Shown here: piece after piece, positions 1-40,350 of the stretch
Numbering within the stretch: the stretch's first letter is position 1
Layout: every line of letters begins with the position of its first letter
DNA from: a virus
Direction: 5' to 3' (one strand)
Length of the DNA: 40,350 nt
IMG/VR virus record: IMGVR_UViG_3300014914_000012
Span: 1-40,350 of that record
The notes under the pieces: generated by a model
The model's database searches: none
Seen by the model: only the letters and a program-made list of their open reading frames with translations
Told to the model about the DNA's origin: nothing
Made by a program: the position numbers and the translations under genes

Positions 1-744
1 AACCAAGGTGTTATCAAGCTGATTACCTACTTTGAGGGTGAAGACCTTAACGTAGACTACCATGTCAGTACAGAAGATATTCAGCTAAGGTCTAGGAAAA
101 CTGACAACCAGCCTACCAGACTTATAAAGAATGACATTACTATCATGTATGACAAGGATTATGACCTGGAAGTTTATGACGGTAAGGTACAGGTTGGGGA
201 TTCAGAATCAATAGCCAACTTCTTTAGAAAGGACTACAGGAGGGAATTAAAGCTGGTAGATTCTGAGTCAGTAGCCCAAAAGCACGCTGATAGGCTGCTG
301 GCTATACAATCCACACCTACCTCAGTATATTCCTTTCAGATGTTCATGGCTGGTTATGTTCTGGAAAAGGGTGACAGGGTATCAGTACGGACCTTTCTTG
401 ATCCACGGTTTATCTCTACAGGTAACATACTGTCAGTACAGAGGGCTTTTGGTCAAGGGAAATCGCAGAAGATGAACCTATTCAATATTAGCATTGCCAA
501 TCCGGTTAGTACAGTGTTTCTGGACTTGGAGGATGCTATTGTGGTAGATGACACAATCGTGTCTATGTTGAAAGGGCTGATATTGAGGGATACAATCGTA
601 CTTGATGATAGTGTAATGGCTTATAAGAAGGTGTTTAACTTCCCTAATGAGAGATTACAGGTAAAAGAGGATCTGTACTTTGACACGTGTGAGAAGGACG
701 GGTATGGAACTTGCGGCTATGGTGTTTTTGGATATGGAGACTAA
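1..744 (+). CDS. Tail hub/baseplate-type protein, C-terminal part (5' truncated)
   Basis: The reading frame is open from the first base, so this is the 3' end of a gene that begins outside the window; the first internal ATG is at 145. The sequence is acidic and beta-rich. A segment near residues 75-90 (YRRELKLVDSESVA) resembles tail hub proteins that precede the tail fibre genes, by my recollection of such proteins and not by a search. It ends in a glycine-tyrosine-rich tail (GYGTCGYGVFGYGD). It is followed three bases later by the next tail gene. The large open gene that runs off the right edge of the window (from 38186) is the same kind of tail protein, so these may be two halves of one gene in a permuted assembly. 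Directly joining the two ends does not keep the frame, so if so, sequence is missing between them. Confidence 0.7.
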   Translation, partial: NQGVIKLITYFEGEDLNVDYHVSTEDIQLRSRKTDNQPTRLIKNDITIMYDKDYDLEVYDGKVQVGDSESIANFFRKDYRRELKLVDSESVAQKHADRLLAIQSTPTSVYSFQMFMAGYVLEKGDRVSVRTFLDPRFISTGNILSVQRAFGQGKSQKMNLFNISIANPVSTVFLDLEDAIVVDDTIVSMLKGLILRDTIVLDDSVMAYKKVFNFPNERLQVKEDLYFDTCEKDGYGTCGYGVFGYGD

Positions 745-747
745 AAA

Positions 748-1212
748 ATGAAGATAATGGATACAGGCTTTAAAATTACGGGTGAGGTTACTTTCAGGGT
801 TAAGAGGGCGGATGGCTCTATCCTAGAGACAACCTTGCATAACATGGTAGTCAATTATGGTTTGGTTGGTATTACCACAATGCTGACCACGGGTGTGGGA
901 TTCAGCCCTATGACAGACCTTGCCATGGGTGACAGTAGCGTGGCTGCTGCTCTGGGTGATACAGCACTGGGTAACGAGCTCAGGAGAGATACTGCCGTGG
1001 TTGCTCAACTACCCTTTCCAGAAGATAATAAGATACAGTACCAAATAGAACACGCCCAGGGTGCTGTGGTTGGTACTTTTTCAGAGGCTGGTTTATTTGA
1101 TCAGGCTACTCTTGGTGGAAAGATGTTCAATAGGCTGGTATTTGCGGACCTTGTGGTAGGTGCCGGGGATACCTTAACTGTAACGTGGTTAATAGAAGTG
1201 AGGAACGCATAA
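748..1212 (+). CDS. Small tail/fibre-associated protein
   Basis: A 154-residue protein between the tail hub gene and the long fibre gene. It has a beta-rich pattern with an N-terminal strand region (FKITGEVTFRVKR) and a central glycine/alanine loop containing AMGDSSVAAALGDTALG, then LRRDTAV. Short phage tail proteins of this shape are often annotated as tail fibre or baseplate components; I recognise the pattern but not a named family. The stop codon overlaps the start of the next gene as TAATG, so the two are probably translationally coupled. It has no signal peptide or membrane segment, in line with a virion protein. Confidence 0.6.
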   Translation: MKIMDTGFKITGEVTFRVKRADGSILETTLHNMVVNYGLVGITTMLTTGVGFSPMTDLAMGDSSVAAALGDTALGNELRRDTAVVAQLPFPEDNKIQYQIEHAQGAVVGTFSEAGLFDQATLGGKMFNRLVFADLVVGAGDTLTVTWLIEVRNA

Positions 1213-4200
1213 TGTCAACAATAACACCAAAGCTGAAATTAACACAGCCTGACTATAGAGATCCACGTTGGGACCTGCCTATCAATACTGACCTGGGTAT
1301 ATTAGATGATGCACACGGCACTGTGGTGGGTGTGTACGAGTCTATTATTACTTCTCCAAGCCTAGTAGATTGCTTCATATACGATACCTCCAAGGATTCA
1401 GACGGTGGAGCTTGGCGGGATAGGTGCCAAACCTTATCGTGGTACAATGAGGAGTTGAACACAGCTGATAGAGGGAAGACCAGAAAATTCCCTGCTGTTG
1501 CCCTGATTGTTGCTGAAGCTGACAAGGTTACTATTTATGATATGACTGACCCAAGTTTGCCAATGTGGATGGTGTTCAACCAAGGTACCAATACCTACAT
1601 AAGATCTGAAACAATCTCTAGCGTGTTTATGCTGAACGGGAACTTGTTTGTTGGTGGCTCTACAATAGGCTCCTCATGGACATCTTTTATAGATGACAGG
1701 AACATAGCCAGCATATTGGCTTCTGTTACCGGTAGGAGAATAACGCTACCTATAAGCGGAAGGAACAACACGGACGGAATTTACAGGGTGCAAGATGTTG
1801 AAATTTTGCTGGTCAACTCTAACGTGAATGACGTAGCAATGACCATCCTACCCACTGCCCTTGTGGACCCTGCTACTGGTCTTCCAGTGCCCACGATTGC
1901 TGTTGCCACGGATGGTGGAGTTAGTGTTATTGATGGCCCTGCAGGTGCTGGCACTGTGGTGCATATTACCTATGGAGGGAGAGGAAATAACAATGTAGCC
2001 TTTTCGGATGAATATAGGCTTATAGCCAATCTGACACTGTATCAGCAAACATTTATTATGGACATTCCACTTGCGAATGTACTGACAAACCCACCAACAG
2101 GGGCCGATATTTATTCTAACACTACCGTGCCAGCACTATTCACAAGCTCAAATAGGGCATTAAGTGCTGGGGTATATGGTTCTTTATATGGCTTGGTCTT
2201 TCTCAAAGAGAACCCACTACTCCCCTCAGCTGGTATGGTCAACTACTTGACTGACTCCTACCTCTCTGGATGGATGCAGGGTGACATTAAGATGGCTGCC
2301 CTTGCTGATACGGTAGAGGGTGATATTGTTAATTTATGGACCGATCCTCCAGACAATATGGATGCAGAATGGGCTGATAATCTTGATGGGTCGTACACTG
2401 CCGATGGCTCACAAGGAGGCGCTATTACTCTATGGAATAACGCTTCATTAGGTGTGGGTACTGAAAAATCCGTATTTGTCACTGTTAGTGGTTTTGCTGG
2501 AGGCAGTCTTACTGTTTACCTCGGCTCCACCAATACACTTACGATTACCAGCGACGGAACTCACCAACTCACTGGAGTAGTAAGCGGTGATGGGATAGGG
2601 TATGTCCAAGGCAATGCTACATTTATTGGCACTGTGAGTAATATAATACAGCAATCTCCAGTTAATGACCGATCAGTCAACAACAACCCTCTCCAGGTAG
2701 TTGGTACAATTACCAAGACTGCTGTCAATACTGGTGCTGACCTTGTGGCATACTCTGGGTTTGGGACCGTGGCACAAGGATTGTCATACATTGAGCAACC
2801 TTACAATGCTGACTTGGATTTTAGTACAGGTGATTTTTATGTTATGTCGTGGTTCAAGGCTGTTGCAACGTTGGACACCTTACTCGAAAGAAATGATTCA
2901 GGAATAGTAGGCCCAAGCATTAGAATTGACCTTGATGCTTCGGGGTATGTGCGAGTTGTAATAGGGGGAGACATCGTTACAGGCACTGTTGATTATGCAA
3001 CCAACAGCCTTCATATGTTGGTTGTAAAAAGGGTTTCAGGCGTAGGGTATATTTTTATTGATGGAGTGCAGGTTGCTACAGGGCCAGCTGCTGATTCGAT
3101 AATCAATGCCACAGCTGTTACAAGAATTGGGCTAAGGCTCAATGACGCTAATTCATGGGGAGGGATTTTGTCCCTTTTCCGCATGGGTGCGGGTGCCCCT
3201 TCGGACGAACAGATTGAGATGATTTACAACCAAGAGAAGAAACTGTTTGAGGCGGATGCCTCCTTTCTCCTACCTGACAATGACGTACAGGATGTTGATT
3301 TTGACGATATAGAAAAAACACTGGTTGTTGCTACTGCCCTGGGGGTAAACAAGTATCGGGATCTGATTAGGATAGGTGAGGTAGAGTTTGAGGCACCAGA
3401 CGGTCCTACCACCCTGCCCATACTCAATGCCAATGCAGTATCGGCTAATAACGGTGCCGTAGCCGTAACTACTTCTGTTGAAGGTGGGATTGCTCTACCT
3501 GCGTTGAACATACGGGAAGAGTTCACTGCATTAGAAGGTAAGATACCAGACCTTAGTGGGGGCGTTACTGAAATTCAACTTACTCCTACAACAGATCCAG
3601 AACAGGTTGAAGGTAAAGTATTTTACGATGCAGACAAGCACGCACTAAGTGTTTATTCAGATGTGGATATGACCTTGAACTTTGGGCAGGAGGAGGTAAT
3701 TAGGGTTATCAATAACAGTGGTGCAGTTATTCCTAATGCCTCTCCGGTACAAGTTACTGGAGCCTCAAGTGGTCTGCCCGAAGTAGCTCTTGCACAGGCA
3801 AATTCATTCACATCGATGAGAGTTCCGGGGATCACTACCCATGAAATCCCTATAGGACAAGAGGGGTTTATAACCCATGCTGGATCATTGGGAGGTGACT
3901 TTTCGTCATGGGGGATTGGGTCTCTTCTCTTCTTATCTGAGTCCATTGCTGGAGGTTATACCGATAGCCCTCCTTCTAAGGCAACCCGACTGGGGCAGGT
4001 TACAAGCGCAAACACCTTTTTGGTAAATATAGGAGTTGGCGTAGAAATACCAGCTGTTATAGCTTTTATGAATGAGGCAGTTGATCCAATAGGTGATATA
4101 ACAGCTACACCACAAGATGTAATAAACTACCAGGATGGTGGAGCCAATGGCTTAACGTCTGACTGGTTAGCTGGTTATATATCTCTCCCTGTCGATGGTA

Positions 4201-4484
4201 TCTATAGGGTTACTTTTAATTTGAGCATTAACTTTACTGCTGTGTCACAAGACCCAAGGGAACTAAATCTACAGTTGTATAACTCCACTCTTGCTTCTGA
4301 AGTGTTTACCATTAAGAATGTTATATCAAAGGAAGCTATAACATTTGCTGCTACTATATCAGCTCCTTTCACTGCAACAGCTGGAGATTATAAATTCAGG
4401 ATAGCTACGGGTGCGGGTGAGATCATAGAAGACGTTATTTACAACTTCACTTCATACGATATCCAATCTGTACACATTAGATAA
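1212..4484 (+). CDS. Long tail fibre / receptor-binding protein with LamG-like domain
   Basis: A 1090-residue protein. The start at 1212 was chosen because it overlaps the previous stop as TAATG; an upstream in-frame start at 1185 lies inside the previous gene. The N-terminus (PDYRDPRWDLPINTDLGILDDAHGT, residues about 12-36) resembles virion-attachment regions of fibres. Residues about 523-680 look like a concanavalin A/LamG-type lectin fold: a FYVMSWFKA strand, then RIDLDASGYVRVVI and YIFIDGVQV. The last 130 residues (YISLPVDGIYRVTFNLS and following) resemble a C1q/TNF-like jelly roll, a common receptor-binding tip. These fold calls are pattern-based. Function inferred: host recognition by a sugar- or surface-binding fibre. 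Confidence 0.75.
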   Translation: MSTITPKLKLTQPDYRDPRWDLPINTDLGILDDAHGTVVGVYESIITSPSLVDCFIYDTSKDSDGGAWRDRCQTLSWYNEELNTADRGKTRKFPAVALIVAEADKVTIYDMTDPSLPMWMVFNQGTNTYIRSETISSVFMLNGNLFVGGSTIGSSWTSFIDDRNIASILASVTGRRITLPISGRNNTDGIYRVQDVEILLVNSNVNDVAMTILPTALVDPATGLPVPTIAVATDGGVSVIDGPAGAGTVVHITYGGRGNNNVAFSDEYRLIANLTLYQQTFIMDIPLANVLTNPPTGADIYSNTTVPALFTSSNRALSAGVYGSLYGLVFLKENPLLPSAGMVNYLTDSYLSGWMQGDIKMAALADTVEGDIVNLWTDPPDNMDAEWADNLDGSYTADGSQGGAITLWNNASLGVGTEKSVFVTVSGFAGGSLTVYLGSTNTLTITSDGTHQLTGVVSGDGIGYVQGNATFIGTVSNIIQQSPVNDRSVNNNPLQVVGTITKTAVNTGADLVAYSGFGTVAQGLSYIEQPYNADLDFSTGDFYVMSWFKAVATLDTLLERNDSGIVGPSIRIDLDASGYVRVVIGGDIVTGTVDYATNSLHMLVVKRVSGVGYIFIDGVQVATGPAADSIINATAVTRIGLRLNDANSWGGILSLFRMGAGAPSDEQIEMIYNQEKKLFEADASFLLPDNDVQDVDFDDIEKTLVVATALGVNKYRDLIRIGEVEFEAPDGPTTLPILNANAVSANNGAVAVTTSVEGGIALPALNIREEFTALEGKIPDLSGGVTEIQLTPTTDPEQVEGKVFYDADKHALSVYSDVDMTLNFGQEEVIRVINNSGAVIPNASPVQVTGASSGLPEVALAQANSFTSMRVPGITTHEIPIGQEGFITHAGSLGGDFSSWGIGSLLFLSESIAGGYTDSPPSKATRLGQVTSANTFLVNIGVGVEIPAVIAFMNEAVDPIGDITATPQDVINYQDGGANGLTSDWLAGYISLPVDGIYRVTFNLSINFTAVSQDPRELNLQLYNSTLASEVFTIKNVISKEAITFAATISAPFTATAGDYKFRIATGAGEIIEDVIYNFTSYDIQSVHIR

Positions 4485-4498
4485 GGGGCATACACAGG

Positions 4499-5245
4499 AT
4501 GAACAAAGGACTAGCACTACTCACAGGGCTATTGTTGGCGGCAGGTTGCGCCAAGGTTACTCCCCCAACACCAGAGATGATACAAGCACAAGCACATACC
4601 GATATGGTAAAGCAGACTTGCTATGAGACTTTCTTAGAAAAGTCCGTAGCAGATGCGCAGGTGCTTGCTGGAATACCTGATGAAAGTAAAGTAATGGTCA
4701 TCCTGCTTAAACAACAGGGTGACTTCAGTAAGTCTATGATGTCACTGGCCACGGGTAATTCATTAGATCCTTGCAGTGGAGGGAGTAACCTTTATGATGT
4801 ACAGATTGCAGAACTTAAAGCACAAGCGGTTATTGCGGCAAAGTATATTGACGGTTCCCTTGGGCTTGCTAAGTGGGTTGTCGGTGGTGTTACTATGGCT
4901 CATGTGCTTGATGATTTGGGCGGTGTTGCTTATAATCTGTCTGGCGGTTCCAAGATGAATGTCAATAGCCAGAATACAGGCAGCTACAACGAGCATGTAG
5001 GCGGCAATATTGAGAGCGGTGGAACTACCGTAACAGACAACAGTGAGAACTGCGATGGATGTGAAACACCCTCCTTTGGAAGTGTTGCCAGCATGGGGGC
5101 GGATGAAGAGGCAGAGATACAGCCTGTGGAGACTGTTGCCGATTGTATGACCAACCCTCCAGGCGGTGTGTCTGGTGCTGGCAAACCTATGTATAACAGT
5201 ACTTATTCATGTGAGACTTATTTCACAAAGTTTGGTGGAGGATGA
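4499..5245 (+). CDS. Predicted lipoprotein, unknown function
   Basis: A 248-residue protein. The N-terminus is a lipoprotein signal: MNKG, a hydrophobic stretch LALLTGLLLAAG, then Cys17 in the lipobox LAAGC. The mature part has several cysteines in pairs (CDGC near residue 185), a hydrophobic stretch LGLAKWVVGGVTMAHVL near residues 120-137 and an Asn/Gly/Ser-rich segment at about 148-180. It directly follows the tail fibre and begins a run of five genes with secretion or membrane signals. Lipoproteins in this position in phages sometimes block superinfection or are involved in lysis; nothing in the sequence decides between these. The stop overlaps the next start (ATGA). Confidence 0.65.
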   Translation: MNKGLALLTGLLLAAGCAKVTPPTPEMIQAQAHTDMVKQTCYETFLEKSVADAQVLAGIPDESKVMVILLKQQGDFSKSMMSLATGNSLDPCSGGSNLYDVQIAELKAQAVIAAKYIDGSLGLAKWVVGGVTMAHVLDDLGGVAYNLSGGSKMNVNSQNTGSYNEHVGGNIESGGTTVTDNSENCDGCETPSFGSVASMGADEEAEIQPVETVADCMTNPPGGVSGAGKPMYNSTYSCETYFTKFGGG

Positions 5246-5454
5246 AGATAACAGAAAAGATACTTTGTAAGATAGTAATCACATGGTGCCTTATGGTGGC
5301 CCTGTTCTGTATCGTGATACTTTTAACGCAGTGTCAGAAGATGGTTGTTACAATTGATAGCCCTATGGATAAGGATACACAAGGGTTGGTAATAAAGACT
5401 GTTGTAGAAGACGATGAGTACTTTAACAAACTCAAAAAGGAGAAAGGAAAATGA
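5242..5454 (+). CDS. Small single-pass membrane protein
   Basis: A 70-residue protein: a basic N-terminus (MKITEKILCK), one strongly hydrophobic segment at about residues 11-29 (IVITWCLMVALFCIVILLT), Cys31, then a charged tail ending KLKKEKGK. The topology would be N-in with a 40-residue outer tail. The cysteine after LLTQ is not in a good lipobox because Gln is at the -1 position. It overlaps both neighbours by 4 bases. A holin or spanin-like role is possible given the location and the absence of another recognised lysis gene, but no family is recognisable. Confidence 0.55.
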   Translation: MKITEKILCKIVITWCLMVALFCIVILLTQCQKMVVTIDSPMDKDTQGLVIKTVVEDDEYFNKLKKEKGK

Positions 5455-6089
5455 GGAAACTTTTGTTGGCGTTAGCACTAATGATTTTAACTGCTACCAT
5501 GGTACAGGCAAGACCAATGGTGGGGGACACCGTTACCCTGGATGATATAGGAACATCAGGAACAACCAGTGGGGGTGAGTTTCATCTTACCATAGACGGG
5601 GGTTTTGACTTCATGGCTTTCTGTTTAGAACTGGACGAGTCTATAAGCAGAAACGGTACATACTTTATCGACTCCATAGGTCAGTACGCTACCAGTGGGG
5701 GCAACAACAGCGATGGCTCCACACCGGGTAAAGACTTTATCGGGGTAGAGACATCCTTCGTGATGGACTCATACGCAAGTGGTAATTACGCTACAGGATG
5801 GGGCGGGGCAGACACTGTGGCAAACTACCTGCAGAGATCTATATGGGAATTGGAGGAGGAGACCGCCGGGTACAGTTCCACGTTCTTCACTGCTCTTCAA
5901 TCTGCGGGGGTGTACACCATGAGCGGTAACTATGACGTCTATGTCATAAACCTTGTAGATAAGTTTGGTAATAACAAACAGAGCATGCTGGTTGCTGAAA
6001 GTAACCCGGTACCAGAACCTGCTACCATGATATTATTCGGAACCGGTATACTGGGGCTTGCTGCTATCAGACGGAGACAGCGGAGGTGA
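5451..6089 (+). CDS. PEP-CTERM sorting-domain protein
   Basis: A 212-residue exported protein. It has a Sec signal peptide (MRKLLLALALMILTATMVQA, probable cleavage before RPM) and a textbook PEP-CTERM tail at about residues 187-212: VPEPAT, a hydrophobic helix MILFGTGILGLAAI, and a terminal RRRQRR cluster. In known systems exosortase cleaves after such a motif and the protein goes to the cell surface or biofilm matrix. The middle region has FCLELDE near residue 56 and LQRSIWELEEE near residue 128, a pairing seen in many bacterial PEP-CTERM proteins and reminiscent of thioester domains (Cys and Gln forming an internal bond); that link is inference. It overlaps both neighbours (4 bases at each end), has a good ribosome site (AAAGGAAA region before 5451), and is clearly part of the phage operon. 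Carrying it implies a host with exosortase. Confidence 0.85.
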   Translation: MRKLLLALALMILTATMVQARPMVGDTVTLDDIGTSGTTSGGEFHLTIDGGFDFMAFCLELDESISRNGTYFIDSIGQYATSGGNNSDGSTPGKDFIGVETSFVMDSYASGNYATGWGGADTVANYLQRSIWELEEETAGYSSTFFTALQSAGVYTMSGNYDVYVINLVDKFGNNKQSMLVAESNPVPEPATMILFGTGILGLAAIRRRQRR

Positions 6090-6325
6090 TAGGTGTAACT
6101 AGGATTGACTTAATCCAACGGGTGGCATATCTTCAGGGTAGGGTGGACCAGTTAAATGAAAGCATTGAAAACCTTATTGACGTTATTGACTCTCTCGATA
6201 ACCTTGTGGATCACCGGTTCTTGCGCACCAATGCCAGGGGAGAAGTTACACCCATTGTTACTGGAACCAACACCGTTAGAGGAGGTGGATTTAACGGTAA
6301 TAGTGGGGGTGGAAGAAACTACTGA
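6086..6325 (+). CDS. Small coiled-coil protein, unknown
   Basis: A 79-residue reading frame with a GTG start inside the end of the PEP-CTERM gene, preceded by GGAGG-like bases. The N-terminal half is a predicted amphipathic helix (LIQRVAYLQGRVDQLNESIE and on to residue 45), and the C-terminal 25 residues are Gly/Asn/Arg-rich and disordered. The 3' 170 bases also encode the start of the lipoprotein gene in another frame, so one of the two could be spurious, although nested frames are common in phage lysis and surface modules. No signal peptide. Function unknown. Confidence 0.45.
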   Translation: MIGVTRIDLIQRVAYLQGRVDQLNESIENLIDVIDSLDNLVDHRFLRTNARGEVTPIVTGTNTVRGGGFNGNSGGGRNY

Positions 6326-6533
6326 GTTCTGCGGGAATAAGATGCTTGAGTTGGGCATGTACAAGACATTCACCTTCAACCTTATAGCCAACTTCGGCAT
6401 CCAGTTTGGTTGTGCCCTGTATGAAATAGTAGATGGTAAAGTAAAGAAGTGTGACGTATACGTGGCCTGGGAATGGTATCTCCTGGACCACGAACTACGA
6501 CACTGTATGGGGTACAAGGATGTTTGGTATTAG
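6156..6533 (+). CDS. Predicted zinc-metallopeptidase-like lipoprotein (HExxHxxG)
   Basis: A 125-residue protein with a lipoprotein signal: MKALKTLLTLLTLSITLWITGSC, lipobox ITGSC with Cys23. Near the C-terminus is DHELRHCMGY (about residues 111-120), which contains HELRH, an HExxH zinc-binding motif, followed by C-M-G, as in HExxHxxG zincins. The domain is small (about 100 residues), similar in arrangement to short phage and prophage metallopeptidase-like lipoproteins. The likely location is the periplasmic face of a membrane. It begins inside the preceding frame (170-base overlap) and ends tail-to-tail with the minus-strand gene, with stops overlapping by four bases and no terminator seen between. 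Possible roles are cell-wall or spanin-like processing or cutting of a host surface protein; the sequence does not decide. Confidence 0.6.
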   Translation: MKALKTLLTLLTLSITLWITGSCAPMPGEKLHPLLLEPTPLEEVDLTVIVGVEETTEFCGNKMLELGMYKTFTFNLIANFGIQFGCALYEIVDGKVKKCDVYVAWEWYLLDHELRHCMGYKDVWY

Positions 6534-6847
6534 TCTTCATGCTGTAGGTAATGACCCACCATTGCGTTATAGATGTGCTTTGAGCCTGTTACCTTTCCTC
6601 CTGCTCTCATCATACCCCGAGTACTAGTTGTTGGTAGTAATGCTAGATTAGATTTACTTTCAGGTTTAACCCTGTGGAGTTCTCTCAGTTGCCCCACGTA
6701 TGCCTCTACTTCTTTATACTTTTTATCTAGTTGTTTTTGAAGAGGTGTCTGCGTCTCATACCACACCTTCAGTAATGCTTGCTGGACTGACACACTCTCA
6801 GGATATGTTGTTGATTCCTGTATCTCTTTAATTCTTTCCGAGTCCAT
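6530..6847 (-). CDS. Hypothetical protein
   Basis: A 105-residue protein, last gene of the minus-strand block. It has a good ribosome site (GAGGAG, 11 bases upstream). The N-terminus is predicted helical (RIKEIQESTTYPESVSVQQALLKVW) and the middle is charged (QLDKKYKEVEAYVGQLREL), suggesting a helical bundle or coiled coil. The C-terminal part is basic. I recognise no family. Its stop overlaps the stop region of the convergent plus-strand gene. Confidence 0.55.
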   Translation of the reverse strand: MDSERIKEIQESTTYPESVSVQQALLKVWYETQTPLQKQLDKKYKEVEAYVGQLRELHRVKPESKSNLALLPTTSTRGMMRAGGKVTGSKHIYNAMVGHYLQHED

Positions 6848-6872
6848 ACCTTTTTCTCCTCGTGGGGGTGTC

Positions 6873-7136
6873 TTATTCTCCCTTTTCTTCTTTTATCATC
6901 ACCAATTCAACTTCTACAAATATAGGGGATGCGTCATAGTGGTTGTAACACTGGGCTTGCATATCTGTTATTATAAAGCTAGCACCACCTAATCCAAGGA
7001 ATCTTAAATTAACAGACGCCCCGTTAAGATACTGTTCTTGCCATTCCCTATAGGTGTCACTATCTCCCTTTACAGTTACACTGACATTTGTTCTTACTTT
7101 TAAAACATCATCTAATAGCTTGCTTGCTCCGTTCAT
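6873..7136 (-). CDS. Hypothetical protein
   Basis: An 87-residue protein preceded by an AAGGAG ribosome site and by a leader that shares a 30-base element with the leader of the Lar-like gene. The sequence alternates strands and turns (TNVSVTVKGDSDTYREW, ASFIITDMQ, PIFVEVELVMIKEE), consistent with a small beta-rich domain. It contains no motif I can assign. Confidence 0.5.
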   Translation of the reverse strand: MNGASKLLDDVLKVRTNVSVTVKGDSDTYREWQEQYLNGASVNLRFLGLGGASFIITDMQAQCYNHYDASPIFVEVELVMIKEEKGE

Positions 7137-7159
7137 TCACCTTTCTCCTTATTAAAGTC

Positions 7160-7191
7160 GGGGCTTCAAGCACAATTGCCATCCACCCCTA
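7160..7191 (-). repeat. Leader element, copy 1 of 2
   Basis: This is a 32-base element in the 5' leader of the gene starting at 7136. Read on the minus strand it begins TAGGGGTGGA and ends GAAGCCCC, with GCAATTGTGC in the centre; the outer GGGG and CCCC can pair. A diverged copy lies at 7475-7503 in the leader of the neighbouring gene. Both copies sit 20-25 bases before a start codon and just upstream of the ribosome site, so an RNA-level control element is plausible. Confidence 0.5.
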
Positions 7192-7265
7192 GCGGGAAGC
7201 CCTATCAAAACCTCCCTGTCCCCCCTCATGCCCATTTTGGACTAATCGTACATGGAGAGTATTCC

Positions 7266-7454
7266 TTAAGCCCTGGTGTTCCAGGCTTTGATTGCCTCTT
7301 TCTTGCTAGATTCTTTGTAGGTGTAGACACCCTCCATAGGACAATGACCCTTAACACACTGAAAGCTGTATTTAGGCTCACCTAGGCTGTATGCGTGACA
7401 TTGAGCCTCTGGTTGACTACCACAGAACGGGCAAGGTTTAACTTTGTCTTCCAT
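7266..7454 (-). CDS. Lar-like restriction alleviation protein
   Basis: A 62-residue protein with the layout of Lar-family proteins: an N-terminal CPFCG knuckle (residues 8-12), a second Cys/His pair in the middle (CVKGHCP) and the C-terminal signature EAIKAWNTR. Lar proteins of lambdoid phages and the Rac prophage reduce cutting of phage DNA by type I restriction enzymes, by stimulating host modification or interfering with restriction. The zinc-binding cysteines are intact and the length is normal. It lies alone between two non-coding leaders and has its own ribosome site (AAAGGAG). Many Lar-family members are uncharacterised, so the exact target is unknown. Confidence 0.75.
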   Translation of the reverse strand: MEDKVKPCPFCGSQPEAQCHAYSLGEPKYSFQCVKGHCPMEGVYTYKESSKKEAIKAWNTRA

Positions 7455-7474
7455 TTTACTTCTCCTTTAAAATA

Positions 7475-7503
7475 GGGCTTCAGCACGATTGCTTCCACCC
7501 CTA
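7475..7503 (-). repeat. Leader element, copy 2 of 2
   Basis: This is the diverged second copy of the leader element at 7160-7191, here in the 5' leader of the Lar-like gene. It keeps TAGGGGTGGA, then GCAATCGTGC, then GAAGCCC. The copies differ by two single-base gaps and a few substitutions, and no common reading frame is conserved across them, which argues against a peptide and for a structural or binding element. Confidence 0.5.
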
Positions 7504-7629
7504 TAGACAGCAAACCCCCTTGCCATCTAATCTAAAACCAACACAGGCAGTCAGGGTTAATGAGGGCAATCGGACCAGCAGGCCCTTACGCTCCTTTCGG
7601 TCACGTTGCCTTTTACCTGCGCTGATAAC

Positions 7630-7860
7630 TTAAGTACCCTCTATGATACCTTCTATTGTTCCTGGTCTACCTCTATGCCCTCTACTTTCGTCTTCAGGCT
7701 CTCCAGGGTGCCAGCAGTGATTAACAGCCTGGGGTCTTATGTCTTCAGGTCTGGTAGGTCTTTCGTACATGACAAAGCCCCTGGGGTGGTTTGTATTCCA
7801 ACACCTTGTTACATGCTCACCCTTGTCATTAACAAAGCCCATGTTAGTTATTTCTGGCAT
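7630..7860 (-). CDS. Hypothetical protein
   Basis: A 76-residue protein with a strong ribosome site (AAAAGGAG) at the right distance from ATG 7860; its start overlaps the end of the preceding gene by 13 bases. It is rich in His, Arg, Pro and Gly (TRCWNTNHPRGFVMY, then RGHRGRPG). It contains two Cys and several His residues that could bind metal, but no standard zinc motif. Function not recognised. The 175 bases between this gene and the Lar-like gene hold only the leader element described separately. Confidence 0.5.
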   Translation of the reverse strand: MPEITNMGFVNDKGEHVTRCWNTNHPRGFVMYERPTRPEDIRPQAVNHCWHPGEPEDESRGHRGRPGTIEGIIEGT

Positions 7861-8069
7861 TTTGCCTTTCTCCTTTTCTGCTGCATATACATCTTTTTGT
7901 TGAGCTTCCTGCGCTCACCTGTGTAGTCTCCATCTATTTCAGCCCTAATATCAGTCATGCACTCGCTGCCTGTCTTTGTGTTGGCAGGAGGACACCTGTA
8001 GTTCTTACTCTCCCAGGAACCTACAGGAATGGTGCCAGGGTCCTTTTGGATCTGGTCTTTAGCAGTCAA
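7848..8069 (-). CDS. Hypothetical basic protein
   Basis: A 73-residue protein with two cysteines (YRCPPANTKTGSEC) and a strongly basic C-terminus (RRKLNKKMYMQQKRRKAKCQK). The basic tail suggests nucleic-acid or membrane-surface contact. It overlaps its upstream neighbour by 4 bases (ATGA type), so it is likely co-translated with it. No family recognised. Confidence 0.45.
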   Translation of the reverse strand: MTAKDQIQKDPGTIPVGSWESKNYRCPPANTKTGSECMTDIRAEIDGDYTGERRKLNKKMYMQQKRRKAKCQK

Positions 8070-8422
8070 AACTCCTCCTCTATTGGTATTGGTTCCAGTC
8101 TAGCCCTTCGGTCTTCTACCAAACCTTCTAATAATAGCAAGTAGTTTATACAATCACCTATTTTTTCAGCTATATAGGCTTTGTCTGGTATATATGTACT
8201 ATCATACTCCATGGTGTCAATCATATCCCAAACTGATACCAAGTGCTTAAGCATCATGCCATCTAAAGCTGTTACAGGGTCCCTACCTCTAGCTGCTCCT
8301 GCTCTTACAAAATTATGTAGCCTGTCAGCTTCCGATGAATACTCCTTATCTTTACTCATTAGAACAGCCTTACAAATGTTAAACCTGTGTTCCACTAACC
8401 TGTCAAACTTGGTTGCTTTCAT
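8066..8422 (-). CDS. DUF1599-like protein (nucleotide-modification-associated type)
   Basis: A 118-residue protein. The pattern KDKEYSSEADRLHNFVRAG (about residues 24-42), then the helical ALDGMMLKHLVSVWDMID and EKIGDCINYLLLL, resembles small phage proteins of the DUF1599/nucleotide-modification-associated group, which share an all-helical MazG/dUTPase-like shape. This is recollection of a pattern, not a search. Such proteins occur near nucleotide metabolism genes. It overlaps the upstream zinc-ribbon gene by 20 bases. Confidence 0.55.
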   Translation of the reverse strand: MKATKFDRLVEHRFNICKAVLMSKDKEYSSEADRLHNFVRAGAARGRDPVTALDGMMLKHLVSVWDMIDTMEYDSTYIPDKAYIAEKIGDCINYLLLLEGLVEDRRARLEPIPIEEEF

Positions 8423-8609
8423 GTGTTTTTATCCTTGGTCTAAACAATGGACGTGAGGTTAAGTGATACCTGTTACACTCCTCACAATAATAAGCCCTGG
8501 TAGGAACAACCCTACTAGGATCGACAACACCTTTTCTAATGGCCAAGTACAGGGCTTGTTCTGCTAAAGCTTCCGTAGGGTAGCCTATTTTGCCTGTTCT
8601 ACAACTCAT
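8403..8609 (-). CDS. Zinc-ribbon phage protein, paralogue A
   Basis: A 68-residue protein. It starts with CRTGKIGYPTEALAEQAL and has a CEECNRYHLTS knuckle at about residues 42-52. The same plan (TGKIxY, an alanine-rich helix, then Cys-x-x-Cys-Asn-x-Tyr-His-Leu-Thr-Ser) occurs in the gene at 19203-19439, so the two are paralogues. Small proteins with CxxCxxxHLT are common in phages and probably bind zinc. The start codon follows directly after the upstream stop (TAG ATG), with GGAGG eight bases upstream. Confidence 0.6.
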   Translation of the reverse strand: MSCRTGKIGYPTEALAEQALYLAIRKGVVDPSRVVPTRAYYCEECNRYHLTSRPLFRPRIKTHESNQV

Positions 8610-8942
8610 CTAATACGCCTCCTTGTGAATACTCCTGGTTTCCTGGACCCACACGCCATTTCTGTTTACTACGGTGTATGTATTGGTGTGGTGGGAGTAG
8701 TCATATTCCTTGTTCCATTTCTCAGTAGGTTTGCCTGTCACTACTCGTTCATACTTTTCGGCAACATCTATCTGTCTGTCTAGGTTATTGCGCTGCTGAA
8801 ACTGAACCTGGGATACAGCCCTAAGCTCTGCTCCAGAACAACGCTCGTAAGTGTAAGGGTTACAGGCTGCATTTGCTTCCACATACCCTACCAGGAGGTA
8901 GAGGGCTATTATTGCTCCTGCTGCTATGAATATTGCTTTCAT
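8610..8942 (-). CDS. Small exported protein
   Basis: A 110-residue protein with a clear Sec signal: MKAIFIAAGAIIALYLLVGYVEANA, probable cleavage after ANA, leaving a mature protein of about 85 residues that starts ACNPYTYERCSG. Two cysteines nine residues apart could form a disulphide. The rest is charged and helical (QFQQRNNLDRQIDVAEKYE), then a beta-like tail with YTVVNRNGVWVQETRS. It is the first gene after a good sigma-70 promoter, within a promoter-leader cassette also found before the gene at 20136. The function is unknown; a periplasmic role in the infected cell, for example exclusion, is a guess. Confidence 0.6.
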   Translation of the reverse strand: MKAIFIAAGAIIALYLLVGYVEANAACNPYTYERCSGAELRAVSQVQFQQRNNLDRQIDVAEKYERVVTGKPTEKWNKEYDYSHHTNTYTVVNRNGVWVQETRSIHKEAY

Positions 8943-8991
8943 TGTCTAGTCTCATTTGTGGTGGTGGCTGATTGCCCCTGCGATGTCTGTT

Positions 8992-9019
8992 AATATACAA
9001 CACCCTACAAAGGAGTCAA
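8992..9019 (-). promoter_or_regulatory. Sigma-70 promoter, cassette copy A
   Basis: On the minus strand: -35 TTGACT (9014-9019), 16-base spacer, -10 TATATT (8992-8997). It would transcribe the exported-protein gene at 8942 and those after it. From the middle of the spacer onward it matches the promoter at 20187-20214 (AGGGTG-TGTATA-TAACAG-CATCG with single changes), and both leaders end in GAGACTAGACAATGAAA at the start codon. Confidence 0.75.
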
Positions 9020-9033
9020 GGGCTAATTTGTAT

Positions 9034-10284
9034 TTAGGTGTCTTTTTTATTCACTAGCCTATTAAATCTAGGTAGGAACAGGCTGGAGACTAAGGCCCCT
9101 TCTGCTTGTATGATAGTATTGTATAGTATCTCTACCCTCTCACCTACATACTCTTCTGCAGGTCTCTCCCTGTCAAAATCACTTAGGCCAGCACCTACCT
9201 TAACCACTATCTCAGTGCCTGACTCCATGTAGCCCTCACAGATTAAAGCACCTATAGCACCCTCATACTTACCTTTACCAGGGACTACACCAACACAAGT
9301 AAGTACACACTCTTTTATAGCTTTCTTCTTGATCATGGTAGGTGTTCTCTCCCATAGGTAAGGGTCTTCTAGGTAACGACAGATTAGGCCCTCATACCCT
9401 GCGGCCAGTACATTGGTAAACGCTGTCTCTATGTCTTCTATGTTTTCGGCTACTCCTTGGTCTATTATTTTTATATTTCTCAGACGTTCCTGAGCGGATT
9501 CGCTGGACTGATGGCCAAGATCCAAAATTTTATGCGCTTCACGGAGCCTTAAATTATAGTTTTTTGAGGTAAATCCAACTGCCCAAGCTTCCAGGTCTAC
9601 ATAGTCAAATATTACAAAGGTATAGTCTTCTATATCTGTTGCAGATCCCAGGAGGATCTTGTTGACACTACCTGTTATTTTGGACCTCTCTATCTGCAGG
9701 CCATTACCATGCACTAGCTCACCATCATATACACCATCTGGTAGGCCCTTCATTGTTTCTATGAGTGAGTCCACCTGCAGCAGCTTACCTGTGGAGGTCC
9801 GTAGCTCTACGGTACCAGCATATACAAAAGACAGCAGGCGTACACCATCGTATTTAAGGCTGTACAGTATAGGGTATCTTGGTATAGGTACATCCTCTGC
9901 TTTCATTATGTCAAAGGTTGGTATTAGTCCTGGGTAGCTTTTATTTATGGTAGCTATACCAACATTCGCCTTAAGACTACCTCCCAGGATTAGCCTGAAT
10001 ATCTCCCCATACTCCCTAGATAGTTCCAGGGCTAGTGCTTTTCTATCCTGCATGGTACCTGCTTTCTGGGCTAGCACATCCAAGCCCCTAAACATATCGG
10101 AATAGTCTTCGTGATCATCTACAAAGGTTATATCTGGTACAGATCCAATATAGTAGTTTATAGAATCATTGTACATAGCTACTAAGGCCTTCTGCCAGTC
10201 GTAGTTATTCGCTGCTTGATCCAGTATAATAAGTTTTGCGTTCGAGCCTCTACATTTCCTAAGTTTATGCACTATGCTAATCAT
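9034..10284 (-). CDS. ATP-dependent DNA ligase
   Basis: A 416-residue protein. The adenylation motif LKYDGVR (catalytic Lys about residue 144) is the KxDG signature of nucleotidyltransferase ligases. Later motifs include YDGELVHG, YEGLICRY near residue 300 and IKKKAIKECVLT (motif V-type lysines). It should seal nicks during phage replication and repair. The start at ATG 10284 was chosen because GGAG lies nine bases upstream; an in-frame TTG at 10299 would overlap the polymerase gene. It is directly downstream of the DNA polymerase, with four bases between stop and start. The final domain ends with FLPRFNRL, typical of this family. Confidence 0.88.
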   Translation of the reverse strand: MISIVHKLRKCRGSNAKLIILDQAANNYDWQKALVAMYNDSINYYIGSVPDITFVDDHEDYSDMFRGLDVLAQKAGTMQDRKALALELSREYGEIFRLILGGSLKANVGIATINKSYPGLIPTFDIMKAEDVPIPRYPILYSLKYDGVRLLSFVYAGTVELRTSTGKLLQVDSLIETMKGLPDGVYDGELVHGNGLQIERSKITGSVNKILLGSATDIEDYTFVIFDYVDLEAWAVGFTSKNYNLRLREAHKILDLGHQSSESAQERLRNIKIIDQGVAENIEDIETAFTNVLAAGYEGLICRYLEDPYLWERTPTMIKKKAIKECVLTCVGVVPGKGKYEGAIGALICEGYMESGTEIVVKVGAGLSDFDRERPAEEYVGERVEILYNTIIQAEGALVSSLFLPRFNRLVNKKDT

Positions 10285-10288
10285 GTTA

Positions 10289-11980
10289 TCAGTCTCCAAA
10301 GTTCCATGTATAATTCCATTCTGCCTCTTTTGGCATAGGTAGGTCAGGTATTGCCAGATCTTTTATTACGTAATACCAAGCCTCCACCATGCACTCGTTT
10401 AACCTATCTACCCACAGGTCCGCATCTTCTCTATCCACTTCTAATACATTAGCATCATGTATGGTACTTATTAGGTTCTCATCAGGGTATCTACTTTTCA
10501 ACAGTGCTAGAGATACCTTTGTAACTTCAGCACTGGACCCCTGAATAGGTATAGCTAGTGAGTCAGTAGCCTTAGTAGTCCTGACAGACTTACCAAGGGC
10601 TGTTCTTATATCAAGGTAGCCATAGGTACGTATAGAACCTTCATGGAATGAGTGCCATTCCTTGAAGGTCTGGTAGGTGTCAAAGTAACGTTCACGTAAC
10701 TGCCTCAGCTCTTGTATAGGTAAGATTATCTCTGCCTTAGTACGCAACATACTACCTATCAGACCTTCTCTAGCTCCGTACAATGAGGCAAATGTGAAAG
10801 TCTTACCTACATTTCTCTGGACCTTGTTTACTTTTGCCTTGGGTATATCAAAAATGGAGGCAGTTGTAAAAGTATGCAGATCCTCTCCAGCCCTCATTAG
10901 TTCAGCCATAACAGGCTCACCAGTCCAAGCTACAGCCATGCGTAACTCAAGCCCTGCATAATCCATATAGACCAGCACCTTGCCTTCACCTGCCTTAAAC
11001 ACTTTGGTAAGCTCTCTAGGTACCTGCTGCAGGTTGGTATGGGTGAACCTATCACCACCCTTACAGGCCCATCTACCAGATATAGCTGAGGATGGATTAA
11101 AAAATCCGTACACCCTTGGCCTGTTATATTTATGCAGAAAATTAATATGCTTTACAAGGTATCTGGCACGCTTGATCTGCCTAGCCCACTTGTTACCCTC
11201 CAGGGCTAACCTTACCAATGTTTCAGCATCTGAGGAAGATGTTTCCAGCAGTTCACAACATTGCTTTGGTGAGTTAGGATTGACAGGTAGGGAGGGTATA
11301 AGCTCTTCAGCCTCTCTCACAGCCTTTAATAACAGCTCCTGTACCAACTTCTGGTCAGCTGCTACACCTCTCCTAGAGTACTCTACAGCATATTTCAGAT
11401 TGACCATATCCAGCTTATAAGATTCTGTCTCTTTGGCTTGTTCTACACGCTCGTATAGTTCACAAAGTCCTATAACATCCAAGGCAGCATACTGCAGCAT
11501 CTCTTCAGTCAGTAAACCAGACCAATCAGCCTTTTGTAGCTCTTTTTTGTCAAGTGTTGCACACTCCTCTCTACGTATCTTACAGTACCTAAAACAGCTG
11601 TATAGGTCAAATTGGGCACCCTTGTTGAACAAGGCCAACCTGCTAAGGTAGATAGTATCATCCAAGTTATCGGGTAGCCATAGCTCATCTGTGGCGCAGT
11701 TGATGGTATGTAAGTCATAACTACCGTTATGAAATACCAGCTGGTAGGGCTTAATATGTCTCAATACAGTCTTTAGCGGTATGAATTTACAGTCTATGAT
11801 TAGCGCATCTTCTGGCCAATGCTTTTGGTACAGCTGCACTAACCTGACTTCACCGTACAGGCCGCCATCTGTCTCACCTTCTTTAATAGCCGTTTCGGTA
11901 TCCACGAATAGTGGTTGGTCCTTATCAATCTGAATATCTTCTGGCCAGTCTTCTACAGCCCTGATTAATGTATATTCCAT
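10289..11980 (-). CDS. Family A DNA polymerase with 3'-5' exonuclease domain
   Basis: A 563-residue replicative polymerase of the PolA/T7 gp5 type. The exonuclease domain has FVDTET (Asp27, Glu29), VFHNGSYDL (Asp89) and YAALD (Asp168). The polymerase domain has motif A YMDYAGLELRM (Asp340, Glu345), motif B RNVGKTFTFASLYG (Arg389, Lys393, Tyr401) and motif C TIHDANV (His507, Asp508). Motif C is HDA rather than the usual HDE, so the third acidic residue is absent; some phage enzymes vary here. The length fits phage enzymes without the 5' nuclease domain. It is flanked by ligase and helicase in one operon, separated from the helicase by two bases. Confidence 0.93.
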   Translation of the reverse strand: MEYTLIRAVEDWPEDIQIDKDQPLFVDTETAIKEGETDGGLYGEVRLVQLYQKHWPEDALIIDCKFIPLKTVLRHIKPYQLVFHNGSYDLHTINCATDELWLPDNLDDTIYLSRLALFNKGAQFDLYSCFRYCKIRREECATLDKKELQKADWSGLLTEEMLQYAALDVIGLCELYERVEQAKETESYKLDMVNLKYAVEYSRRGVAADQKLVQELLLKAVREAEELIPSLPVNPNSPKQCCELLETSSSDAETLVRLALEGNKWARQIKRARYLVKHINFLHKYNRPRVYGFFNPSSAISGRWACKGGDRFTHTNLQQVPRELTKVFKAGEGKVLVYMDYAGLELRMAVAWTGEPVMAELMRAGEDLHTFTTASIFDIPKAKVNKVQRNVGKTFTFASLYGAREGLIGSMLRTKAEIILPIQELRQLRERYFDTYQTFKEWHSFHEGSIRTYGYLDIRTALGKSVRTTKATDSLAIPIQGSSAEVTKVSLALLKSRYPDENLISTIHDANVLEVDREDADLWVDRLNECMVEAWYYVIKDLAIPDLPMPKEAEWNYTWNFGD

Positions 11981-11982
11981 AA

Positions 11983-13554
11983 TTAAAATATTGCGTTCCT
12001 TATTGCAGAGTACTTACCATCAAAATCTACCAGTATACTCTTTGGTTGTCGTAACCTGTTGCTGTCTGTGTATACCTCTTCTGTGGTAAGCCCTCCAGTA
12101 TAGCCCCTTGCCGTAACCCAATGGTCAGCCTTAACCTTGGGATAAGATCCTCTAGGGTGGTTCAGGCACACCCAATCACTTACGCTTTGTATGCCACAAT
12201 TATATACTACCCTTAAGCTAGTATGTCCACCCCTTTTCTGGTGCAGGTGATAATTAACATTATCTACCTTCAGCCATTTCTGCTTATCCTCTTTACGCTT
12301 CACCAGCTCATGCTTGCTAGCCTTAGTTTTTAGCTTGGTATTCTCAGGTAGTGGGAACTCAAACCCACAAGTAGGACAGGCAGGTTTTGATATATGTACC
12401 AGGGTTGCACATACAGGGCATTTCCTCACAGGTGCGCTACCGTCACCCTTACGCTTTTTCTTGGGTACCAGTACATCATTAATAGGGCCTAACCTTTCCG
12501 TGTTACCGGCAAAGTCCAGGACCAAGCAGTGGTCCTTACCTGGGGATATTCGCAGACCTCTACCAACCATTTGTACGTGCAGCACTGCTGATTTAGTTGG
12601 CCTGAGTAATACTAGCAGGTCAACATTAGGAGCATCAAAGCCAGTCGTAACCATACCAACAGATACTAAAGCTCTAGTGCTGCCGTTCTTAAACTGGTTT
12701 ATAATTTCTTCTCTGTCTTCCACTACGTCACTGTGTAGCGTGTCTGCCGCTATACCTTCAGCATTAAGTAACCTGCTGATGCGCTCCGCATGGGCTATAT
12801 TGATGGCAAACACCAGCCATTTCTTATAGTTCTTACCATACTTCACGGTTTCTAGGCAGGCTTCTTTAGTAATGCTTTCAACATCAAAAGTATCACCCAA
12901 GTCCTTAACGTTGTAATCTCCAGCTGATACCTTCACCTTGCTAGCATCTAGCTGCATCTTGGTAGATATTGGTATTAGGTTGGTCAGGTAGCCATCATCT
13001 ATGAGCTTGGTAAAGTTTGATACAGATGTCAGATCATAAGCTAAGTGGTCAAACAGGGTACTATTCTCATGGATAAAACCGTGGCCAGTTCTAAACACAG
13101 TAGCTGACATACCTGTTATCTGGCCCCTGTGCTTACTGAGCAGTGACCTATACATGCCACTGTTTTTGTGATTTACCGTGTGGCATTCATCTATAATAAA
13201 CAGGTTTGTGAACTCGTACAGCTCAGGCTTACGATATACAGATTGAATACCTGCCACTGTTATTTGGCCTATGGTCTTACTCTTCAAGCCAGCACTGTAA
13301 AGCCCAATCTCATCATCTGGAAAAAATACTTGTAAGGAGGCATGGTCCTGCTGCAAAATTTCTCTGGTATGCGACAAGACCACTACCTTATTGTGCGGGT
13401 TATCATTCAGATAAGCGTGGATCATAGCGCCCATGATAACCGTTTTACCAGCACCAGTTGGAACAGCTACAACAGGCTTGGTACTACCCTCCTTGATAGC
13501 GTTGTACCAAGCCTCCACTACGTCCAACTGATATTGTCTCTTTTCAAATTTCAT
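11983..13554 (-). CDS. Superfamily 2 DEAD/DEAH-box helicase
   Basis: A 523-residue helicase starting MKFEKRQYQLDVVEAW, which places the Q-like motif (RQYQ) at the N-terminus. Walker A is VPTGAGKT (Lys37), Walker B is IIDECH (Asp122-His125), motif III is GMSATVFRTG, and motif VI is QMVGRGLRISPGK. A zinc ribbon follows near residue 385: CPVC, then CPTC. The C-terminal 110 residues are unique. The start is ATG 13554, which overlaps the nuclease stop by 11 bases; a longer frame to 13653 lies inside the nuclease gene. SSL2/UvsW-like phage helicases act in replication fork restart and recombination. Confidence 0.88.
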   Translation of the reverse strand: MKFEKRQYQLDVVEAWYNAIKEGSTKPVVAVPTGAGKTVIMGAMIHAYLNDNPHNKVVVLSHTREILQQDHASLQVFFPDDEIGLYSAGLKSKTIGQITVAGIQSVYRKPELYEFTNLFIIDECHTVNHKNSGMYRSLLSKHRGQITGMSATVFRTGHGFIHENSTLFDHLAYDLTSVSNFTKLIDDGYLTNLIPISTKMQLDASKVKVSAGDYNVKDLGDTFDVESITKEACLETVKYGKNYKKWLVFAINIAHAERISRLLNAEGIAADTLHSDVVEDREEIINQFKNGSTRALVSVGMVTTGFDAPNVDLLVLLRPTKSAVLHVQMVGRGLRISPGKDHCLVLDFAGNTERLGPINDVLVPKKKRKGDGSAPVRKCPVCATLVHISKPACPTCGFEFPLPENTKLKTKASKHELVKRKEDKQKWLKVDNVNYHLHQKRGGHTSLRVVYNCGIQSVSDWVCLNHPRGSYPKVKADHWVTARGYTGGLTTEEVYTDSNRLRQPKSILVDFDGKYSAIRNAIF

Positions 13555-14359
13555 AGCATTCGTAGTCTTTGCAAGCCACTCTTTGGAACTTAGTTGGTAT
13601 ATGTCCTTTATACAGTGTGCAGTACCATTTACCCTCTTGTATCGGTCCTGCATGTTTACATGACCTGCAGCTTACTTCAGGTTTATCCGAGCCATTACAT
13701 ACATACTTGGCCGCACACCATTGGCAAGCATACCAGCCTGGGGGTAGGGTCTTTTTAAAAGGTACTTGGTTGGTAATGATCCACTCTGCTTTCCTGGTAA
13801 GATCTTCTGCATAGCCTTTGTCATAGCGCACACGCTCCACATACCACGCATCTGTATTCTTATTAACAGCTATAAACAAAGCTCTACTATATTTGCCAGC
13901 TTTCATATACGCTTGGCATTGAGCATAATACACTGGCCTGCCTACCTCCAGACCTTTCTTACACAGCTCCTTATACCCTTTGTCGTTTATGGTCTTCATT
14001 TCCAGAATATGCGGAGTCTTTGGAGCATCTGGCACGTTTTCTGCTACACCATCATTGTGGCCCCTGTAGTGCCCATTACACCCTATGTAACCTGTTTGCT
14101 CTCCACTAACCACTACCCCTATTTTGCGCAGCTCTGCTATGATTGCGGGTTCCTCTCTATGCCCTCTGTCAAACAGCCGCATGAGTTGGGCGTTAAACTT
14201 ATCAGTGTAACACCATCTGAATTGGTACCAAAGATAACGCATACAGTGGTGGCCGATGCTACTCATACCTACATAGGTACGCTTATCGCCCTCATGCTCT
14301 ACATCATCTACTAACCTTTGCAGTTGGGTACGCTTGTCTATAACAGTTATATCTACCAT
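13544..14359 (-). CDS. Cas4/RecB-like PD-(D/E)XK exonuclease
   Basis: A 271-residue protein. Motifs: GHHCMRYLWYQFRW near residue 36, RGHREEP (His67), GHNDG (Asp103), LEMKT (Glu120, Lys122) and YYAQCQAYM (Gln147-149). This is the order of the RecB/Cas4 nuclease family. The C-terminal third has a cluster of cysteines (CQWCAAKYVC, then CRSCKHAG and later CTLY, CKDYEC) that could hold an iron-sulphur cluster or zinc. It is probably the phage recombination exonuclease, working with the nearby Sak4-like ATPase. It is not a CRISPR gene, since no cas1/cas2 or array is present. Confidence 0.82.
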   Translation of the reverse strand: MVDITVIDKRTQLQRLVDDVEHEGDKRTYVGMSSIGHHCMRYLWYQFRWCYTDKFNAQLMRLFDRGHREEPAIIAELRKIGVVVSGEQTGYIGCNGHYRGHNDGVAENVPDAPKTPHILEMKTINDKGYKELCKKGLEVGRPVYYAQCQAYMKAGKYSRALFIAVNKNTDAWYVERVRYDKGYAEDLTRKAEWIITNQVPFKKTLPPGWYACQWCAAKYVCNGSDKPEVSCRSCKHAGPIQEGKWYCTLYKGHIPTKFQRVACKDYECYEI

Positions 14360-14679
14360 GTTACCCTCTCACCTTGGCTAAGGTACCTGTAGATTGTGGC
14401 GAGTTGGGACTCGTAGTAATGGGTCAAGTCTGTACGCCTTTTAAGCTCTATGACACACGCTCTTACAGCCTTACGCATATAAGCTACAGTGTAGTATTCT
14501 GTAAACTCATACTTCTGAAAAGGGTGTAGGTGCATCTCTTCAGGGGCTGAGTGGTTCCATATCATCCTAAGCGTGAAAAATAAGTGTCTAGTCTCCATAT
14601 TTGCAGGCTGTACAAAAACACCTTTCCTAGTTCTCCACCTAAAGTTGGTGACTTCTTTCATGTTGGTTATATCTTTCAT
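14353..14679 (-). CDS. Hypothetical protein in the replication operon
   Basis: A 108-residue protein overlapping the nuclease start by 7 bases. It is rich in aromatic and basic residues (WRTRKGVFVQ, RHLFFTLRMIWNHSAPEEMH, EYYTVAYMRKAVRACVIELKRR). The segment METRHLFFTLRMIWNH looks like small phage proteins found next to recombination nucleases, but I know of no function. A helical DNA-binding or accessory protein is possible. Confidence 0.55.
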   Translation of the reverse strand: MKDITNMKEVTNFRWRTRKGVFVQPANMETRHLFFTLRMIWNHSAPEEMHLHPFQKYEFTEYYTVAYMRKAVRACVIELKRRTDLTHYYESQLATIYRYLSQGERVTW

Positions 14680-14722
14680 AGTATCCTCAAGTTATGGGGT
14701 AGCTCTCACTACCCCTTAAAGA

Positions 14723-15250
14723 TTATTCCCAGGGTAATTTCTTACCTGCAGGTTTTTGTACCTCTGGCGGCGTGTCCACTACTGACTCCGGCTCTGGCGT
14801 AGTCTCTGGCTGATTAACCTGTGGAGGTGCCAGCTCTGCAGGCGGTGCCATTATATTGGCAGGACGATAACCACGCACCCTGTTGTTAATGTACTGAGGG
14901 TTGGTTTCGTCAATGGTAACATCTGCTTTAAACTGTAAACCGTGCAGTTCTGCAGAATCCTCTACAGCCATAACTTCACAAGCTTGACACAAGCCGTTAA
15001 AATCCTTCATACCATTGGCTGCCACGTTAGGGTCAGGGTGCCACAAGTTGAAGTTAAGGAACAAGGTCCTGCCTCTATAATCACCTTCGGCCACTTTACA
15101 GGTAACGGACAATCTGGAGTGAGCCTGACCCTTTACGAGTTTCTGCTCACTATGAGCTATAACCAGAATGTACTCACCTTCGGCTATAGGTGCAAAGTCA
15201 AAGGTCTCTTTGTTGTCTTCAGTGTTTGCTGCTCTTGGTAGTAATGCCAT
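14723..15250 (-). CDS. DUF669-like ssDNA-binding-type protein
   Basis: A 175-residue protein with an N-terminal beta-rich domain of about 125 residues (FAPIAEGEYILVIAHSEQK, SRLSVTCKVAEGDYRGRTLF, FKADVTIDETNPQYINNRVRGY) that fits the DUF669 family. It is followed by a flexible Pro/Glu-rich tail ending KKLPWE. That layout (folded domain, disordered linker, short acidic-aromatic tip) is like single-stranded DNA-binding proteins, whose tips recruit partners. It sits next to the Sak4-like ATPase, the usual partner. The role is inferred from context. Confidence 0.75.
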   Translation of the reverse strand: MALLPRAANTEDNKETFDFAPIAEGEYILVIAHSEQKLVKGQAHSRLSVTCKVAEGDYRGRTLFLNFNLWHPDPNVAANGMKDFNGLCQACEVMAVEDSAELHGLQFKADVTIDETNPQYINNRVRGYRPANIMAPPAELAPPQVNQPETTPEPESVVDTPPEVQKPAGKKLPWE

Positions 15251-15254
15251 CTGT

Positions 15255-15926
15255 CTATTCTCCTTGTATCTTGTTAATGATGTAGCCTATATCAGGCTGT
15301 GTTATTTTGGCCAATTTTCCTGACCTGTCTTTTGCAATATACTGCAAGTCGTTATCAGTCTGCAGGTACCTGTAGTAGGAGCCGTCTGCCAGTTTACCCA
15401 TTCGCATGACAAACAGCTCATCAAAGAAGAATGGCAAGCTCTGCAGTAATAACTGTCCAGGTACCCCAGGCTTATAGGTGACTGCCTTTGTTACTTCGTC
15501 TACCTCCTTTTTTAGCTTGCAGCTAAAATATACGTGTTTAGATGTAAGGTCCCTGAAATTACGTATAAGGATGGCCATATCATCAGCCATAACACCATAC
15601 GCCTGTCTAGGATCTTTAGTTTTTTTCTTCTCTTCTGTAAGCAAGACTTCGGCTATTTCAGACAAGCTATCTATACAGACTGTAGTGTACTGGTTAGCCT
15701 CCTGGGATTGTGACAACCACTTGTAAGCATCCAGACACTCTTTCATAGTATTGACCACTATAACAGGTAGCTTTTCATCTGCCAGCGATAGCAGGCCAGC
15801 TTCAGCTGATATAATTATAGGGTTTGGTGCAGTCTTGCACAGAGTAGTCTTACCCATACCAGCCTCACCATAGATGCAGAAATTCACACCATTCAAAGCT
15901 ATGTCATCAGTGTAAGTAATTTTCAT
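15255..15926 (-). CDS. Sak4-like RecA-fold ATPase (AAA_24)
   Basis: A 223-residue ATPase. Walker A is YGEAGMGKTTL (Gly20, Lys26, Thr27); Walker B is TTVCIDSLSE (Asp86). A later block DDMAILIRNFRDLTSKHVYFSCKLKKE is typical of the AAA_24 family, and FFFDELFVMRM is close to the C-terminus. Members of this family in phages (Sak4) have a RecA-like core and support single-strand annealing together with an SSB. Here the neighbour is a DUF669 protein, with four bases between them. The start overlaps the upstream stop (ATGA). Confidence 0.82.
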   Translation of the reverse strand: MKITYTDDIALNGVNFCIYGEAGMGKTTLCKTAPNPIIISAEAGLLSLADEKLPVIVVNTMKECLDAYKWLSQSQEANQYTTVCIDSLSEIAEVLLTEEKKKTKDPRQAYGVMADDMAILIRNFRDLTSKHVYFSCKLKKEVDEVTKAVTYKPGVPGQLLLQSLPFFFDELFVMRMGKLADGSYYRYLQTDNDLQYIAKDRSGKLAKITQPDIGYIINKIQGE

Positions 15927-16282
15927 TTCTTTATCTCTATGGTAGGTAGTCCTTCATTAGCTATGATAGCATCCCATAAGGCGCTGTCTGCAGGTAACTT
16001 CTTATGAGCTGCTGTCAAGCTTGGCTTGGTCTTGATACAGCCTCTCTCCTCATCACTTAAGTAATCCCAGACAGATTTTAAGGCTGGAATATCCAAGCGC
16101 TTATTCAGCACTGTAGCGATGACCACATCAGTGCCCTCTACATTAATCTTATGGCGTGACTCACCATGCGGACCTTCCCCAAGGAGATCTTTTACAAGCT
16201 CCTTACGTAGGTTACGTTCATCCTCAATCATCTGCTTCATACGTGTATTCAGTATGTACCAATCCTTCAGCTTTTCGAGCAT
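15923..16282 (-). CDS. Hypothetical protein of the recombination operon
   Basis: A 119-residue protein, predicted helical at the N-terminus (MLEKLKDWYILNTRMKQMIEDERNLRKELVKDLL), then a beta segment with HKINVEGTDVVIATVLNKRLD. This layout is common in small phage proteins upstream of Sak4/AAA_24 genes. It is the first gene after the promoter at 16341-16369 and overlaps the ATPase gene by four bases. No catalytic motif. Confidence 0.6.
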   Translation of the reverse strand: MLEKLKDWYILNTRMKQMIEDERNLRKELVKDLLGEGPHGESRHKINVEGTDVVIATVLNKRLDIPALKSVWDYLSDEERGCIKTKPSLTAAHKKLPADSALWDAIIANEGLPTIEIKK

Positions 16283-16340
16283 ATTTAATACCTCATGTAG
16301 TTGTGATCAGCTTTAGGCTATTCCCTCAGCTGGTCCTGGT

Positions 16341-16369
16341 AATATAATAAAATAGACGATACAGGTCAA
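16341..16369 (-). promoter_or_regulatory. Sigma-70 promoter for the recombination/replication genes
   Basis: On the minus strand: -35 TTGACC (16364-16369), 17-base spacer, -10 TATATT (16341-16346). It sits in the 117-base gap between genes and would drive the run from 16282 down to the ligase. A 13-base inverted repeat (16344-16356 and 16372-16384) overlaps it. Confidence 0.7.
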
Positions 16370-16384
16370 CATCTATTTTATTAT
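16344..16384. promoter_or_regulatory. Operator-like 13-base inverted repeat
   Basis: The arms (ATAATAAAATAGA and its exact reverse complement) are separated by 15 bases. One arm covers the spacer and the last bases of the -10, the other lies just upstream of the -35, and the loop contains the -35. The stem contains one G-C pair, too weak for an intrinsic terminator, so binding by a dimeric repressor or activator is more likely. Confidence 0.5.
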
Positions 16385-16399
16385 GGTTAAGTATCAGTT

Positions 16400-17008
16400 T
16401 TATTGATCAGTCAGTAGTGCCTGTTCGTTATCACCATTGGTAATACCTACTGCTGACATAGTCACGAAGTCTTGATCACACCTATTAAGCATCCTTATAG
16501 CCTTCAGCAGTATTCTGGTAACGTCACCCTCAGTATCTACAAGGTCTTCTTTCATACGTTCTAACTGGATGATCCTTGCGGGTTCCAGTAACTGTGTCTC
16601 AGCTATGGTGTGTAGTCTCTTTATCTTGTTAGACTTTCTCCTAAATCCTGACTTGGTACGCTCCAGCAAGTCCCTCATTAGCTTTTTTATATCTTCACTA
16701 ACGGAACATACCTGATATTCCTCACCTCTGATATGCTGAATTTCATAGGGTGTATCATGTTCTGCAGCAAATACCTGAGACATGGCGAAACGGTTCATCT
16801 GACCTCTAAGAGCTGCCCTATCTCTTATGTACTTGATCCAAGTAGGTTCATTACCTCTAGTGATTGGGTCTACGGTATCAGGGGCACCAACTCCACCAAC
16901 TCCTACCATCCACTCTCCTAATTCCTTCGCTGTCAGTACGGTACCCACTGGAAATACTGATATAAATTCATGTACTGCGCTCTGTATCCATTGGTCTTTA
17001 GTAGCCAT
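16400..17008 (-). CDS. Hypothetical protein
   Basis: A 202-residue protein. The first half (HEFISVFPVGTVLTAKELGEWM) resembles a winged-helix start and is followed by a region with RDRAALRGQMNRFA. The second half is strongly basic and helical (IKKLMRDLLERTKSGFRRKSNKIKRLH). It could bind DNA. The start overlaps the stop of the upstream gene by one base. It is the last gene before the 16341-16369 promoter. No family recognised. Confidence 0.55.
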   Translation of the reverse strand: MATKDQWIQSAVHEFISVFPVGTVLTAKELGEWMVGVGGVGAPDTVDPITRGNEPTWIKYIRDRAALRGQMNRFAMSQVFAAEHDTPYEIQHIRGEEYQVCSVSEDIKKLMRDLLERTKSGFRRKSNKIKRLHTIAETQLLEPARIIQLERMKEDLVDTEGDVTRILLKAIRMLNRCDQDFVTMSAVGITNGDNEQALLTDQ

Positions 17009-17226
17009 TATTTCACTTCTCCTTTTAGTTCTTGTTTTAGTTGTCTGTAACCTTCTAATTTTTTGTCTAGTTCCTTAAAAGTATGTTCCCATGAGTCCCA
17101 CGCTATCCCTGTGCAGTTACTATCTTTTGCTCTCATATCGTGGTACTTTCGTATTTGATATTCCTGGAGCTTTATAAGAGTACTGATAAGCTCCAGCTTT
17201 TTCTTCACTGACCATCTTGTAGCCAT
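17008..17226 (-). CDS. Small helical protein, unknown
   Basis: A 72-residue, strongly charged, mostly helical protein (LELISTLIKLQEYQIRKYHDM, then HTFKELDKKLEGYRQLKQELKG), probably a coiled coil. It overlaps both neighbours at start and stop codons, so it is translated as part of the ParB-domain operon. No motif. Confidence 0.5.
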   Translation of the reverse strand: MATRWSVKKKLELISTLIKLQEYQIRKYHDMRAKDSNCTGIAWDSWEHTFKELDKKLEGYRQLKQELKGEVK

Positions 17227-18740
17227 CAGTCTTTCACCTCCTTTATATCGTCAAAGTAATCTGTAATCTTTCCACCGAACATGGAATCAAAGGCCACCAA
17301 AGCATTAATAAGCTTACGTATATCTTGCTTATACTTAAAGATGTTTACCAGTGTTTCAGCTTCTGGCTCCTCTTTTACCAGCTTAGTGTACTTAATGACA
17401 GTCTTCTCCAGCTTCCTGGTATTGGTCCTTAACTCGTTCTCCAGGTTATCTACCTTAAGGCCCAGGTCTTCAGCCTCTTTCTTATCCTCAGCAGCCTTAA
17501 GGCGTGCCTCTTGCTCCTTCTGCATCTGCTTAGTCCAAATCTTACCCTCTCTTATAGTGGAATTGAAAGCCATCTTGATGCCATCTACAGTGAGCCTGCC
17601 ACTTGTCCTAGATGGATCTGTAGCCCTGCGTTTATTGGTATATTTGGCACGCATAATAATAGACTCAGCCAGTGGTACATGCTGCTTTTTAGGGAACAGG
17701 TCTATATTCTCCTTCAGGAGTGTTAAGAAAGCAGCCTGATGCCCTGAGTTAGGGAACAGTTTAAGTGCTTTACCATCTATCTTAGCTATTAAGGCTTTCT
17801 CTGCAGCTTCCCTGATATCTTCTCTTTCCTGCTTGGCTTTCTCCTCCTCCTCTGCTTTGATGGCTGCTGCTGCCTGCCTCTCCTCTTCCTCTAGTGCTTC
17901 CTCCTCAGCTCTAAGCCTGTTCTGCTCCTCCCTCTCTAGCTTTTTCTCTTCTGCCTGTACCTTGGCTGCCTCTGCTTCCTCCTCATCCTTGGCTGCTTGG
18001 ATAGCTGCTGCTGCTTCTTCCTCAGCCAGTCTTTCAGCTTCTGCTTCCTCTGCTTCTATTTCAGCCAGTCTGTCAGCCTCAGCCTCTGCAGCTGCTTTCT
18101 CTGCCTCAGCTGTTGCCTGCTCTGCTTCCAGGTTCAGCCTATCCAGTACCTTGTTGACTATGGTCAAGGTGGTGCCATCAGCCTTGAGGGACTTGAGGGC
18201 TTCTTCTACACCTCTTTTACTGGTAGAGCCTCCAGTGAATTTAGAGAGTAACCGTTCTCCTAATCCCTCACCTTTGTTTATTGTGTTTAGGCATTGCGTC
18301 CACTGCGGTTTAGTGTCCACAATTGGGGACACCTTGCTAACCTCCTGGAATTGCTCATAATTTTTATATTTTAGTAATTCATAGGCCAGAAACTCTGTAC
18401 TTGCTGCCATTGCATCCTGAACGGCAAAGGCTGTAGCTCCCTTCTGTGTCATGTTTTCTCTGGCCATAGTCTGAATCATACCCATGGTATCCAGTTGCAT
18501 GACCTTTGCGTCTACTTCCTTGAGGTCAAGTTTACGCATAGCTTCCAGCCTGTGGTGGCCTGCTGCCAGTTCGTACTGACCACCACCTATAGCCCTCATG
18601 GGAAGTACACCAAAGTCTGTTAGCTCCTTGTAAGACTGTACCAGCACATCTACTTTGTCCCAATCTATGGGGTCTATATCAAAGTTTCTGTGTGGATTTG
18701 GTTTGATGTTTTTAATGTTTACTTTTTTAGCTACGGCCAT
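17226..18740 (-). CDS. ParB/Srx-domain protein with long coiled coil
   Basis: A 504-residue protein. Residues 1-100 form a ParB/sulfiredoxin-type domain (NIKPNPHRNFDIDP, a DVLVQSYKELTDFG region, and LAAGHHRLEAMRKL with the GHHR box at 61-64). Residues about 205-330 are an Ala/Glu/Lys-rich continuous coiled coil, and the C-terminal 120 residues are helical and basic. ParB-fold proteins use CTP or ATP and may load on DNA; in phages, many are putative nucleases or methyltransferase partners. The start 18740 has AAAGGAG nine bases upstream; the longer frame from 18797 lacks one. The anti-sense strand has a long open frame that is only a shadow of the Ala/Glu repeats. Confidence 0.75.
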   Translation of the reverse strand: MAVAKKVNIKNIKPNPHRNFDIDPIDWDKVDVLVQSYKELTDFGVLPMRAIGGGQYELAAGHHRLEAMRKLDLKEVDAKVMQLDTMGMIQTMARENMTQKGATAFAVQDAMAASTEFLAYELLKYKNYEQFQEVSKVSPIVDTKPQWTQCLNTINKGEGLGERLLSKFTGGSTSKRGVEEALKSLKADGTTLTIVNKVLDRLNLEAEQATAEAEKAAAEAEADRLAEIEAEEAEAERLAEEEAAAAIQAAKDEEEAEAAKVQAEEKKLEREEQNRLRAEEEALEEEERQAAAAIKAEEEEKAKQEREDIREAAEKALIAKIDGKALKLFPNSGHQAAFLTLLKENIDLFPKKQHVPLAESIIMRAKYTNKRRATDPSRTSGRLTVDGIKMAFNSTIREGKIWTKQMQKEQEARLKAAEDKKEAEDLGLKVDNLENELRTNTRKLEKTVIKYTKLVKEEPEAETLVNIFKYKQDIRKLINALVAFDSMFGGKITDYFDDIKEVKD

Positions 18741-18800
18741 TTTAGTATCTCCTTTTTGAATTTCCATAATATTACTCCATAATTGTAAATACAGCAAATG

Positions 18801-19058
18801 TTAATTTAATAATTGTTCTGCTAATTCTAAAGTCATCTCTAGTGTTGGTGGTATCAGCTGCAGGTTGTTTTGAGGTGTGTATGTGCCCTCTATTTGTTTC
18901 CTCCATCTTGCTCTAAATGAGCCTTTTTGAAAGGCATGTACCTCTGCCTTACCTATACACTCAAAGCATACACAATTACCATCTTGGTTGTATTGGTATT
19001 GTAACTTAACGGTAAGCTCAGTATAGGTGTGGCAGTGTGTACAGTAAAAGGTAGCCAT
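18801..19058 (-). CDS. Zinc-finger-like small protein
   Basis: An 85-residue protein with CTHCHTYTEL (residues 5-14) and CVCFECIGKAEVH (about residues 29-41), two knuckles that could hold one zinc. The middle is basic (FRARWRKQIEG) and the tail is hydrophobic and helical (LEMTLELAEQLLN). It is likely to be a small regulator or DNA-binding protein. Its start overlaps the upstream stop by one base (TAATG). Confidence 0.55.
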   Translation of the reverse strand: MATFYCTHCHTYTELTVKLQYQYNQDGNCVCFECIGKAEVHAFQKGSFRARWRKQIEGTYTPQNNLQLIPPTLEMTLELAEQLLN

Positions 19059-19219
19059 TAGTTCTCCCTATGTGTACAGCGTGTCAGGGTTAATACTTCC
19101 TTGTGGATGCTGTCTATGATAACCTTGGCTATTATGTCAGCTGCCATCTTTACCACTACTTCTCTAGGTATCTCTTTTGTATCTTCTACTAATTTCTCCA
19201 ACTCATTGGATAGCGCCAT
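19058..19219 (-). CDS. Small hypothetical protein (53 residues)
   Basis: A short gene with an excellent ribosome site (AAGGAG, six bases before ATG 19219) and tight coupling on both sides: it overlaps the upstream gene by 17 bases in another frame and its stop shares a base with the next ATG. The product (MALSNELEKLVEDTKEIP, then MAADIIAKVIIDSIHKEVL) is amphipathic and helical. No family recognised. Confidence 0.6.
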   Translation of the reverse strand: MALSNELEKLVEDTKEIPREVVVKMAADIIAKVIIDSIHKEVLTLTRCTHREN

Positions 19220-19439
19220 TGTTTCTCCTTATCGTAGTTTTGGACCATTTAACCTTACCACCTACAGTGCCTTTGAATTGTTCTGGTTCCTCAAAAGACA
19301 CTAACGAAGTCAGATGGTAGTGGTTGCAATTAGGACATAAGTAGTATCTTTTTTCATCCCTTTCCTTTTTTATACAGTTAATCAATGCTGCGCTAGCTCT
19401 GGAACTATCCTCATATTCTATCTTACCTGTAGTACACAC
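19203..19439 (-). CDS. Zinc-ribbon phage protein, paralogue B
   Basis: A 78-residue protein with a GTG start (codon at 19437-19439) and AAAGGAG upstream. It has TGKIEYED, an alanine-containing helix, CPNCNHYHLTS at about residues 35-45, and a basic tail. It shares the layout and core motif with the protein at 8403-8609, so the phage holds two diverged copies. Zinc binding is likely, with only two cysteines and two histidines visible in the core. Confidence 0.6.
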   Translation of the reverse strand: MCTTGKIEYEDSSRASAALINCIKKERDEKRYYLCPNCNHYHLTSLVSFEEPEQFKGTVGGKVKWSKTTIRRNNGAIQ

Positions 19440-19598
19440 TGTGTTTCTCCTTTTGTTATATTACTTTTAAAGTATTTAATTAGTATCAATGTAAACGTTT
19501 CTGCATGACTAGGACTGTAGCTGTCATCTGGCTACCATATCCAATATGTTATTGGGTAGCTTGTCTTCTGGCCCTAGTAGCAGTCCAGGATGTTCTGT

Positions 19599-19625
19599 AG
19601 GGTGGCCTATATGACCACCCTTTTT
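19599..19625 (+). terminator. Terminator-like hairpin on the plus strand
   Basis: AGGGTGG (19599-19605) pairs with CCACCCT (19615-19621), followed by five T. No plus-strand gene ends here, so it could stop antisense transcription or be a structural element at the boundary after the 58-residue gene. The 190-base stretch from 19440 to 19630 holds no supported gene. Confidence 0.35.
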
Positions 19626-19630
19626 AAAAT

Positions 19631-19807
19631 CTATTTAACAGTCTTTTTAAAAGCCCATGTAGTGGCCGCCTGGACGTCTATTAAGGACATACCCTTGTGC
19701 CGCAGCACCCTGGTTATGTGTGCCAGCAGGTTAAGTTCACCCGCTGTTACATGGTTTATCTTGTGTTCATGGTCCAGGGCTGCTATCAATCTGCATTTCT
19801 CAGTCAT
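19631..19807 (-). CDS. Small hypothetical protein (58 residues)
   Basis: A short gene with a strong ribosome site (AAGGAG, eight bases before ATG 19807). The product begins MTEKCRLIAALDHEHKINHV and continues TAGELNLLAHITRVLRHKG, then MSLIDVQAATTW. It is helical and basic, with an HTH-like length, so it may be a small DNA-binding or regulatory protein. It lies just downstream of the winged-helix-like gene. Confidence 0.6.
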   Translation of the reverse strand: MTEKCRLIAALDHEHKINHVTAGELNLLAHITRVLRHKGMSLIDVQAATTWAFKKTVK

Positions 19808-19825
19808 TGTTGATTCTCCTTAAGT

Positions 19826-19843
19826 GGGAGCCTTTCGGCTCCC
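19826..19843 (-). terminator. Hairpin downstream of the winged-helix-like gene
   Basis: GGGAGCC pairs perfectly with GGCTCCC across a four-base loop (GAAA on the minus strand). It lies nine bases after the stop of the gene at 19852. It lacks a run of T, so it may be a weak terminator or an RNA end-protecting structure. Confidence 0.4.
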
Positions 19844-19851
19844 TTTGTGGT

Positions 19852-20136
19852 TTATCTTCTGTCCCAGATCTTTTGTGCTTCATCTATACCGTCTTCAGTC
19901 AGCGCCCAACCTGTGCCGTCCATTTCATGGTCCACTATTAAGTCCTTATCTTCTAATGAAGCCATCAAACCAGCAGCTACATGCTTTGAAAATCCAGTTC
20001 TCTCTGATATAACCTGCCTGTCAAACCATGAGTAATTGTCCTCATGCAGATCTGAGGGTACACTGCCACCCATGCCACTTAAACCGTTTTGGGTTATTGC
20101 TTCAAGTGCTTTTGATTCTTTTGTAGTTAATTTCAT
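19852..20136 (-). CDS. Winged-helix-like small regulator
   Basis: A 94-residue protein. The helical start (MKLTTKESKALEAITQNG), then SERTGFSKHVAAGLMASLEDKDLI, a possible recognition-helix region, and a wing-like VDHEMDGTGWALTEDGIDEAQKIW match the plan of small winged-helix DNA-binding proteins. It is first after the promoter at 20187-20214, with AAGGAG in the leader. It is a candidate regulator of the early minus-strand genes. Confidence 0.6.
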   Translation of the reverse strand: MKLTTKESKALEAITQNGLSGMGGSVPSDLHEDNYSWFDRQVISERTGFSKHVAAGLMASLEDKDLIVDHEMDGTGWALTEDGIDEAQKIWDRR

Positions 20137-20186
20137 TGTCTAGTCTCCTTAGTGTTTAGTGGGTTATTCCCGTTTCGATGCCTGTT

Positions 20187-20214
20187 ACTATACAGCACCC
20201 TGCAGCCCTGTCAA
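20187..20214 (-). promoter_or_regulatory. Sigma-70 promoter, cassette copy B
   Basis: On the minus strand: -35 TTGACA (20209-20214), 16-base spacer, -10 TATAGT (20187-20192), close to consensus. It drives the winged-helix-like gene at 20136. It lies just downstream of a strong terminator for the previous gene, so transcription restarts here. The spacer, -10 and leader match the copy at 8992-9019. Confidence 0.8.
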
Positions 20215-20224
20215 GTATAAAAAC

Positions 20225-20261
20225 AAAAAAAAAAGCCCTACACCTAAAAAAGATGTAGGGC
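20225..20261 (-). terminator. Strong intrinsic terminator after the first minus-strand gene
   Basis: GCCCTACA (on the minus strand, 20254-20261) pairs with TGTAGGGC (20235-20242) across an 11-base loop, followed by ten T, then GTTT. This is a textbook Rho-independent terminator 23 bases after the stop of the gene at 20284, separating it from the promoter at 20187. Confidence 0.88.
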
Positions 20262-20283
20262 CTTAAGATTAAGCTTGCTACGG

Positions 20284-20889
20284 TTACGCTGTTACTACCT
20301 CTGGTTGATCACGTGTATTCTCACCAGCTTCATGCAGAGTGATACCATTAGCAACTGCATAGAGTGCAGTGTAAGCAGTATTCATCTTACGCATGGCTAC
20401 AGCAGCTTTGTCCTTTGAAGTAGCCTTAATGGTACCAAGAACAGCATCAAAACATTCCTGCTTAGTAGGATCACCGTCAATAAACAGGGCCACCATGACC
20501 TCCATAGCTTTACCACCAATTGATTTACTAGTGACAGCTGCAGGTTTGGCAGGCAGTACAATCTCATTAGCTTTGCAAAAAGAAGTAGCCATAGTTTTGA
20601 CACGTACCAAAGTGGCTCCGTCAACTTCATCCATAATCTCTGCGCAGACTGCCTCAAACTGAGCGTAATTCTCTACAGATTCCCATTCGGAGTTCTCGAC
20701 AATAGGCTTAAGAGCAGCAGTTACAGTTTTGGGGTCCACGATAATGCCCAAGCTCAGGGCGATGTCATTATACATCTTCTGCAGTTTGCTAAAGTCAACT
20801 CCTGCGTCAAACATATCACGCTTTATCTGGTCTTCAGTGGCATTGGCTTTGTAACCTGCTTTGATAATATTTACAATTTTCTTTTCCAT
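20284..20889 (-). CDS. First minus-strand (immediate early) protein, unknown
   Basis: A 201-residue acidic, mostly helical protein (MEKKIVNIIKAGYKANATEDQIKRDM, LQKMYNDIALSLGIIVD). It has a central Ala/Lys-rich region (ANEIVLPAKPAAVTSKSIGGKAMEV) and ends with RDQPEVVTA. Sitting alone between the divergent promoter region and a strong terminator, it is probably made early and in quantity. It resembles phage proteins annotated as hypothetical or as histone-like, but no motif allows a firm call. Confidence 0.55.
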   Translation of the reverse strand: MEKKIVNIIKAGYKANATEDQIKRDMFDAGVDFSKLQKMYNDIALSLGIIVDPKTVTAALKPIVENSEWESVENYAQFEAVCAEIMDEVDGATLVRVKTMATSFCKANEIVLPAKPAAVTSKSIGGKAMEVMVALFIDGDPTKQECFDAVLGTIKATSKDKAAVAMRKMNTAYTALYAVANGITLHEAGENTRDQPEVVTA

Positions 20890-21046
20890 CCTGTGTATCT
20901 CCTGTGTTCGTTTTTAAGGTTTAGTACTACGGTAAGCCCATACCTTAACAACTACCCTAAAATAACGCAACCCCTTAATATACTTTAACCCACAAACCTA
21001 CCAACACCTACCAAGTACCAAGCTTAACCCTCCAGAATTATTACAT

Positions 21047-21074
21047 AAATTATAAGTTGACATTCTCCAGAGTC
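21047..21074 (-). promoter_or_regulatory. Possible promoter for the first minus-strand gene
   Basis: On the minus strand a TATAAT -10 is present near 21048-21053, with a weak TGGACT -35 (4 of 6) at a 16-base spacing. It overlaps the plus-strand promoter here, so the two directions would compete. The long leader to 20889 (about 150 bases) holds no gene. Confidence 0.4.
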
Positions 21075-21085
21075 CAGATTATTAT
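21057..21085 (+). promoter_or_regulatory. Sigma-70 promoter for the PrimPol-helicase operon
   Basis: A -35 TTGACA (21057-21062), a 17-base spacer and a -10 TATTAT (21080-21085). The predicted start is near 21092, about 100 bases before the ATG at 21192. The leader contains the 15-base hairpin at 21107-21164. Confidence 0.75.
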
Positions 21086-21106
21086 GAGGGATTCTATAAA
21101 AATAAG

Positions 21107-21164
21107 ACTGTGCCAGGAGTGGGTAGCCTAGCTAGCTATCGACTTTTGGCACTCTTGGCACAGT
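21107..21164 (+). promoter_or_regulatory. Leader hairpin upstream of the PrimPol-helicase
   Basis: A 15-base inverted repeat (ACTGTGCCAGGAGTG and CACTCTTGGCACAGT) pairs with one G-U and encloses a 28-base loop that contains the palindrome TAGCTAGCTA. No T-run follows, so it is not a standard terminator. It could be a protein-binding operator or a leader RNA structure controlling the replication gene. Confidence 0.55.
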
Positions 21165-21191
21165 TCTTAATAACCTCCCAAAAGGTCTTAA

Positions 21192-23084
21192 ATGATAGAC
21201 AAATATAACAAAGATGTCACACCAGCAATTCCTGCAGTAATAGAAAAAAATATACCACAAGCTTTAAAAGACCTGGACCAATGGTGCCTATGGCGTTATA
21301 CCTGGAAAGGTACCAAGTGGACAAAACCACCTCTAAATGAACACGGCGCACGTGCCAACCACGCTACAGTAAACCTACCCTTTAAGACAGTAGTCGCAAT
21401 TCACAGAGCTAATCCAAGTGTCGGCATTGGCTTCTCATTGCGTGATACTGATGACTTTTGCGGCCTGGATATAGACAACTGCCTAGATAAAGACCAGCAC
21501 CTCCTGCCCGAATTTAAGCCCCTCATGGACGATTTACCGGATACAGTAGTAGAAATTTCTCCATCTGGACAGGGCATTCGTGTGTTAGGCACTGGGAAGA
21601 TTCCCAACATAAATAACTCGAAAATTGCCCAATTTGAGGCATATAGCTCAGGCCGATACTTGACTATAACCGGCAACACAAACGGCACGGCTGGCAATCC
21701 TCTCATGGATCTGACCAAGTATGTGGCCAAGCATTCCAAGCCAGTCAGCTCCTTAAGATCTAAGGTCACAGGCATACCGGATATAGATATAGAACACTTC
21801 ACCCACTATAAAACCATCCTGGAGCGCATACCTTATATGCCTAACGAGGGTTATCATGAATGGCTAGATGTTGGCATGATTATCCATTATGAGCTGGCAG
21901 GGTCCAAGAGAGGGCTGGAGATCTGGACCGAGTGGAGTACCAGCAGTTCTCACTATGACCCTTACGAGTGTGGCCAGAAGTGGTTGACCTTCAAAGGCAA
22001 CAAAAAACCCTTGACCATAGGTACAATGCTACAACGTACCAAGGTCTATGAGGGTGAGATTATGGCACATGACCTGAGTAGCCAGCGCATCAGCGCAGCT
22101 ACCTTGTTAAAGACCAAAGCCAAGCCTAGGAAGTTTGTAGTAGAACCACTGTTCTTGAATGAGTCTTTCAATATGATCCATGCACCCACTGGATTAGGTA
22201 AGACCAACTTTGCCATGAGTCTGGCCGCCTGTTTAGCTGAGGGTAAAGACTTTTTGAAGTGGAAAATACCAGCCAAAAAGCGTATACTATATATAGACGG
22301 TGAGCTGTCTATGAATGGATTACAAAGGCAGGTCCAGAACAATGCTGGAGCGTGTGATATTAGTACCATAACTGGCGTATTCGATTTTATTACACCAGAT
22401 CTTTTACCAAATGGTGGCATGGAGAACTTGACAGATCCATTAAAACAAGCCTGGATTAATAGGCATATAGCAGACCTCAAGCCCCATGTAATAGTATTTG
22501 ATAGCCTGCTGACTTGTTTTCAAGGTACCACAGAGAGCCAAGAGACTTGGGAAAGTATACAGGCGTGGATGATAAAGCTACGTAAGGACGGTATCTGTGT
22601 TATCCTTATTCACCATGATAATAAGAGTGGCAAAGAGCAGGCAGGCTTTTCCAACAAGACCATAGTTATGAACCAAATAGTCCACCTTACAGCTACTCCA
22701 GAGCATGACCAGTCTACAGGCATGATGATGCACTTTGAGTTTATGAAGCACAGGGACTTGATAGGTGCAGAAATAGAGGTGTTTGAACTAGGCTACCGTA
22801 CCAAAGGGGGTACACTCAATAAGATAGAATGGTACTGGAACAAAGAGAATGAGGCTCAAACCAATAGTGACATAGAAATGTATAGAGATGGACACACATT
22901 TGCAGAGATAGCTAAGGAAAGGGGTGTAGGTGTACCAGCTATTAGTAAGAGGTTTAAAAAGTATGTAGTAGATGGTATGATCAGTGAGGATGAGCTACCA
23001 AAGCCAGGGCAATACAAACGTAAGCTGAAGGGTATGGCTGTTTTTGATAAGCCTACCAGTAAAGAAGATGAGAGTAATAAATAA
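21192..23084 (+). CDS. PrimPol-helicase replication protein
   Basis: A 630-residue protein joining three modules. Residues about 20-180 are an archaeo-eukaryotic primase-type domain: GLDIDN (Asp93, Asp95), SPSGQGIRVLG, FEAYSSGRYLTITG (Glu149). Residues about 210-290 resemble a primase C-terminal (PriCT-2) domain (YHEWLDVGMIIHYE). Residues 315-540 are a RecA-like helicase: APTGLGKT (Lys337), ILYIDGELS, VIVFDSLLTCF and VILIHHDNKSG. The tail has an HTH (FAEIAKERGVGVPAISKRFKKY). It could prime and unwind at the phage origin, and it is encoded right beside the candidate origin repeats. The start has AAAAGG upstream. Confidence 0.85.
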   Translation: MIDKYNKDVTPAIPAVIEKNIPQALKDLDQWCLWRYTWKGTKWTKPPLNEHGARANHATVNLPFKTVVAIHRANPSVGIGFSLRDTDDFCGLDIDNCLDKDQHLLPEFKPLMDDLPDTVVEISPSGQGIRVLGTGKIPNINNSKIAQFEAYSSGRYLTITGNTNGTAGNPLMDLTKYVAKHSKPVSSLRSKVTGIPDIDIEHFTHYKTILERIPYMPNEGYHEWLDVGMIIHYELAGSKRGLEIWTEWSTSSSHYDPYECGQKWLTFKGNKKPLTIGTMLQRTKVYEGEIMAHDLSSQRISAATLLKTKAKPRKFVVEPLFLNESFNMIHAPTGLGKTNFAMSLAACLAEGKDFLKWKIPAKKRILYIDGELSMNGLQRQVQNNAGACDISTITGVFDFITPDLLPNGGMENLTDPLKQAWINRHIADLKPHVIVFDSLLTCFQGTTESQETWESIQAWMIKLRKDGICVILIHHDNKSGKEQAGFSNKTIVMNQIVHLTATPEHDQSTGMMMHFEFMKHRDLIGAEIEVFELGYRTKGGTLNKIEWYWNKENEAQTNSDIEMYRDGHTFAEIAKERGVGVPAISKRFKKYVVDGMISEDELPKPGQYKRKLKGMAVFDKPTSKEDESNK

Positions 23085-23109
23085 TGTCCATGCAACAAAA
23101 AAATGCACT

Positions 23110-23147
23110 GTTACCAAATGGTAACTTAGTTGTTACCGTTTGGTAAC
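23110..23147. repeat. Tandem GTTACC-N4-GGTAAC palindromes
   Basis: Two copies with identical six-base arms and loops AAAT and GTTT, centres 22 bases apart (about two helical turns). The second is followed by ACTTTTTT. As DNA this looks like a paired operator; as RNA, the arms can also pair in an alternative way (second arm of copy 1 with first arm of copy 2). Confidence 0.6.
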
Positions 23148-23171
23148 ACTTTTTTGGGGGGTGTTTTTTTA

Positions 23172-23401
23172 GGCAACAATGGAAACAATGGTGCGCAAAA
23201 GGGTGTATGTATATAATATTATTATTATTATTTTAAAGAGGCCCCAGGCAACAATGAGGAAACAATGAGGCAACAATGGCAACAATGGTATAGCATTGTT
23301 TCCTCATTGTTGCCCCATAGTTGCCTGGGCAGGAAACAATGGGAAACGTAGTAGCAGTAAGGGTTTCAGCCGGTTTAGAGGGCATTGTTTCCATTGTTGC
23401 C
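23172..23401. repeat. Nested inverted repeats built from GCAACAATGG units
   Basis: The outer arms are 23172-23190 and 23383-23401 (19 bases, exact). The inner arms are 23247-23267 and 23294-23314 (21 bases, exact). Further GCAACAATGG units lie between, and CCCATAGTTGCC occurs after both right-hand arms. The block could fold into a large cruciform or be bound by several protein copies. Confidence 0.8.
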
Positions 23402-23455
23402 CATAGTTGCCCCCCAAAAAATATGACCAAAGTCGTACAGAAAGAGGTATAGGCT

Positions 23456-23872
23456 ATGACGGATACAGGTACCAGATTAAACACAATGGCACTAAAAGCC
23501 TTTCAAGATGGGGAGGAGATAGAGCGCAGCGCTAGAGCTATGGCTGATATCATACCCCATCTGGATTGGTTAGGTAAAACCAGGATGCACATAGCAGCTT
23601 ACTTCAAGGTACCTACATTCTTATTGGAAAAGGCTATGAGTATCAATGAGAATCTTAACTTCTTGGTACTGTTGATAGAACAGGAGGCCCTGATAGAGGG
23701 TTTGGAAGAGTTGAGGTTTATGCAGCTGGATAAGAAGGCCAACCCTATGTTGGCTAAGTTGAGGTTTGCAGCTCTGCATGGTGTCACTGAGCGTACAGCT
23801 GAGAAGAAAATAGAGGATGGTGTAACCAAGGTGCCTATTATTAATTTTAGTGTGAGAATGGAAGATGATTAA
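23456..23872 (+). CDS. Probable terminase small subunit
   Basis: A 138-residue, mainly helical protein located where small terminases usually are: after the replication gene, before the large terminase. It contains a possible HTH-like region (WLGKTRMHIAAYFKVPTFLLEKAM, about residues 40-62) and a C-terminal basic and beta segment (TERTAEKKIEDGVTKVPIINFSVRM). Small terminases recognise pac/cos DNA, and the repeats just upstream are a natural target. The call rests on position and fold pattern, not a signature. Confidence 0.6.
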   Translation: MTDTGTRLNTMALKAFQDGEEIERSARAMADIIPHLDWLGKTRMHIAAYFKVPTFLLEKAMSINENLNFLVLLIEQEALIEGLEELRFMQLDKKANPMLAKLRFAALHGVTERTAEKKIEDGVTKVPIINFSVRMEDD

Positions 23873-24230
23873 CGGCAGGAATAAAGGTGCTGCAGCGGAG
23901 AGGGAGGCAGGTAAGTGGTTAAAGGAGCAGTTTAACCTACTTAAAGCCCCTGAAAGAAACCTGGAACAGGTCCGGTCAGGTGGATATGATTTGGTAGGGT
24001 TCTACCCATTCGCTGTTGAGGTTAAGAGGTGTGAGGTGTTGGCTTTACGTGATTGGTGGCTGCAGGTAGTGCAGGCTACGGATGGTTACATGGTGCCAGT
24101 GGTAATGTACAGGCAGAATAGGTGCAAGTGGCAGTTCCTGGTATCAGCCAAGAATATTGGCCTGGATACAGGCTACATACACCTAGAGGCCAGAGAATTT
24201 GTTATGTGGGCCAAGGCTGTAATGACATGA
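23865..24230 (+). CDS. PD-(D/E)XK-type nuclease (resolvase-like)
   Basis: A 121-residue protein. RNKGAAAEREAGKWLKEQF at the N-terminus gives the first acidic motif. SGGYDLVGFYPFAVEVKRCE contains Asp47 and the Glu-x-Lys (EVK) catalytic pair. LRDWWLQVVQATDG and PVVMYRQNRCKWQFLVSA complete the fold. This matches small phage nucleases of the Holliday junction resolvase/VRR-NUC type often found next to terminases, which may trim branched DNA before packaging. It overlaps the preceding gene by 8 bases. Confidence 0.75.
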   Translation: MINGRNKGAAAEREAGKWLKEQFNLLKAPERNLEQVRSGGYDLVGFYPFAVEVKRCEVLALRDWWLQVVQATDGYMVPVVMYRQNRCKWQFLVSAKNIGLDTGYIHLEAREFVMWAKAVMT

Positions 24231-24244
24231 AAGGAGATAATGTG

Positions 24245-24381
24245 ATGATTAATATTAAAAATATACCAGAGGTGACTTCTTCGAAGTCAGCAACATTATG
24301 GATATAGTACTCAGTAAGCCGCAAGCCGAGGCTATGAGTTCTAAGGCTAAATCCATAGCAGTCGTTGCTGGCTTCGGCTGA
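24245..24381 (+). pseudogene. Terminase large subunit, N-terminal fragments out of frame
   Basis: A good ribosome site (AAAGGAG) precedes ATG 24245, whose frame reads MINIKNIPEVTSSK and then stops. The next frame (ATG 24298) reads MDIVLSKPQAEAMSSKAKSI then AVVAGFG and stops at TGA 24379-24381, exactly inside the expected terminase Walker A (AGFGSGKT). The rest of the motif, GSGKTEFALFRM, is in the third frame from 24384. Both shifts are in the same sense: each corresponds to one missing base (or two extra, or -1 slippage). Confidence 0.7.
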
Positions 24382-24416
24382 CTGGTTCAGGTAAGACTGA
24401 GTTTGCCTTATTCAGG

Positions 24417-25544
24417 ATGTTGGCTACCATGTTTGAGAATCCTAAAGCCGATATGCTGTATCTAGCGCCTACATACCCACTGATTAGAGATATTTGGTAC
24501 CCTAAGATTGAGTCTTTCTTAGATGACTTGGGACATGGGTACTTTATCAATAGGGGTGAGAATACTATCAAGGTGCAGGGAGCTGGTAAGATCTTTTGTA
24601 GGACAATGGAACACCCTGGTAGGATCATTGGTTTTGAAGTGTTGGACGCTTTTTTAGATGAGTTGGACGTGCTTACAGAGGATAAGGCCGTAGAGGTGTG
24701 GCGTAAGACTAAGGCCAGATGTAGACAGAAGATAGATGGTAAGCCTAATCAAATGTACGTTACCACTACACCAGAGGGATTCAAAGCCACGTATAAGCTG
24801 TTCAAAAAGGACCCCCTACCAGGATCACACCTAATACAGCTGAGTACATACAGCAATGCACATAACCTGCCAGACGATTACATAGATGAACTGAAAGACA
24901 ACTACCCTGCCAACCTCATAGAGGCGTACATAAATGGGGTGTTTATCAATCTTAAGAATATGCCAGTATGGGCTACCTATGATGAGAATAGTAACAATAG
25001 TAGAGAACGTGTTAAGAAAGCAGATACCCTCCTTGTGGGCATGGACTTTAATGTGGGCCGTGGTTGTGCTGTTATTTATGTCAAGCGTGGTTGGTCTGTA
25101 CACGCTGTGGATGAGATCTACAATAGTTACGACACACCCGACACAATCCGAGTACTTAATGAACGCTACCCAGAGCATGACATTACGGTGTACCCCGATG
25201 CCAGCGGAGGTAGTAGAAAATCAGTTAATGCTACCACATCAGATCTGGCTATCTTGCGTGAAGCTGGGTACAAAGTAAAGACCTTAAAGAAGAATCCCAA
25301 CATTAAGGACAGGGTAATGGCTACTAATAGGATGTTCTGCAATGGCCATATGGAGAGGAACCTGTTTGTAAATAAGGATACGTGTCCAAGGTTGTCAGCT
25401 GCCTTAGTAGAGCAGATATATGATGACAATGGCCTACCTGAAAAGGGTATAGGCAAATACGATGATATGACGGATGCAGGTAGCTACCCCATAGCTTATC
25501 TGTATCCTATTAAGAAGTCCAACACTAAGAGAATGGAGTTATGA
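24417..25544 (+). CDS. Terminase large subunit (main open frame)
   Basis: A 375-residue frame starting MLATMFENPKADMLYLAPTY. The frame is open from before 24384 and carries GSGKTEF in front of this ATG. Features: YLAPTYPLIRDIWYPK; Walker B FEVLDAFLDELDV (a DELD acidic pair near residue 80); coupling motif VTTTPEGF; and the RNase H-like nuclease domain LVGMDFNVGRGCAVIY, TVYPDASG and KYDDMTDAGSYP, with acidic residues in each strand. This is the packaging motor ATPase-nuclease. The N-terminus, including Walker A, is broken by frameshifts described separately. The stop overlaps the portal start region (ATGA). Confidence 0.88.
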   Translation: MLATMFENPKADMLYLAPTYPLIRDIWYPKIESFLDDLGHGYFINRGENTIKVQGAGKIFCRTMEHPGRIIGFEVLDAFLDELDVLTEDKAVEVWRKTKARCRQKIDGKPNQMYVTTTPEGFKATYKLFKKDPLPGSHLIQLSTYSNAHNLPDDYIDELKDNYPANLIEAYINGVFINLKNMPVWATYDENSNNSRERVKKADTLLVGMDFNVGRGCAVIYVKRGWSVHAVDEIYNSYDTPDTIRVLNERYPEHDITVYPDASGGSRKSVNATTSDLAILREAGYKVKTLKKNPNIKDRVMATNRMFCNGHMERNLFVNKDTCPRLSAALVEQIYDDNGLPEKGIGKYDDMTDAGSYPIAYLYPIKKSNTKRMEL

Positions 25545-25546
25545 TT

Positions 25547-27046
25547 ATGGCATTCGAATATGAGACTAAAGATGTAGGAGGCGGTACCAAGGTTGTGGCC
25601 GGTAGGAATGATGCTGATTCAGTTACTAGTAAGAGTGCTGATGTACAAGAGTGGCAAGACAGATCCAGGCTACCCAGGACATTGATGCAAGGCACCTATG
25701 GTATGAAAAAAGCCGGTAATGAGTTCCTGCCTAAGCATAATCTGGAGTCAGACCCTGCTTATATAGGTAGGCTCTCCAGATCCACACTGCTCAATGCTTT
25801 CAAAAAGACTGCCTCATTCCTGTCTGGTCAGGTGTTCCAGTCTGATATTGTGTTTGATGATGGTGTGGACCCTATCTTTGAGGAGTGGGCCAAGGCGATT
25901 GACTCTAAGGGTAATAGCCTGGATGTATTCGCTAAGAGGGCCTTTCAGAATGGTACCTCTAAGGGTGTATCTCACATCTTTATAGACGTGCCTGTCAAGT
26001 CTGCCGATATTGTCAGCCAGCAGGATGAGAAGGACGCAGGCATAAGGCCCTATTTCAAAGAGATTAAGCCAGAGGATGTACTAGGTGCTATTGTTGATGA
26101 GGATGGTTTCTTGGTACAGGTCAGGATAGCTGAATCAATAAAGAAAAGGGTAGGCAGATACGGTACAAAGACAGTACAGAGGGTACGTGTATTAGAGCCT
26201 GGCGTATGGGAGCTGCACGAGATAGACAGTACAGGTGCTGCTGTTGTAGTAGACAGTGGTGTGTTTTCCGTGCCCATTATACCTTTTGTGCCCTATATCC
26301 CAGGTGATGAGTGGACCATTATTACAGGTGAGACTCCGATCATGGACCTTGCAGAATTAAATTCTAAGCACTGGCGTAGTATGTCAGATCAGGACAACAT
26401 TCTGTCAGTAGCCAGGGTGCCTATTCTGTTTGGTAAGCATATAGAGATAGAGAAAATGCCTGTAGGCACTGCTACTATGGTTACTTCTGAGGAGGATAGC
26501 GCAGATATGAAATTTGTGGAGATCCAGGGTAATGCTATCAATGCCGGTAGGGAGGATATTAAAGAAACTGAGGCACAAATGGCACTGTATGGGCTGCAGC
26601 AGCTGGTACCACGTACAGGCAATATCACAGCTACAGAGAAAGCTTTGACCAGTGCAGAGAGTAACAGCTCATTGGGTACTTGGGCTACAGAGTTTGAGTC
26701 TGTACTCAATGCTTGTTTTAAGATAGCTGGTCAGTTTATGAACGTGGAATGGCCTGATAATGGGGTAGCTGTCAACAAAGAATACAACTTTGGTGTAGCA
26801 GATCCTTCGGAGCTGTTGGCTATCCTTAAATCTCAGGAGCAGGGTGTTATATCAGCGCAGGCTACCTTTACAGAGTTCAGGCGTAGAGGTATCTATGACG
26901 AACATCTTACCTGGGATGATATGGAAGCTGATTTAGAGCAGGAAAAGCGTGACAGTGTGGACATGGCACGCATGGCAGGCGCTGCCTTTGGTGATGCTCC
27001 TGGTGATGCTGGAGGTGACGATAATACAGGGGATAAGGACAAGTAA
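25547..27046 (+). CDS. Portal protein (DUF4055-like)
   Basis: A 499-residue protein beginning MAFEYETKDVGGG. The start at 25547 was preferred to an in-frame ATG at 25541 because GGAG lies eight bases upstream of it; the earlier ATG overlaps the terminase stop. The conserved blocks SRLPRTLMQGTYGMKKAG, HNLESDPAYIGRL and LLNAFKKTASFLSGQVF fit DUF4055 portal proteins. It would form the dodecameric ring at the head vertex, through which DNA enters. The C-terminus is acidic and flexible (GDAGGDDNTGDKDK). It overlaps the MuF gene at TAATG. Confidence 0.85.
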   Translation: MAFEYETKDVGGGTKVVAGRNDADSVTSKSADVQEWQDRSRLPRTLMQGTYGMKKAGNEFLPKHNLESDPAYIGRLSRSTLLNAFKKTASFLSGQVFQSDIVFDDGVDPIFEEWAKAIDSKGNSLDVFAKRAFQNGTSKGVSHIFIDVPVKSADIVSQQDEKDAGIRPYFKEIKPEDVLGAIVDEDGFLVQVRIAESIKKRVGRYGTKTVQRVRVLEPGVWELHEIDSTGAAVVVDSGVFSVPIIPFVPYIPGDEWTIITGETPIMDLAELNSKHWRSMSDQDNILSVARVPILFGKHIEIEKMPVGTATMVTSEEDSADMKFVEIQGNAINAGREDIKETEAQMALYGLQQLVPRTGNITATEKALTSAESNSSLGTWATEFESVLNACFKIAGQFMNVEWPDNGVAVNKEYNFGVADPSELLAILKSQEQGVISAQATFTEFRRRGIYDEHLTWDDMEADLEQEKRDSVDMARMAGAAFGDAPGDAGGDDNTGDKDK

Positions 27047-29271
27047 TGAATAAAGAGCAGACGATAACCACATATAGGTACGTCAATCAGCGGTATGCTC
27101 TTGATCGTTTTGAGGATGCCGCTTTGGAAGATCTTAGTAAATACTATACTACAGCCCGTAAGAAAACAGAGGCTGCTATCAATAGGGCTATAAAGAAAAA
27201 TCTGGACCTGAGATCTACCAACAGGCTCAAAGCTCTTTTGGCAGAGATTGACGATAAAATAGAGCAGCTGACAGAGGCTGTTACTAAACCTGTGGCTGAG
27301 GCAGCAGGAGAGGCAGGAGCGTATAGTTATCGTAATACTAATGATATTTTATCATGGGACGGTGCTGTTGATAGCTTTGATAATGTGGCTATGTCAGCTA
27401 GTCAACTAGCTACCATTGCCGCAACAGAGACACTAGGAGGGCATACGTTAGATGGTTGGTTGTGGTCTGCTCTTAATGAGGAGAACCAAGCACTAAAGGC
27501 AGAGATAGCACAAGCCAGGATTAGAGGCATAAGCTATAAAAAGATCATGGCAGAACTACCCGCCAGATACAACAACCTGCTGGCAGGTGCCGATACTAAG
27601 CGTAATCTGGAGACTGTGGTTAAGTCCTACATACAGTCGATGAATGCTAAAGCACACAAAGATATTTATGAGGCGAATAAAGATGTTATTAAAGGGGTTG
27701 AGTGGTCTGCTATCATGGAGAATGGTAACACCAAAACGGGGCGAGGGACGTGTTCACGCTGTATGTCACTCGATGGCATGGAGTATGATACTATTGACAG
27801 TGGTCCTAATTGTCCGTTGCATCCAAGGTGTAGATGTATGTATCTGCCTGTTACGAAAAGTTGGAAAGAACTTGGTTTCACTGATGAAGAGACAGAGGAA
27901 CTAGGTACCAAGTATAATAAGTGGTATGAGCGTGACATGACAAAGGAATATTATGTACGTGGGCCTAAGAAAGGGCAGCTTAAACCACCATCCAGGCAGA
28001 TATTGGACTACGGAGAGACTAGCGATGACTTTGCAGGCTTTTGGGCTACTAAACCTGAGTGGTGGCAGGATAATGCCATAGGTCCACGGAGGGCAGATCT
28101 AGTTAGGGCTGAGGTTGTAGATTTTGATGAATTGGTGATCTATGATAAGAATTACCAAAAGCTAGTAAACAAGAAACTAGGCAAAGACTATGAATTGGGT
28201 GATCAGATTTTAGTAGAGGATTTGTATACTATCTATGGTGGCAGACCTATACCAAAGGGTACCTCTAAACCAGTACCAAAACCGGCACCTAAGCCTGAAG
28301 TATTTAAAACTAAGCACCCAAGCGCCCAAGCATTGTATGATAACGCCCCAAGTAAGTACCAGACACAGTATTACAGAAACGCTTTAGCTGCTGATAGTGA
28401 TTATGTGTTGAATAAATTAGATACATCAGAAGGTCCTTACTATCTGGACAGTAGTAAGCTTATAAACATGAATCCCGGACAGGATTCCATACAAAGTGCT
28501 GTAACCTTCATCCATGAGTTTGGGCATAGGACTGACTACAAATACTATGATAAGATGGCCCCAAAATGGGGTGAGACAACCTTATACAGAAATAGTATCA
28601 CGGCTACCCCCAAGTTCCAGGAGGCTTCTAAACTGGACGCCACCTGGATTAATAATGCACAGAAGAGGGAAAAGTCGTTGTTTCCTCCACCAAAAGGTAA
28701 GAGGTACAGTAGACGTACTTGGGACGCATCTAGGGAGGATTACAGGATGAACACTTACGGTGATATAACCCTTATAAAAGAGGGTACTGTCACAGAGAAG
28801 TTAAATGCTATGGTAACAAAGGGGCTTAAGGATGAAGACCAATATTTACTAGATATTACCAACAATACTATAAAAGAGTTCCGAGACAATATAACTGGAG
28901 GGCTTATTACAGAGGCTGGAGTGAATCACGCTGAACAGCAGGCACTGATAGCCCTACATAGTTATGCTAAAAGTGGAGCTGACAGCTTTGTATTACGTGA
29001 TTGGTTAGACTCTTTTAAGAGTCTATTTGCCACCCACAATATAACGCAGGACACATTATTACTGGCTGATTCTATAGGTGGTACAACAGCAGAGAAGTTC
29101 TTCGGCTACGGACATGGGCACGCCTATTACACGGCATACCCTACTCGTAAGGCTTCCGAGACTTTTGCTAATATGTTTGCATTATCGGGCGATCCTAACG
29201 CAGTGACCTTTTATAAAAAGTACCTGCCCAAACAGTTTAAGTTATTCACAGAGTTTACAGAGGTGTTATAA
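27046..29271 (+). CDS. MuF-type minor head protein fused to a zincin-like domain
   Basis: A 741-residue protein, twice the usual size for head morphogenesis proteins. Residues about 1-300 form the Mu F/SPP1 gp7-type domain, with the metal-binding block RGTCSRCMSLDG (Cys236, Cys239) and NCPLHPRCRCMYL near residue 260. A proline-rich linker (KPVPKPAPKPE, about residues 406-416) is followed by about 320 residues of unrelated sequence. That part holds FIHEFGHRTD (HExxH, His490-His494) and later KASETFANMF (Glu705), consistent with a zinc metallopeptidase such as the lethal-factor-like type. Domain fusions of this kind to MuF are known as phage-borne polymorphic toxins. It would be packaged in the head. 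Confidence 0.8.
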   Translation: MNKEQTITTYRYVNQRYALDRFEDAALEDLSKYYTTARKKTEAAINRAIKKNLDLRSTNRLKALLAEIDDKIEQLTEAVTKPVAEAAGEAGAYSYRNTNDILSWDGAVDSFDNVAMSASQLATIAATETLGGHTLDGWLWSALNEENQALKAEIAQARIRGISYKKIMAELPARYNNLLAGADTKRNLETVVKSYIQSMNAKAHKDIYEANKDVIKGVEWSAIMENGNTKTGRGTCSRCMSLDGMEYDTIDSGPNCPLHPRCRCMYLPVTKSWKELGFTDEETEELGTKYNKWYERDMTKEYYVRGPKKGQLKPPSRQILDYGETSDDFAGFWATKPEWWQDNAIGPRRADLVRAEVVDFDELVIYDKNYQKLVNKKLGKDYELGDQILVEDLYTIYGGRPIPKGTSKPVPKPAPKPEVFKTKHPSAQALYDNAPSKYQTQYYRNALAADSDYVLNKLDTSEGPYYLDSSKLINMNPGQDSIQSAVTFIHEFGHRTDYKYYDKMAPKWGETTLYRNSITATPKFQEASKLDATWINNAQKREKSLFPPPKGKRYSRRTWDASREDYRMNTYGDITLIKEGTVTEKLNAMVTKGLKDEDQYLLDITNNTIKEFRDNITGGLITEAGVNHAEQQALIALHSYAKSGADSFVLRDWLDSFKSLFATHNITQDTLLLADSIGGTTAEKFFGYGHGHAYYTAYPTRKASETFANMFALSGDPNAVTFYKKYLPKQFKLFTEFTEVL

Positions 29272-29463
29272 ATGAAGCTAACAGGCAAAACATGGGCGAC
29301 AATTAACGTAGAGTATTACAAAAAGTTTCGAGAATATTTCCCTACACTAAACTTAACAGAGGAGCAGACTAAGTATGTATTTGATGAGGCAGTAAAGGCA
29401 GTAGAAGGTAGTAGAGGTGCTGTTTCCTCCAATGAGGTATATAGTACAAAAGCAGATTACTAA
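29272..29463 (+). CDS. Small protein downstream of the MuF fusion
   Basis: A 63-residue protein starting directly after the MuF-zincin stop. It is charged and helical (TEEQTKYVFDEAVKAVEGSRG) with an N-terminal MKLTGKTWATINVEYYKKFREYF. In polymorphic-toxin operons an immunity gene often follows the toxin; this gene has the right place and size, but nothing in its sequence proves that role. The end (ADY, stop, then CACAGGAGGTAG) is repeated after the next gene. Confidence 0.5.
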   Translation: MKLTGKTWATINVEYYKKFREYFPTLNLTEEQTKYVFDEAVKAVEGSRGAVSSNEVYSTKADY

Positions 29464-29476
29464 ACACAGGAGGTAG
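29455..29476 (+). repeat. Intergenic direct repeat, copy 1
   Basis: The bases GATTACTAAACACAGGAGGT and the following AG recur at 29671-29693 with one extra A. Each copy carries the end of one gene, its stop and the ribosome site of the next. Confidence 0.75.
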
Positions 29477-29483
29477 CAACAAG

Positions 29484-29678
29484 ATGAATGTTAGTGAGAT
29501 ACTTAGTATTTTACGCAACCCGTATGGGATAGGTGAGGCTATCCAAAGACAAGCAAGAGTAGAGGGGGCATACTTAATTGAGACCCAAGAGCGTGACCTG
29601 AAAGAGTTAAGAGAAAGGGTTCTTGCCTTTAAGAAAGCTATGGAGCATATCTTAAAGGCTTCAACAGTTGATTACTAA
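29484..29678 (+). CDS. Small helical protein, apparently chimeric
   Basis: A 64-residue protein, mostly helical (IQRQARVEGAYLIETQERDL). Its last 14 residues are KAMEHILKASTVDY. The 27 bases encoding KAMEHILKA (29636-29662) occur again exactly inside the scaffold gene (30232-30258), in the same frame sense, and its end (GATTACTAA and ribosome site) repeats the end of the previous gene. It seems to have been assembled from neighbouring sequences. Function unknown. Confidence 0.5.
   Translation: MNVSEILSILRNPYGIGEAIQRQARVEGAYLIETQERDLKELRERVLAFKKAMEHILKASTVDY
29636..29662 (+). repeat. 27-base direct repeat shared with the scaffold gene
   Basis: An exact match to 30232-30258. The shared sequence encodes AMEHILKA in both genes. 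Apart from the repeat, the two genes are not visibly alike. Confidence 0.8.
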
Positions 29679-29693
29679 AACACAGGAGGTAGT
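29671..29693 (+). repeat. Intergenic direct repeat, copy 2
   Basis: The second copy of the 29455-29476 stop/ribosome-site module, with one additional A. It precedes the scaffold gene. Confidence 0.75.
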
Positions 29694-29696
29694 GAG

Positions 29697-30398
29697 ATGA
29701 AATACGTATTAACTGAAAATGGTAACATTAAAATGACCGATGGCAAGCCTACTGTAAAAGATGGTGATAAAGAGTTCGGTATTGATGCCATAGGTGCGCA
29801 GACCAAGATAACCACCATTACAGCTGAGAGTAACGACAGACGTAAAAAGCTTGGAGAGGCTAACACATCCTTGGAAGCGTTCAAGGGTATCGAAGACCCT
29901 AAAGCAGCTATAGCAGCTCTGCAGAAGGTAGGTTCTATGGATAAGGACCAAGCAGCTGCTCTGGATAAGATGAAGCTTACAGTAAATACAGCCTGGGAAG
30001 CTAAAGAAAAGGAATGGGGCACAGAGAAAGAGACCCTCAACAGTAAGCTGTTTGATGCTACTGTAGGCGCTCAATTTGCTACCAGTAAAGTGATCAAAGG
30101 TACTGTGCTGCCTGCTGATATAGCCAAAGCAACCTTCGGTAAGCACTTCAATGCTGATGGTACAGCAAATGATGCAGCTGGTAATCAGATCAATTCCATA
30201 GCCAAACCTGGGGAGCCTGCCGGTTTTGATGAAGCTATGGAGCATATCTTAAAGGCTTATCCTGACAGAGCCTCTATTATGAAAGGATCTGGAGCCAACG
30301 GCAGTGGCGGTTATCAAACAGGTGACGGTCAGGGAGGTACTTCGGTCAAGACTGCCGGTCAGAATATCGCTGAGGGCCTGAAAGCACAAGGCATTTAA
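29697..30398 (+). CDS. Head scaffolding protein
   Basis: A 233-residue protein immediately upstream of the major capsid gene. It begins MKYVLTENGNIKMTDGKPTV, then a long helical charged region (SNDRRKKLGEANTSLEAFKG, residues 44-120) and a flexible Gly-rich tail (GSGANGSGGYQTGDGQGG). Helical protein plus flexible tail and location are typical of phage scaffolds, which guide procapsid assembly and are then lost. It fits the DUF6651-type layout. GGAGGT lies before the start. Confidence 0.75.
   Translation: MKYVLTENGNIKMTDGKPTVKDGDKEFGIDAIGAQTKITTITAESNDRRKKLGEANTSLEAFKGIEDPKAAIAALQKVGSMDKDQAAALDKMKLTVNTAWEAKEKEWGTEKETLNSKLFDATVGAQFATSKVIKGTVLPADIAKATFGKHFNADGTANDAAGNQINSIAKPGEPAGFDEAMEHILKAYPDRASIMKGSGANGSGGYQTGDGQGGTSVKTAGQNIAEGLKAQGI
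30232..30258 (+). repeat. 27-base direct repeat, copy in the scaffold gene
   Basis: The exact counterpart of 29636-29662. Here it lies in the C-terminal part of the scaffold protein (EAMEHILKAYPD), which is presumably the source copy because it is embedded in a longer gene. Confidence 0.8.
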
Positions 30399-30434
30399 GG
30401 CGTAACTATCTGGTATTATTGACGATAAAAAAGG

Positions 30435-30462
30435 TTGCAATTACTCCAATATTCGGTATAAT
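30435..30462 (+). promoter_or_regulatory. Sigma-70 promoter before the major capsid gene
   Basis: A -35 TTGCAA (30435-30440), a 16-base spacer and a perfect -10 TATAAT (30457-30462). It would start an mRNA near 30469 and give extra capsid message. The strong hairpin-terminator at 30565-30615 lies within its leader. Confidence 0.72.
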
Positions 30463-30479
30463 GCGATCTATTAAAATGT

Positions 30480-30566
30480 CCACAATTGAGCCTGAATAGG
30501 CACTTTGTGGGCCATAAACTATGAGTAAGGCCACCTGAATAGGGGCCTTACGCTCTGCTGAATAGC
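30480..30566 (+). promoter_or_regulatory. Capped-hairpin array in the major capsid leader
   Basis: Three GAAT-loop units lie in a row: CCTGAATAGG at 30491-30500 (outer pairing CCACA 30480-30484 with TGTGG 30506-30510), CCTGAATAGG at 30534-30543 inside a perfect GTAAGGCC/GGCCTTAC stem (30525-30551), and GCTGAATAGC at 30557-30566. A related unit CCTAAACAGG (30581-30590) caps the terminator stem that follows. The repetition of stem-loop tips suggests an RNA element recognised by a protein. Confidence 0.6.
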
Positions 30567-30615
30567 GGCATACTTCACAGCCTAAACAGGCATACGTGAG
30601 GTATGCCGCTTTTTT
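30565..30615 (+). terminator. Strong intrinsic terminator just before the major capsid gene
   Basis: GCGGCATACTTCAC (30565-30578) pairs with GTGAGGTATGCCGC (30596-30609) with one G-U, followed by six T. It lies only 20 bases before the capsid ATG, between the promoter at 30435 and the gene, so capsid transcripts must read through it or be processed here. Confidence 0.82.
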
Positions 30616-30635
30616 CGTTTAAAGGAGATTTTATT

Positions 30636-31574
30636 ATGGGTGTAAAAACACTTGCAGAATTTATTAAGTTGACCAGGGACCAGCTGATTGCTGGTGTAGC
30701 AGAAGAGATCCTGACCACCAACCCTATGTTTATGCTCATGCCATGGCAGGGCTATGCAGGGTCAGGTATCAGTACTAACCGTGAAGCCGTCCTTGGTGAC
30801 GCTGACTTTTACGGCCTGGATGATACCATTACGGCTAAGGCACCCTCTGAGGTAGAGCAGATCTTATTCAGATCTACCAGAATCATAGGTGATGCTGAGT
30901 TGGACAGGCTGCAGCTTGCTGAGTCTGGATCTGATATTAACGATCTGATGGCTATTGAGGTTGCCAGTAAGTCCAAGTCTGTTGGTCGTAAGATCCAGGA
31001 GGGTATGGCCCTTGGAACTGGTACAGATCCACAATATAACTCCCTGCATAGCATGATTGACTCTGGTCAGTATGTTACAGGTGGTGCTGCAGGTAGTGGA
31101 GCTATCTTTGGTTATCTTGATGCAGCTATGCAGAAAGTACTGTCTAAAGATGGTTACTGTGACTGGATCATGTTACATGGTCGGGATGCCCTCCAGCTCA
31201 GGAATGAGTACAGGTCCTTGGGTGGCGTGCCTATGATGGAAGTTACCTCTGGTAATCGTACCATTCAGGTAATGGAATTTAACGGTACTCCTGTGTTCAC
31301 CAACAACTGGCTGTCTGTAACCGAGACTGCTGGCGGTGCTGCTCTTACCACTGGTGTACTCAGCTCTATCTATGCCGGTAACTTTGACGATGGCACTAAG
31401 AAGGTCGGTGTCTCTCTCATCTATCCGCAGGCTATTGCTTCGGGTATTCAGGTAGATGTTATTGGTGACAAAGAGACCAAGGATCAGTCTATAGTACGTG
31501 TCAAGTCTTACAGTAACTTTGCCTCCTTCAATAAGGTTGGTGTTGCTCGTGTTACTGATATGACAGGTGCATAA
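30636..31574 (+). CDS. Major capsid protein
   Basis: A 312-residue protein starting MGVKTLAEFIKLTRDQL, preceded by AAAGGAG; a longer frame from 30603 begins inside the terminator. The order after scaffold, size and content (SVGRKIQEGMALGTG, WIMLHGRDALQLRNEYRSLGG, GTPVFTNNWLS, VIGDKETKDQSIVRVKSYSNFA) are typical of HK97-fold coat proteins. It would assemble into the icosahedral head around the portal. It is followed by a GC-rich terminator. Confidence 0.85.
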   Translation: MGVKTLAEFIKLTRDQLIAGVAEEILTTNPMFMLMPWQGYAGSGISTNREAVLGDADFYGLDDTITAKAPSEVEQILFRSTRIIGDAELDRLQLAESGSDINDLMAIEVASKSKSVGRKIQEGMALGTGTDPQYNSLHSMIDSGQYVTGGAAGSGAIFGYLDAAMQKVLSKDGYCDWIMLHGRDALQLRNEYRSLGGVPMMEVTSGNRTIQVMEFNGTPVFTNNWLSVTETAGGAALTTGVLSSIYAGNFDDGTKKVGVSLIYPQAIASGIQVDVIGDKETKDQSIVRVKSYSNFASFNKVGVARVTDMTGA

Positions 31575-31600
31575 GAAACTGTCCACGTAGTTCCATAAAG

Positions 31601-31630
31601 CCCTGCCCTCTCCTGGGCAGGGTTCTTTCA
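31601..31630 (+). terminator. Terminator after the major capsid gene
   Basis: CCCTGCCC (31601-31608) pairs with GGGCAGGG (31615-31622) across six bases, followed by TTCTTTC. The stem is strong and the tail moderately T-rich, so partial termination would lower expression of the later genes relative to capsid. Confidence 0.75.
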
Positions 31631-31644
31631 CAGGAGTTATACAC

Positions 31645-31893
31645 ATGGTAGCAATAATTCAAGAAGAGAAAACTGTTAAGCTTTACTGGCCTCACCGTGT
31701 AGATACATCTAACGGTATGGAGCCATCAGCCTTTGGTGTCAAGTTGCACCTTGGTAATGGTGGTTATTATATCGGTGAGATGCCTGCGGAAAGGGCAGCT
31801 GTAGAGCTTGCACGTGATGGTAAGGCTTTTGTAGAGTTCTTGCCTGAAACTGCAGAGGAGCCTGTAGGCGATCCTGTTGACGATGAGGAATAA
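31645..31893 (+). CDS. Small head-region protein
   Basis: An 82-residue protein after the capsid gene, preceded by CAGGAG. Beta-like N-terminal half (TVKLYWPHRVDTSNGMEP, VKLHLGNGGYYIGEMP), then a helix (AERAAVELARDGKA) and an acidic tail (EEPVGDPVDDEE). Its position suggests a capsid-decoration or connector accessory. No family recognised. Confidence 0.5.
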   Translation: MVAIIQEEKTVKLYWPHRVDTSNGMEPSAFGVKLHLGNGGYYIGEMPAERAAVELARDGKAFVEFLPETAEEPVGDPVDDEE

Positions 31894-31898
31894 ACGCT

Positions 31899-32333
31899 AT
31901 GAGCGAACACGATCTTGCTATATCTAACCAATATGAACTAAATGCCAAAAGCCCTAAGATTGTTGCTGTTGTAGATGAGACAGTAATGAACATGGCAGTA
32001 GGTAAAGAGTTTAACCATTCACTGCAGGAATACCATTATGGATTCTCTGCCGGTATGGGTAGAGTATCAGAGAACGCTGAAGCTGTACTAGGGGAAGTAT
32101 TAGACTACTTCCAAGTACAAGGCAATGGAGATCAGGTTCATATAGGCTTTGCTGGTGGTGCTCAGTTAGCTGGTATTACATCTATCCAGGTCACTGTAGG
32201 TGAGCTTGATATACCCCTTACGTGGAACGCTGGAAACACCAATTACGAGTCTGCTGAGATCCCTGGTATAGGTGACTTGGCTAGTAGGATGGTTGGTGGA
32301 AGATACCCAATGACCTTAACGGATACGACATGA
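31899..32333 (+). CDS. Head/connector-region protein, unknown
   Basis: A 144-residue protein with beta strands and Gly-rich turns (EYHYGFSAGMGRVSENAE, VHIGFAGGAQLAGITSIQV). It overlaps the next gene by four bases. It is probably a virion or head-completion protein by position only. Confidence 0.5.
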   Translation: MSEHDLAISNQYELNAKSPKIVAVVDETVMNMAVGKEFNHSLQEYHYGFSAGMGRVSENAEAVLGEVLDYFQVQGNGDQVHIGFAGGAQLAGITSIQVTVGELDIPLTWNAGNTNYESAEIPGIGDLASRMVGGRYPMTLTDTT

Positions 32334-32770
32334 TACCAGGACGGAGTTATAAGCTCAGACCTCAGAAGATGGGGCAGGGCTTTGGTAAGGCTAACGTCTT
32401 TGTACCAGAAGGCTACTTAGTCCATCTTGTACTTGTCCCTGCGGATGGTGCTGGTGGTGCTGGTAACAGCGGCTATCAACGTGGCGGTAGTGGTTCACTG
32501 ACCCCAAATACCCTGTACGGAGAGGACATATACCAACTATTTCCTTTCGGTGCAAATTGGTGCAGACTAGCACTAGGCGTGTCACTCGTTGAACAATTAG
32601 GGAAGGCACCGAAGATACGTTTCCCTAATCACAGTGCTGTATGGGCAACACTGCAAGACCAGACAGGCAGTGGATACAGCTATGGCGGATTGGTCACAGA
32701 CATACAGGCTTATCTATTGGCAGAAGTAGGTAACTCAGTGCCAGTGGAAATTACGAATGGTGACGTATAA
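32330..32770 (+). CDS. Head/connector-region protein, unknown
   Basis: A 146-residue protein starting MIPGRSYKLRPQKMGQGFG, with a Gly-rich loop (DGAGGAGNSGYQRGGSGSL) and an aromatic mid-part (IYQLFPFGANWCRLALG). It overlaps both neighbours, so it is part of the structural operon. No family recognised. Confidence 0.45.
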   Translation: MIPGRSYKLRPQKMGQGFGKANVFVPEGYLVHLVLVPADGAGGAGNSGYQRGGSGSLTPNTLYGEDIYQLFPFGANWCRLALGVSLVEQLGKAPKIRFPNHSAVWATLQDQTGSGYSYGGLVTDIQAYLLAEVGNSVPVEITNGDV

Positions 32771-33234
32771 TGATTACAGTAGGTGTAGATACTTATGTAA
32801 CAGTCCTTGAGGCAGACACTTATTTTGCTGCCAGGTATGGTTATGAGAGTTGGGCCTTACTCGATGAGCCAACCAAAGAAAAGGCCCTAATATCTGCTGC
32901 ACAGCAGCTGGATTTACAGTGTGCTTGGTACGGCTCTAGGGTAGACGATGAGCAGTTGCTAGCTTTTCCTCGTACACCTGATGCTGACCCCGTACCACAA
33001 GCTATCAAAGATGCACAGTGTGAGATAGCTTTTGCTATAACTACCACTGGTAGTACTTCTACAGATGGCGGTGATCCACTAACAGAGCTTAAAGCTGGTT
33101 CTGTTACTCTTAAATTTGAGGCCAGTTCAACAGGCAATCCACTTATAAGCAATATGACCAGCAGTATGTTAGCTCCTTATGGCCTATGTGGTGGTTCCGG
33201 CTCTACAAAACTAGTACCTATGGAGAGACAGTAA
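32770..33234 (+). CDS. Head-tail adaptor (DnaT-like/gp6-like)
   Basis: A 154-residue protein. MITVGVDTYVTVLEADTYFAARYGYESW and then KEKALISAAQQLDLQCAWYGSRV and FPRTPDADPVPQAIKDAQCEIAFA form the pattern of phage connector proteins often annotated as DnaT-like ssDNA-binding; in this position they are head-tail adaptors, not replication proteins. The stop overlaps the next start (TAATG). Confidence 0.72.
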   Translation: MITVGVDTYVTVLEADTYFAARYGYESWALLDEPTKEKALISAAQQLDLQCAWYGSRVDDEQLLAFPRTPDADPVPQAIKDAQCEIAFAITTTGSTSTDGGDPLTELKAGSVTLKFEASSTGNPLISNMTSSMLAPYGLCGGSGSTKLVPMERQ

Positions 33235-33608
33235 TGGCCTTTTCTGCTCCTCGGACACTCCAAGACAAATGGCCTTTATTTGTTAAATATGGTGCTACAA
33301 AAACCTGCGTATACCAGAGCATGTTTGATACAGCGTATACGCCTGTTGATGGTAATGTACTAAAGCCTGTAGACTCCTCTCACACCATAGAGATAGTCTT
33401 TGATAAGGTAAAGGCTGCTCTAGTCGATGGGTCAACAATTAAGATAATTGATAGGGTCGCTATTTTCCCCGCTCTGGAATTGCCTGTGGTTCCTAAAGTT
33501 AATGACTTAATTGTTGACCCCTCCCTTAGAGAGTGGGAGGTCAAAGACGTTGTGGAGGACCCTGTGGATGCGCATTTTGAATTAAGGGTGAGACCTATAA
33601 CAGCATGA
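33234..33608 (+). CDS. Head closure/stopper-type protein
   Basis: A 124-residue protein starting at ATG 33234, which overlaps the preceding stop; a longer frame from 33186 lies within the previous gene. It is beta-rich (HTIEIVFDKVKAALVDGSTIKIIDRV, WEVKDVVEDPVDAHFELRVRP), as in head-tail stopper proteins. Position is the main evidence. It overlaps the next gene by 4 bases. Confidence 0.55.
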   Translation: MAFSAPRTLQDKWPLFVKYGATKTCVYQSMFDTAYTPVDGNVLKPVDSSHTIEIVFDKVKAALVDGSTIKIIDRVAIFPALELPVVPKVNDLIVDPSLREWEVKDVVEDPVDAHFELRVRPITA

Positions 33609-34063
33609 AGAGAGTAAAGACAGCCAAACAGCTTACCAAGGTTCTTAAGTCTGTATCAAAGCGTTTGGATGACAAGGATATGGCTCTCGTTATGCAAAAA
33701 CTGGCCATTGACGGGTTCAGGGAGTTAGTGCAAAGGTCAGCCAGGGACACGGGCTATCTAAGATCTAATTGGGATATAGCCGTAGACAATAAGCCAGGGA
33801 GCACACCATTAAGCAATCCACATCCTTCGGGTAAAGCCCTTGGTAAAGCCCCTGTAGTAGCAGACGCTAGTTACGGTAGTGCAAGTATAGACGGTACCTC
33901 TCTGGTAACGATCTACAACAATACAGAATATGCTATGTTCCTGGAGACCGGTACACCTCACATGAGGGCACAGCCTATGGTTGAGCCTACCTACTATATG
34001 CTACTGGCAGAAGCCAACCAGCTGGCCGCAAACCTATCGAAAAAGAGGTATAAGGATGTTTGA
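33605..34063 (+). CDS. Tail completion/neck protein, HK97 gp10-like
   Basis: A 152-residue protein. A helical, basic N-terminus (AKQLTKVLKSVSKRLDDKDM), RDTGYLRSNWDIAVD, ASIDGTSLVTIYNNTEYAMFLETGTPHMRAQPMVEP: the segment YAMFLETGTPHMRAQP is characteristic of HK97-gp10-like neck proteins. It connects head to tail tube. Confidence 0.75.
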   Translation: MKRVKTAKQLTKVLKSVSKRLDDKDMALVMQKLAIDGFRELVQRSARDTGYLRSNWDIAVDNKPGSTPLSNPHPSGKALGKAPVVADASYGSASIDGTSLVTIYNNTEYAMFLETGTPHMRAQPMVEPTYYMLLAEANQLAANLSKKRYKDV

Positions 34064-34481
34064 ACAGGCCAACTATATCATAGAGAATAGACTAGCTGAC
34101 AATTGGGTTAGGACCTTGGTAGACTATGACAACGTAGAGTTTAACCCTGTGCGTGGAGTGTCTTTTGTAAGGCTACAAGTTGAGTGGGTTGACGCTGTTG
34201 TTACCTCTCTTGGTGGACGTACCAAGGGCGAAGGTTATATAGATCTATCTATCTTTGTACCATCCAATGAGGGTACTACGAATGCTTTTCAGATGGCTGA
34301 TGAACTAGCTATATTATTTAATAGGTTTATGGAGGGTGCTATTAAGTTCAATGTAGCACGCACCAGGAGAGTAGGCCAACAGCAAGAATGGTTCCAAGTC
34401 AAGGTGTTGGTGCCATTCGTTTATGATCAGTGTTATATGCCACAGCTAGGGTATGGTGGCTTTTGTGGTTACGGAAACTAA
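34056..34481 (+). CDS. Tail terminator-type protein with GYG tail
   Basis: A 141-residue protein starting at ATG 34056 (a longer frame from 33981 lies inside the preceding gene), with GTATAAGG upstream. Its size and location fit tail terminator/DUF4128-like proteins (FVRLQVEWVDAVV, DLSIFVPSNEG, ADELAILFNRFME). It ends PQLGYGGFCGYGN, echoing the glycine-tyrosine-rich end of the tail hub gene at the other edge of the window. Confidence 0.6.
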   Translation: MFEQANYIIENRLADNWVRTLVDYDNVEFNPVRGVSFVRLQVEWVDAVVTSLGGRTKGEGYIDLSIFVPSNEGTTNAFQMADELAILFNRFMEGAIKFNVARTRRVGQQQEWFQVKVLVPFVYDQCYMPQLGYGGFCGYGN

Positions 34482-34497
34482 ATAAGGAGGCAACAAA

Positions 34498-35448
34498 ATG
34501 CCATCAGCAACAGGTAGTCAGTCATATGTAGCAATTGTAAAACAAGTACCTGCAACACCTAAAGTAATACCTGCCAACCCTGTCATGCAGAAAGTCAACT
34601 TTGTGTCTGATGATCTTGGCACTACTATCGACACCAAGGTATCAGACCATATTCGTGACGATAGGATGACAGCTGACATTACCACTACAGGTTACTCTGT
34701 GGGTGGTGGTTACAACTTTGAGTACCAATTTGAGAACAGCCTACTTGATGAACTGCTCTTAGGTTTTTTGTGGGCACAATCATGGGGCGCTGGCGGTAGT
34801 CTCACCCAGGTGGCCACTAATGGCGTATTCTATCAGCCTTTCTTTATAGAGCGTGGTCACAAGGATGTATCTGAGTATTTCAAGTTCTTAGGCATGTCGT
34901 GTAACGTTATGACTCTGGAGATGGCTGACCAATCAGACGTTACAGGCTCGTTTCAGTTTGTAGGGCTTACCTCCCAGGTGGATCAGGCTATCGAGTCAGG
35001 AGCTACCTACACAGTACCTACTGTCAATCCAGTATTTAGTACAGTTACTAACATACCCTCTATCAAGATTGACGATGTTGAGCAAGAGGGCTGTTTTGTT
35101 AAGGATCTGTCTGTTGAGATTAATAACAACGTGACTCCTAAGACCGGCCTGGGGCAGCTTGGTGCGTGTGAGACTAACCCTCACAGGTTAGATATCACTG
35201 GCGCTATTACCATGTATTTTGAAGACTCTACCATGTTTGCAAGGTTGCTTAATGGTACAGCATTTTCTCTGTCATGGACCCTAACAGACGCTGATGCAAA
35301 CAGTTATATATACACCCTGCCAAAGGTGAAGCTGGATGCAGACACTATAAACGTGACTGGCGTGGATGATGAAGTAATGGACAACGCTACTTTCGTGGCA
35401 CTCTATGACGATATTGTTGGATATATGATTCAGATTGAAAAGTCATAA
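34498..35448 (+). CDS. Major tail tube protein
   Basis: A 316-residue protein beginning MPSATGSQSYVAIVKQVPAT, then NFVSDDLGTTIDTKVSDHIRDDRM and a regular beta pattern to the end. This is the form of large siphophage tail tube proteins of the phage_tube_2 type. It forms the helical tube around the tape measure. AGGAGG lies before the ATG. It is directly upstream of the chaperone pair, the standard order. Confidence 0.82.
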   Translation: MPSATGSQSYVAIVKQVPATPKVIPANPVMQKVNFVSDDLGTTIDTKVSDHIRDDRMTADITTTGYSVGGGYNFEYQFENSLLDELLLGFLWAQSWGAGGSLTQVATNGVFYQPFFIERGHKDVSEYFKFLGMSCNVMTLEMADQSDVTGSFQFVGLTSQVDQAIESGATYTVPTVNPVFSTVTNIPSIKIDDVEQEGCFVKDLSVEINNNVTPKTGLGQLGACETNPHRLDITGAITMYFEDSTMFARLLNGTAFSLSWTLTDADANSYIYTLPKVKLDADTINVTGVDDEVMDNATFVALYDDIVGYMIQIEKS

Positions 35449-35471
35449 AACTTTTACTCACAGGTAAAGAA

Positions 35472-35855
35472 ATGGATTTTGATAAGGCGTATGCAGTAGA
35501 CGATGACGCAGTGATAAATGGTAAGTGGATGGTCACTAAAGCAGGGTTTGATGTTAAAGTGGCCAAGCTAAACAACCCGGCATTTAAAGCTGAGGTGGTA
35601 AGGCTCCAAAAGCCCCACTTAGCTTTACTGCGCTCTACAGCAGATACTGAGGATCTGGTCAATGATATTACCACAAAGGCAATGGCCAAGACAATACTAC
35701 TGGACTGGAAAGCTGAATCAAAGGGTAAAGAAGTACCCTACACCCCTGAGCTTGGGTATGAGTATATGACTAAATCCTCAGACTTTAGAGAAGATATCTC
35801 AGTGCTGTCGGTGGATAGGGAGAACTATAAGCCCGAGGATGTAGTGGAAAAGTAG
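35472..35855 (+). CDS. Tail assembly chaperone (G-type)
   Basis: A 127-residue protein between tail tube and tape measure. It has a beta-helical start (WMVTKAGFDVKVAKLNNPAF) and an acidic end (DRENYKPEDVVEK). Genes here make the tail chaperone G, and a fraction of ribosomes make GT by frameshift near the stop; here the stretch GGAAAAG (35846-35852) is at the last two codons, and the next frame continues. Confidence 0.75.
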   Translation: MDFDKAYAVDDDAVINGKWMVTKAGFDVKVAKLNNPAFKAEVVRLQKPHLALLRSTADTEDLVNDITTKAMAKTILLDWKAESKGKEVPYTPELGYEYMTKSSDFREDISVLSVDRENYKPEDVVEK

Positions 35856-36115
35856 TAGAGGCAATCAAATGGTGGAGGAAACACGGTGACAATTATGATT
35901 GGTACTGCCGCATGTCCTCCACTGGTGTTGATGTTAAAGCCCTCAAGACCTGCCCAGAGCTGTTTGAAATAGAGATCTTCTATAGGGATATGCACCTGCA
36001 ATGTGGTAGTAATTTTGACAGTATATTAAAGTATTGTAGGTTGTACGGCCTTACCAATTCGGAGATATTAGAGGCTATACAAGTGCAAAACATGGTAGCT
36101 AACAAGGTGGAATAA
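35846..36115 (+). CDS. Tail chaperone T part, reached by -1 frameshift
   Basis: Reading on in the -1 frame from the slip site gives KVVEAIKWWRKHGDNYDW, then YCRMSSTGVDVKALKTC and a helical end, to a stop at 36115. The first ATG in this frame is at 35912 with no ribosome site, and the preceding 22 codons are open and protein-like, so the T part is most likely made only as a GT fusion of about 215 residues. It overlaps the tape measure start (TAATG). Confidence 0.7.
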   Translation, partial: GKVVEAIKWWRKHGDNYDWYCRMSSTGVDVKALKTCPELFEIEIFYRDMHLQCGSNFDSILKYCRLYGLTNSEILEAIQVQNMVANKVE

Positions 36116-37833
36116 TGCCAGTAATTGACTTAGATCTTGATTCAAGAGGCGCTGTAAGGGGCTTAGATAGGTACGATAAGGCTGTAGATACATCTGAGCG
36201 GAATACCAGCACTGCTTTCTCAAAGATGAGAACTAGTGCAAGTGGTTTTGCAACTGTAATAGGGGTGACTGTTGTGGCCAGCTTTGTTGCTGCTACTGCT
36301 GCAGTTGTGGCTATGTCTGCAGCTATTGTTACAGCTGGTTCAAAAGCCAGGGAGTTAGAGAACCTAGCTAGGATTACAGGGACTACCACGGAAGAGTTCC
36401 AGAATGCTGCATTTGCTACCCAGAAATTTGGTGTCAGTGCTGAAAAGTTAGCTGACATAAGTAAGGATGTTAAGGACAAGTTAGGTGATTTTATAGCCAC
36501 GGGTGGAGGTGAATTTAAGGATTTCTTTGAGAATATAGCCCCAAAGGTGGGACTAACCGCTAAAGCTCTCCAGGATATGTCAGGCCCTAATGCTCTTATT
36601 GCTGTAAAAGAAGCAATGGACGCAGCTAATGTTTCCCTGGAAGAACAGATATTCTACCTTGAATCCCTAGCTAATGATACCACCATGCTGATACCTTTGT
36701 TAGAGGATGGTGGCAAGGCATTCAAGGAGCAGGCTGACAAGGCCAGGGAGTTGGGCATTGCTCTTGACGAATGGGATATTGAGAGGCTCATAAAGGGGCA
36801 GGAGGCGATTCACCAAATGACGGCAGCTGTGCTGGCTCTGAAAGACAAAGTTTTGGCCAACCTTGCACCCGCCTTTGTAGCCTTTGGTGACGCTGTAATG
36901 AAAGCTTTCAAGGACTCTGGTAAGACTATAGATGATGTTGCCGTGTTGATTGCTGAGAAGTTGGTCAAGTCCTTGGGATATGCTGTTGAAGCTGTCCGGT
37001 TCTTGTATAATGGCTTCATGGGGCTTAAGTTGGCCTTTCAAGCTATTATCGTTGCAGTATCTGTTTTGGCTCAAGGGTTTGTGAAACTGCTTACTCCTCT
37101 AAAGTATGTCCTGGATGCTCTTGTGGCCCTGGGCACAATTGGAGGCAATCCCATAAGGGACCTTGAATTGGCTATGAAGGATTTCACAGCCTCAGCCATT
37201 GAAGGTTTTGGCGATACGATAGAGAAGGTGACTACCTTTAACGAGCTAATGGATAAGGTCAAGATAAAGGCTGATGAGGCTGCAGAGGCTGTTATAGAGG
37301 GTGCAAAGGAGTCTAAATCAGCTATAGATGATACTACGGCTGCAGTAGGCAAACAAGGCACTGCAATAACAGCAGCTCAAGAAGAGGTCCAGGAGGCCGT
37401 TACTAAGACTACCAACACAATGATAAAGCAAGCCAGGGCTGTAGCAGCTGTAAACACAGAGTTGAAAGAGATGACTTCTCTAGCGGCTGACCTTGGCGGG
37501 TTTGATACGCATAAGCAAACTATGTCTGGCTCCTTTTCCGCTCATGGCGGTGCCTTATCAGATGAAGAGTGGCAAGGTTTGGCACAATGGCAGAAAGACT
37601 TTCTGGTACAAAAGGGCCTGGAAGGTAAGACCAGCTACGACTATTTCAATAACAAGACTGGCAACAGGTTCCAGAATAGTAGCGGTTATGACCAAGGTGC
37701 CTTGGCCGGTCTTGCTAAAGCCTTTTCAGGAACTGGAGGTGGAGGCGTTACTAACATTTTCAACCAACAGATATCAGTATCAGACATTGCAGCGATTACA
37801 CAATCACAGACTACCACTGAGGCAAGAGCATGA
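36115..37833 (+). CDS. Tape measure protein
   Basis: A 572-residue protein, short for this class. Hydrophobic segments at about residues 42-75 (ATVIGVTVVASFVAATAAVV) and 308-330, a helical repeat-like middle (VKEAMDAANVSLEEQIFYLES), and an acidic C-terminus. From the known rule of about 1.5 angstroms of tail length per residue the tail would be near 85 nm. It is followed by the distal tail genes. It overlaps the next gene by 4 bases. Confidence 0.8.
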   Translation: MPVIDLDLDSRGAVRGLDRYDKAVDTSERNTSTAFSKMRTSASGFATVIGVTVVASFVAATAAVVAMSAAIVTAGSKARELENLARITGTTTEEFQNAAFATQKFGVSAEKLADISKDVKDKLGDFIATGGGEFKDFFENIAPKVGLTAKALQDMSGPNALIAVKEAMDAANVSLEEQIFYLESLANDTTMLIPLLEDGGKAFKEQADKARELGIALDEWDIERLIKGQEAIHQMTAAVLALKDKVLANLAPAFVAFGDAVMKAFKDSGKTIDDVAVLIAEKLVKSLGYAVEAVRFLYNGFMGLKLAFQAIIVAVSVLAQGFVKLLTPLKYVLDALVALGTIGGNPIRDLELAMKDFTASAIEGFGDTIEKVTTFNELMDKVKIKADEAAEAVIEGAKESKSAIDDTTAAVGKQGTAITAAQEEVQEAVTKTTNTMIKQARAVAAVNTELKEMTSLAADLGGFDTHKQTMSGSFSAHGGALSDEEWQGLAQWQKDFLVQKGLEGKTSYDYFNNKTGNRFQNSSGYDQGALAGLAKAFSGTGGGGVTNIFNQQISVSDIAAITQSQTTTEARA

Positions 37834-38189
37834 TATTTGAACTAGGTGCCGATAGGGTTGAGCTAGAAACACCAGCTCAATACCCTCTAGCGAATGAAAC
37901 CCAATTGGTGCAAGCAAAGGACTTGTCTGCATCCGGTATAACGCACGTAGAATCCTTTGAAGTAGAGACTGGTAAGATTACCTATGTTTTTGAGGATATG
38001 TCAGATAACGATTATGTCAATGTTATGGGCTGGTTTATCAATACTGCCAATGGCATGATGAATAAATTCAATCTTACCGATGATCTAGGCGTTACAAGGG
38101 AAGTCAGGTTCACATCCACTAGGATTAAATTTGACTTAAACAGCTTTCGACTTTGGTATGGTTCTTTTACAGTAGAGACAGAGCAATGA
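37830..38189 (+). CDS. Distal tail-type protein
   Basis: A 119-residue protein of beta character (ITYVFEDMSDNDYVNVMGWF, TREVRFTSTRIKFDLNSFRLWYGSF) between tape measure and tail hub, the usual site of distal tail or tail tip adaptor proteins. It overlaps both neighbours (ATGA type). No exact family identified. Confidence 0.6.
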   Translation: MIFELGADRVELETPAQYPLANETQLVQAKDLSASGITHVESFEVETGKITYVFEDMSDNDYVNVMGWFINTANGMMNKFNLTDDLGVTREVRFTSTRIKFDLNSFRLWYGSFTVETEQ

Positions 38190-40350
38190 TTACCACTTTA
38201 CCAGCAGATTTTATACGTGCTTCAATCGAGCATAGCCGGAAACCTGTACAGCTGATAGAGTTTGTCCTGCCGGACGAGACTTTTTACCTCAGCGATAAGG
38301 TTATAGGCAAGGGCCAAGGGTTGATGAATGATTACCAACCATGGGTCGAGTCTTGGGGCACCCTTAGAGATAACACCAACATTACTACACTGTTTGAGGG
38401 TAATTCCCTAGAGATCAGGTCCGGCACCATAACCATTATTGTATCGCCTGTATCCAGGACCTTTGTTAAAAAGCTATTCCAGGTTGGTGTCGAAAATACT
38501 AGGGTCCACCTGTACCAGTGGTTTCATGGTATGAGTTCAGACCCTGTATTGATTGATACTATGGTGTGTCAAGATCCTATTACACACTCTGAGACAACTA
38601 TGCTAATGAGCATAGACATAGTATCTACCCTGATGAAGTCTGACCCACATCTATGGCCAGAGGAGCCTGGAATTGAGGCACAACCCATAGTTGTAGGTAA
38701 GGCTAAGGGGATGCCTCTCAAGGACTTACAAACAGCTAGAGTAACCACGCTGGAGCAGGACATAGCTTTTGACTATTTGGGACAGGCATTTATAGGTAAT
38801 GGTGTTGGCTTTGATGCCACAGGCATTGTATCTATTGATTCGGAAGATATGACCTATGACATTATTACAGCCAGCTCCATAAACATAACAGCACGGGCAC
38901 AGAATGGGACTACTGCAAGACCCCATTTGCGTGGTGCTTTCATATCTCCTTACGGTGCTATCTATGATTATGCTATCTGTAGTGGTCCTGTGCAGCTGGT
39001 TGATAACCTTTTAGCCAATGGTGAGCCTTACGCTAATGCTGTTCAATTCTTTCCAGGACAAAATCCGGTTACAGCCCGATTTGTAGGTAGGCCACCATGG
39101 TTGAAGGTGTCTCCTGGTCAAGGTGGTGATGATATTATACCACCATTGGAAACGAATACAGAGTACGGTAATGTAACAGAGCAGCATTACGGTAATGGAG
39201 CAGGTCAGCCCACAAGTGATGCCTCTATAAACTCAGCCTCTGGCTCTGCTACTATGGCCATTAGTCAGCAAACTGGCGGTGGTTCCGGCACCTTATCCAA
39301 TAGGCAATCAACTACTACGAGTAGTTATAATCTAGGCTCTATTTATGATAATACCAAGCTGAATGGTTCTGATGCGTTCAGCTCATCTGCTTTAAAGACT
39401 CGCACGTCTGTACCTACTTATGTCACGGATGATGATGTACAGGCCCATGTAGATCACCATTACGGACACGATGACAGCTCTTATGGTAACTTGACTTCGT
39501 TGGTTGTTAAGATAGACTTTAGAACTTGTGACATAGTAAAGGCTGATGGTAGGATTGAGGTCTTTTTTGTGAACGCGGGAGGTAGTGAAAGCCTGCTAGA
39601 TTCTGATGAGTTGCTTGAGTTTGAGGGTGGTGTTTTTGGCGATGACTTTAAATTTCACAACACTATCAAGAGCTATGATGTAAAGAGCCTTGTAAACAAC
39701 TTTGCAGACTTGGCGTTGTGTAGGATCAGAGTCAGGTATACTAATATCAGGATAAACAAAGACACCGTAAGTTCTACTAACTATGCTACTTGTGCTTTTG
39801 CAACAACCAATTGGGATGTAGGCTATTTTACAGAAGCAGGCACTATACCAAGTCCTTATCAGGAACTAGCCTCAAAGTTTAACAGGGATCTGTCGGGCCT
39901 GGGTGCTATAGACAATGTAACAGCCAAGGTATACTTCTCAGCTGTGGTGACTAACGCTAATGTCACCTTTGAGGTAATAAGGAGGCAAACAGGCAGCACG
40001 GCTAACGACACTGTTCTATGGTCTTCAAGCACTAGCAGTAATATATCAGGATCTGAAAGGACCTTCATACTAGGCTCAATGTCTTGGTCAGATCTACAGA
40101 ACCTGCGTATAGGCGTTGCTCACCAGATAACTGGCCCCGATGATGAGGATATTACCAGGGCTTCAAACGTATCCTTCAGCTATGTAAAATATGAGCTAAC
40201 TTACCAACCTGGAGCTATACCTACACCCGATGAGGAAAGGGTGGTGTATGCTGATACTTTGGTGTGTGATGTCACAAGTAACATTGGGGCGGACCCAACA
40301 CCCCCACAAGTAATCAGGCATATGATAGAAGACCACTCTGGCGCAGGTGC
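38186..40350 (+). CDS. Large tail hub/tip protein, 3' truncated by the window edge
   Basis: An open reading frame of at least 721 codons with no stop before the edge. It starts ATG 38186, overlapping the previous stop. Residues about 1-200 (SIEHSRKPVQLIEFVL, IRSGTITIIVSPVSRTFVKKLF) have tail tip character. A Ser/Thr/Gly-rich linker occupies about 330-400, followed by two beta-sandwich-like regions (VVKIDFRTCDIVKADGRIEV, VTAKVYFSAVVTNANVTFEV). The last visible part (VYADTLVCDVTSNIG, VIRHMIEDHSGAGA) looks like the start of a hub domain, so the gene may continue into the partial gene at position 1. Confidence 0.8.
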   Translation, partial: MITTLPADFIRASIEHSRKPVQLIEFVLPDETFYLSDKVIGKGQGLMNDYQPWVESWGTLRDNTNITTLFEGNSLEIRSGTITIIVSPVSRTFVKKLFQVGVENTRVHLYQWFHGMSSDPVLIDTMVCQDPITHSETTMLMSIDIVSTLMKSDPHLWPEEPGIEAQPIVVGKAKGMPLKDLQTARVTTLEQDIAFDYLGQAFIGNGVGFDATGIVSIDSEDMTYDIITASSINITARAQNGTTARPHLRGAFISPYGAIYDYAICSGPVQLVDNLLANGEPYANAVQFFPGQNPVTARFVGRPPWLKVSPGQGGDDIIPPLETNTEYGNVTEQHYGNGAGQPTSDASINSASGSATMAISQQTGGGSGTLSNRQSTTTSSYNLGSIYDNTKLNGSDAFSSSALKTRTSVPTYVTDDDVQAHVDHHYGHDDSSYGNLTSLVVKIDFRTCDIVKADGRIEVFFVNAGGSESLLDSDELLEFEGGVFGDDFKFHNTIKSYDVKSLVNNFADLALCRIRVRYTNIRINKDTVSSTNYATCAFATTNWDVGYFTEAGTIPSPYQELASKFNRDLSGLGAIDNVTAKVYFSAVVTNANVTFEVIRRQTGSTANDTVLWSSSTSSNISGSERTFILGSMSWSDLQNLRIGVAHQITGPDDEDITRASNVSFSYVKYELTYQPGAIPTPDEERVVYADTLVCDVTSNIGADPTPPQVIRHMIEDHSGAG

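Follow-up and report, generated by a model that had tools for sequence, protein, structure and literature searches.

The main finding is that a gene in the late operon of a bacteriophage encodes a protein with a predicted thioester domain (TED) and the signal by which bacterial exosortases recognise their substrates. The gene lies at 5451..6089 (+) in a 40,350-base IMG/VR virus record, the whole of which is here called the window, and its 212-residue product was defined from the open reading frame, from family profiles and from a Shine-Dalgarno sequence just 5' of the ATG. We consider it probable, at roughly 0.6, that the product is synthesised late in infection and displayed via the exosortase of the host as a covalently reactive surface protein.

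Sorting signal and cellular homologues

At its N-terminus the protein has a predicted Sec signal peptide (residues 1 to 20, 5451..5510, +; MRKLLLALALMILTATMVQA), apparent from the sequence and hydrophobicity and modelled as a helix over residues 2 to 15, and so, on these grounds, it has the signal peptide that PEP-CTERM proteins carry. The C-terminus (NPVPEPATMILFGTGILGLAAIRRRQRR) holds the sorting signal proper (6006..6086, +), made up of VPEPAT, a hydrophobic helix (190 to 211 in the model) and an Arg cluster. A preliminary description of this DNA had proposed a full PEP-CTERM signal on a phage product and a comparison with the TIGR02595 HMM, and the proposal is borne out, the tail exceeding the curated cut-offs of both PF07589 (31.7 bits against 20.7) and TIGR02595 (27.9 bits against 16). 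In a six-frame search of the whole window record this tail is the sole TIGR02595 match (E 1.2e-8). The N-terminal domain reached the cut-off of no named NCBIfam family.

Around 60 cellular homologues, from Planctomycetota, Verrucomicrobiota, Thermodesulfobacteriota, Myxococcota, Acidobacteriota and Pseudomonadota, were found, and most end in exosortase-type tails of the PEP-CTERM, VPDSG-CTERM or related kinds. Exosortase (PF09721) is present in 17 of 20 sampled genomes with homologues and absent from all four phage records searched for it, among them the window record. The domain is sparse in the phylum of G006, a Verrucomicrobia MAG, since at E 1e-6 only two of 145 sampled genomes of that phylum match, G006 itself being one of them. 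Set beside known exosortase substrates (TIGR02595, PF07589), the window protein is alike in its complete tripartite signal with a signal peptide and in having cellular homologues that occur in exosortase genomes, but is unlike them in that the phage encoding it has no exosortase of its own and in an N-terminal domain that stays below the NCBIfam cut-offs.

The thioester domain

Relatives were sought with a DNA pattern for LQx[AS]IWxLExE across genomes of 84,980 species, and 66 suitable ORFs were obtained, 60 of which carry FC[LVIMT][EDQ] or a close variant 54 to 88 residues before the Gln; Cys58, Gln177 and the tail all lie outside the search pattern. In an alignment of 55 sequences (A3; 52 cellular and three phage) C58, W132, G42 and E137 do not vary, and Q177 is kept in all 54 rows having a letter there. 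Cys58 of FCLE (5622..5624, +), on the third strand, is the predicted thioester Cys, and Gln177 of KQSML (5979..5981, +), on the last strand and aligned with YQNLL of 5a0l, the predicted bond-forming Gln. Between them QRSIW (Q128 to W132; 5832..5846, +) appears, from the 5a0l alignment, the model and A3, to be the counterpart of the TED helix motif TQxxPhiW.

When the A3 profile was compared with PDB sequences, 5a0l (the SfbI thioester domain) was among five weak matches (E 1.2), with its thioester Cys, TQxxPhiW and bond-forming Gln in register with C58, Q128/W132 and Q177. The match disappears with a trimmed profile, and so the sequence evidence for a TED is weak when taken alone. Similarly the Pfam TED model PF08341 gave no match to the window protein at E 0.1 and matched four of the 55 family members weakly (best E 0.0097), and therefore the domain is called TED-fold and distant from PF08341. 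The TED motifs were defined by Walden et al. (2015), who found TEDs exclusively in Gram-positives (PMC4450167). FCLE has the form [YFL]C-hydrophobic-hydrophilic and Q177 is a conserved last-strand Gln aligned with that of SfbI, while the weak Gln motif PhiQzetaPhiPhi is only partly matched because a Lys and not a hydrophobic residue precedes Q177. The preliminary description had taken FCLE and LQRSIW as a possible Cys-Gln thioester pair. Both motifs are present and its Cys stands, but its Gln was probably the wrong one, because Q128 sits in the TQxxPhiW-type helix motif and it is Q177 that aligns with the SfbI bond-forming Gln; in Cpa the Gln and Trp of TQxxPhiW are reported to be dispensable for the thioester bond (PMC4450167).

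The AlphaFold2 model of the window protein (pLDDT 82.8, pTM 0.75) runs from four main strands through three helices to a further two strands; C58 falls on the strand at 52-58 and Q177 on that at 176-182. It amounts to a family prediction because its input alignment consisted of the family. Foldseek gave 5a0l, the SfbI TED, as its best match (E 9.3e-4, probability 1.00), and ranks 1 to 10 in VIA-align are all TED entries (Z 8.1-10.2 over 129-153 residues), the next row being at 5.1. A structure search of BFVD with the model returned nothing at E 0.001. With the predicted TED fold at the top of both the Foldseek and VIA lists, the earlier idea of a thioester-type protein gains support, and the body of the protein (residues 26 to 183; 5526..5999, +) is predicted to be a thioester domain, which is more specific than what was first proposed.

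Two classes of TED have been described (Miller et al. 2018; PMC6194298). The window protein is like those of class I (SfbI, Cpa, CpTIE; PF08341) in its predicted fold of a barrel and three helices, and in having the strand Cys in [YFL]C-hydrophobic-hydrophilic, a TQxxPhiW-like helix motif and the last-strand Gln. In contrast to them it carries a PEP-CTERM anchor signal rather than LPXTG, consists of a single domain without an isopeptide or ester stalk, shows only 6-15% identity in structural alignments with no Pfam TED match, and has its relatives in Gram-negative phyla and phages.

The phage and the gene neighbourhood

The window encodes terminase, portal, capsid, tape measure, polymerase, helicase and ligase. 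The phage is a siphovirus, whose portal is about 35% identical to portals of Xanthomonas, Stenotrophomonas and Pseudomonas phages; a search for the host by portal homology, across 299 genomes from the phylum of G018, gave a single match and was abandoned. A place in a phage late operon, as first suggested for the gene, is supported by the terminase, portal, capsid, tape measure and polymerase genes around it. A second contig of the same phage, L123, matches window positions 21394-36752 at 99.99%, an overlap that stops short of the TED gene. At the end of that contig, positions 15346-15428 jump to window 36343-36425, inside the tape measure gene, and this jump reflects a repeat sequence or else an error of assembly.

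Upstream of the TED gene are a lipoprotein-like exported protein (4499..5245, +; LLAAGC near its N-terminus) and a 70-residue membrane protein (5242..5454, +; assigned from the ORF and its hydrophobicity). The gene had been described as overlapping its neighbours on both sides, and the upstream overlap holds, since an ATGA at 5451-5454 joins the TED gene to that of the 70-residue protein and a strong Shine-Dalgarno sequence precedes it (AAGGAGAAAGGAA). The downstream overlap is weaker. The ORF concerned (6086-6325) has a GTG start, with a purine-rich tract abutting the start codon, and the overlap is less certain because this ORF itself shares 170 nt, in a different frame, with the ORF at 6156-6533, so that at least one of the two may not be a gene. 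The product of the latter (6156..6533, +) appears from the ORF and its hydrophobicity to be an exported lipoprotein-like protein with HELRHCMGYKD (HExxHxxGxxD), for which family profile searches gave nothing above cut-off. Exported-looking hydrophobic N-termini occur in four of the five ORFs at 4499-6533 and, among the ORFs checked outside that region, only in 8610-8942 (-). The GC content of the TED gene equals that of the remainder of the contig.

Relatives in other phages

Single-sequence scans with the window protein gave no relatives in IMG/VR and merely chance matches in ParA in INPHARED, and a scan with the ligase found nothing. The hit in Acinetobacter phage HFM1 (H32) arose by chance, lying antisense to the gene. 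The nearest homologue is one of three PEP-CTERM proteins encoded by a T4-like phage (L061/L131), itself recognised from a late sigma factor, a gp32-like protein, thymidylate synthase and terminase. It shares 34% identity with the window protein along its length and forms one clade with it in the tree (support 100/91), which argues that the TED gene has been maintained in phages without loss of its residues. An exported HExxHxxGY protein is encoded close to the TED gene in each of the two phages, at 6156-6533 in the window and, with HEFEHCQGYTE, at 7836-8420 in L131; the two have little in common beyond the motif.

Three further phage sequences are motif- or structure-level candidates, because, when the profile was built from the cellular members only, it picked up the window and L131 proteins and missed all three. 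One (L041) has a T4-like capsid on its contig, and its model (pLDDT 70, from an input alignment that included the family) places TEDs in all of the top eight VIA positions (Z 8.4-10.0, next 2.7). Another (L300), on a contig with neither of the hallmark families tested, carries YCID, IQGVLW and IQDLL, and its candidate gene directly precedes a second PEP-CTERM gene (3827-4612) whose product is 42% identical over 159 residues to the second PEP-CTERM protein of L131/L061 (4996-5808), indicating a shared domain. The third is gp179 of Tunturi_5, a jumbo phage of Acidobacteriota in culture with its host Tunturiibacter psychrotolerans X4BP1, with a PEP-CTERM score of 24.3 bits against 20.7 and an hhalign value of 96.9% to which the tail contributes part; gp179 goes unmentioned in the Tunturi_5 paper. 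A second PEP-CTERM-tailed protein of that phage (L301, PP885688) is encoded at 1608-2204 (-).

More widely, at least about 100 IMG/VR contigs have genuine-looking PEP-CTERM tails, in recurrent families of which three have 17, 17 and 10 members among the matches listed, and in two contigs (L134 and L191) the PEP-CTERM gene shares its stretch with a terminase. Host DNA may be part of some of the contigs in this set, and a scan of IMG/VR for VPEPAT gave mostly chance matches among those listed. As several unrelated phages carry such genes, the phage PEP-CTERM protein is a recurrent trait and not unique to the window.

Proposed mechanism and alternatives

From its position the gene would be expressed late in infection. 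Its product would be exported by Sec, and the PEP-CTERM tail would then be sorted by the host's exosortase. In the single extracytoplasmic TED, Cys58 and Gln177 would form an internal thioester, which a partner nucleophile, probably a lysine amine or a matrix group, could open to give a covalent join at Gln177. The infected cell may in this way become coated with a covalent adhesive, and either stick to its neighbours or the matrix or have its receptor sites covered. By analogy, the nearest functional precedent is the plasmid-borne TED adhesin required for efficient pLS20 conjugation (PMC8092201), which is likewise a TED surface protein on a mobile element, but of class II, in a Gram-positive host, on a plasmid and with no PEP-CTERM signal. 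A broader proposal is that several unrelated phage lineages of exosortase-bearing bacteria display covalently reactive thioester proteins via the host exosortase, in some cases with another PEP-CTERM protein encoded alongside as a partner, so forming a viral module dedicated to the cell surface. This we put forward tentatively, as somewhat less than an even prospect.

The same anchored TED could instead serve exclusion and not adhesion, blocking or covalently occupying the receptor sites of the infected cell against superinfection. Small exported or membrane proteins often act as exclusion factors, and both the surface anchoring signal and the cluster of exported proteins suit such a role, yet the gene position suggests late expression, when exclusion helps less, and we regard this as unlikely. 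That some phages have two or three PEP-CTERM genes might point to a decoy, an abundant late substrate saturating the host enzyme and so blocking the sorting of host proteins, with the TED incidental; a decoy would have no need of a complete TED fold with invariant Cys, Gln and Trp, such as two distant phages both conserve, and is very improbable.

A location in or on the virion, where the protein would bind cells or matrix and the tail would merely route it through the envelope, could account for a gene just downstream of a tail fibre-like region with a LamG-like domain. However a Sec signal with a C-terminal membrane helix is atypical of tailed-phage virion proteins and the window protein has no PHROG match, making this the least probable of the readings. 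Nor does it seem at all likely that the gene is a passenger with no phage role, recently captured from a host or brought in by a chimeric contig. Cellular homologues do exist and the second contig leaves the gene uncovered, but its start overlap, strong ribosome site and GC content tie it to the rest of the contig, its nearest tree relative is in another phage, and PEP-CTERM genes occur in further phages. A late, exosortase-displayed and covalently reactive surface protein is the reading we prefer.

Significance

The open-access library searched contained no report of exosortase substrates encoded by phages, nor of TEDs that carry exosortase signals, and thioester adhesins have so far been reported only from Gram-positive bacteria. 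If the proposal is true, phages plant covalent chemistry on the surface of the infected cell using the host's own sorting enzyme. An entire family of exosortase proteins in Gram-negatives would then likewise acquire a biochemical function open to testing.
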